From NCBI GenBank assembly GCA_021234155.1, contig JAJEKV010000058.1:5714600-5778599 (forward strand): a stretch of 64,000 nt of DNA, read 5' to 3'. Within the stretch, counting starts at the first letter, position 1, and every line of letters begins with the position of its first letter. This DNA is from Isoetes taiwanensis. Taxonomy: Eukaryota; Streptophyta; Lycopodiopsida; Isoetales; Isoetaceae. A model generated the notes under the pieces. The model made no database searches and was not told where the DNA came from. It saw nothing but the letters and a program-made list of their open reading frames with translations. This document shows positions 1-64,000 of this stretch, one piece after another. The position numbers were made by a program, and so were the translations under genes.

Positions 1-245
1 TACAATAGAATTATAGATAGAGCACTGGTTGGCTTCTTGACATAATAGGCCACCTCCATTCAAAATGATTGTTTATATCTGTGTCTTGTATATCAATTTA
101 TGTACCATCACGTTCACTCCTCGTACCAGCACAGAATTCTATATAAGCATATGCATTCAATGAGTGTCATTCATGCACACCATCAGACGACGCAGGGGAG
201 GTTATTTCTCATTTCCAAACCTCTACCTTTGGAAAACTCATGTAT

Positions 246-2737
246 CAAAACATATATAAAGCATTCACTTTGATTCTATTCTTCAAGATTCCTTGATGCT
301 CCATTGCATGCGTGCCAAATGTCAATTTTTTTTTTCGGGGAACATTTTTGCAATTTTGCGTTCTTGCATTTATTGAGGAGGAGTCACAGCCACGTTTTTG
401 CATTTTTCTAGTTAAAATATTTATTGAGGAGCCACAGCCCAGAATCTCCCCTTCTGACGCCATAGCCAATCATTTGGGAGCTCCAAATGATGCCAAATCC
501 GAGCTTCTGCCATCTTCCGCCAAGGAAAATCCTTCCAATGGCCCCGGAGGCAGCTCCAAGCAGGGATCAAAATGCGTGTCGATTTTTTTTCGCTCTTCCG
601 GGTTGAATATTTCCGGGATTTTGAACAATTCTGTCTTTGAATCTGTTTGATTCATGGTTTTTCAGCCGAAAAAATGCAATGAAGAAGAGAATCGTTTTGC
701 GTCCATATGGGAGCGGAGGCAAACCCCTTGAAGAAGTCCTTCCTTAGACATGTGGGCTTGGAGAAAATATGACCAAAACCCATCAAAGACTCGCCTTTAT
801 CCAGTGCGCCTATAGCCGAAAGCTTACAGATATTCTTTTTTTTTTGCTTTCCTAACCCAATTCCATCGTTTTTTGCATTTCTTTTGCCTTTCCGCCATAG
901 CCCACCTCGGGACTTCCTCCCACTTCTTTCATTCGTCATTAACTACTGCTCTAGCATATGCAGCATGTATATGTCTCTGTGGTAGATTCTTTTGATTATG
1001 TTTTGCAGTCAAATCTGCAGTCCCCACGATTATGTAATCTCTAGGTATGTCTTTTTAACTTAATAATCTCATTTCTCACACTCAATTCTTAAAACCCCAT
1101 TGCGAAATATTTATTCGCGGATTCTGATCTGGACTCTAAGTCTGTTGCATACCTTTGCCAAAGATAGACTGTATCCTTCTCTCAGAAGCAAAGTGAAAGA
1201 AGAACATCTTACAATGAAGCTCTGCATCCTGCCCAGGTCGTTGCTTTACATTAAATCACATGGAATAATTTTAGCTTCAGCTCTACTTTATCTTCACAGC
1301 ATTGAACACCCCGAAGCAGTTGCAAATAGGAAAGTTGCTTAAAATCTCCCATGAAATCTCCCAAAAAGCTCAAAATTTATGCCCTAAATTGTAAATTGCT
1401 GCTTGCACATTCTCTGCTCCGGGCAATCGTTGTTGCAAGGAGGATCTATCCATCCGGGAGCGGATCCCCGACCAAACCACCGAAATTCCTTGAAAACTTT
1501 CTAACCTCCCATATCGGCAAAAATCACCTAATTTAATGGAGATCAAAGGCATTTTTTTCTTGCCAATTACATGAGGATCACCTTTTTAGATTCACCTGCA
1601 CTAATCAAGAAAGGTTATATAGTTACTATTCAAGAGAGCGTGCAAAAAAAAAACCGGCCGATTCGTGGTTGCGACTTCTCAAATACATAGCCAAGACCAT
1701 CATTAATGGATCTTCTCGTCATCAATTCCCAGCTTTTCTTTGGTTTTATGCAATTCTGAGTTATAACTGTTAAAATAGACCGGCCTCTAAGTTTTTCTCG
1801 ATTAATCCATTTGCTCCACGAAGATTTCTATGGTATTTGTCCACTAATCATTCGGTTCTTATGAAATCGTTTTCATCTCCTCATCCTCCGGCCTTGCCAT
1901 GAATCGAGAGGTACATTCATTCATAATAAAAGCACGGGCATTCGGCAACTCTCTTATTAGCAGCTTTTCCGTGTTCCATGTATTAAGAAGAATGGCGACG
2001 GCCTTTATTTGCAAGACTGAGTTTGTTTCCAAGTTGTGGATTTTACGATTTAGAGTAAGAAGTCGCTTTTTGAAGCATCTCGAACCGGATCTTCAAGGTT
2101 TGAAGGTAAGACGCTTGTTGCTATCTAAGTTATAGCAGCGATTTACTTAGAACCAAGCCACGAGATTTAGGGTCCAAGCCCGAGGTTTGGCATCCGAAAC
2201 AAAGCGATTTTCATAGCGAGTCATTAATCATGGCGTTACGTAACTTGATTTCGCCATTTTGCTTGTGATACTATTAAAATAGTTGTGCTCATTATTATCC
2301 CCGATTTGGCAACACAAGGGCATTTGGCAACACAAGACAAACAACAAATCATGTCTGTAAAACACTCTTTGCCATCTCCAATGATCCATTTTATAATTGG
2401 ATTAGTCGCTCTTATCTTGCCCTTGGGTTTGGGACTAATGAAATGATAACAAATAAAGATGCCTTTAATAGCCTCTGAGGAAACTTAATACATGGAGAGT
2501 GGCAAAATATTACGAGAATGATAGGATGCTTACATTCAGTTCCCCCGGAACCATATGTCTTGGAAGGAAAAGGCAACAAAACATATGGCTATCTTGCAGT
2601 TCAATTCTCGCGACTATTGTAAAAGCTGAACTATCACAAATCTCAAACTAGATAATATCCCAGGAACATATCATAAGTCTCATTGATAGGGTTGGAAGAA
2701 GAGCGTTAAGCGTGCCTTGGCGCGCAAGTAAATTCTT
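246..2737. other. 2.49-kb segment present only in copy 1
   Basis: Copy 1 runs ...CTCATGTAT then this segment then TGTATTAAATAATT, while copy 2 joins CTCATGTAT to ATTAAATAATT directly near 58,714. The two edges share TGTAT, so the segment is either an insertion with a 5-bp target duplication or a microhomology deletion in copy 2. No inverted or long terminal repeats are visible. Inside are only short reading frames and AT-rich sequence. Confidence 0.8.
400..939 (-). CDS. Two adjoining unidentified minus-strand reading frames
   Basis: A 95-codon frame with a real ATG at 939 is basic at its N terminus (repeated RK, GK and KKK clusters) and ends at 652. A second frame in another phase starts with ATG at 655 and runs to about 408, through an acidic stretch containing PEERKKIDTHFDPC. 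I recognise no family. The pair could be one gene with a frameshift, a fragment, or chance. It lies inside the segment missing from the second duplication copy, so it is dispensable there. Confidence 0.2.
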
Positions 2738-3059
2738 GTATTAAATAATTACTATGCACTATGTGCACCGCATTGCTTGTGATAGGTCTCAACAAATTTA
2801 TCAAAAACACAAAGTTTTACTTTGTTAAACCGGTTCTTCCTTTGCATATTTGTAATTCATGTATAGATAATTAAAGTCAAAAGCTTTTACATGTTTGCAT
2901 GGTTCTTACCCTAATGAAGTTCTTGAACAAGATATGGATTCTTTATTTGAAGTTATTTTAATTTCTTCCTTTGTTTCACGTAATATGTCGAAGTTACATA
3001 CGAGAACAACAATAAGGTCCTCTATGAAAAAATTGCTGCCAAAAGAAGTCAACTTGCCT

Positions 3060-3321
3060 TAGCGCGGGTTCTCAATCAAGGAAGCGATGTTGCATCCATT
3101 CCCGCACGCGCCGAAGCTCAATAATCTGAAGGAGAATGTCTCAGCACTGGCTTTGCTCCTTTCCCATGAGGATATGGAGGGGAATGAGGGGGTTGTACCT
3201 CATGATCTTGTTGTTGGTGAGATATATGGTGATGCATTCATGTCATCAACATGGAGACATGGAAGTACACCACCACTTTCTGTTTGACAATGTGTTGAAA
3301 AGTGAAGTCATAGCTACATAA
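3060..3321 (+). CDS. Small unidentified reading frame conserved in both duplication copies
   Basis: Both copies encode KLNN(L/Q)KENVS, then ALLLSHEDMEG, then VVPHDLVVGEIYGDAFMSST, then a His-rich HHH segment and a stop after SEVIAT. In this copy the frame is broken by one-base differences around 3,180 and 3,255. The copy at 59,033-59,293 reads through as about 86 codons. I do not recognise the family. It may be an exon of a larger degraded gene. Confidence 0.3.
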
Positions 3322-3329
3322 GAATGAGC

Positions 3330-4590
3330 ATCAGAGTCTGACCCACGTATGACCAACGTATAATGCGGAGCACATGGAGTAAGCTTGACCTAATCACATA
3401 ATACCCAAGAATTTGCCCACAATAGAGAAATCTGATATTAACCAGCATGCAATGAATGTTGTGAAAGAAATTCTCTGCCATAATTTCTAACGCTATGGTT
3501 TAGAAACTGAAGCAGGAATTTGTCAGAAAGTTTGTTTTCAGGAGAAAGCTCTACATGGTAGGACCAGAGAGGATAGATTTCAACTAGTGTTCAAGGTTCA
3601 GTTGGCATAGCTCTTGGGTGCTACAAATCCAGAGAAATATATGTTGGAGTATTTGGCTGCAACGGATTGCTGTATTCATTCCTACTTTTTCAAAATTCTA
3701 TAAGCATCTATCTATGATTGTGCTCTATACGGTTCAAAGGATATCTAATTGTTGTTATACTTTCGCCCACAGGATACTCTTTTCCTCTTAGTATTATGCA
3801 TCAATGCAATTATGATATTGATCTAGGTAAAATAACATGTTCATACTTGATTTATCTTCAATTGATTTGTATATTTGCAAAATGGAGGAGAAGCAGAAAA
3901 ATCATCACATTTCCTTGGATCTAGATCTTGAGTATACTTGGCATATGGTTCCATTTCTCACTCATTATAATATCTTCTTGAGCAATATTCAATGTCTTCT
4001 CACCCAAATCCGTTGTTTTCCCTATTCCTCTGTTAGGAGCCAAGCTTCCTTTTGAGCCACCAGATTGAACCAACCCTGAGATCTCAGAACTCGCCAGAAT
4101 TCTTGTCGCAGCATAGCATAGCATGAACAATCTCGCAATATAGCATGAATAGGGCAGAGGACGCTTGTTCTTTAGAATCTGGCTGCACATGAAGGGGCGC
4201 GATGGCGCCAGATTGGTGAGCCCCTGAAGGCCTGCGATGGCAAAATAAGCTATAGAAGCTTCTTCCTACTGCCCGCCATCGCCAACAGCTAGGCGTCTGG
4301 TTCTACCAAGAGATGGAGCAAAAGAAATAAAACATGGCATGTCAATAAACCCCAGCGAGACCATGGCAGCGGATTTCATAAAAAAGTAAAATACAGATGA
4401 TTGAGGATGGGGAGAAAATAACAATTTTTTTGTAGGCGGACGAAAAAAAGGAAACTAGTTTATATATGTTCAGACAGAAATATACTATGGTTATGGCATA
4501 ATTTTTTATTATTGTCAGTACTTTAGCTAAGGGGATGCTTGATGATCCCCTATGTTGTATGACGTATTATTTGCCAGGGGAGATGTTGGG
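3330..4590. other. Non-coding stretch without recognised features
   Basis: Only short shadow frames occur here. A near-identical copy lies at 59,300-60,570. Near 4,190-4,290 there is a GC-richer patch in which the two copies disagree at several CTG/CAG words. Confidence 0.6.
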
Positions 4591-4599
4591 TGATATCTC

Positions 4600-5030
4600 C
4601 TTTTTTTTTTGTCTTCTCCCTTTCTTTGAGGGAGAGAGTGTTGAATTTGATATGTTTGTTTAGGTGTGTCGGAGTTTTGGTGCATGGGTTTTGAGCTCTC
4701 TTTCTTTTTTTTTTTTTCTTTTGTGTTGGGGATGAGGGAGAAAGGCGGGATTGGATTTGATGTGTTTACTCTCTTTTGAACTCACTCTTTTCGAACTCTG
4801 CGCTATCGCTTTCGAACTCTCTAGCCTCGATTTCGGCTTCTCTGCAATCTACGCTATTCTCGATTCTCGGCTTTCGGCTTCTTTCTGCTATTGCAACCGG
4901 GCTATTCAAATTCTCGGCTTCTTCTTGGCTTCTATTGTAAATTTCGATTTCTATTTCAAATCTCTCTGGGGAGAGGAATATCATTTGCTAATTAGTTAAT
5001 TTCTCTCGTTCTAGTGCATTACACATGGTG
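4600..5030 (+). promoter_or_regulatory. Pyrimidine-rich leader with CTCGGCTTCT-type repeats
   Basis: Poly-T (10 bases at 4,601; 28 bases at 60,573 in copy 2) is followed by TTCGAACTCT and CTCGGCTTCT repeats on the plus strand, ending just before an ATG near 5,025 (61,022 in copy 2). The same CTCGGCTTCT words form a longer leader at 47,560-48,200 in element B, in front of its phosphatase gene. I infer a shared 5' leader or promoter module. The strand bias of pyrimidines fits a 5' untranslated region. Confidence 0.45.
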
Positions 5031-5200
5031 ATTCTCGTTCAACTATACTTCCTTTGGGCGACAATCAACGGCTGGACCCTATACAAGATACTACTAAATT
5101 GTGTTGTTCAAAACCTACAAAGAGAGGTGGACAAGGCATACAAAGAGAGGTGGACAAGCTTGGGATATTTTGAAGGGTGCTTTTGATTGCTTTAGTCACT
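5025..5200 (+). CDS. Short 5' reading frame after the leader, unidentified
   Basis: Copy 2 (61,022-61,210) reads MADSRSTILPLDDNQRW and then YKILLNCVVQNLQ. The same sequence in this copy is shifted by an indel near 5,070. A 19-bp direct duplication (ACAAAGAGAGGTGGACAAG) occurs at about 5,108-5,160. The frame overlaps the 3' end of the minus-strand ParB-methyltransferase gene, so only one of the two can be intact here. It may be the first exon of a lost plus-strand gene. Confidence 0.3.
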
Positions 5201-5269
5201 TGAGTCGGTCGTAGCTCAAGTTGGGCTTGACAAAGGTGACACCACTGAACGTCACTTCACGTTTATTGT

Positions 5270-7483
5270 TACATAGTCGACATATCTTGGAATTCTTTGA
5301 TATTTCTTTTGCTCTCCCATCCTTGTTCTTCATAAGCCCCAAGGGAAACATGGGAGCTCTCTTGTATCTGGCTCTGACTGTACAAACAGTTTGGCAAATG
5401 CGCTGATCTGAGGAACATGACTATGTGGTACACTTTTGCTTGTGTCATGCCTGCAACTCTGCTAAAAAAATCTGTATATTTTTTTACATCCCACAGCGTC
5501 GTAAAACTACGCATGTCAACGAAAATCATGGTTGCATTTTCTGACACCGGTGCAGACACAAGGATGCCAGTTTTTGTGACGTGCTGCACGGTGTTTTTCT
5601 TCTCTTTCATTTTTTTGGCTTCTTCTGGCCTCATTATAGCAATAATAGCTTCCAAAAAAACTGTTGAAAGATTACCTTGAACTGCTTCTTTATTATAGTT
5701 CGCTTTAATATATTCAAAATCTGTGTCTGCTATATCCAGGAGTCGTTGTTCAGACAGCTCTGGAAAACATGAAGCCATCTCTTCAAAATTCTTGTATTGC
5801 TTATCTGAAACAGAATTGGCATATGATAACACTTCACGACGCATGAGTGAAAGTGTTCTGATGTCTAAAGCCCTCTGACGGCAATCAAAACGTCCTGCAT
5901 ATCCTTGCTGCACTTTCAAAAAAACTTTGCCCTGTAAGATTTCGTCCATCAATTGGCTTACCTCAGCATTGTTCATTCCTCGTAGGTTTCTTAGGAACGT
6001 CTTGTTGAAAAACTCCTTTGACGGTTTCTCTGGTAATTCCCCCTGATCCTCAGTTAGCTTTCGAGCTGCCCATTTATTGACAACATCTACGAGCTTAGAC
6101 CATGATTCTTCTTGCATAAATAGGAACTGCTTTTCATCCTTAAGTTCCTTAACCTTCAAGGTTGTGGTAGCCACCTCGACAAAATCCTGTACAGAAGTGC
6201 TGGTTAGGATCACGACAGTGATTTTCCTGAACAAAAAAACGAAAAACATACCTTCCACGCGGATGTCACTGCAGTTCCTGTTGGCCCTTGTGGAGGACAT
6301 CCGAATGCCTTGTGCTGGTTTCTTAGTTGTTGGAGCTTTTCAATGAGTGGTTCTTTGTATACTGTTTCTGCGATTACATCGTTGCACTGTATAGAAATCT
6401 GAATGTATTCCTTGTTGGAGAGGTTCCCATTTAACACACGACTTCTTCTTTTTGCATATGCTTTCGCAAATTCCAGTCTTTGTTCGACATTACCCATGTA
6501 AGTGCATAGAAACTGTGCAGCAAAGATGCTGTGATTTCCAGAAATAATAAAGAATTTCTTGTTCAACAGTTCTTCAGGGCGGGACCAAGTGACTAATTTC
6601 CTGCATGGACAGCATATTGATATAAAACCAATAATACAAGCGAGAAATGAATATGATATAACTGACCTTGTTACTGGATCGAATGGAATGACATCAGCAG
6701 GTGTAAGAACCTCCGTTGGATATTTTTTGAAGCTCTTTATCAGGGTCTGGACATGGTCATTCGAGCGAACTCTATGTGTCATATTTGCGGGAGCTGGCTC
6801 GCAATCGAAAATACTGACCTTCTGGAACCAGTTTACATCCATTGGGTAATACCTTTTGAACTCTTCGAGTTTAGAGGCTGTCTCCTGAGCGAGTTTCTTT
6901 TCTTCATCTGGATTAAACTTTAATTCTTCGGGCACTCGCGCAGCAGTTGGCCAGGTCAACATACAGCTAGTAGCTGTTGGTATGGTGGACGAGGAAGGAG
7001 TAGAAGATGTCGAAGGTTGCGCACTGTCATCCGTGTTCAGCTTTGGAAGCTTGATTTTGAATGTCCTTATCTTCTTTGCTGGCTGTTCTTCTATTGCCTC
7101 AGAGTCTCTGGCGGGAGGTGGCATAAGCGCAACCGGTGAAGGGGTTCGACAACGGCGGGAACAACCAATATTTCTTTGGGGATAACCTCCATGGGGAGTA
7201 CAGTATCCTTTGAAGTGGATGGTTAAGCCTATAGCGCCCGGAGGGGCCACGGATCTCTTCTTGGCAGCGGCTCACGAGCCGGTTGGTGTCCATTCTTGAA
7301 GGCAATTTGTTGTCCTTAGTAGCCTTCAAAGCGGCCGAAGGAGGTTTCTTATCCATGAAAAGACCCTTTACGCACATACTAAATCAACAAGTATATCCTT
7401 GTTACACTTTATACCAGACAAGCTCAACGAATCATATGATGGCAGTATCCACCCAAATCCCTTTGATGAGTATCTTCCACGCT
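5270..7483 (-). CDS. ParB/sulfiredoxin-like domain plus DNA methyltransferase-like protein (element D, copy 1)
   Basis: Read from 7,483 downward: an exon after a TTTGCAG acceptor, a Pro/Ser/Thr-rich linker with a basic patch (AKKIRTFKIKLPK), then a ParB-like core. The core has MTHRVRSNDHV..LIKSFKKYP (box I-like) and FFIISGNHSIFAAQFL, whose GNHS..A corresponds to the G-H-R/S box II of ParB. Two short introns are visible: 6,601-6,674 (74 bp) and 6,187-6,251 (65 bp), both GT/AG. A helical middle region (ESWSKLVDVVNKW to EILQGKVFLKVQ) aligns with element C. The last part (ATMIFVDMRSFTTLWDVKKY..FFSRVAGM) resembles the front half of a beta-class DNA methyltransferase, without a clear DPPY. The glycine-rich SAM motif is not visible before sequence identity to a methyltransferase ends. 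The start codon is not located. ParB identity is fairly sure; the methyltransferase part rests on homology to elements A1 and C. Confidence 0.65.
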
Positions 7484-7778
7484 GCAAATAATTGCATCCT
7501 GTACATTATTTTTGGTGCCTTCCCACATAGCAATAACTATTCCTAGTTGTTAAGTAATCTTACGGACCCTTGCGGTCTGAAGAGCGAACACAAATCCTTT
7601 TCGGGCGGTCTCGACCACATGTGGTTTGGCTTGCAAAATTTCCACACACCACTTCCAGCTTCTATCAGGTGTTACGATCTAATCGGTTCTACGTTGGGAC
7701 CGCGGAAAAGATCCAGCGCTGCAATAATAATTGAACACAGGTTAGATACACTAGTTAGTGGAAGAAGTTGCTCATGAA

Positions 7779-7964
7779 GATCGCGGCCGCGATCCGGTTG
7801 AGCACTAGCCAGCTAAGATCTAAGTCGCTAACGGCGGTATCTCACCATTGTGCTCGTAAGAAATGCGGCCGCGTATGGTCACCACAATCGCGGCCGCGAT
7901 TGTTGTAAGCACTACTTTCCCAAAAAGAAGAAAGGTCATGGTCGCAACTATCGCGGTCGCGATC
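7779..7964. repeat. Cluster of GC-rich palindromes (ATCGCGGCCGCGAT)
   Basis: Four palindromes lie just upstream of the element D gene: GATCGCGGCCGCGATC at 7,779-7,794, ATGCGGCCGCGTAT at 7,863-7,876, the perfect 20-mer ACAATCGCGGCCGCGATTGT at 7,884-7,903, and an imperfect one near 7,949-7,964. All four recur at 63,780-63,966. Element B has related AAATCGCG..CGCGATTT palindromes. Binding sites for an element-encoded protein are an inference. Confidence 0.75.
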
Positions 7965-8178
7965 CTGTCGACCATCTAACTATCCTAAAAGACATAATAA
8001 CGGCTAAAGGCGACGACTATGCTAAACAAAATCGTGAAAAATACCTTCTCTCGAGGGCGGCGAACGGGACATGATGGCTTCGAAATAGTTGAAGGCGCTT
8101 CGAATTTTTCTTGAAGGCGGCAAGTCAGCCGGAATCGCGATGTGATCGAGAAAAGAAGGGTTTCATTTTTATAGGAAC

Positions 8179-8310
8179 CGCCATTATGGCCAGGGCATTT
8201 ATGACGGGAGGCGTAATTATGACCGGCGGCGTAATTATGAGGGGCGGCGTCATTATGACAAGCATTTATGACAGCGGCGTCATTATGGCGGGACGGCGTC
8301 ATTATATGGC
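8179..8310 (+). repeat. Tandem array of GGCGTCATTATGAC units
   Basis: Six degenerate units of 14-19 bp follow one another (starts near 8,179, 8,210, 8,227, 8,246, 8,276 and 8,295) with the consensus GGCGT(A/C)ATTATGAC. The array lies between the D palindromes and the start of element A1. The window ends before the equivalent part of copy 2. Confidence 0.75.
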
Positions 8311-8411
8311 GACATATTCCCCATTTATCCAAATATCCGCCCGTCAAAAGCGTCTGGGAAAGTGACTCACGAGAATTTGTGTCGGGGAGGGAATTTGCGA
8401 CCCCATGGAAA

Positions 8412-8510
8412 GGACAACAAATCACCCACGGACGCGTCGGTTTTAATTGGATAGGGGCGGGGACAACAAATCACCCGCGACGCGTCAATTTTAATTGGAT
8501 AGGGACGAGG
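8412..8510 (+). repeat. 49-bp direct repeat, two copies
   Basis: GGACAACAAATCACCC begins at 8,412 and again at 8,461. Each unit continues through an ACGCGTC site and TTTTAATTGGATAGGG. Period 49 bp. Confidence 0.8.
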
Positions 8511-8518
8511 GACAATCG

Positions 8519-8822
8519 GCAAGCACATTCATTAAATTGTGTTTTCATTTAAATTGCCCCTCGGAAGGACATTGTTTTGAAATTCAAATGCAATTCATGG
8601 AGTGGAAAGACCCTACAAGACTTTCATTGTAGCAAAGCTTGGGAAGGAGTCTCTCGAGGCACTGGAGTGAAAACATCACAGTGCTCGAATGAAATTGAAG
8701 GTGTGGTGGATTCAAAGGCGCTCGTCTGAATTTGAAGGCAACTAAGCATATTTTACGTTCTTGAATTCATGAAGGCCAAAGGCAGGGCAAGCACATTCAT
8801 TAAATTGTGTTTTCATTTAAAT
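8519..8822 (+). repeat. 36-bp direct repeats 268 bp apart
   Basis: GCAAGCACATTCATTAAATT and the following 16 bases occur at 8,519-8,554 and again at 8,787-8,822. The repeats flank a non-coding stretch. They could mark a small insertion or an old duplication. No terminal structure is visible inside. Confidence 0.7.
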
Positions 8823-9649
8823 CTACCACATGCACACCTTCTTTGTGTCGGATTAAATCAAATCCGTTTTAATTTGGGAATGAAGATTGCCTCTCTTAAC
8901 AAGTCTGAGATGTTCTTGTTCTTAGGCGTTGATGTGATTCATCTTCCCTCGATGCGGTTCATCCTTACGGCACAACTAGTAGTCGTCCAGGATCATGAAG
9001 GCGATCTTCGCAACATATTCTAGACTAAGGTACCTATAAATGCTGCGGATGTAACTAGCGGTTGCACGCAAATAGACACTTGTCTTATTGACTCGGGTCT
9101 TAACACATGTCTTCTTTAGGGCGTCGACACAACCCACAGGGGTGCTCACCCGGTCAGCGGTCGCGATCACCGCTAACTCTTGAGTCTTGCTTGAAGGAGG
9201 TTTATCACGTGGCTTCTAACAAGATTGCGTATTAAGCGAGGGTAAATCATCGAAACAAGAGCAAAAGGAATATTCCTTAAAGATTCTTTTTTTTTACAAA
9301 AAGGGGTAAAATGAGGTAAAAAAAGTTGCATGAAATTCACCCAAATGACAAGTTTTTTTTTGTGGAGCGAAAAGAATTGACTTTTTTAAAGTGACACTTT
9401 TCTTAGCAAATAGAATGTTCTTGAAGTATGTTTTTGAGAGAAACTCTAATTTCAAAGGATAAAATGTTTAACAAAAATTGAAGTAAAGTCACGTAAGCGT
9501 CTTTGTAGTATTCTCAAAATTTGAAGATAAAATCTTCATATTCACATGCAAAATTCTGATCTTTTTCTAAGACTTCGGTTATGTGCAAAAGTATGAGGAG
9601 TGATGAAGGAGGGATCGAGCGTCATCATATTCTCATCTCCTTCACTTCT

Positions 9650-12634
9650 TTCCTTTTGTCACTCGAGGAAGTACTTGAGTTGTCTTCCTCATCACTATCA
9701 ACGAATTTTGAAGCATTGCCACCACCACTCCCTTCTTTATCCTCTTCCTTGTAATTACAAGCCTTTTAAAGCAAATTGATAGTTTTTAAAGCGGGGCGAT
9801 TTATGCGATTTCAATTTGAAATCATAGCATAATATAGTCACATCACTCAAGTTCAGCTCATCCCTACAACCCACTTTCTTAGACTTCCTCCCTTTTCCTT
9901 GACTTCTGATTTCTAATTCATACCTACCTTCAAAAGCATTTTACGAGCGTGTTGCCCGGCCGATTGAATCTTGAGTTTAGTTACTAAGCCTTCCTCCTCT
10001 CATTCCCTCGTCTTGGTCCAAGGTACATGACTCGGTCCTCGTCTTCCCTCTCTGCGGTGCTAATGTAGCATTGCTTGGACTGCCGTTGAAGCGTGACTTG
10101 GTTGATGGAAGGTATCGAGGGCCATTGAAATGGTTCTTGCAAGCTGTCTTAGAGCCGGGTTTTGCAAGGCGACTTTTTGGTCAAGAAAGAAATTTGTCCT
10201 GCAGCTTGATCTTCTTAGAAGTACTTAAAGCCGAGGAAATGCCATTTTCAATGGCTTTTAGGGATGTCAATGGGGTACTTTTTCTTTGCTTGGACTCCTT
10301 AGGATTTTTGAGAGGAAGTTGCTCGAAGACGCTCTCTGAGGCAATAGTGCGGAACAAATTTAAGGAAGTGCAATCCCTACGATGGACTCAATCCTTAGTT
10401 GTGGTGTACGTCTTCCCACGTAAGAAGCTTTGTCCATCCTTCAAGTAGAACTTGATGTGATGTTGAAAGGTAAGATCATTCATTTTGTTCCTGACTAGCT
10501 CTCTATCGAGCGTTGAGGAAAAACAAACTCTCTAAAGTCTGCTGGTCTCTTTAAGATGCTTTCGACCCTTTGGAGCAGGAGTGTAAGAATCTTCAATGAT
10601 TCGAACTAAAGTAGGAAGACAAAAAGCTTTCTTCCTTCTAAAGGCGCCTGAGAAAATCCTGCTGAACATCGGTCAATCGATCATGGGTGTGCCCTACAAG
10701 CAAAAAATCGAGCTTTACTTTTACGAAGATCCTTAGCTCCACTAGCATAGCACAATAAGCAAAGAGTGTTTGATTCTTGTTCTCTCTTGTAGTATTGTCA
10801 AGTTGCAAGTAAAGCACGGGTGGTAGTTGCTCTTGCTCGCACATGACCTTGTTAAGGATTGTAATTGTTAGGTTTGGGTCACCATGCAAGTTTGGATCGT
10901 CAAAATACTTTGCACTTTAAACTTCCTTTGAAGACCATGGCCCACAAGGTGGACTTTAACAAAACATTTCTCGGCACATCTTTTGGAATATTTAGGAAAT
11001 GGGGTAGAGTTGTCTTTTTCGATCCATTCCATCAATTACAATAGACATGTATTGCAATGGGCGTTTGAGTGCTTTTTACGTGCTTGGCGAGCTTTCTTCT
11101 CTCTTTGCTTGTTGTTCACGATGTCACGGCAAGATTTTGTTGCACAATATCGTAAAAAGAAATCGAGGTTAAAAAATTTCTTCAAAGCAAGTGATAGGAT
11201 GGAGGACATGAGCTTACTTCTTTTCGACCCTCTGTCTTTTGCGGTTTTCGTTGACTTTTTTAATTTGGCATCTTGAGCAAGCGGACATTCTATGTCTTCT
11301 TGGAATTTTCACAAGGCCAAATTCACTTTTCCACGGTCTCGTGAAGTGTGACTAAGAGATGTCTTTGGCCGAATGCATGTCTCTTTGTATTCTTTGAAGG
11401 CGTCCTTTTTGTAATATTATGCGTGAGATGATACATGTTCTTATTAGGCAACTTCTCACATGTCTCTCTAAAATATTTCTCCATCCATGTGCGATGGCGG
11501 GGCATGCATAGTTACAACTCTTCTTGGACCCACAGTGATCATCAATTCTTTGGGTTTTGTCGATCTTTTGTGTATTGAGACATTCTTGTGGACCCTAAGC
11601 GGTGGACAACCATGAAGCATTTTTGGCGGACTTGTTCACGGTTAATATAGTGCAAGAAGGTGTTGCGGTGCGGTCTTACATGATAAGCTAAGTAGGCATT
11701 ACAGTGCGCCAATGTCATTGAAGCGTAGTTGTCTCTAAGCGCTTTCGTAATTTGGCCATGTTAAATCTGTTGATGCAACCCAATGAGCAGCACTTAGTTC
11801 TCAGGAGTTTTCTCATTTTGTGTTCATCCATAAGGTTTCTTCTTCTTACAGAGGAGCATGCTCTCAAACCAAAATTCACCTTGAATTTCTTTGAAGATTG
11901 GCTGGAGAACATGTAATCTCGTTGTTCCTTGTTGGTGTCTTCATCTTCTGATGAAACTTCTACTCTAGGGGTGGTGTGTTTGTAGAGGAAAACAGACCAT
12001 CCCGAAAAAGACGGTAGCACAGTGTTAAAGGATGGTGATGGCCCATAAGATGTTGTGGCATCAACTGTTCTTGTACCATCCTGAAAAGGAGTTCTTGCAA
12101 ACATCTCCTTTAAATGATTTGGAATTCGCAAATCCATGTATCACAATCGTTGTGTGAAGAGGAGTACATGCTGCAGCATCGTCCTCATTTGTAGTGAAGT
12201 CCTGGTGAGAGAAATTGTAGTGAATCTCACAGTCTTCTATGTTTTCTGTGTTCCTTGTATGTTTGCATGAAGGGGGCGAAACTACAAATGGGAGGGATAG
12301 CTTGTTCTTGAGCAGCCATTGTTGTGGAGCATCTGTAGGTCTGGGGGATGGAACGAAGGGTGGTGGCAGCATGCTCGAACTTGTGGTGATGCTTTGGAAG
12401 GAGATGCCGGTAATCTTGTCTCTTTGGACTTGGTGACGGTTGGAAGGATGGTGGAAGTCTGTTACGTGCTGGACTCGGTGTGTCTTCGACAAGCAACAAC
12501 GATGAAGTAGAGGTCGTAGTCGGAGAATGCAGATCTTCGGAAGAAATGACGTTGTTCCCAAGCGTGTCTTCAGAACTAGATGAGCTTGAGACAACAAAAG
12601 GTGGTGGAAGTTAGTTCGCGAAGCGGTTCGTCAT
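9650..12634 (-). pseudogene. Element A1 transposase, QLDN/GHTH family, frames broken
   Basis: The sequence parallels the A2 transposase: ATG at 12,634 (MTNR-like start), a Ser/Thr-rich N terminus, the Cys-containing region LRTKCC..GCINRFNMAKLR (around 11,800), then LYLQLDNTTRENKNQTLF (around 10,780) and VGHTHDRLTD (around 10,690). These are the putative catalytic landmarks of a DDE-like transposase family that I recall as DUF7869 in plant annotations. The frame is broken many times, nearly always where A2 has CAG or CTG and this copy has a CG word (for example CATCTGGTCAATCTGATC in A2 against CATCGGTCAATCGATC here). Breakage may therefore be a sequencing artefact. It lacks the Helitron and element B insertions seen in A2. 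Confidence 0.7.
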
Positions 12635-13047
12635 CTTAACAAGCGCAAAAGCGATTGTAGAGATTTGAGAAACTTTCTCTAGTGCGAGCTTTTCTTATTC
12701 CGAATACCGCCCACATAGTACAAGTAGAAGTTCTGTACCAATTAAGTGAAAGGCAAACTAAAAGCTATTCCAGAATACACTGGAGTAGGACAGTAAAGCT
12801 AAACGTATTCCACTTCACATAGAATACGAGCAAGACGAAATGGATACCTTTAAAAGGAAATTTTGAAACCGGTTGCATATTCAGGTCTCGAGCTCAAATT
12901 CATGGCGCCCTTGGCCCTCGAATATAATATTCGGAGGCGTATTCGGTCGCATATAGAAGACATGGACGGTGAGCAACAAAGTACAGCGTACAATCATTTT
13001 AAGTCTGTTTCTTATTAGAATAGGTTTTGCCTTTAGGTGTGTAAGAC

Positions 13048-13152
13048 AAAGTGTATTCAGGAATACACTTTGGCTTACCTTGAAGACAAAGTGTATACGG
13101 AATACACTTTAACAATCAGCGTGAAAGCGAAAGTGTATTCGGAATACACTTT
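13048..13152. repeat. GTGTATTC/GAATACAC palindrome array between divergent genes (A1)
   Basis: Three palindromes built on AAAGTGTATTC..GAATACACTTT lie at 13,048-13,071, 13,088-13,110 and 13,129-13,152, between the transposase start (12,634) and the ParB-gene start (13,376). The centres vary (TTCAGGAA, TACGGAA, TTCGGAA) where A2 has TTCCGGAA, as expected for miscalled CCGG. The position suits an operator in a two-way promoter; that role is inferred. Confidence 0.8.
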
Positions 13153-13375
13153 CAGCCTTCACACGCGTGTGTTTAGGTTTTGAAAGGTCAATTCTTCGAA
13201 TTGTTTTCGTGAATTTTAGGCGTTTTTCATTTGTTTAGACTTGTTTAGCCTTGTTTTTCTCAAAGGCGGTGTTGTTTTGGCCTTTTGACCACTTTTATCA
13301 TTTTCTTTAGACATCTTGTATTACGGAATAGTTTTATGCGGTGTTTTCTCTAAAAAGTCGTGTTTACACACAATA

Positions 13376-16300
13376 ATGCGAGGCAAGAAGGCAGCAAGAA
13401 ACAACGGAAGAAGACCATCAAATTCTCTCGGAAAAGCACCCACAGGAGAAGGGTTGGCGATCTTCTTGAACACGCAATTTACGAGAACTTTCAAACTCAA
13501 TGGTTCTTCCACGGTACAATTTGGAAAATACTGACACCCTTACTTTCTTACATGTGCGGTTGAGTCCTGGTACAAAAAGGTATGATGACGGAGAATTTGT
13601 CTGCATGGAAGCTATATACAATTTGTGAGTGAAATAATTTGGGGAGTCAGAACAACGAGGGAGACTATCATTTCAGACATCCCAAGGTTTCATTCATGTT
13701 GATGAAGCCTTTTTTTTAGAATGGTCAAAGTAAACCCAGGCACTTTACAAGTATGTTTCCCACTACATCAACAAAGCTCGGTGCCATAATCAGCGGCGTT
13801 CGAAGCACCACAGGCGAAGACTTTGCCCCTGGCCGAGTCAAAGCGGGGAGAAGAGGAAGAACAACCGGACCGGCAGTCCATCAAGGTGGCGGCGATCCAT
13901 CGAGGATCGATGAAGCGACCACCATCACCACCACCAAAGAAGCGGAGGCTAACCGTTGCTGATAAAGAGCCTAAAAAGATAAAGCGACTTTAATTGCAGC
14001 GAAGATGCTCGAGGAAGCACCCAAGAAGAGGAAAGCGGAAGGGCAAAGCACACTGGTGTTGCCATTAAAAGAAAAGAAAGGTTGATAAAACATCGGAGAA
14101 GATGGAAGAGATTAGCTTTGCACAAGTTTGTGCAAGGTGTCATTACTTGCCCGTCACATCAATGAAGCTTCCTCAAAAATGAAGGCTGGAGAAACGACCC
14201 GCTGCGGGTTCGAAAAATATATGCAAATCATCTAAGGAACCTCAAGGGCCGAATTGAACAATCAAATGCCCATGTTGCTCCCATTGTGGTTCTTGTTGAT
14301 AAAAGCGATTGCTCAAGTCTGCAGTACGATATAGAAAAATGCGGACACATATCGCATTATGTTTTGGATGGGAACCACAGCTTCAAGGCAAGGAGGCAAT
14401 TGTACAAAGAAAAAAAGAATCCTAGGTACTTATCTGTTCTTTGTGCAGTCTATTGTGGTTTGACCGACGAAGAAGCCAAAATCATTGCCAACACTCACAA
14501 CGCTGACAACGAGTACAAGTAAAAAATGAGCTTTGTCGACAAAATTAGATTTATGCACAGAGAATATATCATTTTCAAGGAAAAGTACGGGGAGGATTTG
14601 AAAAAGCCACAGTACTCACTTGAACTTAAAAAGCTTGTGCCATTGAGTGTTGCCTTAAATGACGAAAAGGCGAACAAGCGAGGCGTCACTCATTGGTCAT
14701 GACAACTGGTTTTCAGCTAAGCGTTTAGGGATGGCCGGGTACGTTACAAGCGTATTCCAGAATAAGATTTAATGTACAACTAGCTGATGAGTTTCTTATT
14801 TTGTTTGCGGATACGGGAGCTCCAAAGCGAAATATTTAATATGTTTGAGCATGGTGAACTGAAAATTAAGGGCAAGGTCACCGGAGAAGAAAGCGGAAGC
14901 GTGCCAAAAAAAAAATGACTATCAGCATGCGGAGGGAGATCTGAGAGGTTTTGCGACCACGAGTTACTAGAAGCGGCTCTGCGAGAAGGTGGTGGACAAG
15001 GAGTTCACACTAGAAGAAATGTCGAAGGAGTTGCACAAGTAAGCATTACCATCATTCTTTGCCTTTTCATTTCTAGAATTCTACAAGAACCTCAAAATAA
15101 AAGCAATCGAAGGGTACTCACGAAAATGCTTCTTCTCCCCCTCGAGGGATGAAAGTGTATTCAGAATACACCTTTGCGCCGTTAGTGTAAAAGTGTATTC
15201 AGAATACACTTTCAATCCCAGCAATATTACGGAATACACTCTTACTTAGTGCGTTGTAGAAGTGTCTTCGGAATACACTTTTCGCTCATTCACTGCCGAT
15301 GAAAGTGTATTACGGAATATCTTCTTACAACAACAAAAATGTTGTCTAAGGCACTTGTATTCTAGAATAAGTTTACATGGCGGGGAAGATTGTTTAATTT
15401 ACTTTTGCACTTTCCAAGCTGCTAAAAGCGGTTTGTGGTTTTCTTTCAAGATAAAAAATGTCATCACACTGCGGGACATGTCGATGAGCAACTTAACGTG
15501 GAGATGTGGGAGGTGCAAGGAGCTTTATCCCATTGCTACATCCGGCGGCGTATTGTTCGATGCGCTCCAAATTTTTGAAAAGGATGGATGCGGCTGATTA
15601 AACACATCATACTTGACTTGTCTCTGTCTCAATCTCTCCTTTGTTTTGCGAGAACAAGAAGAAAAATAAGGACACCGGAAGGTTTCATGCACCTCGTGAG
15701 GCAGCACGAGAAAGAAGAACATTGGCGGATAGGAGGACTCTAGAAGTGGAGCCTTACGATTATGAAAAGTTTAGTTTATCTGACCAAAACAATTTGTTTT
15801 CTATCATCCCAGGGATGCACTAAAGCTGGTTTGGAGCGGTAAAGCCCACGAGGATTTTTACGGTGGTCATAAGCGGACCTTCCTTATGGCTTTAAACTAA
15901 AGAGCGACCATTCGACGATTAGCCTTTTTAAAAATTGAGTTTAGCGCTTTTGTCGTGACATTAAACAAGTCCAGCGGCCAAAACCACTGGCGTCTTGTCA
16001 TGTTTCATTCGAGCATGCAATCGGCCTTGTGGAGTCCACGTTCAAAAATCATTCCGGATCATTGCAAAAACTGGTTTGAAATTTGGTTTAGTAAGTAACT
16101 TATTCCGGAATACGTTGTGTTTGTTTCTTCTTTGTGTTTTCGTTTTCTATTCCAGAATATGATTGCCTTTGACTTGTTCTCTTTGTTTGTTTCTTGTTCT
16201 GTTTTCGTTAGTGACACGACTCTAATTTCTATAGGTACAAGACAAATATAAACTACCATGGCGGCCGAGGTTGCTGAGTAAAGTTGAATACCTCCATGTT

Positions 16301-16690
16301 GCTTACTGGAGTTTCGATGGCAAATGCACCATGGAGCATTTTAAACTTTGACATGCGAACTTTTTCTAATGTTTTGGAATTTCCAGCTGTGCTTCAGAAG
16401 CTACAAGACCCTAGTGCACAAGGTAGAATTGTTAATCACTACCAGAATCCTCAAAAGCTAATCAACCATCTTCTAGACATGTTTTCCGTCGGAGATTGGG
16501 TGCTTGATGCCAACACGGCTCACGGTACAACAATAGGTTGTGCACTAAGAAGGGGAATTGTGTAGCAGTGGACATAGATAAAGAAGCTGTGAACTTCATC
16601 AAGATGAGACTGGCTGCCTTGCCTACCCTACGGATGAGCACCAAGGTTAGGTGCGGATCCTCATCGATTTTCCAAAGCTGACCTCTTAGG
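13376..16690 (+). CDS. ParB-like plus beta-class DNA methyltransferase-like protein (element A1)
   Basis: The ATG at 13,376 opens a strongly basic N terminus (MRGKKAARNNGRR), likely nuclear or DNA-binding. The ParB-like core lies at about 14,235-14,690: NLKGRIEQSNAHVAPIVVLV (box I-like), HYVLDGNHSFKARRQLYKE (box II-like, GNHS at 14,370-14,381), then LCAVYCGLTDEEAKIIANTH, the usual ParB acidic 'TDEEA..A..N' helix. The methyltransferase part lies at about 16,300-16,640: QNPQKLINHLLDMF, VGDWVLDANTAHGTTIG and, one frame away, VAVDIDKEAVNFIKMRLAAL. This matches the 'KP..L...GD.VLDPFxGSGTT...GVDID..Y...R' end of PF01555-type N4/N6 methyltransferases, with DANTAHGTT in place of DPFxGSGTT. The frames are interrupted repeatedly, in part by unspliced introns and in part probably by miscalls. 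No single uninterrupted frame covers it. Confidence 0.7.
15151..15325. repeat. Second GTGTATTC/GAATACAC palindrome array (A1)
   Basis: Five palindromes or half-palindromes start near 15,151, 15,193, 15,228, 15,261 and 15,302, between the ParB-coding and methyltransferase-coding parts. Further single TTATTCCGGAATACG and TATTCCAGAATA sites lie near 16,099 and 16,150. The spacing is irregular (33-42 bp). Confidence 0.75.
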
Positions 16691-17689
16691 AGATCTGACC
16701 TCCATTCACTGACTCCTTAGATGATGAAGCTACCTTTGCGAGAGGCTGAAAGAAGTGGCACTAGCTACCATTCACGAAGACAACTGCAGTAGTAGACAAA
16801 GGGTAAGGCACAAAGAAAGGATCGGACTTCTGAGAATCGGCACATCAGAAACAAGCAAAAGAATGATGAAGACTACGATTTGGACCTTTAGTGTCTTCTA
16901 CCAAAAATTTATTACTCACCTTCATGTGTTGTTACAAAATGATGTCATTGAAACACTTTAATTATATAATGATTATTTTATTCACTACATTACGGTGTTT
17001 TCAAGAAAATACTTTTAGAGAATACAAAAGCATGTCTAAATTCTTCCCTTTTCAAGTCTTTGCTTTTGGCAAAATCCAAGTTCTTTTTGCACTAAGGGCC
17101 AAAAAGGAGTAAAAAAAATTAAGCCTATTGGAATTCCCAATTAGAAGGAAAAAAGTGTCATTTTCTAGGCGGGGTTTTTGTTTTTTCAAGGGAATCTTTG
17201 AAGCGGGGAGTCTTTGCAACACTTCCGTTTAATTTTACAATCATGTTTTACGCTTTTTGAGGCGAGCGAGAAAGTGCTACACAATTAACATCGTAGTGGC
17301 ATTTTCTCTAAGCACTAATGACCTTTACGCTTGCTGCGGCATGGCTCAAAGTCCATACTATTTTGAGTCAAAGTCAAAGAGGGAAAAGTACATAACCGAC
17401 AAAAGCACTATAACTTGCCCTTCTTAGGAAGATAGCATAGTAGTGTATATGGAAGTTCGGGGTAGTGTTACGCACATTACGTCTGAGGATGTCAGGAACT
17501 ACAAAGGTAAAATTTAGATAAAATGCATTCTAAAGGTGTATAGGCACAAAAAGCTTGGGGTCGTCGGCCCGACTTGGATAATGATCTCGATAGGGGGCAT
17601 TATTAGTAACTGCAGAAATCACGGACAAGATAGGAACTTGGGTATGCCAAGGGGTTCTAACCACATCGTGGAAATGGATTGCAAGAACA

Positions 17690-18260
17690 TTCAATAGTGG
17701 GTAATTATCTTGTGCTTATATTTGTTGAATGTGGTAGTGGTGGCGATACCAGACAAGTCTTTAACAAATTATCTCAAGTAATGAACATGCACGGACATCT
17801 CTCATATCGGGGCATATTGTTTGTGGATGACCCGACATGCTCTCGATGTATACCAAAAATGCAAGGACATATTGTTAGTTGGATTTGCACTTATCATAAA
17901 AATATCGAGAACATGGATCTAAAAAGGAAAGCATTGAAATTTTGTTTTGATGAGAGAGATGCATTTGGAGGATGTGCCTCGGATCTGTTGTGTCTATTTA
18001 AGCATGAAAGCTTTGTGGTAATATAGCTGCCATAGATAAGGCAAACCTTAAAAGCATCGCGGCGGTTTGCACCTTTAAAGCATATAGTTGTATTGGATGG
18101 AGTCTTAGACAAGGGTAGAAAATTACATTCAAAGATCATCCAAAAGGGATTTGAACAAAATCGTTTTGTTGGTAGGAGTTTGGTTGGAATGTATGCTACA
18201 TGTGGTTCCTGCGTGGCAACAAAGGACCAATGGGGGCTTATGTGGTGGGCGTTCCTCTAA
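17690..18260 (+). pseudogene. PPR-protein relic
   Basis: Scattered frames show pentatricopeptide-repeat motifs of the plant PLS type: ECGSGGDTRQVFNKLSQ near 17,730, then LDKGRKLHSKIIQKGF and NRFVGRSLVGMYATCGS near 18,100-18,220. PPR proteins act in organelle RNA processing. Here the motifs sit in different frames separated by stops, so the gene is decayed. It lies outside element A1 and is probably old host sequence. Confidence 0.6.
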
Positions 18261-18389
18261 TTATATTGCTTATATTAGTTGTAGAAGATTGCGAGTTATA
18301 TTAGTTTTCCTATCATCAATCAAAGAGCATTGTAATTTTAATTATATACCTAGATTATGGGATTGTTCCATTGCTTTTACTGAATCGAG

Positions 18390-18842
18390 TTGAGCAAATG
18401 TTTTTTATTGAGGGGTATGTATAGAATCATAGTCTTAATGCATGTAAGGTACTATTCTATGATTCCGATCACTGAAGCATATTTTCTAGCATTGCAACAT
18501 GAAAATATATCTTCATTGTGTTGTTTGACATGTTTATATATGTTCAAACTTGCAGGTCCATACCTATTCTATTTCAATGGAGCTTCTATTGTAGAAGAAG
18601 AACGAGAATCAAATTGGTTTGTTTTGATTCGATGGCGAGGTAAATTTTCAAGTCCAAGTCAAAAATTTGCTTGTGAAGCTAGACTTGCAACGAGTTGGGC
18701 AATGTTTGGATTGTTTGCGGCCGAGGAGAAAGCATCATTTGGTAGCTCTCCATTATTCGATTCCTCATCCTTAGCTAACTCACCCTTCCCGGTCAAATAT
18801 CATGATGTCCCATGTTACCCACAGACATGTTCAACGGGTTAA
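18390..18842 (+). CDS. Unidentified 150-codon reading frame
   Basis: The frame has an ATG at 18,390, a hydrophobic first half, and a second half containing WFVLIRWRGKFSSPSQKF and FGLFAAEEKASFGSSP. I recognise no domain. It follows a decayed PPR region and precedes retroelement debris, so a chance frame is quite possible. Confidence 0.2.
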   Translation: MSKCFLLRGMYRIIVLMHVRYYSMIPITEAYFLALQHENISSLCCLTCLYMFKLAGPYLFYFNGASIVEEERESNWFVLIRWRGKFSSPSQKFACEARLATSWAMFGLFAAEEKASFGSSPLFDSSSLANSPFPVKYHDVPCYPQTCSTG

Positions 18843-18849
18843 CAACAAA

Positions 18850-19285
18850 GGCGTGCATGCACCATGCTCCCACATTTAGCATACACACCTAACAATGTGT
18901 TTGCCAAAAATATATCTATATCATACCCATTCTTAAAAGATTTGAGTGGGGCAGCTATTCTGTGTTCAAACTATCTATTTTCACAAATTTTCCTCCCACT
19001 TGCTTGGCCTCTTATTTTTCTGCAGAGCTAGCACATGCCTTAAGCATGGCAAGATAAGTTAGAGCATGTGGTGTAAAACCTTCATTCTGCATGCACTTAA
19101 ATAAATGTAGTTGATGTAGATGTCAAACGTTAGAGCCTTTTACTCTTAAAAAAGTGTCTATAGAGGCTTCTTTGTGCATGTTGTTCTTAGAGACTTGGTA
19201 TTAGAGTTCTTTTTTGTTTCTCAAGCATCAAAGCAACAAGAAAAGGAATCGAGATAGGACAAGAGAGGAATTAAGCTAAGTACAC
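18850..19285. other. Non-coding stretch
   Basis: AT-rich sequence without recognisable coding or repeat structure. Confidence 0.5.
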
Positions 19286-19288
19286 TTC

Positions 19289-19400
19289 TTTTTTTTTTTT
19301 TTTTTTTTTTTTTTTGAAGGAAAGAAGTTTTATATTAATCATATAGGAAGTATTACATCATAAGGGATCCCACATGGACCAAATCATAATTAAGCATAGA
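19289..19400 (-). mobile_element. Poly-A-tailed retroelement 3' end (minus strand)
   Basis: A run of 27 T at 19,289-19,315 is followed by GAAGGAAAGAAGTTTTATATTAAT. Read on the minus strand this is a 3' end ATTAATATAAAAC..TTTCC followed by poly-A. The same arrangement recurs at 22,818. A LINE-type element is likely. The body to the right is too decayed to assign. Confidence 0.5.
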
Positions 19401-19670
19401 ATGTTTCATCACAGTAGAAAGATTACTACAGGAGTAACTCAACATCTTCATCTTTCTTGTGCGAGAAACTTATTATGACTCAAAAGCACGATATGTATGA
19501 AGCACCATAATCCGTCCACAAGTAGCGGATGTTGTAATGATGATACGAGATAAGCCATTAAGGGCCCCTAAATTCTCAAACCAAATAGTAGAACCACATA
19601 AATTCTTCGAAATATTGGGAAAGGCAAGAAAGCACGTATATACGTATAGCTTGATGTGAGAATGGAATGA

Positions 19671-19861
19671 GGTTCTTGGCATAGTACCAAAACCAATCAA
19701 GTATCGACGCGAAAGATTAAGCCCGGGCATAGCAGTGCACGAGCAGAACCGAGGAGCTAAATAAACATAGGGTTCTTGGCATAGCGAGTACCGAGAATCA
19801 ATCAAGCATCGACATGAAAAGATCCGCCCGGGCATAGCGAGTACCTGAGCAGAACCGAGTA
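19671..19861. repeat. Tandem repeat of about 100 bp, two copies
   Basis: GGTTCTTGGCATAG, then AATCAAG.ATCGAC, then GCCCGGGCATAGC, then GAGCAGAACCGAG occur in the same order twice, starting near 19,671 and 19,771. Confidence 0.75.
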
Positions 19862-19869
19862 TTTGGGAT

Positions 19870-21110
19870 CATCTCACCATCTTTGCCATGCTTCTGTTAT
19901 ATCTGCAATTTCGACCATTTACCAACAAATCCGTAGTAATCCACATAATTTTACTAATCGGTGTGAGCCTTTACTATCATCCAAATACATAATCCAGGAC
20001 CTTTTTGCTAGAAAGAAAGAGTGGAAGGAAGGAAAATTTCTACTATAAAGAAGACTTGGAAAGAAGATAAACTACTTAGAAATCGAGAGCGCCACCATAA
20101 GCTAACATTCCAAAATCTTGCTCCACCTTATAGACATCTCGTCTTTTGATTGTGTCAAGACCATAAAACATGAAGAAAAAATCCTTCAAGAAAGGGTCCT
20201 TCAAGAAATCTATCTTTATCTTTCTGAACTAGATCATAATGCTTCATAGGAAGCGGAAGAAGCGAGAATTAACCCGTTAGTAGCTTACGGAATCGTTAGC
20301 GGGGCCATACGGTGCTGCTCAGAAGTCGATCCTGCTATAAATCCTTCAAATCTACAAGCGATGAGTGAGTTTCCCTTGTAGCATCGAAAATCGAGGAGTT
20401 AGGAAGGCAAAGAAATTAGCGGCCGGTTCGATTGGAAGGGGATTTTTGTCTCACGTCACCCCTACGGCATTGCCGCTGCGCCAAGAATACAAGAACATTT
20501 AAAGAGTATTTTTATACTTCAAATATATATCTAAGCAGAGGACTACTACCACGGTTGGATCGCGAAAGAAGGAATTGATAACATTGTTTCTCATAATCTT
20601 ATCATTAAACTCTCAAACAAAAGCGAATTAACCCACATCTGCTTTGTGTTTAGCATATTTGAATCTCATCGCATTACAATCTCAAGAGAGAGAGGCGACT
20701 TGTGATAATCAAACTAAATCACATGAATCTTCCCAAATACATATAGTTGCTCTGGCGACAAATAATGCTCAATCTTGCAAATCGTTCTAGAACTTTTAGC
20801 AACTTTTCTCTTTGAGTTCAATAAAACTCTTTTGGATTGTAACTAAGAGAATGTGCAAAATAAACTTAGGAGATCGAGATCATGTGATTGACAAATGTAA
20901 TGGAATTGAGAGATACAAAAAGTATCCTATCGGATATGAAAAATGATAACCAGTTGTGTGATTCCATAGAGCAAATGTGTCAAAAGAATATTTAGTTTGA
21001 TAAAATCGTCGGGAAGAGACTTTGAAAAATTTTAAATGTGTCATTTGGCATTACACAAATATTAAGTGTGTCAAAAAAATTAAAACCCCAAATGCACTAT
21101 AAATTTTTTT
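19870..21110. other. Unassigned non-coding sequence
   Basis: No convincing reading frame or repeat is visible. Several CG words sit where CAG/CTG might be expected, as in the miscalled regions, but no second copy exists in this window for comparison. Confidence 0.5.
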
Positions 21111-21129
21111 GTTTTGAAAATTTGTGTCA

Positions 21130-22340
21130 TCAATATATTAAAAGAATGGTAATGTTACAAAGCAAATGAGGAGGAAGGAAGCGCTGAAAAAGGGCGATAC
21201 CTCGACACTCCACAACAAACTCACAAAAACCGCAACTCACTGGCTTTGTACAAACCGACCATCACCATCTACAACAACCCAAAGTCCCGCCAAATGGCAA
21301 ACTTCCGGCTCTACTAATCCGGGAACACAGCTTTGAAATAGCTTGTACTTTGAGTCGGAATCGAGAGAGGCTGCGGTGCTGAATCTGAAAGATCAACCGC
21401 CCGCCCGCTTCCAAATCAACCACACCAACCAAGCCAACGCATACGGTCAAGGCTTCTTGCCGCATAAGGCGGCCAAACACGGGATACACATGAAGCGGCA
21501 AGCTGGCGGCTAGTCAATCTCACGAAGCGAGGCCTTGACCCAATTCGGGCGGACGCAGGTGGACGCCAAAACCGGACAATGCTCCCCGGTCTCGATGAAG
21601 GCCACAACAAAGGGCAAAGGGGGCTCACACCCGACCCTAAAGCCCGACTCACAAGGACATTCACCACGTCTGGTGATTGCACCTGCACCCGCGAAGCACC
21701 CTAACCTTGATTGGGGGAAGTGAACTCCATGTCCCGTCCAAGCCAAGCTCGAGGAGAACGGCTGCGGAGACCACTTGCACGAAGGGCAGAGTATCATGAA
21801 AGCAACACTTTCGGTAACAAGGCCGCACAAAACAAGAAGACACAACATCCGGGATGAACCTTCCAGCACGCAACACCACATCATCACGAGGGACTATAGG
21901 TAATGTGTAGCGGAATACTCCCGCCACTTGTTCCCGGATAGCGGTCAGCGCCCTTCGGTGGTGGCTTCGAAGAACTCCACAAAGCTAGATAGCCACCCCA
22001 ATACCAATCCTCCAAAGGTGAGCCGCAGCGGCTTCGCCTCCAGCGAACCTAGCGTCAGAGGCATGCGATGGCAGCCAAAGGGCAAGTGCTTTCGAGTGAA
22101 ATTGCCCTAAAAGAAAGGAGTGTGGTGATAAAGGCGGGGCGTAATCGGAATTTGGAAAACGCACATGATCAAACCCGCAACACCCGGTGAGAAAAGGAGA
22201 TGCATGTGGAAAGGCGGGGAGACATGCTTGATTGCCGAGGCAACTAAGAAAATGCCGCAGGGCGGCTTCCCCAAGCGCCACACAATGGCGAAAGAAGGCC
22301 AACAACGGCAGGTACCAAGAGAAATCATCTGCGGAGGCGC
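21130..22340 (-). mobile_element. Possible LINE 3' fragment, decayed
   Basis: On the minus strand a frame near 21,400-21,460 reads PYALAWLVWLIWKRAGG, which resembles the 'W.VW..RN' motif near the C terminus of plant L1-type ORF2 proteins. The region is GC-richer than its surroundings, and open minus-strand frames extend to 22,344. No catalytic motif of reverse transcriptase is seen. The assignment is tentative. Confidence 0.35.
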
Positions 22341-22817
22341 TCAAACAAACTTGGAGACCAACACCTTACTATGCGAGTGCCAAATCGGAGATGGCCAAGC
22401 CCCCACCCATCCTCCAGGTGGGGAACACTTCCACCAAGCCACTTTAACAACAGCCCTTCATCATCCCGCCCACACAAAATTCCGAACAATCTTATCCAAA
22501 GCACGTATCTTACCCTCGGGGCTAACATCACATATGTTGTATACATGAGTGCTACAAATCTTGACTTAGTATGATGATCCTACGCCATGGACAACTTGCT
22601 GCCTTCCACCAGTGAGGGTGTTTACGCAGCCCACGCAAATCTCATCCACACCCTCCCCATGGAAACATGCCCTCAAAGGGAATACCAGCGGCTTAGTACA
22701 CATTACACGGAAGCACCTTCCAAGGGAATAGAGCCAAATGCACTAGAATTGCCTTGTATTGGCTTAATTTGTGTATACTAAATAATGTGTATACTTAATA
22801 ATCACGATAAAATTTGA

Positions 22818-24000
22818 TTTTTTTTTTTTTTTTTTTTTTGAGGGTAAGATTTTTTATATTAATAGTAAATGGATTACATTTATTTGAAATACAATAGGCC
22901 TGATAGGAAGAATTTAGGCCGAGAATCATGTATGGATCTAGTAGGAAGAATTAGCACATTTGAAGCAATCACCATCTTTGGAGGCCATCATAAGATGATG
23001 TCTTTGTACTATGGTCAAAGCAATCTTGACCTCTTCCTCTTCACAAGCAGAGAAGGGATATGTAATTCCGCCTTCAACTCAACCACTACTAGAGGGCATG
23101 GCCCTCTTCCCATCATTGCAACTACTATAGGAATTCACTCTGATCCTTGGAGCCCTACTAGACAAAAATCGTCCATATCTTAAAGCTCAAACCGAAATAT
23201 GTACTTGGAAGAATAAGGTCTTTCAACATGGATACTTCAGATCAAAGAGCACCCCTAAGATTCCCTCTCTTCTCACTGCTCATGGTAATAAAAGGGCTCG
23301 ATCCTTTTCCATGTGATGAACATATACTAAAAAGCGTCTTCCCACTTGCAAGATACTATGAGTAAAGCATAAAAAAATGACCTTGGTCTAAAGTACACTG
23401 TCAGCCCATTCTAGTAGCGCCTCACCCTCTTCGTTATATCGGAAATTACTATGGATCATATCTTTTTCCTAGAAAAGTAAAAGCAAGCGATTCCTATTTT
23501 CGAAGTGAAGAAGTACTTCTGAGAAAGCTTGTTGCATTTCCAAAAAAGATCATCATATACTTGCTTCCAACTAGATGTTGCAGCCCCCTAAGGATCATGG
23601 CAACCAACTGCGGGAACATGGAAAAGGAAAAAATACCACAGGTCTCGTCCAATGACAAAATGACTTTCCCATGCCAAGCCATGGCGGCAATGACCCCCTC
23701 TAGGCTGGGATGGAGATGGGGTGATCTATACCCACCACAAGCTTATCTCGGCAAACAACATAAAAGCTTTGGAGCATTGCCATTAATCAACAAAAGCTAA
23801 CAACATGCGATGAGTCACGACAAGTCTAGACCTTTGTCCAAGAAGATATTAATGAAATATGCCTCTAACACTAATAGCGGTTTTAAAGAAAACTATCCGG
23901 TTAGACTGGCAGTGCGCCAACTAAATCCCACTTCACCGGTGGCGGCATTTACCTCGATTGGAATGAACCTGTTGCCACGAAATCCATGGCAAACCCGAGA
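22818..24000 (-). mobile_element. Poly-A-tailed retroelement relic (minus strand)
   Basis: A run of 22 T at 22,818-22,839 precedes GAGGGTAAGATTTTTTATATTAAT, a relative of the tail at 19,289. Minus-strand frames such as 23,494-23,682 (AWHGKVILSLDETCG..) could be remains of the element body, but I find no reverse-transcriptase signature. Confidence 0.4.
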
Positions 24001-24669
24001 AAGGAAAGATCACGATGCATCTAAGAGCTAGATGACCCGACAATAGCGGTGATTGCGATGCTCTTCGAGTCGATCATAGCAAAGGGCACGCAAACAGCGG
24101 ATGGCCGCCCGCCCTCTGTCGCCTAGGGTTATTTCTGACTTGTATTTGCACCGCATAATAAATTCACACTTTCGTGATTAGCGGTATGTCTATAATTTGT
24201 AAAGTAGTATGACCGTGTTTTAGTTGGCCCGCCGATCATGCCCCGGTCGCATGCTGTAATTGGCACGCCTTATGAGTGCATGTCCAGAATCGGGACCTGT
24301 GATACCATTCTCGTGCTTTAGCGGCCGAATTGATGACCACCAAAATCGCTAAAACGTGTATTGCACCGCCGCTTGCGAGGAAGAAGAGACAAAACCGAAT
24401 GATAGCTCCTATACCTCCTCCTAAAGAAAGCAAGAGGCTTGAAGATACCCAACAGCTCCAAATCACGTAAGAAGGAAAGCCCAATGAGGACGCAAAGATC
24501 CTATGCATTGTCGATGGATGATAGCGGATCCATTATCGAGAAAGCACATACGCATCCTCCATGCCCCGAGGAGAAGATGGATGACAAAAAGCGGAGTGGT
24601 ATGTTGATGTAGGCAAAACAAATGGTAAGGTGGATCTTGTGTTACACTCGAAAAGAAAGAGACCGATCT

Positions 24670-27600
24670 TATGAAGAAACAAGGTATTCTTATCACTTGT
24701 GAGGAGCAGGATGACATCCGTTGTCAACTTCTAGTGGAGGTTGTGAAGAACCACAAGAAAGATCTCGCCATTTACACATGCCGTGGCAACCGCCAAAGAT
24801 GGTCCGATGAAGAAGGACGGAGGCCGAGTCATGTTTCAAGTACGGGATGGCCTCAAAATACCGCCCTCACTCCAGCTTCTATTAGTGAAGGGGTGGCCCG
24901 AAGTGAGGAGAGCTTTTGCAGGACCTTCTCCAAGTTACTACCCCGAGGAGATGAAGCATCAAAATGATATCGTGGATGTAAATGAAGATTGGCGGACTTA
25001 GGAAAGGACATCCCCGCGCAACAATGCTTGATGGCATTTTGGCGTAAAATGACTAAAAGAAATTGGTACTGAGGCAATGAGTAGGCTAGTCAAGTATGCA
25101 GACAACTACCCACTTGGCCAATCTTTTACACATCCCATCCATGTTGACCGGCCCTGTGAGATCACATAAGTCAAGTCTTGTTAGCGGTGGAGGTATGACC
25201 CCGAGCATGCAAGAGAAATATTGAGGGCGATGGTGAGGAATCCAGCCAAGTTCCTATGCCAGCCAGACGTGCTTCCTTGGGATAAGAAAAGGATGCTCCA
25301 CTCCAAAGGGACAACACTAGAAGAGCTAACAAAGGAGAACCCTAATGTATGCTTCCTTATTATTGACGGACAAAGATTCTATTGAGGCACAACGATCCCT
25401 ATCCAACCAGGCTTTGCAACCGGACAAACAATGTATCTGCTACATTACAACCACGGGAGGTGTCGGTTTCTAAGCCCCCCATACCCCTCAGCAGGGACCC
25501 GGCAGAGATTAGTGCAACATTGAACTAAATGGGCTAAGTCTTTCTTTATAAAAGGTTAGTATATTTAGTGGAATAGAGTCGATATATCAAGTAGCAATAA
25601 CAGTAGTAGAATAGGTCCAAATAGGTGTCAAGGCGTGCCAATTAAAGACCGGGCGCGAATTCATGCTGCCAATTCGCGCCGGCGGTATTCGCCCGCCAAT
25701 TGTCGCGATGAATACACGCCACGCCGCGAATTGCCAATTTCATCAGCGGACGAATACACGCCAGCGTGAATGCGCCTTGCCAATTGGCTACCGGCATGTA
25801 TTCATGCCGCCTATTTCGGACGATTTTATACATGCGGCCGCGAGCCGCTGGCGTGTATTCATCTTTGCCACTACTGGCGTGTATTCGTCCGCTGAATTGT
25901 CGGCATGAATACACGCCAGCGCCGAATTGGCAACGCATCACCGATCAAAATGCGATACATTGGCAATTCGCGTGTGGCGTGTATTCATACTGACAATTCA
26001 CGGACGAATACACGCCAGGCGCGAATTGGCAGCATGAATACACGCCACATGCGAATTGGCACGACTGCCTTTGACCTTTCCTGATTATCCTGTTTGCTTG
26101 ATCTAAAAAGCGGTTCTTTTGTATGCCCTGCTCATATTGGCTGACATGCTTTCCTCACACGTGCAGCCCTTACGTGGAACAACTCCACATGCCCGCCAAA
26201 GAATGGATAGAATATGGAAGACCCCTGCAAACAAAACAGGGAGGAACGAAGTCTGAGGAGTTTAAAGCATTGGAAAAGACCTTGGCTCAGACTATCATCC
26301 AAGATAGGAAACCAAGAGCCAAAAAAACGAGAAAAAAAGCGGGAGGAAGCAGCGAGACGTCCCCAAGCAGCCTTCCGTGAGGTCCTACCGATGCCTACAA
26401 GATCGTCTTCGCTAAGGACGAAGTCTGGGCGAAGTGGAATGAGTTCTGGGATGCTTATGCTCAGAAACAGCTACCAGACCCAATGGGACGAGGGCCTCCT
26501 CAAGATACTTCAATATTTGATCTCAAGACTACCGAGATGAGGAAAGTACAGGGCCTCCAAGATGATGAAATCATTTGGTTGTTAAATCAATGCATAAACA
26601 AAGAAGTTATGTACAAGAAGGCTTCTTCAGTTAAGGACAAAATGTCCTTCATTGATTGTTGCACTCATATAAAGAACATGCGAGTTATGAAGGTAGCAGT
26701 TGGTGAAGAACTTCAGAAGCTATCTGGTGATGTAACATTGTCCAAGTCGGCTGCTAGACAAGTATGGCGTGTCTCACGATGACATCAAGAAATACGTCTT
26801 TTGGTCGAAGGAATTTTTGCAAAACAGGAAATCGAAGAACCAACAGCACACCTCAAAGCTATCTGATAAGGTGATGGCTGAGCTGAGAAGAAAGGTTGCC
26901 GTCCTGAAAGATGTTGGTGGTGACTTACCTGCACTCCAATACCTGGTCTCTATCGGCTATAAAGGTCTCCCACCCGATACAACAATAGGCCCTCGTAATA
27001 TTTCTCTGCTTGTATTGGATAGCGGGACCCAAAAGGAGAGAAGGGGATGACTCAACAGAGTATAGCAGTTTTTTAGTAGTCGCATAGGTTTAACAACTCG
27101 TAGCTCTTTACTATTGTCATCATATGCCCCTCAGGAGAGCCTCATATGCATGCTTTGGTGGCTTCATACGACTTGGAATGCCTAAAGGTCGTTAGGGAAG
27201 GCTCTCTTCTCTTTGAGACAAAGGATACTGATTTGAGGATGCAGTATAAAAGCACTTGTATAATCTTCATAATGATATCCCTTGTGCTAGATGACGACTA
27301 TGAGGTAGCTAAGAGCAAAGGGGCATCGGATAAAGGTGCATGGCAGTGTTTTCTTTTGGATGAACCCAACTTGAAAAATGTCTTCTACAAAGCAGATGAT
27401 GAGGATGAAGCAAATGAATGCGAGGAATTTGATGTTCCTAACCTCTACCGCAAAGACATCACTCTGGAATTGCTGACAAAAGAAAAGGGACCCTTGAATA
27501 AACATGGGTTTGCAATCAATCTGGCAAGCTATCTTGTTGAGGCATTTGCACCACTTGATACCACTTGCTGTGAATTGCATGTTGGAGGGTATATTGGTAG

Positions 27601-28037
27601 AGAGGCCCTGAAGACATCAAGAAGATGTTTAAGTTTCGTCAACGATGACCAGTCCAGGGATTTGCTTGAAGTGTTTCTCGAAAAGGTACTAGCCACGGCT
27701 GATTGGGGTCCCCAAAAAAAAAAAAAAACTGGCTTTTTGGTACCTTACGAAGGGCAGAAGCAGAATACTAGTTCACAAAAGCCTACGAGTGCAACTCCAG
27801 AATGTTCAAAAAGCAATGCAACCCCCGAGGAGAAGGCCAAAATGCTAGAGCGGGAACGTGAGACCATGGAGAAAAATTTGGAGTCCATGCTTCATAACAT
27901 TCCAACTGGTAATGTCCAAATTTTGGGGTACGAAAAGGGCAGTTCCCCGATACCAGCCGGGATGATCATGCAAGCTCGGATGCAACCACCGAGGTTAGGG
28001 AATCAAACCCCCTGTGGTAGCTTTCATAGAACGTAAC
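24670..28037 (+). CDS. ParB-like plus DNA methyltransferase-like protein (element C), frames broken
   Basis: The order of parts matches element D. The N-terminal part near 24,780-25,000 contains LKIPPSLQLLLVKGW. The ParB-like core at about 25,190-25,400 reads YDPEHAREILRAMVRNPAKF and, near 25,350, CFLIIDGQ (the DGQH-type box II, damaged after GQ). A palindrome-rich stretch follows (25,640-26,060). The middle domain (26,400-27,030) has EVWAKWNEFWDAYAQKQLPDP and IFDLKTTEMRKVQGLQDDEI, alignable with the element D ESWSKLVDVVNKW region. The last exon-like frame (27,146-28,037) contains KHGFAINLASYLVEAF, then CCELHVGGYIGREALKTSRR and CLSFVNDDQ, corresponding to the SAM-binding half of the A1 methyltransferase but with a degenerate motif I. 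A FCP1-like phosphatase follows on the same strand. Several breaks fit introns; others look like indels. Confidence 0.6.
25640..26062. repeat. Array of GAATACACGCC / GGCGTGTATTC inverted units (element C)
   Basis: GAATACACGCC occurs on the plus strand near 25,711, 25,754, 25,908, 26,005 and 26,037. Its complement GGCGTGTATTC occurs near 25,850, 25,881 and 25,976, with a GGCATGTATTCATGCC palindrome near 25,793. Most are joined by AATTGGCA/TGCCAATT words. The GTGTATTC core is the same as in the family A palindromes. The array falls between the ParB and middle domains of the element C gene, perhaps in an intron. Confidence 0.8.
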
Positions 28038-28254
28038 GTGTCCGAACTTAACGGTGGCATTCATGCTTCCGACGAAGAAGCATCCGGGGAGTGAAGTAGA
28101 CGCTAAGCCCTCCGCCGGATGACGGGCGACGATGAAAGGTAATTCACGCCAGCGATATGTAGCTTTGTTATGAAGGATAAAACGCAGCTTGGCGGTATTG
28201 CGAACACTTTGCATGGCTAACTCTTTGTTTTCCATGGTTCTCGGGCTCCACCGC

Positions 28255-28884
28255 TTGTGACAAAATCATTGTCTTCGATCCAATGGTATCCTGTGTAAAA
28301 CGTTTCCTAAGAAGCTTATTAACAGTGATGACTTCGAGCAAGTCCCTCTAGAATCGAATACTAAGTGGATCTATCCTCGTCCACACTTAGAAGATATGAT
28401 GAATGAGGCGTTCAGATTGTTTCGAAGTTGCCATCCGGTCCTCAATGGAATCACGAAAATGTTGAATGAAGTACTTAGGGTGTTACCAGGCATGAATCGA
28501 GACTTTGTGACGATTTGGGACCAAAGTAAGTGTATAAAGTTTCCATATCCAAGAGATCCGGATGGCAAACCGGTCTTCGTGAAACATCTTGGTACTATGA
28601 TGGATCAGCTTGGCATTCAAAAGAAAGAGGACATCATAATAGTAGATGATGATGCTCTTAAGTGCTTTTATAATCAAGGTCAGGCTCTAAATCCACCAAC
28701 TTATACTCCACAAGATTACTCAACAGATGAGTTTCTAGTACTATTCATGTCCATCATGAGTGGCTTGGCTTCTGGTAAAACAATATCAGATGTTGTCGAA
28801 ACGCATCCAGAACTAGATCGGACTAAAGAGATGGATCCCTATCTTGAGAGTTATTTGACAAAGAAAGGACTAGTCCCTCCATGA
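28255..28884 (+). CDS. FCP1/NIF-like HAD phosphatase (element C)
   Basis: The frame starts with KIIVFDP near 28,261; after a one-base deletion the next codons would continue the motif with an N-G pair, as in the element B gene. It then runs WIYPRPHLEDMMNEAF, DFVTIWDQSKCIKF, PVFVKHLGTMMDQLG, DIIIVDDDALKCF and a C-terminal tail, stopping at 28,884. This is the order of the FCP1 homology (NIF) domain of the haloacid dehalogenase superfamily: nucleophile Asp motif, RPY/RPH, WDQ.C, the conserved Lys, and the VDD acidic pair. Known members dephosphorylate phosphoproteins such as the RNA polymerase II tail; the target here is unknown. It is followed 230 bp later by a terminal repeat shared with element B. 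Confidence 0.75.
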
Positions 28885-29110
28885 TGTAATCTTCATATCA
28901 AGTGAATACAATGTAAAAAGTGTTCTCTGTATATTGATGTGTTGTTATCTACAAATGCTAATCAAACACCACATTCTTCTCACTAAAACAAGAAAATGTT
29001 AAACCACCCACTACTACAATGCAAAAATTTGCAACAATGCAAAACAGCATGTCACACAACAAAACACTATATTGAGAAAAGGGTATGCAAAAGTGGCGTG
29101 CTTTTGGAAC

Positions 29111-29142
29111 AGACATAAATCCAATTTAAATGAATGATGGTT
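29111..29142. repeat. Terminal repeat of element C (right end)
   Basis: AGACATAAATCC..TGAATGATGGTT at 29,111-29,142 matches the right terminal repeat of element B (50,952-50,983) with three mismatches over 32 bp, and the preceding TTTTGGAA is shared too. Both lie downstream of an FCP1-like phosphatase gene. No matching left end of element C was found upstream. Confidence 0.75.
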
Positions 29143-29159
29143 TATAATAAAATAGTTTT

Positions 29160-30200
29160 GTCTGCTGCCTGTTTTGTCACAGCATTACCAGCGGGTTACA
29201 ATTTTTCTAATAACACAAAATAGTAATACTTAGGAGGAATCTGGGTAACTATTAAATCAGGTGATAAAGAGAGTCAAGTTTGTATTATAATTGACCAGTG
29301 AGTCAATTGTAAGCATCTTCAGGTCTACGATCTATATACCTAATCCAGGATGGTATTTTCGTGATACTGTGCATTTGCATTACGTGATGTTGTGCATTTG
29401 CATGCAACGGCCCACCTTCGGAGGGGTGGGGTGGCCGTGTAACTCCGCATCCATGCCAAATGGCCTGACGGATGAGCTAGAACATGTACATACAGATGGA
29501 GAGAGTGGTCTCCTTGGGGTAACCACCCAAGGATTACACTTGGCATGTAGTTATGCATAAGTAATGTCATAATATAGAATGTGCTAACCCATGCAGGGGG
29601 AAACTTGATGGAGCAGGTAAATAATGTATCGTTGTTATGCTAATGACTGAATGTTGAACATCCCTAATGCTCCTCCCCACTTAGTCCTTGTGGACTAACC
29701 CCAGGTGTATGTTTGTATTTAAGATGGCACGTCCTGAGGCTACCATCATCCTGAACCTGGATTCCTTCGTCACATGGTGGTTTAATGAGACGGAGGATGG
29801 AGCCGATATGATGTCCAAAGTAAGAGTTTATGAGATCATAATTTATAATTTATTCATCAAGCCATTTAGGCCCTCAGGCCTCTATGGCAAACAAAATACA
29901 TAATGTAATGCAACGTAATATAGGCACTCAATCCAAGCACCAAATATCAAAACTATCCATAAGATTAAATAAGTTTATAATGTCTCAGACGCCCCATCCA
30001 AACATCCCTAAGATAAGCACTTAACTTATGTGCGTGTATTTCTAGTAGCTCTCTCAAGGTCCTCGTCAGATATCATATTTGGTTCCAATATTCTCTTTTT
30101 TAATTGAGGGCTTATAAGTATATTTATATAAGTATAGGTACAAAACTACTTTTTACAGGGAAGTATAACCCATAGAGTTTTTGGCTTAAGATAATAAAAA
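29160..30200. other. Non-coding stretch
   Basis: No supported gene or repeat. Short frames at 29,291-29,560 and 29,688-29,903 show no recognisable domain. Confidence 0.5.
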
Positions 30201-30207
30201 AAGAAGC

Positions 30208-30930
30208 TCAGGTCAAATGCATAAGTCCGCGACATTTTATGGTTCCAATATTCTCATAAGCTGAACATTCCAGAAATGCGTGCTTCTCTGTTTCTATTTC
30301 AGGGTCTAGGCATCCTAGACAAAATCTCTTATTACGAGGTGTTCCATTCCATCTACCTGTTTCAACATGTAGGTGATGCGATGATAACCGCAACTGAGAA
30401 ATTAACATGCGGTTTTTTCTGTTGATGTTTGCAAGCAAATACTCATGTTCTTCATATGTGTCCAAATTGTTTATATCATCAAGATAGAACCTTTTTTAAC
30501 ATCTCCGCCCTGGTTCAAGCTACCACATTTCCTTCAGACACAAGCCTTCACCTCCCCATAAACTTCTTTGTACTTAATTGACTTCGCCACACATCATGTC
30601 CAAGCCACTTAGTACTCCATTTTCTCACTTCATAATACCACCCCTTATCCTTGGATTGCTCAAGGGCTAGGCGAGGAAATCTATCCACTTCCATTGTGAG
30701 AACCCTATTAACAAAAGTTATTGTTCTGCATAGGGCTTCCACTTCTAAGGGTAACATGCCCTCTCACCAACATCATGCAATATGGAGTTTGTGGCTTTGC
30801 ACCAAGCTCACTTAATAAAAAACATTTCTGCACATTCTCAATGCCATTCCAGCATTTTCGGGATAATCCAGGGCCCCATACTGGGCTACCATATAGTGTC
30901 ATTGTTCAGGCAACTGTATTATGAGCAGCT
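30208..30930 (-). mobile_element. LINE ORF2 C-terminal fragment
   Basis: On the minus strand, TLYGSPVWGPGLSRKCWNGI (near 30,890) matches the post-catalytic 'LYG.E.WG' region of L1-type reverse transcriptases. Two frames further on, ISQLRLSSHHLHVETGRWNG, then RFCLGCLDPEIETEKHAFLE, gives the usual C-terminal 'R..S..L.IE.GR....R.CPLC...E.E.H.L..C' zinc-binding tail. The reverse-transcriptase catalytic part is absent and the frame shifts at least twice, so this is a 5'-truncated dead copy. Confidence 0.7.
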
Positions 30931-31237
30931 TCGACCTCAAATTGAGGTTGAGGAGTCTTCTTCCAGGGGCAGATCTAGCAATTCCTCCTCGGTCACTTTC
31001 GAGGAGGGGGAGGAAGGGGACAAGCATGGGTGATTGTGTTGCTGGAGTTGTGTATATAACGTATGGGTGTGATCATTGTATGTTGGTGGAATGTGATCGT
31101 TTATGTGTGGCCCTGGCCTTTATATGAACTTCTATTTGTAAAGAAGCATTATGAACAAAATGTCATTGTTACATGGTTATCTATATCTGGATTATTTGGC
31201 GCAACAGCCTAGGCCAAGGGGCTAGGTCCGTTTCAGT

Positions 31238-31251
31238 TGGTATGAAAGCCA
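31238..31251 (+). other. Putative Ty3 primer-binding site
   Basis: TGGTATGAAAGCCA differs at two positions from the plant initiator-tRNA-Met binding site TGGTATCAGAGCC. It lies 120 bp before the gag ATG, where a long terminal repeat should end. The repeat itself was not delimited. Confidence 0.5.
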
Positions 31252-31370
31252 AGTTCTGAAAACCTTCGGGCCATGGGAATTAAGGGCTAGAAACTTAAGA
31301 AGTATACTGGAAAGTAGACTTGTTTTATGGAAAATAACCATTGCCATCATTTTCCAGGTGGTTAGCACGA

Positions 31371-32293
31371 TGTCTGGAAATAATGATAACGATTCAGGAG
31401 CTCGGGGAAGTGGCACTGCTCCTACCATAACTGAGCAAATTTTGGCAGCTATGCAGCCACAACTTGCCACTATGCAACAACAGCTTGCCACCAAGGATGC
31501 TGACCTTGATGAAGTCAACAAGGTTTTGAAGCAACTTAAGATGGAGACATTTAATGGTAAATATACCACAGGTGAGGATGCTGATGCGTGGTTGAAAGGG
31601 ATCGAGTTTTATTTTCAAGTTAAGAAAACTTCCAACTTATTAAAGGCAACCATTGCCGATATGCTATTGACTGGACCTGCCAAGATATGGTGGGAAGAGT
31701 ATAAGAAGGCTAATCAGCTTTTTCTGAGCCATATCACATGGGGTACCTTCAAGGTAGCATTTAAACTCCATTATTTACCTGCTGGGTTTGAGCTAAAGCA
31801 GATGAACAAGTTCCAAAATTTGGTTCAAGAAGATACCGTAGAAGTGTATGCCAATGCATTTAGGGCATTGCAACCATATGGATCCACTATGACAGTGGCA
31901 CAATTAGCTGACAAGTTTATTCGTGGACTCAAGCCGGAGTTGACTTTGCTAGTCGGAGGGGTAACCTATCCCAGCTTAGAAAAAGCTATCCAAGTCTTCA
32001 AGTTTAAAGAGCAAGTCCAGACTCGGATCATGAAAAGTCGAGAGGAAACAACCCAACCTTGGAAATCAGAAAGGGAATGTCCTCATAAGCAGAGAGAAAG
32101 ATCTTTTGCTGCTTCTGGAGATACCAGAGGAAATGCGCGTCCTACTCCAGAAAGGCAGCTAAACGGACCAAGCCAGATAAGTTCTGAGGAACAAGAATGT
32201 TGCCGCCGAGAAAGATTGTGTTACTATTGCAAAGAAGCTAGGCATATTTCAGCTCATTGTCCTAGAAAGTGGCAAAATAGGAACAATGCATGA
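31371..32293 (+). CDS. gag: Ty3/gypsy Gag
   Basis: An intact 307-codon frame starts at MSGNNDND. It carries a coiled region with repeated QPQLATMQQQLATKD, the Ty3 retrotrans-gag domain (FNGKYTTGEDADAWLKGIEF to WGTFKVAFKLHYLP, then ADKFIRGLKPEL), a basic linker, and the zinc knuckle CYYCKEARHISAHC near residue 285 (C-x2-C-x4-H-x4-C, with Ala where Gly is usual). Gag packages the element RNA. The neighbouring pol is reduced to a protease stub. Confidence 0.9.
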
Positions 32294-32413
32294 CCGCAAG
32301 CTAGTAGTGGGAACTCGGGAAACTAGAATAGGCCAGTAATAAGTACATCAAGTGTTAGTGGACCTCGAAATACTCGTACTGAGGAGAGGCCTGCACGAGC
32401 TCAAGCAGTTACA

Positions 32414-32769
32414 TTGGAAGAAACAGAAGTAGCACCAGATATGCGTGCATACGTCATTGGTGGAGGCCCTGCTGAATATATTGCTACTGACATTATCCAT
32501 CTACCAGGTAGCATTCGAACGCAACCTTTTCATTTTCTAAATGACAATAGTAGCACACACAATTTCATTTTGCCTAGATTGGTTGCTCAGCATGGAATGC
32601 TAGATCTGTAGAATTAGCAGATGGTGTGATTAGCATAAAGTTTCATACTAACTTTGAAGTCCTTGATCTGGGTAAGTATGATTTAATTCTGGGAATGCCA
32701 TGGTTGAAAGCCGTGAAGGCCTACGTCGATTGTAAAGGCACCCTACTGCATTTGGAATTTATGAGCTAA
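32414..32769 (+). pseudogene. Ty3 aspartic protease stub
   Basis: FHFLNDNSSTHNFILPRLV corresponds to the protease active-site region (usual D-S-G-A-T-H-x-F-I). Here the triad reads D-N-S, so catalysis is doubtful. After a frameshift near 32,610, DLILGMPWLKAVKAYVDCKG matches the 'D.ILGM.WL' end of the domain. A stop at 32,767 follows and no reverse transcriptase or integrase is present. Confidence 0.75.
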
Positions 32770-34393
32770 TTATTGGTACTATTATAATAGAGTGAGCGAT
32801 GTAGAAGCCCATAGAGCTATAAGAATGTAGTTCTAAAAACATGACGTTCCTGTTGAATGGTTCTAAGAAGATATCATGAAGTATAATATGAGTTTCTACA
32901 CACTTTTGTGTTGAGTGACATTTATGACAACCTTCTATGTAGTTAACCACATTATACACTAGCTCCATTCTATGTCTATTTTGCCGATCCGACTGTTAGA
33001 GAGCTCCAAGAGCGGAGACGAAGGAGCCAAGTTATGATAGTGTGTGGCCTAGTAGAGGAGGCATGAGAGAACCTCATCCATATGCTTCAGATGCAGATCT
33101 TTGCTCGGATGACGTTCTATACGCCCATACACATTGTCAGAGCAAGCCCCCATGGAGCCCAGTGTCCAAACTGCCCCTGGGTAGTCATATTCACGATCGG
33201 GGATGTATAGGAGCGAGCAATTTTGATTGAGTGGCAAAATATGACCTTCCATTATGATTTAAGCCACTTCACCCTCCAGCCATGGAGGGCAACCCTCCGT
33301 GCACAGCACCTTGTTTTTTTTGTTTTTTGTTTTTTTGGTATTGAAATCACAAGCACCAAAGAAAGAGGATCAATTGGAAGTTCAAAACCCTCTTTGGCAA
33401 TCACAAGCACTAAAGAAAAGAGGTTTAAATGGAAGCCCACACGCAACTTGGAGGGTCCAAAGTAGGATCCTAAATAATAACTTTTGTTTCTAAGTCTATC
33501 TGGTTGGTTGTTTTTTCTTCAGATTTTTTTTATGGTATATCATAATCTTTTAGTTTTTCCATCTCTCCATCGGGATTAAAATTCTATTATTTTTAGAGGT
33601 ATAGAGGATACTTAGTTATTTATCATCCTTTTTGGTATTTTTATGTTCTATTTATGTAGATGACCATGTAGTCACGCACTGAGGCTTCAATACATGTAGG
33701 GAAGATTCTCACTAAAGCTCCAACCTATCAGTTATGGAGTTCATAGCTAAAAATATTCTAGTAAACTAATGATAAGACTAGGAACTCTCTTTCCCACCAA
33801 CAAATACTACAAAGGCAATGACCAATGATGACAATGCATTAAAGATAAAATACCCTTTGATTTGGGGATGGATTCCAAAATAAAAATTAAACACATGAAA
33901 TAAGGGTATTAGACTTACAAAGTAAACACAGGTTTAAAAAATAAGCCAAAAAGACATAGCTCCTCAATGTGCTGATAAGCCTGGAAACTCGAATTGCATT
34001 GTATTTGAATACTATTGTATTCAATTGTATATTACGAAACACCACCCACATCATAACCTACAATTTGCTATGCAAAGTAATCAAACGTGTTTTGGACTAT
34101 TTTTTTTTACATCCTTCTTATGCGGCAAAAGGAGAATCTGATTGGTTGCATTTTGATGTCACAATTTGTGGCGGGGTTTTTCCTAAAAGAAAATGGGACA
34201 GCAAAAATTTACACAATGTAAATGAGACATGACACAAAAGTGTCCATGGAAAAGCTCTGGAGTCTTATTTGCTTAAGTGGCTCAATCAAACTTTAAAAAA
34301 ATTAAGGACAAACTTGTCGTGGACCTTTTCCCACCGCAACTACATCTTCTTTTGATTAAATTTGGTTGGTCCACCTCAGCAAATAAGACACGA

Positions 34394-34496
34394 TGGATTT
34401 TCCATAGCAAGTTCTGGGACATGGTGCAAACATCTTCCATGCCCTAGATTTTCCACGGCAAGTTCTGGGACATGGCGCAAACCTCTTCCATGCCAT
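34394..34496. repeat. 53-bp tandem repeat, two copies
   Basis: GATTTTCCA..GCAAGTTCTGGGACATGG..GCAAAC.TCTTCCATGCC occurs at 34,394 and again at 34,447. Confidence 0.8.
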
Positions 34497-34762
34497 GCGA
34501 ATTCCGGAGCCGCATTTTCTTCCGAGGGATTTCTCCCCCAACAAAATAAGATTGCAACCTAGCCCAACCAGAATTGGTTTCTTCCGGAATATCTGGCTTG
34601 TTTTAGCTTTCTGGAAGAATAGGTAATGCCGCTTCTTGGTGCTTCGCCTCGTGATGCGTTGTGGTACATATCGACCTTAAAACAATGATCATGTGGATGT
34701 ATGACCTGTTCACAATTTATTGAGTTCAAAAGCTTTGCAGCTATGGAAAACATGCAACAGCT

Positions 34763-34985
34763 GGCTTAATTTTTGAAGGAGATGTGTTTTGAAACAAGGC
34801 TTTTTTGTCTTGCCAATGGCTTAATTTTTGAAGGAGATGTATTTTAAAACAAGGCTCTTTTGTCTTGCCATTTGCAGGAGATGTGTGCTGATTCTTGAAG
34901 ACTTGATGTCATATACTTTTATAAGAATAGAATCGAGTTCTTAAAGACTTGATGCCATATACTTTTATAAGAATAGATTCAAGTT
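34763..34985. repeat. Two adjacent tandem duplications
   Basis: TTTTTGAAGGAGATGT..AAAACAAGGCT.TTTTGTCTTGCCA occurs twice with a period near 58 bp. Then GTTCTT.AAGACTTGATG.CATATACTTTTATAAGAATAGA occurs twice with a period near 46 bp. Confidence 0.75.
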
Positions 34986-35454
34986 GTTGAGCTGTACTTC
35001 GACCAATTGGAAAGCAAAAAAATAAAATAAAAAATCAAACCCATTAGTCGTACTTCCCTTGCCTTGCTCATCATTAAACAAAAATCAAATTTTGGAAAAA
35101 CTTCTGCCACATATTCTGCAACAGCTATCTTGCATCAAAGCCCTCTTTAACTCATTCCATGGTTTTTGCATCTTCAACAAGACTGTGAACCATGTAGCAA
35201 AAATGCAAGAAAAACAAGAAGAGAAAGAAGTGGCAAAGCGGAATTTATGAGACATGATGTATATTACAAGTCACGCCTTGATAATTGATAACGAAGTAGT
35301 GAAAAGGTAAATTTGATAAGACATGTCCAAGGATGACATGGCATCACAAATGTTGTTGTATACTTATAAGATAGTCATGTTTTAAGCCAACCGGCCCCCT
35401 CAACAAATATGAATCTCGACTTTCCTGGAGCGCCTGTGCCAGCATGAAGCTAGA

Positions 35455-35625
35455 TATATATATTAGCAAAACCTTACCCACATTGCCAGACTATAGTTGA
35501 AAACATATAACTGACCACAGACTATTCATAGTGGTGGTCGTTGATATATATTAGCAAAACCTTACCCATGTTGCCTGACTATAGTTGAAAACATATAGCT
35601 GACCACAGACTATTCATAGTAGTGG
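35455..35625. repeat. 86-bp tandem repeat, two copies
   Basis: TATATTAGCAAAACCTTACCCA followed by GACTATAGTTGAAAACATATA and CTGACCACAGACTATTCATAG occurs near 35,460 and again near 35,546. Confidence 0.8.
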
Positions 35626-37754
35626 TGCTTGAGAAGGACGTTGCATGTTTCTAATAGAAGACTTAGTGCATTAACCTATCTCTATTGTTGTTGAATCTTA
35701 TTATTGCATTATAACCGTTGGATGAGGGCATATTCTATAGCATATACCCTCACATCCCATCCAAGCCATACACATAGTCGATTGACGGGGTCAATTGTTC
35801 ATGTGGCTCTATAATTGAGGCTTTGATGACCATTAGGTAAAATAAGAATACAGATTGGACTTATTAATAGACACTTCCAATTGAATAGCAAGTTTCTTTT
35901 CATCCTGCAATAAACAAGGGTGTGTCATTATGTTGAAGTTCATTCTCAATATAGGAGCCAAACGCGATGCTCAGATATTGTAGCCCTAGATATTCGAACA
36001 CCATATGCAAAGCACAATTCCAAATAGTCTAGCCTCATGCATATTCAGAATCAAACTCAATGTCTTCCACATGACATCTTTGAAGAGGATCTGGAGCATC
36101 AACAATCCCAGGAATAACTACCACATCTGCACAACATGAAACCCTTGCATAAAAATAAAAGACAAGAAACAAAAATGGCTCTAAATGGTTATGCACTTTT
36201 GCAAGGATTCCTGTTCATGCACATTGTATATGTTCATGAACATTGCATATGTTCATGCCTTACTTGTTTAACAAAGAACCAAAGAAAAAGAACAAAGTAT
36301 GGACTAGAACTAATTTTTGGCTCTGCATATTGGCTACACATGAATAGATCATAAATGAAGTCGTATTATATTATACAACAAGCATGAGTTACAACAAGGG
36401 CCTGCACAAAATCGGCATGAAGGAATCTACAAAAAGAATCCACTGCCAAATAATAAAAAGAAGCCCTTTATACTTAACATCTCCGGATATGCTTTATAAG
36501 AACAAACAAGTTAAGCTGCAAATACACAAAACACACACATGTGCAGAAAAATCTGGATATGGGGATGCATAAGACCACAATGGGAATTATGGTGATGCAG
36601 AACCCAAATATAGAAATATTTGTGCTCCTGCAACAACGCAACAACCGCTATTACGGGCTCCTGCATCAAACCTATGAAATCTAACTTAAGGAAAAAAAAC
36701 AAACAAAGAGAAGTTGTAAGATGCCAAACTTGCTCATTTATCTACGTATTTATATCACTTTACTATTAACAATCTTAGGTTATTTTATACGATCGTTATG
36801 AAAGGGCAAACAATATTGATGCATGAGGAAACATGTAACTTAATACACTTTCAATTGTGTTCTTCATTTGTACTAGGTACTAGAGCTCCTTTTCCTAATT
36901 CTAGAATTGGAGATTTCACCATGTTCATTATTGCCAAATGCAAAATGGCATGTCATGCCATTCTAGCACAATATTTTTTTTTTTAACAAACTAGTGTCAT
37001 ATCATTTCATGTTGTATGATCTGTTCCTCAAGTAGTGTCTTAGTGTCAACAAAGAGGCAAATCCTCAGCAATAGAGTGTCACAGGGGATTTTGCTAAAGG
37101 AAGAAACTAGAAATCAAGAACAAATGAACTGAAGAAAAGAAATGGAGAAACGATACGCCAAGAGAAAAATCTTTGAGTGTTCAAGGAGAATACATGAGAT
37201 CTCCCAAACACGGAGATAAGACAACAAAAATAACAGGATTTGTCTAAGCTTCTAAATCTAAGCTTCTGATATATATAGTACAACGGCCTTGGATAACAAG
37301 ATTGCGTATTAAACGGAAGCAAATCATCGAAACGAGAGCAAAAGGAATATTCCTAAAAGATTCCTTTTTTTTACAAAAAAGGGGGTAAAATGAGGTAAAA
37401 AAAAATTTGCATGAAATTCAATTTTGACCCCCCTTAAATGACTAGTTTTTTTGTGGAACGAAAGAATTGACTTTTTTAAAGTGACACTTTTCAGAGCAAA
37501 TAGAATGTTCTTGAGTATGTTTTTAGAGAGAAACTCTAATTTCGAAGGATAAAATATTTAACAAAAAATTGAAGTAAAGTCTGTAACCGATACTGTAGTA
37601 TTCTCAAAATTTGAAGATAAAATCTTCATATTCACATGCAAAATTTACAGTCTTTTTCTAAGACTCAGTTATGTGCAAAAGTGTGAGGAGTGATGAAGGA
37701 GGGATCCAGGACGTCATCATGTTCATTTATGCCATCCTCATCTCCTTCTCAGAG

Positions 37755-39727
37755 TCAGTCACTCCAGTCAATCCATAGATCGTGGGACGGATAGGGTGGG
37801 CCCAAACTTCTTTCACTGTCACTTGAGGAAGTGCTTGAGTTGTCTTCCTCATCACTATCAACAGATGGTGAAGCATTGCCACCACCACTCCCTTCTTCAT
37901 CCTCTTCCTCGTAATTACAAGCCTTTTTAAGCAAATTAACAGTTTTTTGGCACAGACGATTGTCTGATTTCAATTTGAAATCATAGCATAATATAGTCAC
38001 ATCATTCAAGTTCAGCTCATCCCTACAACCCACTTTCTTAGACTTCCTCCCTTTTCCTTGACTTCTCATTTCTAACTCATACCTACCTTCAAAAGCATTT
38101 TCTGAACGTGTCACCAGCCAGTGAATCTTGAGTTTAGTTATTAAGCCTTCCTCCTTGACTGTATCAAGAACTTTTGCTATCCAAAAGGGTCGACCTTTGT
38201 CATCTTCCTCAGTTGGAAGAGCAATCAGCATACCTTTGGCAATTTCTGTGATATTGCCTTGAGGCTCATTCCTACGTCTTGGTCCAAGGTACATGACTCA
38301 GTCCTCGTCTTCCTCTGCTGCAGGTGCCACTGTAGCATTGCTTGGACCTGTTTGATTCTGGGGTTGATGGAAGGTATCAGGCCATTGAAACGGTTCTTGC
38401 AACTGTCTTAGAGCTAGATTTTGCAAGACCTCTTTCTGGTCAAGAAAGAAATTTCTCCACCACATTTGATCTTCTTCTGAGAAGTACTTGAAGCCCGAGG
38501 AAATGCCATTTTCAATGGCTTTTAAGGATGTCAATGGGGTACTTTTCTTCTGCTTGGACTCCTTAGGATTTTTGAGAGGAAGTTGCTCAGCACGCTCTAT
38601 GAGGCAATGGTCTGGAACAAATTTAAGGAAGTGCAATCCCTCTGCTGGACTCCAATCCTTAGTTGTGGCGTACTTCTTCCCCTGTAAGAAGCGTTGTCCA
38701 TCCTTCAAGTAGAACTTGATGTGATGTTGAAAGGTAAGATTCAACTTGTTCACAGCCAGTTCTCTATCTGAACGTTGAGGAAAAACAAACTCTCTAAAGT
38801 CTGCAGTCTCTTTAAGAAGCTCGACCACTGGAATAGGAGTGTAAGAATCTTCAATGACTCGAACTAAAGTAGGAAGACAAAAAGCTTTCTTCCTTCTGAG
38901 GCGCACAGAAAATCTGCTGAACATCTGGTCAATCTGATCATGGGTGTGCCCTTACAAGTAAAAATCCGAGCTTTACTTTTCTGAAGATCCTTAGCTCCAC
39001 TAGCATAGCACAATAAGCAAAGAGTGTTTGATTCTTGTTCTCTCTTGTAGTGTTGTCAAGTTGCAAGTAGAGCACAGGTGGTAGTTGCTCTTGCTCGCAC
39101 AGGACCTTATTAAGGATTGTAATTGTCAGGTTTGGGTCACCATGCAAGTTTGGATACGTCAAAAATACTTTACACTTTAGACTTCCTTTAAAGACCATGG
39201 CTCCTACAAGGTGGACTTTAACAAAACATTCCTCTGGCACATCTTTTGGAATATTTAGAAAATGGGGTAGAGTTGTCTTTTTTTGATCCATTCCATCAAT
39301 TACAATGGACATATATTGCAGTGGACGTTCGAGAGCTTTTTTTCTGTGTTTGGCGAGCTTTCTTCTCTCTGCTGCTTGTTGTTCACGATGTCTGGCAAGA
39401 TTCTGTTGCACAATGTCTGTAAAAGAAATCAGGTTAAAAATTTTTCTTCAAAGCAAGTGATAGGATGGAGGACATGAGCTTATTTCTTTCGACCTCTGTC
39501 TTTGCAGTTTCTCGTTGACTTTTTAATTCTGCACATCTTGAGCAAACAGACATTCTGTGTCTCCTTGGAATTTTCACAAGGCCAAATTCACTTTTCCACA
39601 GTCTGGTGAAGTGTGAGTAAGAGATGTGCTGAAACTGAATGCATGTCTCTTTGTATTCTTTGAAGACGTCTTTTTTTGTAATGTTGTCTGTGAGATGATA
39701 CATGTTGCTATTAGGCAACTTCTCACA
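37755..39727 (-). pseudogene. Element A2 transposase, C-terminal part (piece 3 of 3)
   Basis: Reading downward: NSNMYHLTDNITKKDVFKEY, VCSRCAELKSQRE, YMSIVIDGMDQKKTTLPHF (candidate first catalytic Asp), LYLQLDNTTRENKNQTLF (second Asp), a GHTHDQIDQMFSRFS motif split by a one-base insertion near 38,945 (A1 lacks the extra base), then a long C-terminal region. An in-frame TGA at 38,295-38,297 separates the last part, MYLGPRRRNEPQGN..PFWIAKVLD..LKIHWLV, a BAH/Tudor-like fold by sequence impression, followed by an acidic Ser-rich tail. In the element B transposase the equivalent region is one continuous frame. A gap of ordinary frame near 39,412-39,433 may be an intron. Confidence 0.8.
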
Positions 39728-42700
39728 TCTACTTATTTAAAAAGTTTTTGGGGTGTCTTGCTGATGCCGGTGTGCCCTTTTTTCCGGCGTTACATTGGAA
39801 GAAAAAACGATTTTCCGGCATTGTTTTCGCCTTTCCGGCTCCTTCCCCTCCCGTTACTATTTTGCCCCCAAAAAACCGTCGTTCTTGATTGTTCTACTGT
39901 GTGTAGCAGAGGAGCGGATAGACCGTTTCAGTCCTCTCGCAATATGATTCTGGGCGGACGGTGACTTCATGGAGGACGGAACCAGACTAAGGAGCATCGA
40001 GCCATTTTTTGCAGATATCTAAACCATTTTGATGGTTTGAGATTTTTGTTTTTGATGTTCTACAATGAGGTTCGGTTTTGTTTATCTATGCAATCTTTTA
40101 GATTCGTTTAAATGAGTTTTTGTTGATCTGAGTTCTATTTTTACCACAGATGAAGTGAAGCATGCACCAGATTCTTTGGCTTCAGTTATTCTATTTATAC
40201 AGCTATCACGGTAGGAGCAAGAGGAGCCGGCATGCAATTATGGGGCCGTTGAGATTTCTCTGCTGCCAATCCGTTTATTTTTTCCTTTCTCCACTTATAG
40301 AAAACGATGCCGAGGTCGCAACACAAAGCTTTCAATCTGAAACTCCGTATCTCCATTTTCCAAAGCTTTTACAGCCAGCCATTTGATTCTGGAAGACCCT
40401 GGAGCAGGAATATTGCATGCAGCACCTGGGATTTTGGTTAGTATGCAGTAGCATTGATGCCTGGTTATGGCGGACGAACTTGCATACAGAAGAATCCGTG
40501 GCTGGTATTGACTCCATTAGTACGAAAATACATGCTGCAGAACTGTTCCTATTTTGGTATCTTATTTTTGGGTTCTTTGGTTTAGACTAAACCGCCTTTC
40601 CAAGTTTGCAAATCACATTCGGGGTAAACTCTTTATGGTTTCTTAAATCTCTATTTTGCAGAAATCCAACTCTATTTTGCAGAACATCTGATTTTGTATG
40701 TAGGTAAGTTTTCGTACTATTTTGCAGGCATTCATGACAGATTTCTGGCAACTGACCGATCTAAAATTGTGGGAGAAATCTGGCTGATGGTAGTGGCAAC
40801 TTTCAAAATTTAAGCTCCTTTCGACACAAAGCACTTTGGTTCCAGGTATAATTTTCCTTGCATACAAGGGATGCTCTTTTATGTTTTCTCATTCTGATTC
40901 TGTTCTTTTGAAATGCTTAGCCCTTGCAATATGCCATGATTAACATTTGCTTGCTGGAGAAGGACGTTTTTAAGTCTAGGGTTCAGGTAAAATATGCTCA
41001 ATGTATCTCTTGCTATTTTAATTTCTATAAATGTTTGATCTGAATAAATCTTTAATTGTTTCCAGAAACATTTACTTAGCTGACCATATTTTGGGTGCAT
41101 AGATCCATTTTTCGTCAGCCATTCAAGCCTCTTTGCATTTGTTTGAGTAATGCTTAGATTTCTTTTGCCATTGAAGGTTTGCTTTCTGATCTTTTTCCTT
41201 TAAATTCATTACCACGATTCTGTAAATTTTTTGGCAATTCTGGATGCTAATCCACCTGTATTTATGCTCTTCATACTAAAATACGATCCAGAGACAAATC
41301 TTTGGAGAGAGTCGATTTCCCAATTCTAACATTAACTCTGATCCATTTCCAAATTCTAACTTTTGTTGTTTTATGCATATGTATAAGTGTAGTTACCATC
41401 GTTTTCGACATTGTTCTATTGTAGGAATCTTATATTTCAAGTTTTGAGAACCAACAATAATGTCGTTTTTGCATTCCTTACAGAAAGAACATTTGTCTAC
41501 TTTTCATGCAAGGTGCATAAGATGATTTAATCATGTGTTGTTTTTTTATGATGTTGTTGTAATGTGTAGGTTCTCGAAAGCTATGGAATGGAGCAAGAAT
41601 TTTCCTTTCCAGATGTTCGTTGGTACTGTTTTGAAGATCCTTTTAAAGCAAAGGTATATGTATTTGTTTTACATCCTTATTCAAAACAAATTTAAGTAGG
41701 AACAGGTTCATTGCTCATGCTAGCCCTATTTGTGAGTCCTTTGATGCCAATGTTTCTAATTACTGGAGTCAATGAGGAGCACCAAAAGCAGAATCCAATT
41801 TCTGGTCTGTGCAGTGTAGTACTTAGGAAATCTTATTATTATGCATATATAGGTCTCCACGTATAAAAATGTAGAAATTAGCTAGATAGAAGTTGAACAA
41901 TTGTTTGTGGCCATAAAACTCCCTTGGTTTTCTGTACTGCCATTTCCTTCGTTAATATTAGAACTATGAGCATAAAATCTACGATCTGATTGTATGCCAG
42001 ATGTCTTAAAATTGTGTGAACTTCCATGCGAAGAAATAGGCATTGTCCATTATGTTGATGACTGAACACTGTATTGAAAAACAAATTCATTGAAGAAGGT
42101 AGTAAAGAGAAATTGGACGTAAGAAGTTGTTGATAAACTGCCATTTCACAATTATTGTTTCATTGCCAGTTGAGGAAGATCTTTTACTACAATAATCTTT
42201 TGCAATCATGTTTTACATCCCTTATAATTCTACAACTTATTTACAAGAAAGGAATGATTGGTTCTACTTTTTTTTTTTTAAAGGGTAATAGATCTATGGT
42301 TTATAACCACTGGAGGATGAAATTTTTTCCATCTATAAGTTTGTTCCTATAAAGAAATGTAGTTGCAAGTTAAAGCTTAGAGCACCCCCTGCATTTAGAG
42401 CATCCATTCCCTATATGCCTATGTACCTTTTCTTGGCACAATGTTTTAAACATGAAAAAAGCAGGCCCTAAATTTTAATGTAAACATACATGTTGGGATG
42501 AAAGTTGTGCATGTATCTTATGGACTTTTGAGGATGTTATCTTTATGATCATAAATAAAGTTGCACCTCATTATGGTGTAATTGCCAAGTTCGAAATAAA
42601 ACTTATGCTCAGGGCACCACTTAATTTATGCTCATATCTAAAAGTTTGAGGAAGTTGATCATGAGTCCATTCTTACCAATGTCAACATGCATTGTTGTTG

Positions 42701-42777
42701 AAGTTGCACATATGAAAGGCCGGGCAAAAACACATCCCAGAACATTAGCCCGGCAACGGTGGGCACCCGTTTACTAG
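39728..42777 (+). mobile_element. Non-autonomous Helitron, 3,050 bp, with precise empty site
   Basis: The insert starts TCTACTTATTT and ends ...GCCCGGCAACGGTGGGC-ACCCGTTTACTAG: 5' TC, 3' CTAG, and a GCCC/GGGC hairpin a few bases before the end, the Helitron signature. It sits exactly between A (39,727) and T (42,778). A1 shows the uninterrupted site at 11,460/11,461 (CTCACA|TGTCTC). No Rep/helicase is encoded. An exon-like piece at about 41,570-41,653 (VLESYGMEQEFSFPDVRWYC, bordered by AG and GT) suggests captured gene fragments whose source I do not recognise. Confidence 0.88.
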
Positions 42778-43800
42778 TGTCTCTCTAAAATATTTCTCCA
42801 TCCATGTAACAGCAGCCAGGGCATGCATAGTTACAACTCTTCTTGGTCCACAGTGATCATCAATTGCTGGGTTTTTGTCCAGTCTTTTGTGTATTCGAGA
42901 CATTCTTGTGGACCCTGGTCGGTGGACAACCATGAAGCATTTTTGGCAGACTTGTTCACGGTTAATGTAGTGCAAGAAGGTGTTGCGGTCTGGTCTTACA
43001 TGATAAGCTAAGTAGGCATTCTGGTCTGCCAATGTCATTGAACTATAGTTGTCTCTAACTGCTCGTAGTTTGGCCATGTTAAATCTGTTGATGCAACCCA
43101 ATAAGCAGCATTTAGTTCTCAGGAGTCTTCTCATTTTGTGTTCATCCATAAGGTTTCTTCTTCTTACAGAGGAGCATGCTCTCAAACTAAAATCCACCTT
43201 GAATTTCTTTGAAGATTGGCTGGAGAACATGTAATCTCCTTGTTCCTCGTTGGTGTCATCATCTTCTGATGAAACTTCTACTCTAGGGGTAATCTCCTCT
43301 GTCCTGATTGGTGTATTTGTAGAGGAAAACAGACCACGTGAAGTTGTTCCCAGAAAAGGCGGTAGTACAGTGTTAAAGGATGGTGATGGCCCATAAGAGG
43401 TTGTGGCATCAGCTGTTCTTGTACCATCTTGAAAAGGAGTTCTTGCAAACATCTCCTTTAGAGCGGACTGGAATTCTGCAAATCCATGTGTCACAACCGT
43501 TGTGTGAAGAGAAGTGCATGCTGCAGCATCGTCCTCATTTGTAGTGAAGTCCTGGTGAGAGAAATTGTAGTGAACCTCACAGTCTTTTGTGTTTTCTGTG
43601 TTCCTTGTATGTTTGCACGAAGGGGGCAAAACTACAAAAGGGGGGGTAGCTTGTTCTTGAGCACCCGTTGTTGTGGAGCATCTGTAGGTCCGGGGGATGG
43701 AACGAAGGGTGGTGGCCGCATGCTTCGAACTGGTGGTGATGCCTTGGAAGGAGATCCCAGTGTCATGTCTACTGGACTTGGTGACGGTTGGAAGGGTGGT
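42778..43800 (-). pseudogene. Element A2 transposase, central part (piece 2 of 3)
   Basis: An uninterrupted frame from the element B junction to the Helitron junction. It contains a Ser/Thr/Pro-rich N-terminal portion, then SLRACSSVRRRNLMDEHKMR, LLRTKCCLLGCINRFNMAKL, HYINREQVCQKCFMVVHRPG and MEKYFRET. Cys pairs suggest zinc binding before the catalytic region. Frame integrity over 340 codons shows that this copy is recent or well sequenced. Confidence 0.8.
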
Positions 43801-44049
43801 AACCATCATTCAATTAAATTGGGATTATGTCTTAATTTTGGGATAAATTTTATATTGCACTTTTTTAGTAACTTTGTTAAATTCACTTTTTAGTATCTTT
43901 GTTGCCCTTAGACTAGAATAGACGTTAACATATAATCATACACGGGAATATAAATTCACACCTTAACTTCAAATTACAAATTCATATATCATGAAACTCA
44001 AGTAGTACACAACTTTTATTAAAAGTGATTGATACATAGTAACTGTTTA

Positions 44050-47019
44050 TCATTTTTCCACCAACATCCCCAAGGATATGAGAACCTTATTCCTTACATC
44101 CTGAGGTATTGTAACTCTCGCTGTTTTACTAGGAATAGTTTTTGGAGTCCACGAGTACAATACAGTTTCAATGTCTAGCCAAAGATCAGGATCACTAGGA
44201 TTTCTTCTCCACCTCTTTGTCCAACAATCTGAATATCTTTCTTTATCGGTGACATTACTCAACTGATGTACTGGACACCACCATTCCACGCGCACCTTAT
44301 TGAAGTTAACATCACCTTCTTCTTTGCAAATATCCGAGATAGTCCATCCCAACCACACTGGATAGGTCTCTAGATCTGCTGGTTTTACTACTACAAATTG
44401 GTGGCACTCCACGTCAGTAGAAGGTTCATAAGAATCCATGCCTAGATATTTTGGCCTATCCTTCTTAGGACCAACATAGTGTTTATCAGATTGAGGAGGA
44501 GCATATGCCTTCACAATGCTACTAATGGTACCATCATCTTCGTCAGCACCAGCTAATGTTTTCCACTTACTTTTAGGGAACCACCCTTCTTTCAGCTCTT
44601 CTGAGGATGTGTCTACCTCATCCAACAAGTTGATCACCTTCTTCCAATAATCTATCAATGCACGATTAGTGTCATCTGAATTAGTTTGCCAATGCTTGAT
44701 GTAGTCATTGATGCCATCCTTAGTCAATCCCAATTGCTTGACTTCTTCAGTTGGTTTTAGAGCTTTTGGTTGACCAGGAGGTATCATAGGCTTGCCATTT
44801 GCATCCCTGCGCCAAATTTCTGCCCCACCTCTCCACTTCTCCTCTGAAGGTCTCATTTTCCATTGCATGATTGGAATCCCTTCTCTCACCCAAAAAGTGA
44901 ATTGAAGAGGTCTAGAATGACCTTCCATGTCGAGAGCATAACCATCCACAAAACTCTTCCAATCAGGCACTTCTTCTATGATAGATCCTATAGGAGATGG
45001 ATTTGTACATCCATGAAATATTTCCAATAGCCTGGGAAAGTTGGTAACTGTCTGCTGTCTCAATACATGACTAAATTTTCCAAACAATGCATCCACATCC
45101 TCATGAGTATGTCCTGGCATTAGGAACCCCAAATTGACTCTTTCAAAAATACCCACAGCTGTTAAGTAGGATAGGAAAGAAAACATCCACCTGTTCTTAT
45201 TTTGACCAGCACAATTATCTAGTTGCAAGAGGAGCTTTACGGGCATCTCGAGGTTTAGCACGAGATGTTGAAGCTCCAACATGTTCATTAGGTCCATTCC
45301 TCCTAAATCTTGCCTTGCTAAACTTTTCAATACTATTAGGGTTCCATCCAACAATGCACTATGTAGTGCCTGGCTAGCTGTAGGATCCTGTAGGTGACCA
45401 TTGTAACCCTTCTTATAGTTTCTTAAACACCTCATGATACTCCCAATGTGAAAATCTGGACCATCACTCCACAACTCTAAACCCGAAATGGCCATAATAG
45501 GTCTCGAGGCCCCATGCAATATTGCCCCGATCATTGAAATCTGCAAAAGGGTATGATCTTCCACATGACTTAGGAATGTACTTGAATTGTGGAAGACAAG
45601 TCTTCTGTTGGTCCATTTTATCATGTATAATACATAGATAGTTATTAGGTTCCATTGCAGATAAGGTCCTCCACATCCAATAAGTTGATCTACATGATAG
45701 TTGATCTGTCATATGGTCCTTCATATGTTCCCTTATCTTTGCCCTTAGACTTGGTTGCACAGTCTTATCTAGTGTCTCCTTCAGCTTAGCACATAAATTG
45801 CACTTGGCAAAGTTGTTTGAAGTTGCTATGGTCACATGCTTGAAATGCTTATTCCATAGCCTACTAAAACTGGGCTGGGATATAGAGGCCACTCCAAGTT
45901 CCCGAAGCAATGCATTTATTTCCTCTAATATGCTCTTCTGGGTACAATGGGATGGCAATCTCTTTTCAACAATAACTCTACCACTTTCATCCTTCTTACT
46001 CTTATGTGGCATGTTTTCGCATTGAAATCCACATATCTTTCAAATATTTCCTTTGCACTATAGTTCTTGAGGTAGGCCTTACGAGGCCGGTGTTCTCATG
46101 CAATGCAATTTTACTACCATTTTCATGTCTCTTTTTGCCGGTTATTGCCAAGAAGAGGTTGGAATTCCATGTATAGCCATCCATGCTTTTGAACATATCC
46201 ACTTTCCATTCAATGGGAATCTTTTCTTCTTTGATCTTTCATCCTGAATTGCATAGCCAAATATGGTGTACATGAAATTTCTCCTACTATCACACTTATG
46301 TTCCTGATATGTAGCTCTTGCTCCCACCAACTCCTCTATTGTGAACATTCTAACACAAGAAGCCCAACAACATTCACCTCCTCTAACCTTCATCATAGCT
46401 TCAGGAGAACAATCATAATCTGACTTGCATCTTTTGGTGGGATAATGTTTGAAAGTTGGAAGTGGCCTCTTGCTACACTGTGTGAACATTGTTGACAATG
46501 GTTCTACATCTAAAGGAAACGTGTAGTTCCCCTCCAGTTGAATACTGTCCCTAGGCCATGCAACAATAGTTGGAACCTCTAGTTGCTTCACACAAGCTAG
46601 GCATTCTTGTTTGCCTGAACCCTTTTCCTTCCAATTGTCATATAATTTTGAGATTGCCACACCTAACTTTGTCCTCCCTAATCTTTCATCATTCAACTTT
46701 GCATTGATAGGATCTGCTAGAACAATAATCCCTTCTCCCATCTTGCCTCTGTTGCATGCATGCGGGGATCTTGACCTTTTTGTTTTCCAATCGGCCCGGT
46801 ATAAAGTACAATTTCCTTTCCTTTGCCATCATCCTTTTCATTTGAGGTCTTTTCCTTTCCTTTGCCATCATCAACATCATTTGGAGTCTTTTCCTTTCCT
46901 TTGCCATCATCAACATCATTTGAGGTATTTTCCTTTCCTTGGACATCATGTTCATTAGTTGGGAATTTCTCCTTGCCTTGATTAGCATCATTGGGGGCTT
47001 TTTTTTTAGCATTTTGCAT
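44050..47019 (-). CDS. Element B transposase, QLDN/GHTH family
   Basis: Starts at MQNAKKKAPND (47,019) with charged tandem repeats, then MGEGIIVLADPINAK (after one frameshift near 46,740), a Cys-rich region (QECLACVKQ, GECCWASCVRMFTIEELVGA, WICSKAWMAIHGI), NNFAKCNLCAKLKE, and CIIHDKMDQQKTCLPQF (first Asp). A one-base slip in a GGGG run near 45,530 leads to the continuous 44,050-45,624 frame with GAILHGASRP, KLLLQLDNCAGQNKNRW (second Asp) and GFLMPGHTHEDVDALFGKFS (third acidic site). The C terminus parallels the BAH/Tudor-like region of family A. It probably catalyses excision and insertion through the terminal repeats. Apart from three or four single-base slips it looks complete. Confidence 0.82.
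46820..46975. repeat. In-frame tandem repeat in the transposase N terminus
   Basis: CTTTTCCTTTCCTTTGCCAT followed by CATC..CATTTG recurs about three times with a period of 45-48 bp. It encodes DDGKGKEKT(P/S)N units rich in Lys and Asp. Confidence 0.85.
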
Positions 47020-47039
47020 GCCATTGACCTAGAATGCAT

Positions 47040-47530
47040 AAAAATATATAGTAAGTTAGCATATCCAAATAACCTCTAACTAACATGTTCATAAATGAAA
47101 GCCTCGTATGTCTTATTCTATTTGATCATTCTATTTATATAATGGGATTCCCCAAGTTATTTTCCTCAACATTATATAAAAATAAAACCCTCTACTTATA
47201 ACCTTCAAACTTGTATCCTATAATAACCTTAGAAATAACTTTTAAGGTTATTATAGGTTTGCAGTTTTAAGGTTAAGAAGTTTATTATAGGTTAGAAAAT
47301 TTAAGGTTGGAAAGTTATTGTAGGTTAAAAGTTTTAAGTTTAGAAGTCTAACTCATGAACTTTCAACCTTATAACTTAACTATTAACTTAAAACTATTTT
47401 AAAAACTTATAAGTCATAACTTTTAAACTTAATAACCCTTAAAACAATTGTCCTTAAAACAATTAACCCTTGTAATAAATTTTCGCGGAAGTTATAATGG
47501 CGCGGTACGAAATTTTAGAAGCAGTTATTA
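47040..47530. other. AT-rich stretch inside element B
   Basis: TTAAGGTTATTATAGGTT-type words recur in direct and inverted order between 47,220 and 47,460. No coding potential. It separates the divergent transposase and phosphatase genes. Confidence 0.5.
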
Positions 47531-47559
47531 TTTCAAGTTAGCCTTCCTTTTCAAACTTT

Positions 47560-48260
47560 TCTCTCACGCTTTCGAACATTAGCGCTTCTGCTTCCAATTT
47601 CGGCATTCCAGGCGCTTCTGATTCCAATTTCGGCTTTCTCGACTTCTATCTGCTTCTCGGCATCATCAATCTACCTTCAATCTATCTTCTCTGCTTTCTG
47701 GGCATCAATCTATCTGCTGCATGACCTAAGGAATCAATCTATCTGCTGCATGACCTAAGGAATCGTCAATCTATCTTTCTCGGCTTCAATCTGCTTCCGA
47801 GCTTTTATCTGTTTTCGAGCTTTCGAGCTTTTATCTGTTTTTAAGCGCTTTCGAGCTTTTATCTGTTTTTATCTGTTTCTGCTTTTGGGTTTTCGGCTTC
47901 TATCTGCTTCTCGGCTTCTATCTGCAGCAATCTCGACTTCTATCTGCTTCTCGGCTTCTATCTGCATCAATCTCGACTTCTATCGCTTCTAGGCTTCTAT
48001 CGCTTTAGGGTTTTTTTTCTCAAAGGTTTTTTTAGCTCAAAGGTTTGTAGGCTCTATACAAATCGCGGTTTTTGGGTTTCGGCTCTCTACAATCTCTCTG
48101 ACTTTGAATAACTTTGGTTTTTTGTGTTAAAGCTTCTCGGCTTCTCGGCTTCTCGGCTTTTTCTCGGCTTCTTAAGGCTAAAATCATCTGCTATTGGCTT
48201 CTCGAATCAAATCAACTTTGATTTTCGATCTTTTGGTTTCGGCTAGAAGGCAAAGGCTCA
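47560..48260 (+). promoter_or_regulatory. Repeat-rich leader of the element B phosphatase gene
   Basis: CTTCTATCTGCTTCTCGGCT-type words recur more than ten times on the plus strand, mixed with TTTTATCTG and TTTCGAGCTT. The same words form the shorter leader of element D. Many reading frames are open by composition only. A transcribed pyrimidine-rich leader is inferred. Confidence 0.5.
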
Positions 48261-48435
48261 ATTCTCGGGTACAGAACACAAATAGGTTAGTATTTCCTGT
48301 TATATACATAAAGTAGTTATTTTACATAAAGCAGTTCCTCACAGGATTGGTTCTGTGATCTTGCCTATATGATCTGCTCTTATTCTATTTCACTAGGTCT
48401 TCCTCTATCTGTTCTAATTAATGATCTAAAATAAT

Positions 48436-48545
48436 GAAGTAAATAATGATCTATGATCTATCTGCTCTATGATCTATGATCTATCTGCTCTATGATCTAT
48501 GATCTATCTGCTGTATGATCTATCTGCTGTATGATCTATCTGCTG
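48436..48545. repeat. ATGATCTATCTGCT microsatellite-like repeat
   Basis: ATGATCTATCTGCT(C/G)T units and shorter ATGATCT units alternate about seven times. Confidence 0.8.
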
Positions 48546-48810
48546 ATTCTCCTGTATCTGCTCTTATTATATTTCACTAGCTCTTCCTCTATCTGCTCTA
48601 AATAATGAACTAAAACAATGAACTAAATTTTGAACTAAACAAGGACTATTATTATTATATATCTGCTCTAACTGGCTTCATATTTTGAATTCTGCATTCT
48701 GCATTCTGTTAGAATAATATGTTGGAATGGGAGAAATCGCGATTGGCGCATTTCTATTTTTGGGTTACGTTTTTCCACTAGATTAATCAAAGCTCGGCTC
48801 GGCTTTTCTT

Positions 48811-50068
48811 TTCATACGGCTCTATACAAATCGCGCCAGAGGAAGCAACTAGAGGACCAATCGGCAGTGCAAAAAGCAAAGCTTCTACCTCTAAGACCGA
48901 AATACCTGCAGATTTGCTTAAGGAACGGGAAGGATTGAGAAAGCTATTGGTTGGCCGCAACTTCATGGATGAAACTGAAGATCAGCCAAATTACCAAATA
49001 CCTATCGACATGCCTGTGAACATCCTTGACCCTAAAAATTTAGAACATGTTGAAGATAAGCAGGATGATGCTAATAACAATAATGAGGATGAAGCAGACT
49101 CCAAATCTGAAAACACTAGCCAGGTTAGCGTAAAGAGTAATGAACTATCAAGCATAGTTCCCACTGTACAGATCTCAACTGATGTGGTTGGTGCTTCTAT
49201 CAGACCGGAGACAACTCAGAATAAGGATGCAACGGAAGAAGTCACAACGGGGAATGAAGAAGAAGAAGAAAGGTATCGTAACAATATTCCTTTTTTTGAT
49301 ATCCATGCATTTTGCAAGCATATAGAAATCGCGCCAGACGCGATTTAGACTTTCCTAGAGATCATATTTTTAAATTATGTTGACATGCATCATTCATGAA
49401 ATTGCTTTGCGGCGTTTTAAACACCATTTCTTTTGTCTCATACGTTATTGTTCTCCTTACGAAATAATTTGGCTTCCCCAAAAGTCTTGGTCTTTGATTT
49501 GAATGGTGTGCTATGTAGAACGTTACCTAAAAAGCAACGTTCGAAAAGTCATGGTATCTTAACAACCATTTGAGACCGCATTACCAAATATGTTTACCAG
49601 CGCCCTTATCACGGAAGGAGATGTTGGACCAGGGCCTTGGTATGTTTTAGTTGTGCAATTTGGTCATCTATGGAGCATAGAAATATACAGGATGTTTTGA
49701 AAGTAGTGCCTGAGCTAAATAGAGACTGGGCGTCCATCTGGGATCAAAGCAAATGTGCTTCATTCACAAACCCTAAAGAACCGACAGGTAAAAAGATATT
49801 TGTGAAATGCTTGCGCAACATGATGGATGCCCTAGGTGTTGAGGATAAGGAAGGCATGATCATTGTGGATGATGACGCTTTAAAGTGTTGCTTCAATCAG
49901 TCACAGGCATTGAATCCGCCGCCCTATCATCCTCAAGATTTTGACAAAGATGACTTCCTGCTTCGTTTTGTTAGTGTCTTGCATGAAATAGCTTCAGGAA
50001 AACGATTAGAAGAGATACAAACACTATACCAAGAACTTGATCGGACGGGGAAATTGACAGGACCTTGA
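48811..50068 (+). CDS. FCP1/NIF-like HAD phosphatase (element B)
   Basis: The first part (open from about 48,811 to a stop at 49,348) is acidic and disordered: LLKEREGLRKLLVGRNF, then DKQDDANNNNEDEADSKS. The catalytic part starts at 49,478 with VLVFDLNGVLCRTLPKKQ, then KYVYQRPY, CAIWSSMEHRNI (Ser/Thr motif II), DWASIWDQSKC, KIFVKCLRNMMDALG (Lys motif), MIIVDDDALKCCF (acidic motif) and a tail of about 60 residues. This is the FCP1 homology domain in full order. The second catalytic Asp of D-x-D is Asn (DLN), which may weaken or change activity. Two frame changes occur (near 49,570 and 49,640). The two parts are joined by 130 bp without an open frame, probably an intron or a broken junction. 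The start codon is not clear. Confidence 0.75.
49326..49346. repeat. AAATCGCG..CGCGATTT palindrome
   Basis: AAATCGCGCC-AGA-CGCGATTT at 49,326-49,346, overlapping the end of the acidic reading frame. Half sites occur at about 48,057, 48,738 and 48,831, and a second full palindrome at 50,634. Confidence 0.75.
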
Positions 50069-50357
50069 GAAAATCGTTCTAGAAAGAGAACTTTTTTGAT
50101 ATATATGTATACAGGAAATACACTTTCCAAAAAGTTTTGAATATGAAATATACTTTACACGAAAGGTTTAGAATTTATATTGTGTTCTTATATCAGCATT
50201 ATTGGTTCTGTGTACGTATTGTTTTTTTATATTATGTGTATGGTTTGCTATACTTGCAATAATTTGTATGTATATACCGTCAATAATTTAGGTGTGTATA
50301 AATAGGCATGCATGAAATTGGCAAACCATAAACCCGGTCTCATATACGCTTGTTATT

Positions 50358-50588
50358 ATGGCACATTTTATTACCTGCACGATGAACCATGCGGACCTCT
50401 GCAGGTGCCGCGAGCTAGAAATAGAACTTCAGGACTGGCTTGATGTCGTTGCTTTGAATCCCGTCCGCTTCTATCCTGATCCCTTTGATGTTGTAATCCA
50501 TCTTATATGGAATCCAGAGCATGGTTTGTTCATGATCGACAGGATCTCAGGACCGCCTGCAGCGCCTGACGACGATGAATCGGATTAG
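50358..50588 (+). CDS. Small unidentified reading frame near the right end of element B
   Basis: A clean 76-codon frame with an ATG, reading MAHFITCTMNHADLCRCREL, then an amphipathic middle, then an acidic C terminus PPAAPDDDESD. It lies 290 bp after the phosphatase stop and before the right terminal repeat. No family recognised. It could be a separate small element protein or a last exon. Confidence 0.4.
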   Translation: MAHFITCTMNHADLCRCRELEIELQDWLDVVALNPVRFYPDPFDVVIHLIWNPEHGLFMIDRISGPPAAPDDDESD

Positions 50589-50633
50589 TTTTTTAAGTTT
50601 ATGTTCTATTATAATGCCTTATTTATGCCAAGC

Positions 50634-50654
50634 AAATCGCGCCACGCGCGATTT
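50634..50654. repeat. AAATCGCG..CGCGATTT palindrome near the right end of element B
   Basis: AAATCGCG-CCACG-CGCGATTT, 21 bp with 8-bp arms, directly after the small reading frame. The arm ATCGCG is shared with the element D palindromes. A further GGCGCGATTTTGG half site abuts the terminal repeat at 50,937. Confidence 0.75.
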
Positions 50655-50983
50655 GAACCATGAAAACTTCGTTTTTGTAGCAACTTGCTTCTGTTATTTT
50701 TCGTAAAAAGCATTACAATTTCAATGTTTAGATTTCGTTGTCGTCCGTGAATGTGCGAATTAATAAGTAATTTCTTGTTTTTTCTATTGCCAACATTCTG
50801 TCATAATATGGGTCATTTGCATGGAATATTTGAATGACTTTGCATTTCAACATAAAATGCATCTTCCTAGCCCGAAAATGAACACAGTGCAAAAGTGTGG
50901 TTAATTCAATATAATGGTCAATAAAATGCTTATACGGCGCGATTTTGGAATAGACATAATCCCAATTTAATTGAATGATGGTT

Positions 50984-51223
50984 TGGTGGAAGTCTCATTA
51001 CGTCTTTGGACTCGGTGTCTCTTAGAAGCAACAACGATGAAGTAGAGGTAGGAGTCGGAGAATACCGGTCTTCAGAAGAAAAGACGTTGTTCCCGAGCGT
51101 GTCCTCAGAACTAGACGAGCTTGAGACAACTAGACGAGCTTGAGACGAGCGGTTTATGGGTTTATGGGTTTCTATAAATAAACCCCTCAGAACTAGACGA
51201 GCTTGAGACGAGCGGTTTGTCAT
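50984..51223 (-). pseudogene. Element A2 transposase, N-terminal part (piece 1 of 3)
   Basis: Starts at ATG 51,223 (MTNRSSQARLV) and runs SSSSSSEDTLGNN and RDTESKDVMRLPP to the element B junction. A local duplication at about 51,105-51,215 repeats the NRSSQARLV coding block. The frame resumes at 43,800 on the other side of element B. Confidence 0.75.
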
Positions 51224-51646
51224 CTTAAGAACTGCAAAACAGTGTAGAGATTTGAGAAACTTTCTCTCTTGGCGAGCTTTTCTTATTCCCGAATACAAGC
51301 CCACCTAGTACAAGTAGAAGTTCATGTAACAATTAAGTGAAAGGCAAACTAAAAGCTATTCCGGAATACACTAGAGCAGAACAGTAAGGCTAAATGTATT
51401 CCACTTCACATAGAAAACGAGCAAGACGAAATGGATACCTTTAAAAGGAAATTTTGGCGCCTTCAGTTGCGTATTCCAGTCTCTGAGCTCAAGTCGCCAA
51501 CGCCAGCGCCTCGAATATAATATTCAGAGACTGTATTCCGATCCTCATAGAGAAGACATGGACAGGTGAGCAACAAAGTACAACGTACAATCATTTTTAA
51601 GTTTGTTTCTTATTCCGGAATACAGTTTCGCCTTCGCGTAAAGGCA

Positions 51647-51866
51647 AAAGTGTATTCCAGAATACACTTTGGCTTACACCTTGAAGCCAAAGTGTATTCC
51701 GGAATACACTTTGGCTTACACCCAGTCACGAAAGTGTATTCCGGAATACACTTTGGCGAAAGTGTATTCCGGAATACACTTTGGCTACAGTGTGTCAGCT
51801 AAAGTGTATTCCGGAATACACTTTGGCTTACACCCAGTCACGAAAGTGTATTCCGGAATACACTTT
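51647..51866. repeat. GTGTATTCCGGAATACAC palindrome array (A2)
   Basis: Six 24-bp palindromes with the core GTGTATTCCGGAATACAC flanked by AAA/TTT lie at 51,647, 51,689, 51,731, 51,759, 51,801 and 51,843. Five are perfect; the first has CCAGAA at its centre. Spacing from start to start is 28-42 bp. Linkers such as GGCTTACACC and CCCAGTCACG also repeat. The array lies upstream of the A2 transposase start, as in A1. Confidence 0.92.
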
Positions 51867-51945
51867 CGTGACTTTAGGTTTTAAAAGGACAATTCTTTCA
51901 AATTTTCTCGTGAATTTTAGGCGTTTTTTCCACTTTGTAGACTTA

Positions 51946-52003
51946 TGAGTGACATCTTAAAGGAGCATGCTGGCATTCATTTCAAAATGAGCATAGATAG
52001 AGA
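51946..52003. repeat. 57-bp copy of host intron sequence
   Basis: ATGAGTGAC.TCTTAAAGGA and the next 37 bases match 55,994-56,051, which lies in an intron of the capping-enzyme remnant. The copy abuts the broken right end of A2 and the left edge of a LINE fragment. Confidence 0.8.
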
Positions 52004-52570
52004 AAAATAAATTATCGATGGTGGGGTGGTCCAAAAGAGAGTAGGCGCAAGTTCGATAGGACATCAGACTTTGTTTAATTAAGAGTCAAATACAAGTATA
52101 AGTGCAAAGACGGGAATAAAATCTCAGTGGATAAGCAGAGACCCACCGAGTGAAGGAACCCGCCTAAGCATAAGAGCGTACATCCAAATACTCCTCAAAG
52201 ATCAATCGCCTCTTACGAGGGGCAAGTGAAGGACAATGATACAACTTAGCAATGTGAGCTTGCATTTTCTGGAGAACACGGTTATCTGTCACATCCAAAC
52301 CTTTGAAGATTATCAATCTTCGTTTTTTTCCAGATAGTCCAAAGCAACCATCCTGTTGTAAGATGAAAAGTCTGGCTTTGTAACTTCGTCCCAGTACTTG
52401 GGCAAATTGCCAAGAGCTCTTGTTAACTTGTTAGTGAAACTTGAAAAAGAGAGAACAAACAATCCCTTACCTATCTGAGGTGGTCACACATAAAAAAAAC
52501 AATGCTCAATGGTCTCAGATTCACGCTTGTATATTGGACGCTGATCTTGTATTCTAGGAGATCTAGTACA
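52004..52570 (-). mobile_element. LINE ORF2 C-terminal fragment
   Basis: On the minus strand near 52,330 a frame reads CFGLSGKKRRLIIFKGLDVT with DNRVLQKMQAHIAKLYHC after it, the 'W.IWK.RN..IF' tail of plant L1 proteins. An upstream minus-strand frame has the ETIEH motif that precedes the C-terminal zinc finger. Reverse-transcriptase motifs are absent. Confidence 0.6.
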
Positions 52571-52689
52571 CACGGCTGTGAGATGGCACATGGGGGATTT
52601 CCTTTAAGACTTGTATTCGCAATAATATATTTAGAATTTACCGTTTTACTTGTTCATCGAGTTACTTGGGTTCAAAGAAGTGGCTTTCT

Positions 52690-52792
52690 GTAGAGTCCTT
52701 CAAAAGTAGAGTATGTACTAATTGTTATGAAATGTTGTGTTTCAGTCCTTCAAAAGTAGAGTATGTACTAATTGTTATGAAATGATGCATGT
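52690..52792. repeat. 52-bp tandem repeat, two copies
   Basis: AGTCCTTCAAAAGTAGAGTA followed by TGTACTAATTGTTATGAAATG occurs near 52,693 and again near 52,745. Confidence 0.85.
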
Positions 52793-52799
52793 TAAAATT

Positions 52800-55600
52800 T
52801 ATATGAGTCATCATAGCCACAATACCACGTTTATGCCAAGTGCTCTTTTAAGATATGCTAACCATTCAATCATTTTTTCAAGCTTTTCAATGTTTCTCCA
52901 TTTAACATCAGTGAGTTTCATGCTGTGCACAAAGGTATAAGAACTCTACTATGGTGCCTGATGATAATTGCTAGCATACGAGACTAAGTTAATATCACAT
53001 GCAAGAATGCATGCACGTGGAAGAAAGAAGAAATACTAAATGCAAGAACTCAGTATGCTACTTAAAAAAATAAAAAACTTTTTACCTACTTGCATAACCG
53101 AAAAGACATCCCTGGATTTGTCACAATGAACATTGGGTTAGAGGACAATATGACTTTGAGTGCTGCCAGTCCTCATATCCCCCAATTTACCACAATTTAA
53201 AGCTCTCGTATTATAGCCAAACACCTAGCGAATAGCGTCTCTCCTAAGCACCTTAGGCAATGATAATCTCGACAAAACAAAAGTGCTTCACAATGTCCAT
53301 AACAAGTGGTGTTAGCATTCAAGCGCTTGATGTACACATGTTGGTCATGATGACATATGCATGCAAATCAGAAGGCTTCTCCTGGCCTTCCCCATGCCAA
53401 CGCAAGTTGAAACATTAGTATGTGATTATCTAAATCATCTCTATGAATCTATTTCTCTAAGTCAAAGCTTTATATTTGGCCCAAACTAGCCTCAAGACGA
53501 TAGAAATCTGAGATGGTATATATGATAAATTCACCAACAAAGAACTTCTAATAATAGGCAAGTGTGCCCTAGAAGATCATTTACATCTTTGAAGAAAAGG
53601 TCATTCCTTCGACGGTCTAGTCATAAACTAGGAATTTAAAATGCTACTTCTAAATGAATCAAAGCTTTAAAGGCTTAAAGTTCACATGCCACAATCCTCT
53701 AAAGGCAGGTTCGCCTCTTATTTGAATATCTATTTGTTCGGATGTGCATCAATGCAGACTAAGACATAGACAAGCCTCGGGTTAGATTGCACTTTATAGA
53801 TAAAAACCAAAATGCAGTCTCATTTAGAAATCTACCTTTTCTTTATACATAAAAACCAAGTACACGACATCTCAAAAGTAGCAATAGCAACTGACACAAG
53901 CAAACCCCTCATGTGATTATACATTGTGACCTATAATATGTTTGTCCTTTGCAGTCATGGAGTTAAACTAAAAGATGTGCACAACTAACCATGATTGGGG
54001 GGAATTCTAGTCTAGGCTTAGCATGAGACATTAGGAAATGAGATACTGAAGATGCATTAAACCAGTGGCTGATTATAGATCTTCTAAATAGGATGTGACT
54101 CTTACATGTATAGTAGGGTCGAGGGGTTTTCAAGGGCCAGCATATATATCAAACCAGAAAGTAAGTCTGGAAATGGGAGGGTCTAACCATTTTAACAACT
54201 TTTAAGTTACACACGTGTTAAATCAAAACCAAACTTTGCTGGTTATGTTGTTGTACAAGTGCACCCTGACGTAAGTCGAGAATTTGCCTTTTAGATACAT
54301 AAAATGCAACAAAACTTAGAGAAGGGACTCCGATGGCAAGAATCTGATCATGGACAAACAAAAATGTGGAGTCATTTAAAATCCAGAGCAAGATCTTGAA
54401 CTAAAAAATAAATCTTTATACTGGAACAACCTAATTAGGCACACCGCTATCCTTGAGAGGAAGGCTGAGATCTTGTATCCAAAGCTCCAAAAATTGAGAA
54501 GGATGGATCTGATGAATACCATAATACATAATAGCCAAGTGACACCGATCCAATCGTACAAATAAAATCTCACATATATCTTCAATGTGGCCATAGCAAT
54601 AGCACTTCAGTTTGTTTCTCTCCACTGTATTATAGATAGGATAGTACTTTTACGTATTGTATGGTGAAGATATCCTCAAAGATATCCGATATCCATATAA
54701 TGTGTAGTTCATCTTAAGGTGTAGATTTAATCATATACAATCATGCCTATAAATTACAATTTCACTATGTGCTTAGCTCATTTGCTCAAAGCTACAAAGA
54801 AATGGCAGATGCCATTGCTTGCAACATAAACATGATGAAATAAAAGGTGGTCATTTATAAGGTTATATCTCAATCAACCAGGATTTGTGAAGGAATACCT
54901 TTTAAACAGTATATATAATGATTACATATACTGTTCATGTGTTGTACTTTACTTGAAAATTATATATACGTTATTTGTATTTTCAATGTACATGATAGAC
55001 ACAACATGTGGGGGGCATGGCTGCACATTCTATGCTGTTACAGAGTGCAGGCTTACCATAGTCAGCTGTATGCGATGTACTTTGAACATTTCCTTGGATT
55101 CTAATTTTCAACAAAGACAGCCGTCTTAATAGCATGCAAGGCCTTTATATTTCTACATTTTGCAAGCACAAAGTCAAATGAGCCTGAACCTTAAAAATAG
55201 AAAATCCAATATGGTTAAAATGCGCAGAATATGGTTTATGCACTATACTTAGGACCTCCAAGCTTGGTCTTGAAGGCCCAACAAGCCACATTTCTAGGGA
55301 CATATTTGGCTGCCATGTACCTTAAGAAGAGCATGTGTTTGGTGTAATTCATGTTATTTTAAGATAATGCTATGATATCTGGAAAGCAATAACAGCTTAT
55401 GATCTATCTGCCAATGATTCTAGGAATGCATAAAGTTTTGGCAGGATTGGATTATGCTACCTAAGGATTAAAAGTTCCAGCTTAGAATAACATACGATCG
55501 TTTACATACTGATATGAGGAAACAAAGGTCTCCCAAGTTACATTTGGGTTCCAAGTTACATTGCAATTGTCCATACAAACTGTATAAGAAGAAAATGCAA
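52800..55600. other. Non-coding host-like stretch
   Basis: AT-rich, low in CG words and without repeats. No supported reading frame. Possibly intergenic sequence downstream of the capping-enzyme remnant. Confidence 0.5.
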
Positions 55601-55605
55601 GTTAC

Positions 55606-57183
55606 CTTTCTATATGTAGTCCATGTATTTGGATGCTTTTTATCGTTCGGCACTCTCATAAACTCCCGACTATTCTTGATTATGTTCAAAGAGCATTCAA
55701 CTACCTTGCTCTCTAGTGCTTTTGAACTTATGTTCTCTGCCAAGCATAACAAAAACTCAATGGACAGAAAACCAAAAAGATTTTGCCATACAAACACTAC
55801 CAGAAAAGTGTCAACTTTGCACCATCAAGACACTTTAGCTCGCCAGTCTTGCCAAGCAAGCAAAGACGCTGTTCTCTCAACTCCGGTATTGTCTGTAAGA
55901 AGAGGAAAAGGGATATTAGATTGATGGGGATAACGAGGAGTGCATCAGAAACATGAGAGACGTCTTGTGGATAAAGAGGAGTGCATCAGAAACATGAGTG
56001 ACTTCTTAAAGGAGCATGCTGGCATTCATTTCAAAATGAGCATAGATAGAGCACAAAGATGACTCTCTATAGCTATCAATTTGTTGGTATGGGAATAGAA
56101 GAAACCCTGAGAATGAAATCAGCAGAATTCATATGAGGATACTTCCACTTCAAGAGGCCATTGTATCCATATGGTATGTATGGGTCATCCCATCCCTGCA
56201 CAAGAAACGAAAATGAATTAACTATATATGAAGCCCTGCACAAACTCCCTAGGGACAATATGCTCTGTTTTAAGTGCAACCATTTTCCTAGGAATTTATT
56301 ATTGATGAATGAGTAAAAGACATCGAATCGTAATATTTAGAGCTACACTAGGCACATGGATCTCTTCACATGTTTCCTTTGATAATCCAAGTTACATTTA
56401 CCTGGGAAATCACGCCATCAGCTTTATGGGGAAGTTCTGAATAAGACCACCGAGAATCCTTCGCGTCATTGGCAGAACCCAAAATCCCTTCCATTTTTTC
56501 TGGTATATCAAACCAGCAAATTAATAGAATAAACAGGCCAATTCGCACATGTTATTTTTTTCTGCATGAAGGGAGGGAGGAAAGCAACATTTATATGGAC
56601 AATACTCGTACGTGGCTGAGAGAGAATTCAATTGGAGAATGACTGAGAAGCAGTTCTCCTTGAAAATCCAACTTGGAAAATGTTCTGCACTTTTCAGTTT
56701 GTTATAGTGATAACACTGAATTGCATGACTGTAGACAAGCCTTGCTCTTCTAAACTCATCCATATTTGACCAGTTGAAACAGTCTTCCCACAGCCATATA
56801 CTCAAAGCTCTGAGGAGCTTTACATTTTATGCCACGATGATAAAGATTGCCTAAGACTGGTAACACGCATTTTACAGCATAGACTATCTATCTCTACACA
56901 TGGCATGCCTCCAAATGAAATGAAACTATGCACCAAACATCGATATAGAAATGAAACTATGCATCAAGGTGCAATTGAGACCAACCTGGAAATATTGGAC
57001 TGCCTCCAATTCATAGTTATATTGATGGCTAGATAAGGCATCCTGCTTCCTTGCTTCTATAAGGTCTCTTTCAATTGCCTTCCTCTCTGTTTCTGCGAGC
57101 ATGTCAATGTGTTTGTGCATCAACGGGCGGCATAGTTGGCTTTGGGATCGTGCCAACATCCGACGGACAGCACACAAATATCT
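55606..57183 (-). pseudogene. mRNA-capping enzyme (guanylyltransferase) remnant, four exons
   Basis: Four exons with GT/AG borders read downward. Exon a (about 57,183-56,986) has RYLCAVRRMLARSQSQLCRP, ETERKAIERDLIEARKQ and YNYELEAVQYF. Exon b (56,499-56,402) ends ELPHKADGVISQ. Exon c (56,195 to about 56,106) reads GWDDPYIPYGYNGLLKWKY then MNSADFIL. Exon d (55,736-55,606) has LESKVVECSLNI and REFMRVPNDKKHPNTWTTYR. This follows the C-terminal half of plant capping-enzyme guanylyltransferase (HEADGLIFQ-GWDDPY..., the LLKWK..MNSVDF motif, and KIIECSW). The phosphatase domain and the KxDG nucleotidyl-transfer site are not present, because a kinase gene begins at 57,344 on the other strand. It is therefore a truncated duplicate rather than the working gene. 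Confidence 0.7.
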
Positions 57184-57343
57184 GGGATTTTTCCTAATTT
57201 AGATGTGGCCTTTTCCCGAAAACCAGGAATAGAACTGAGATATTTTTAGAATGGAAAGTGCAGAGTCACGCGACAACTACAAAGGTATAAAAAGAACGTC
57301 TGCATTTGCATTTGCATTGTGTTGGCATTACAGAATTCTGAGT

Positions 57344-58314
57344 ATGGAGACGAAGACGGAGGAGACAGACGAAGAAATTCTCAACTACAACTATTCTGCT
57401 TTATTTCCCAATCTTTTGAAGAGCTATGATCTGCTTAAGGAAATCGGCAGCGGTGGCCAAGCTACGGTTTTTCGCTGCAGAAGTAAAACAGAAGGTAAGA
57501 AAGAGTTTGCTTGCAAAATCATCTGGGTAGGAGACACAGAGCCGATCAAGGAAGTGGAGATCATGCAGAAGCTAGCCAGCAGCCCTGGCGTAGTGCATAT
57601 GCACGAAGTAATCAAAGACGAGGGATTCTGGCACTTGATCATGGAATTGTGCGAATGTAGCTTGCTTGATGTAATCGTCAAGAAAGGCAGGCTATGGGAA
57701 AAGGAAGCTGCTCTTCTTATTCGAAATCTTGCTCTAGCTATACAGGATCTTCATCAAAAGGTATTATCCACCGGGATCTGAAGCCGGAAAACGTTCTTGT
57801 GACCTCAGCAGCAAAACCCTATGATGTTAGGGTTTCGGATTTCGGCCTATCGGCTCGTTTTTCAGGTTCGGCTCCCAGTTTTACATCCAGAGTCGGAACA
57901 CTAAGATATTTCGCTCAGAGGTTGTGCAGGGATATTATTCCACAGAGATAGACATATGGGATCTGGGTTTGATCCTGTATGAGGCGCTTACAGGGAATTA
58001 TCCTTCTCAAGTCTACAAAATGCAGAAATTCACGAAGAACTGCTTCATGGCGAGGATCTGGCTGCCTCACACTTGCATTGGCCAGTTGGGTTGGTGTCAG
58101 AAGAAGCAAAGAGCCTTGTTTTGGCGATGTTGCAGCCTGATCCGGAGGAAAGGATATCTGTGCAGCAAATTTTGGCACATCCCTGGGTTGCCAAATATTA
58201 TTCTAGTGCTAGTAGAAGTGCGCCTCAGAGCTTAAAACGTAAGAGGCCATGCTTCAAATATGGTGTTCCTTCTCCGCTCATCAGAACAGTGAGGCCCTGT
58301 GAAATTGCCTGCTG
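57344..58314 (+). CDS. CAMK/PPCK-type serine-threonine kinase with three one-base frame slips
   Basis: ATG at 57,344 (METKTEETDEE). The kinase domain follows in order: LLKEIGSGGQATVFRC (glycine loop), FACKIIW (catalytic Lys), KEVEIMQKL (helix C Glu), MELCECSLLDVI (hinge), then HRDLKPENVLV (catalytic loop) and VSDFGLSARF (DFG) in the next frame, GTLRYF, then YYSTEIDIWDLGLILYEALT and, in a third frame, SEEAKSLVLAMLQPDPEERI and HPWVAKYY. The three frame changes sit at short runs: GG near 57,760 (GGG expected), C near 57,915 (CC expected, to restore the APE motif), and near 58,022. At about 320 residues with no calcium-binding hands it resembles PEP-carboxylase-kinase-like and related plant kinases. 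Because all slips are single-base losses, sequencing error is as likely as true decay. Confidence 0.8.
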
Positions 58315-59032
58315 AAAGGACATTCTTTGTTAATTTGCCACTCAAAAGGCAAAATTCTTTTGTACATACGTCACCTCTGTGACATATTTTTTGAATACAA
58401 TTATTTTTAAAGGTTGGCTTCTCAGATATGCCATTTTGAATACAATAGAATTATTTAGAGAGGTTGAATACAATAGAATTATAGATAGAGCACTGGTTGG
58501 CTTCTTGACATAATAGGCCACCTCCATTCAAAATGATTGTTTATATCTGTGTCTTGTATATCAATTTATGTACCATCACGTTCACTCCTCGTACCAGCAC
58601 AGAATTCTATATAAGCATATGCATTCAATGAGTGTCATTCATGCACACCATCAGACGACGCAGGGGAGGTTATTTCTCATTTCCAAACCTCTACCTTTGG
58701 AAAACTCATGTATATTAAATAATTACTATGCACTATGTGCACTGCACACACTGTGATAGGTCTCAACAAATTTATCAAAAACACAAAAGTTTTACTTTGT
58801 TAAACTGGTTCTTCCTTTGCATATTTGTAATTCATGTATAGATAATTAAAGTCAAAAGCTTTTACATGTTTGCATGGTTCTTACCCTAATGAAGTTCTTG
58901 AACAAGATATGGATTCTTTATTTGAAGTTATTTTAATTTCTTCCTTTGTTTCCTGAGAATATGTCGAAGTTACGCCACGAGAAACGACAATAAGGTCCTC
59001 TATGAAAAAAAATTGCGCCAAAAGAAGTCAAC

Positions 59033-59293
59033 TTGCCTTATGCGGGTTCTCAATCAAAGAAGCGATGTTGCATCCATTCTGGCACGGCGAAGCTCAATAA
59101 TCAGAAGGAGAATGTCTCGACCCCGGCTTTGCTCCTTTCCCATGAGGATATGGAGGGAATGGGGGTTGTACCTCATGATCTTGTTGTTGGTGAGATATAT
59201 GGTGATGCATTCATGTCATCAACATGGAACATGGAAGTACACCACCACTTTACGTTTGACAATGTGTTGAAAAGTGAAGTCATAGCTACATAA
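59033..59293 (+). CDS. Small unidentified reading frame, copy 2
   Basis: About 86 codons, uninterrupted: KLNNQKENVS, ALLLSHEDMEGMG, VVPHDLVVGEIYGDAFMSST, MEVHHHF and KSEVIAT. It is the better preserved version of the frame at 3,060-3,321. No family recognised. Confidence 0.3.
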   Translation: MPYAGSQSKKRCCIHSGTAKLNNQKENVSTPALLLSHEDMEGMGVVPHDLVVGEIYGDAFMSSTWNMEVHHHFTFDNVLKSEVIAT

Positions 59294-60569
59294 GAATGAG
59301 CATCGATTCGACCCGCGTTATGACCAACGTTATAATCACGACACACATGGAGTAAGCCGACCTAATCACATAATACCCAAGAATTTGCCCACAATAGAAA
59401 ATCGATATTAACCCGACATGCAATGAATGTTGTGAAAGAAATTCTCTGCCATAATTTCTAACGCTATGGTTTAGAAACTGAAGCAGGAATTTGTCAGAAA
59501 GTTTGTTTTCAGGAGAAAGCTCTACATGGTAGGACCAGAGAGGATAGATTTCAACTAGTGTTCAAGGTTCAGTTGGCATAGCTCTTGGGTGCTACAAATC
59601 CAGAGAAATATATGTTGGAGTATTTGGCTGCAACGGATTGCTGTATTCATTCCTACTTTTTCAAAATTCTATAAGCATCTATCTATGATTGTGCTCTATA
59701 CGGTTCAAAGGATATCTAATTGTTGTTATACTTTCGCCCACAGGATACTCTTTTCCTCTTAGTATTATGCATCAATGCAATTATGATATTGATCTAGGTA
59801 AAATAACATGTTCATACTTGATTTATCTTCAATTGATTTGTATATTTGCAAAATGGAGGAGAAGCAGAAAAATCATCACATTTTCTTGGATCTAGATCTT
59901 GAGTATACTTGGCATATGGTTCCATTTCTCACTCATTATAATATCTTCTTGAGCAATATTCAATGTCTTCTCACCCAAATCCGTTGTTTTCCCTATTCCT
60001 CTGTTAGGAGCCAAGCTTCCTTTTGAGCCACCAGATTGAACCAACCCTGAGATCTCAGAACTCGCCAGAATTCTTGTCGCAGCATAGCATAGCATGAACA
60101 ATCTCATAATATAGCATGAATAGGGCGGGGGGGCGCTTGTTCTTTAGAATCACGGCTGCACATGAAGAGTAGCGATGGCGCCAGTTAGTGAGCCCCCCGA
60201 AGGCTGCGATGGCAAAATAAGCTATAGAAGCTTCTTCCTACTGCCCGCCATCGCCAACAGCTAGGCGTCTGGTTCTACCAAGAGATGGAGCAAAAGAAAT
60301 AAAACATGGCATGTCAATAAACCCCAGCGAGACCATGGCAGCGGATTTCATAAAAAAGTAAAATACAGATGATTGAGGATGGGGAGAAAATAACAATTTT
60401 TTTGTAGGCGGACGAAAAAAAGGAAACTAGTTTATATATGTTCAGACAGAAATATACTATGGTTATGGCATAATTTTTTATTATTGTCAGTACTTTAGCT
60501 AAGGGGATGCTTGATGATCCCCTATGTTGTATGACGTATTATTTGCCAGGGGAGACGTTGGGTGATATC

Positions 60570-61021
60570 TCCTTTTTTTTTTTTTTTTTTTTTTTTTTTT
60601 GTCTTCTCCCTTTCTTTGAGGGAGAGAGTGTTGAATTTGATATGTTTGTTTAGGTGTGTCGGAGTTTTGGTGCATGGGTTTTGAGCTCTCTTTCTTTTTT
60701 TTTTCTTTTGTGTTGGGGGATGAGGGAGAAGGGCGCGGGATTGGATTTGATGTGTTTACTCTCTTTTGAACTCACTCTTTCGAACTCTCTGCGCTATCTG
60801 CTTTCGAACTCTCTGCGCCTCTGATTCTCGGCTTCTCTGCAATCTCTGCTATTCTCTGATTCTCGGCTTCTCGGCTTCTTCTCTGCTATTGCAACCAGGC
60901 TATTCCAAATTCTCGGCTTCTTCTTGGCTTCTATTGTAAATTTCGATTTCTATTTCAAATCTCTGGGGAGAGGAATATCATTTGCTAATTAGTTAATTTC
61001 TCTCGTTCTAGTGCATTACAC
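60570..61021 (+). promoter_or_regulatory. Pyrimidine-rich leader, copy 2
   Basis: Equivalent of 4,600-5,030. It keeps CTG words (TATCTGCTTTCGAACTCTCTG) where copy 1 has TATCGCTTTCGAACTCTCTA, one of the clearest paired examples of the CTG-to-CG difference. The poly-T run is 28 bases here against 10 in copy 1. Confidence 0.45.
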
Positions 61022-61210
61022 ATGGCTGATTCTCGTTCAACTATACTTCCTTTGGACGACAATCAACGCTGGACCCTATACAAGATACTACTAAATTGTG
61101 TTGTTCAAAACCTACAAAGAGAGGTGGACAAGCCATACAAAGAGAGGTGGACAAGCCGGATATTTTGGAAGAGTGCTTTTCGGTGCTTTAGTCACTTGAG
61201 TCAGTCGTAG
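61022..61210 (+). CDS. Short reading frame after the leader, copy 2
   Basis: MADSRSTILPLDDNQRWTLY, then KILLNCVVQNLQREVDK, then a repeated YKERWTS block, 62 codons to a stop. Unidentified. It is the intact counterpart of the frame at 5,025-5,200. Confidence 0.35.
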   Translation: MADSRSTILPLDDNQRWTLYKILLNCVVQNLQREVDKPYKERWTSRIFWKSAFRCFSHLSQS

Positions 61211-61229
61211 CTCCAAGTTGGGCTTGACA

Positions 61230-63483
61230 GGCAGCGCACGAACGTCACTTCTGTTTATTGTCACATAGCTGACATAATACTGGAATTCTTTGATATTTCT
61301 TTTGCTCTCCCATCCTTGTTCTTCATAAGCCCCAAGGGAAACATGGGAGCTCTCTTGTATCTGGCTCTGACTGTACAAACAGTTTGGCAAATGCGCTGAT
61401 CTGAGGAACATGACTATGTGGTACACTTTTGCTTGTGTCATGCCTGCAACTCTGCTAAAAAAATCTGTATATTTTTTTACATCCCACAGCGTCGTAAAAC
61501 TACGCATGTCAACGAAAATCATGGTTGCATTTTTAGACACCGTCTGGAACACAAGGATGCCGTTTTGTGGCGTCTTTGCCGCGGTGTTTTCTTCTCTTTC
61601 ATTTTTTTGGCTTCTTCTGGCCTCATTATAGCAATAATAGCTTCCAAAAAGACTGTTGAAAGATTACCTTGAACTGCTTCTTTATTATAGTTAAACTTTA
61701 ATATATTCAAAATGTCGTATGCGCTATATCCGAGTCGTTGTTCGGGGCGGCTCTGGAAAACATGAAACCATCTCTTCAAAATTCTTGTATTGCTTATCAC
61801 GAAGCGAGAATTGGCATATGATAACACTTCCACGACGCATGAGTGAAAGTGTTACGATGTCTAAAAAGCTCGGCGGCAATCAAAACGTCCCGCATATCCT
61901 TCTGCACTTTCAAAAAAACTTTGCCCTGTAAGATTTCGTCCATCAATTGGCTTACCTCAGCATTGTTCATTCCTCGTAGGTTTCTTAGGAACGTCTTGTT
62001 GAAAAACTCCTTTGACGGTTTCTCTGGTAATTCCCCCTGATCCTCAGTTAGCTTTCGAGCTGCCCATTTATTGACAACATCTACGAGCTTAGACCATGAT
62101 TCTTCTTGCATAAATAGGAACTGCTTTTCATCCTTAAGTTCCTTAACCTTCAAGGTTGTGGTAGCCACCTCGACAAAATCTGTCTGAAGTCTTTGGTTTA
62201 GGATCACGACAGTGATTTTCCTGAACAAAAAAACGAAAAACATACCTTCCACGCGGATGTCACTGCAGTTCCTGTTGGCCCTTGTGGAGGACATCCGAAT
62301 GCCTTGTGCTGGTTTCTTAGTTGTTGGAGCTTTTCAATGAGTGGTTCTTTGTATCTGTTTCTGCGATTACATCGTTTCACTGTATAGAAATCTGAATGTA
62401 TTCCTTGTTGGAGAGGTTCCCATTTAACACCACGACTTCTTCTTTTTTTTGCATATGCTTTTCGCCAAATTCAGGTCTTTGTTCGACATTACCCATGTAA
62501 GTGCATAGAAACGTGCGGCAAAGATCTTTGTGATTTCGAAATAATAAAGAATTTCTTGTTCAACGGTTCTTGAGTAGGGACCAAGTGACTAATTTCTGCA
62601 TGGACCCGACATATTGATATAAAACCAATAATACAAGCGAAAATGAATATGATATAAGCGACCTTGTTCTTTGGATCGAATGGAATGACATCGGCGGGTG
62701 TAAGAACCTCCGTTGGATATTTTTGAAGCTCTTTATCGGTGGGTCGGACATGGTCATTCGGCGAACTCTATGTGTCATATTTGCGGAGGCTGGCTGCATG
62801 TCGAAAATCTTGACCTTCCGGAACGGTTTACATCCATTGGGTAATACCTTTTGAACTCTTCGAGTTTAGAGGCTGTCTCCTGAGCGAGTTTCTTTTCTTC
62901 ATCTGGATTAAACTTTAATTCTTCGGGCACTTTCAGCGGCCGATTGGCAGTCAACATACGACTAGTAGGCTGTTGGTATGGTGGACCCGAGGAAGGAGTA
63001 GAAGATGTCGAAGGTTAGCATAGCATCATCCGTGTTCAGCTTTGGAAGCTTGATTTTGAATGTCCTTATCTTCTTTGCTGGCTGTTCTTCTATTGCCTCA
63101 GAGTCTCTGGCGGGAGGTGGCATAAGCAGACCCGGAGCTGAAGGGTCGACAACGGCAGAACAACCAATATTTGCTGAGGGGATAACCTCCATGGGGAGTA
63201 CAGTATCCTTTGAAGTGGATGGTTCGCCTATAGCCGCCCGGGCCCGCGGATCTCTTCTTGGCAACGGCTCACGAGCGGTTGGTGTCCATTCTTGAAGGCA
63301 GTTTGTTGTCCTTAGTAGCCTTCAAAGCAGCAGAAGGAGGTTTCTTATCCGCAGAAAGACCCTTTCTGCACATACTAAATCCAACAAGTATATCCTTGTT
63401 ACACTTTATACCAGACAAGCTCAACGAATCATATGATGGCAGTATCCACCCAAATCCCTTTGATGAGTATCTTCCACGCTGCA
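61230..63483 (-). CDS. ParB/sulfiredoxin-like plus DNA methyltransferase-like protein (element D, copy 2), frames broken
   Basis: Parallel to 5,270-7,483. The N-terminal exon at 63,269-63,483 reads CNKDILVGFSMCRKGLSADK. The AKKIRTFKIKLPK linker, the VPEELKFNPDEEKKLAQE segment, and the middle domain to EILQGKVFLKVQ are retained. The ParB core (62,400-62,800) is shattered: copy 1 keeps the GNHSIFAA motif, while here about a dozen bases differ, mostly losses at CAG/CTG words. The methyltransferase-like tail (ATMIFVDMRSFTTLWDVKKY) is intact and extends a little further than in copy 1 (YYVSYVTINRSDV). Confidence 0.6.
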
Positions 63484-63779
63484 AATAATTGCATCCTGTA
63501 CATTATTTTTGGTGCCTTCCCACATAGCAATAACTATTCCTAGTTGTTAAGTAATCTTACGGACCCTTGCCGGTCCCCGAAGAAACGAACCTAAATCCTT
63601 TCGGCGGTCTCCAGCCACATGTGGTTTGGCTTGCGAAATTTCCACACACCACTTCCAGCTTCTATCAGGTGTTACGATTCTAATCGGTTCTACGTTGGGA
63701 CCGCGGAAAAGATCCAGCGCTGCAATAATAATTGAACACAGGTTAGATACACTAGTTAGTGGAAGAAGTTGCTCATGAA

Positions 63780-63966
63780 GATCGCGGCCGCGATCCGGTT
63801 GAGCACTAGCCAGCTAAGATCTAAGTCGCTAACGGCGGTATCTCACCATTGTGCTCGTAAGAAATGCGGCCGCGTATGGTCACCACAATCGCGGCCGCGA
63901 TTGTTGTAAGCACTACTTTCCCAAAAAGAAGAAAGGTCATGGTCGCAACTATCGCGGTCGCGATCC
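63780..63966. repeat. Cluster of GC-rich palindromes, copy 2
   Basis: GATCGCGGCCGCGATC at 63,780-63,795, ATGCGGCCGCGTAT near 63,864, ACAATCGCGGCCGCGATTGT at 63,885-63,904 and TATCGCGGTCGCGATC near 63,950, identical to the cluster at 7,779-7,964. Confidence 0.8.
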
Positions 63967-64000
63967 TGTCGACCATCTAACTATCCTAAAAAGACATAGT

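Follow-up and report, generated by a model that had tools for sequence, protein, structure and literature searches.

Transposon genes that combine a ParB-like domain with a DNA methyltransferase (MTase) are already in print from algae, so the family reported here from the lycophyte Isoetes taiwanensis is not the first of its type. Sola1-1_Ec32 of Ectocarpus is a brown-algal Sola1 DNA transposon; those who described it proposed that proteins of this sort attach to the transposon encoding them and modify it, and the same account refers to similar transposon proteins in green and red algae (Iyer, Abhiman and Aravind 2011; Petroll et al. 2025, on Bostrychia; as given in PMC12477816). Sola elements as a superfamily are described as having 4-bp target site duplications and terminal inverted repeats of 11-1124 bp, mostly with lengths of 2-9 kb (PMC10741241). 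In Arabidopsis, the motifs recognised in VANDAL transposons, the VANC motifs, are reported to form arrays in VANC introns and in upstream non-coding regions (PMC5735166). Bacterial-type N4-cytosine methylation has been described in a eukaryote through N4CMT of bdelloid rotifers (PMC8885841), and 6mA in plant DNA is disputed (PMC12695648). Among the leading matches in the open-access literature, we found no ParB-MTase transposon from a land plant.

Here, we show that a 64,000-nt stretch of the I. taiwanensis genome, the window analysed throughout, contains a decayed copy (A1) of a DNA transposon of about 8.3 kb. The initial annotation had drawn the limits at 13376-16690, which cover the accessory gene and fall short of the whole element, 9218-17247.

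9218-17247, + strand: A1 transposon copy, decayed, 8.03 kb, aligned piecewise from end to end with copies c952 and c1063
9218-9242, + strand: left terminal inverted repeat of A1, matching the left end of the family at 32/40 bases
17223-17247, - strand: right terminal inverted repeat of A1; the right-end alignments of c952, c1063 and c920 stop at 17247
9600-12650 (approximate), - strand: remnant of the DUF7869 transposase gene in A1, aligned to the transposase half of other copies
37295-51942, + strand: second copy of the A1 family, interrupted, in the pieces 37295-39728, 42778-43800 and 50984-51942

Across the whole element, the aligned pieces of A1 are 79-84% identical to c952 and 80-83% identical to c1063, and the 4-mers flanking it (TTCT/TTAC) are mismatched. 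We examined ten copies, chosen from the best matches and mostly for open frames; all seven in which both ends were found have perfect 4-bp target duplications. The inverted ends are about 25 bp long (left and right match at 22/25), and six full-length copies measure 8.2-8.8 kb, with one deleted copy of 6.6 kb lacking the MTase (c1026) and another in which the right end was sought and not found (c1076). The DUF7869 transposase was matched in all ten copies, often in a broken state, and that of c920 matches PF25273 at 2.3e-52; a search of the open-access literature for DUF7869 as a term returned no paper. The 4-bp duplications, the 25-bp inverted ends and the element size agree with Sola traits. 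A1 is probably an old copy from a Sola-like cut-and-paste family, where the Sola likeness comes from ends, duplications and size, and the transposase is of the DUF7869 type.

The 1.658 Gb genome holds at least 150 matches to the ParB half and at least 150 to the MTase half, distributed over many contigs. In terms of gene arrangement, the transposase gene lies on the left and the ParB-MTase gene is divergent from it. Among the best 150 matches for each half, 47 ParB-MTase pairs lay within 6 kb, all on the same strand with ParB first (0.04 expected), and among the matches listed, 33 ParB-transposase pairs within 7 kb were divergent and none was arranged otherwise. The accessory gene has at least five exons and encodes a ParB-like domain and a putative beta-class N4/N6 DNA MTase.

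13354-14738, + strand: exon 1, encoding an N-terminal domain, then a basic linker and the ParB-like domain; broken frames, donor GTACGT, no start codon assigned to 13354
14811-15038, + strand: exon 2; acceptor AG lost in A1, donor CACAA|GTAAG in 9/9 rows
15451-15587 (approximate), + strand: exon 3; donor GT lost in A1
15653-16090, + strand: exon 4, MTase catalytic half; motif IV, read by eye as ADLPYGF, with a frameshift in the A1 copy
16235-16891 (end by eye), + strand: exon 5, MTase SAM-binding half; motif I decayed to DANTAHGTT in A1

Intron positions agree across nine aligned rows, and by eye 65 of 72 intron sites have the expected GT or AG. We infer that the exons encode one protein product of roughly 950-1000 aa. 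These observations bear out the earlier proposal that a ParB-like and an MTase-like domain travel inside a eukaryotic DNA transposon with introns, given its many copies, inverted repeats and target duplications. ParB together with a beta-class MTase is typical of prokaryotes, as bacterial contamination or an assembly artefact would have it; against this stand the introns, the duplications in different flanks and the spread of copies across numerous contigs of a single genome of 1.66 Gb, which speaks against confinement to contamination contigs. Because of that spread, and because our scans, within their sensitivity, confirmed no ParB relative in the collections of viruses and prokaryotes, we consider such an origin of the signal exceedingly improbable.

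Divergence between subfamilies shows purifying selection on the ParB-MTase protein. For the ParB domain, dN/dS between subfamilies was 0.062/1.99, and at most 0.11 in all computable pairs excluding A1; for MTase exon 5 it was 0.120/1.158 and 0.176/1.414, while single pairs outside the ParB domain reached 0.84-0.93. Stops occur in exon 4 of 2/8 copies and in exon 5 of 3/8 copies. A gene captured from a host or a bacterium could also be drifting as passenger cargo with no function for the transposon, as the many broken single copies, A1 included, might suggest. However, divergent subfamilies hold the protein at low dN/dS, and by hand count 121/150 ParB and 100/150 MTase matches listed, best-scoring and hence biased, lack a stop. 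Moreover, in 6/9 members of a second family the open frames stop where the exon 2 donor lies, and the brown-algal Sola1 element is described with the same divergent layout (PMC12477816). Taken with these points, mere drift is very unlikely.

The ParB-like domain proposed in A1 by the initial annotation finds support at E-values that are modest. The A1 frame at 14166-14522 reads RVRKIYANHLRNLKGRI ... VLDGNHSFKARRQLYKEKKNPRYLSVLCAVYCGLTDEEAKIIANTHNADNEYK and hits phrog_1033, annotated as 'ParB-like partition protein', with E = 0.0031; read across an in-frame stop, it matches PF20188 (DUF6551) at 0.00056, below the cut-off of PF20188. For two relatives, P0006 (residues 99-243) and L002, the E-values against phrog_1033 are 5.7e-07 and 0.0058, respectively, with no match to this profile in seven other relatives scanned or in P0009. 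Canonical ParB has a CTP-binding motif, GERRxxA, and a parS-binding helix-turn-helix; by eye, A1 has GNHSFKA in the place of the former, and no helix-turn-helix family was found among the Pfam matches of the ParB-like half. PF02195 had no match across the I. taiwanensis genome, and comparison of the ParB half with PDB sequences gave chance-level matches only. AlphaFold modelled P0003 poorly (mean pLDDT 39.1), and the order of elements in that model, E-H-E-E-H-E-H-H over residues 185-331, is of low confidence. A search of 5.8 billion proteins with profile A3 returned no match and missed even P0003, a member of A3, and is therefore uninformative. Three pattern scans of limited reach confirmed no relative of the ParB half in viral or prokaryotic contigs. 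A phage or giant-virus origin of this half was considered and set aside, as these scans confirmed no relative in viral contigs and the best phage match had E = 3.

The methyltransferase half of A1 was likewise recognised correctly. For a query including it (about 16235-16891), the best local alignment to P0001 has 83% identity, and P0001 matches PF01555 (N6_N4_Mtase) at 5.2e-18 and CcrM (6pbd) at 3.7e-10. Against the PF01555 cut-off of 26.7 bits, P0001 scores 66.2 and P0002 59.5, and the A1 copy itself, with a broken frame, only 12.6. In beta-class enzymes, motif IV precedes motifs X and I. This order is found here, with IADLPYGF in exon 4 followed by KPQKLINKLL and DAFSGSGTT in exon 5. DLPYGF is present in 8/8 copies reaching exon 4, and DAFSGSGTT, which in A1 reads DANTAHGTT, is exact in 6/8, motif I being altered in c1052 and frameshifted in c1028. 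Several copies thereby carry a predicted MTase that is motif-complete. Beyond the family, MTase relatives are distant and generic only (L051, 34% over 59 residues).

The initial annotation had extended both domains to element C, and the ParB box to element D and its copy, counted as separate loci.

24629-28884, + strand: gene region of element C, a divergent protein followed by a NIF phosphatase-like ORF (28261-28884)
5269-7271, - strand: ORFs of element D with the GNHS motif; weak ParB kinship, no MTase match

In element C, the DGQ of the proposed ParB box is visible by eye in LIIDGQRFY near 25370, and says little because it comprises three residues; the counterpart of exon 2 in C gives a weak alignment (E = 0.0014, probability 17%). 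Its MTase half is not established, as the proposed SAM half (27104-28036) did not match the A1-type MTase by profile (hhalign probability 0.1%), nor any Pfam MTase family. Overall, comparing C and D by profile with the domains of the A1 type yielded nothing convincing. The GNHSIFAA of element D is present as described, with only 20 residues around it aligning (E = 0.0035, probability 9%), so that kinship is weak, and profile comparison of its downstream ORF gave no MTase match. The first ~8 kb of the window recur near-identically at ~58.5-64 kb; the copy of D lies within this repeat and is thus not an independent locus.

All ten copies examined contain a 24-bp palindrome, AAAGTGTATTCCGGAATACACTTT, with one to six sites per copy in the stretch separating the divergent genes and another three to seven in an intron.

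13050-13150, no strand: A1 palindromes between the divergent genes, sites 13050, 13090 and 13132
15154-15279, no strand: A1 palindromes within the intron that follows exon 2, before exon 3; sites 15154, 15192 and 15261
51649-51864, no strand: array of six palindromes in the second copy, with site starts from 51649 to 51845
25710-26043, no strand: array of GAATACAC half-sites in element C, eight in 334 bp, in both orientations

Spacing is mostly 42 bp (52/61 intervals measure 41-43 bp), and identity is 0.84 within the palindrome vs 0.39 in adjoining bases. In the window, 33 of 34 occurrences of the half-site GAATACAC fall in the clusters of A1, the second copy and C, with 1.0 expected in the whole window. 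Its retention between the deeply diverged A1 and C families means that a recognition code, if there is one, would be ancient.

The position of the gene beside repeated palindromes suggests that the element tags its own DNA. We put at about 0.5 the probability that the ParB-MTase protein attaches to the arrays of its own element and, by methylating that element, protects it from silencing. The ParB-like part would bind the palindromes between the divergent genes and in the intron, bringing the methyltransferase at its C-terminus to the DNA of the element; methylation there, of adenine at N6 or of cytosine at N4, might keep host silencing off the promoter and might also mark the element for its own transposase. 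By analogy, this mode would resemble that of VANC, but would employ a bacterial-type writer enzyme; the comparison with VANC, already drawn in the initial annotation, is strengthened because the palindromes sit like VANC motifs, upstream and in introns. A more elaborate version, which we entertain tentatively and at well under even odds, is that the protein loads at parS-like, 42-bp-phased palindromes, spreads and methylates the element, forming a self-marking epigenetic system; the mark would set copies, including gene-less derivatives, apart from host DNA and shield them from 5mC silencing.

The arrays could also serve the transposase or a host factor. A 3.7 kb derivative in the neighbourhood of c920 (13049-16784 in that sequence) has both ends, a perfect TTCT duplication and two arrays, aligning to two full elements at ends and arrays only, and two left-end fragments beside c1100 keep an array; such retention means that mobility may require the array in cis. 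The arrays would then be internal transposase sites or a promoter operator, and the ParB-MTase would act elsewhere as a transposition co-factor, e.g., genome-wide or on the excised or replicating transposon. In full-length copies, however, the palindrome groups are placed roughly 4 and 6 kb inside the left end, away from the termini, and one group is inside the ParB-MTase intron; we regard this explanation as possible and clearly less probable than self-methylation against silencing. Alternatively, the MTase might silence or limit the element or its competitors as a copy-number brake, since a protein recognising the element's site could act in trans on all related copies; the data presented here agree with either role, the VANC precedent points the other way, and we judge a brake unlikely.

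Known systems offer partial parallels. CcrM-like (6pbd) and phage beta-class MTases (phrog_67) share the motif order IV, X, I, and the best 25 of 626 phage records show 22-28% identity over the core; in contrast to these, the A1-family enzyme is spread over exons, has DLPYG and follows an N-terminal ParB-like domain for which our scans confirmed no prokaryotic relatives. DPPY is the usual form of the beta-class motif. The rotifer N4CMT reportedly belongs to the host rather than to a transposon, and acts to silence transposons. VANC is not known to be an enzyme, whereas the A1-family protein carries a predicted DNA MTase. Both systems have a transposon-encoded accessory protein and short arrayed motifs in non-coding regions, the VANC21 motif being described as nine bases in one orientation and the A1-family site being a 24-bp palindrome (PMC5735166). 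The Isoetes family may represent a second, independent anti-silencing system of plant transposons beside VANC, in a lycophyte, and as a high-copy family with a motif-complete putative amino-methyltransferase under selection and a candidate site, it provides a specific location, a specific enzyme and a specific sequence for the question of plant 6mA. In the Ectocarpus account, the red-algal work is referred to for giant EnSpm elements that carry several accessory genes, in contrast to the DUF7869 transposase of the A1 family (PMC12477816). Sola1-1_Ec32, compared by description only, similarly has an accessory gene on the strand opposite the transposase, with a ParB-like DNA-binding domain and an N4C/N6A DNA MTase in one predicted protein of 1104 aa; it differs in size (21.5 kb vs ~8.3 kb), and palindrome arrays go unmentioned in the relevant passages of its description (PMC12477816). 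The arrays described here make the self-binding idea of the Ectocarpus authors directly testable.

Comparison of ten A1-family copies from elsewhere in the genome, with their flanks, revealed sharp ends common to the element (1,658,258,908 bases in 1110 contigs searched; copies taken from among the top-scoring ParB hits, in most cases because their frames were open). The terminal ends AACAAGATTGCGTATTAAACGGGAG and AACACGATTGCAAATTAAACGGGAG are identical at 22 of 25 positions. All seven copies with both ends found have a perfect 4-bp target duplication, six of them in the end search (ATGA, TGTT, TAAT, TTGG, ATGG, CTCG) and c920 with CCTA; in that search of ten copies, no end belonging to the copy itself could be recognised in c1066, c1076 or c1100. 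Of the seven, six measure 8.2-8.8 kb, and c1026 6.6 kb. The transposase is of the DUF7869 type (PF25273, E=2.3e-52), and in size, ends and duplications the family fits the Sola superfamily as described in PMC10741241. Further family ends in the neighbourhoods of c1066 (near 17821) and c1100 (at 2261 and 14317) suggest that there are more derivatives, short or truncated. In the window, the following features concern these elements and their surroundings:

7780-7963, upstream of the element D ORF, and again 63781-63964: palindrome ATCGCGGCCGCGAT, different from that of A1; three sites, one with a substitution
9218-17247: A1, aligned piecewise over its whole length to c952 and c1063 at 79-84% identity
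28261-28884: NLI-interacting-factor-like phosphatase domain adjoining element C (PF03031, 3.5e-07)
31226-32293: retrotransposon gag-like ORF of 355 aa, with a zinc-knuckle-like CYYCKEARHISAHC seen by eye only
within 37295-51942: pieces of a second, interrupted A1-family copy
44050-45708: DUF7869 ORF (PF25273, 3e-38) of the stretch at 43800-50984

The stretch at 43800-50984 is a different DUF7869 transposon-like sequence that separates two of the second copy's pieces; its ORF at 49574-50068 resembles, by eye, the phosphatase-like ORF beside C, a possible further accessory gene. Parts of the window's first ~8 kb (1-8000), element D included, recur ~56-58 kb further on (58469-64000) at 96-100% identity, either through duplication in tandem or as a haplotype artefact of the assembly.

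The ParB-like/methyltransferase (MTase) gene occupies the right half of the A1-family element, divergent from the transposase gene. Four intron places (after ...RDG+, ...ELHK, ...EGW and ...ENLVW) are common to the nine rows compared (c952, c1100, c1051, c920, c1066, c1063, c1028, c1052 and A1), and GT or AG is present by eye at 65 of 72 splice sites; the exceptions are the exon 2 acceptor and exon 3 donor of A1, the exon 4 and 5 acceptors of c1028, the exon 5 acceptor of c1063 and the exon 4 donors of c952 and c1066. Joined, as their sequence suggests, into one predicted product of ~950-1000 aa, the exons would encode an N-terminal domain (no Pfam match) joined by a basic linker to the ParB-like domain and, after a second linker, an MTase in two exons. 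In A1, c952 and c920 no ATG lies close to the start of the frame that runs into the N-terminal domain, so a further 5' exon is possible.

The initial annotation had proposed a ParB-like domain together with a beta-class MTase-like domain. P0001 and P0002, encoded on public contigs 1272 and 2179 bases long, are C-terminal pieces without stop, and P0001 matches PF01555 (5.2e-18) and CcrM (3.7e-10). The motifs run IV (IADLPYGF), X (KPQKL), I (DAFSGSGTT), the beta-class order. Among the eight copies reaching the MTase exons, DLPYGF occurs in all and exact DAFSGSGTT in six (c1052 has DAFSGSRTT; c1028 is frameshifted there). Stops fall in exon 4 in two of the eight and in exon 5 in three, with additional frameshifts; c1051 has zero stops across all five segments compared. 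A mosaic query of exons 4 and 5 retrieved 626 phage records, with 22-28% identity among the 25 matches listed.

The other half is likely, though not proven, to be ParB-like. Its residues RVRKIYADHLRNLKDRI...VLGGNHSFKARRQL...TDEEAKIVANTHNADNEYKLKMSFVDKIR follow the order of elements known in ParB. The phage profile phrog_1033 ('ParB-like partition protein') matches the relative P0006 (5.7e-07), A1 (0.0031) and L002 (0.0058), and L021 matches only the related phrog_723 (E=0.29). Profile scans gave no such match for P0003, P0004 and P0007 up to E=1, for P0005, P0008, P0010 and P0011 up to E=0.1, or for P0009. DUF6551 (PF20188) matches five of five and five of ten members in two scans (best 0.00034, under the cut-off throughout the matches listed), a genome profile search for ParB_N (PF02195) gave zero matches, and the predicted structure model is poor.

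We show that both halves are abundant, with at least 150 ParB matches (best 150 of 2776 candidates) and at least 150 MTase matches (best 150 of 3184), A1 included among the 150. By hand count, 121/150 ParB and 100/150 MTase matches lack a stop, figures biased to intact copies by the choice of the best-scoring. Between these two lists, 47 ParB-MTase pairs lie within 6 kb vs 0.04 expected, all with ParB first on the same strand (median spacing 2.1 kb); 33 ParB-transposase pairs lie within 7 kb, all divergent (best 150 of 9392 transposase candidates). Silent sites approach saturation in comparisons between subfamilies while the proteins are kept (stop codons left out; saturation leaves many pairs without a value): dN is 0.062 and dS 1.99 for ParB of c1051/c920, and dN/dS values for MTase exon 5 are 0.120/1.158 (c952/c1051) and 0.176/1.414 (c1051/c920). 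ParB dN/dS is ≤0.11 in every computable pair without A1. For c952/c1066, exon 4 gives dN 0.022 and dS 0.289, but exon 5 gives 0.086/0.133, against the low ratio elsewhere. Individual pairs go as high as 0.90 in the N-terminal domain, 0.84 in exon 4 and 0.93 in exon 5, which decaying copies would be expected to show.

All ten copies carry AAAGTGTATTCCGGAATACACTTT-like palindromes, with totals of 4-11. Of these, one to six lie in the region separating the divergent genes, where c952 and c1100 have just one, and the intron that follows exon 2 holds another three to seven. Of the intervals below 150 bp (n = 61), 52 are 41-43 bp, approximately four helical turns. Within an element, sites are 84% identical over the 24-bp palindrome (a figure raised by picking sites for likeness to it) vs 39% over the adjoining 8+8 bases (391 pairs); the site is therefore kept while spacers drift. 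In c1051 (element positions 4000-4084), spacers appear by eye weakly dyad-symmetric, e.g. GCCCTTCAGTCGAAGAGC, which may place alternating dyad axes at steps of about 21 bp. Flanking half-sites are absent from seven neighbourhoods, with one at c1026, 16 at c920 and 15 at c1100, the latter two sets at or near further family ends. A derivative in the c920 neighbourhood (13049-16784) retains two arrays, both ends and the duplication TTCT; in alignments with two full elements it matches at ends and arrays only. The window holds 34 GAATACAC half-sites vs 1.0 expected: 12 belong to A1, 13 to the right piece of the second copy, one (42889) to another of its pieces and 8 to element C (25710-26043). That C shares the half-site with A1 is notable because C's protein is very different. 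The ATCGCGGCCGCGAT array is possibly the equivalent, in D, of the A1 array.

A transposon-borne ParB-like/MTase gene is of a kind already known. A second protein group (P0003-P0011, from ENA and JGI contigs) has the ParB half in common at ~40% identity, and the open frame ends at the equivalent of the exon 2 donor in six of nine (P0003, P0004, P0006-P0009); no relative was confirmed in the viral or prokaryotic contigs searched. New, within the literature searched, are the occurrence of a family of this kind in a vascular plant, in many copies, the record of selection on it and its candidate recognition arrays. ParB-like domains are commonly DNA-binding modules, as in bacterial ParB. Most likely, the natural target of such a domain would be the palindromes that lie next to the gene for the protein and within it, and the attached MTase would then modify element DNA, at N6-adenine or N4-cytosine. 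The data show the gene layout, the arrays, low dN/dS and a signature of mobility; a single product, its binding, the methylation and any effect on the element are inferred. Arrays retained in the gene-less derivative are compatible with either protection or mobilisation in trans. This layout resembles that of VANC, whose binding motifs are arrayed in the introns of VANC and upstream of it (PMC5735166).
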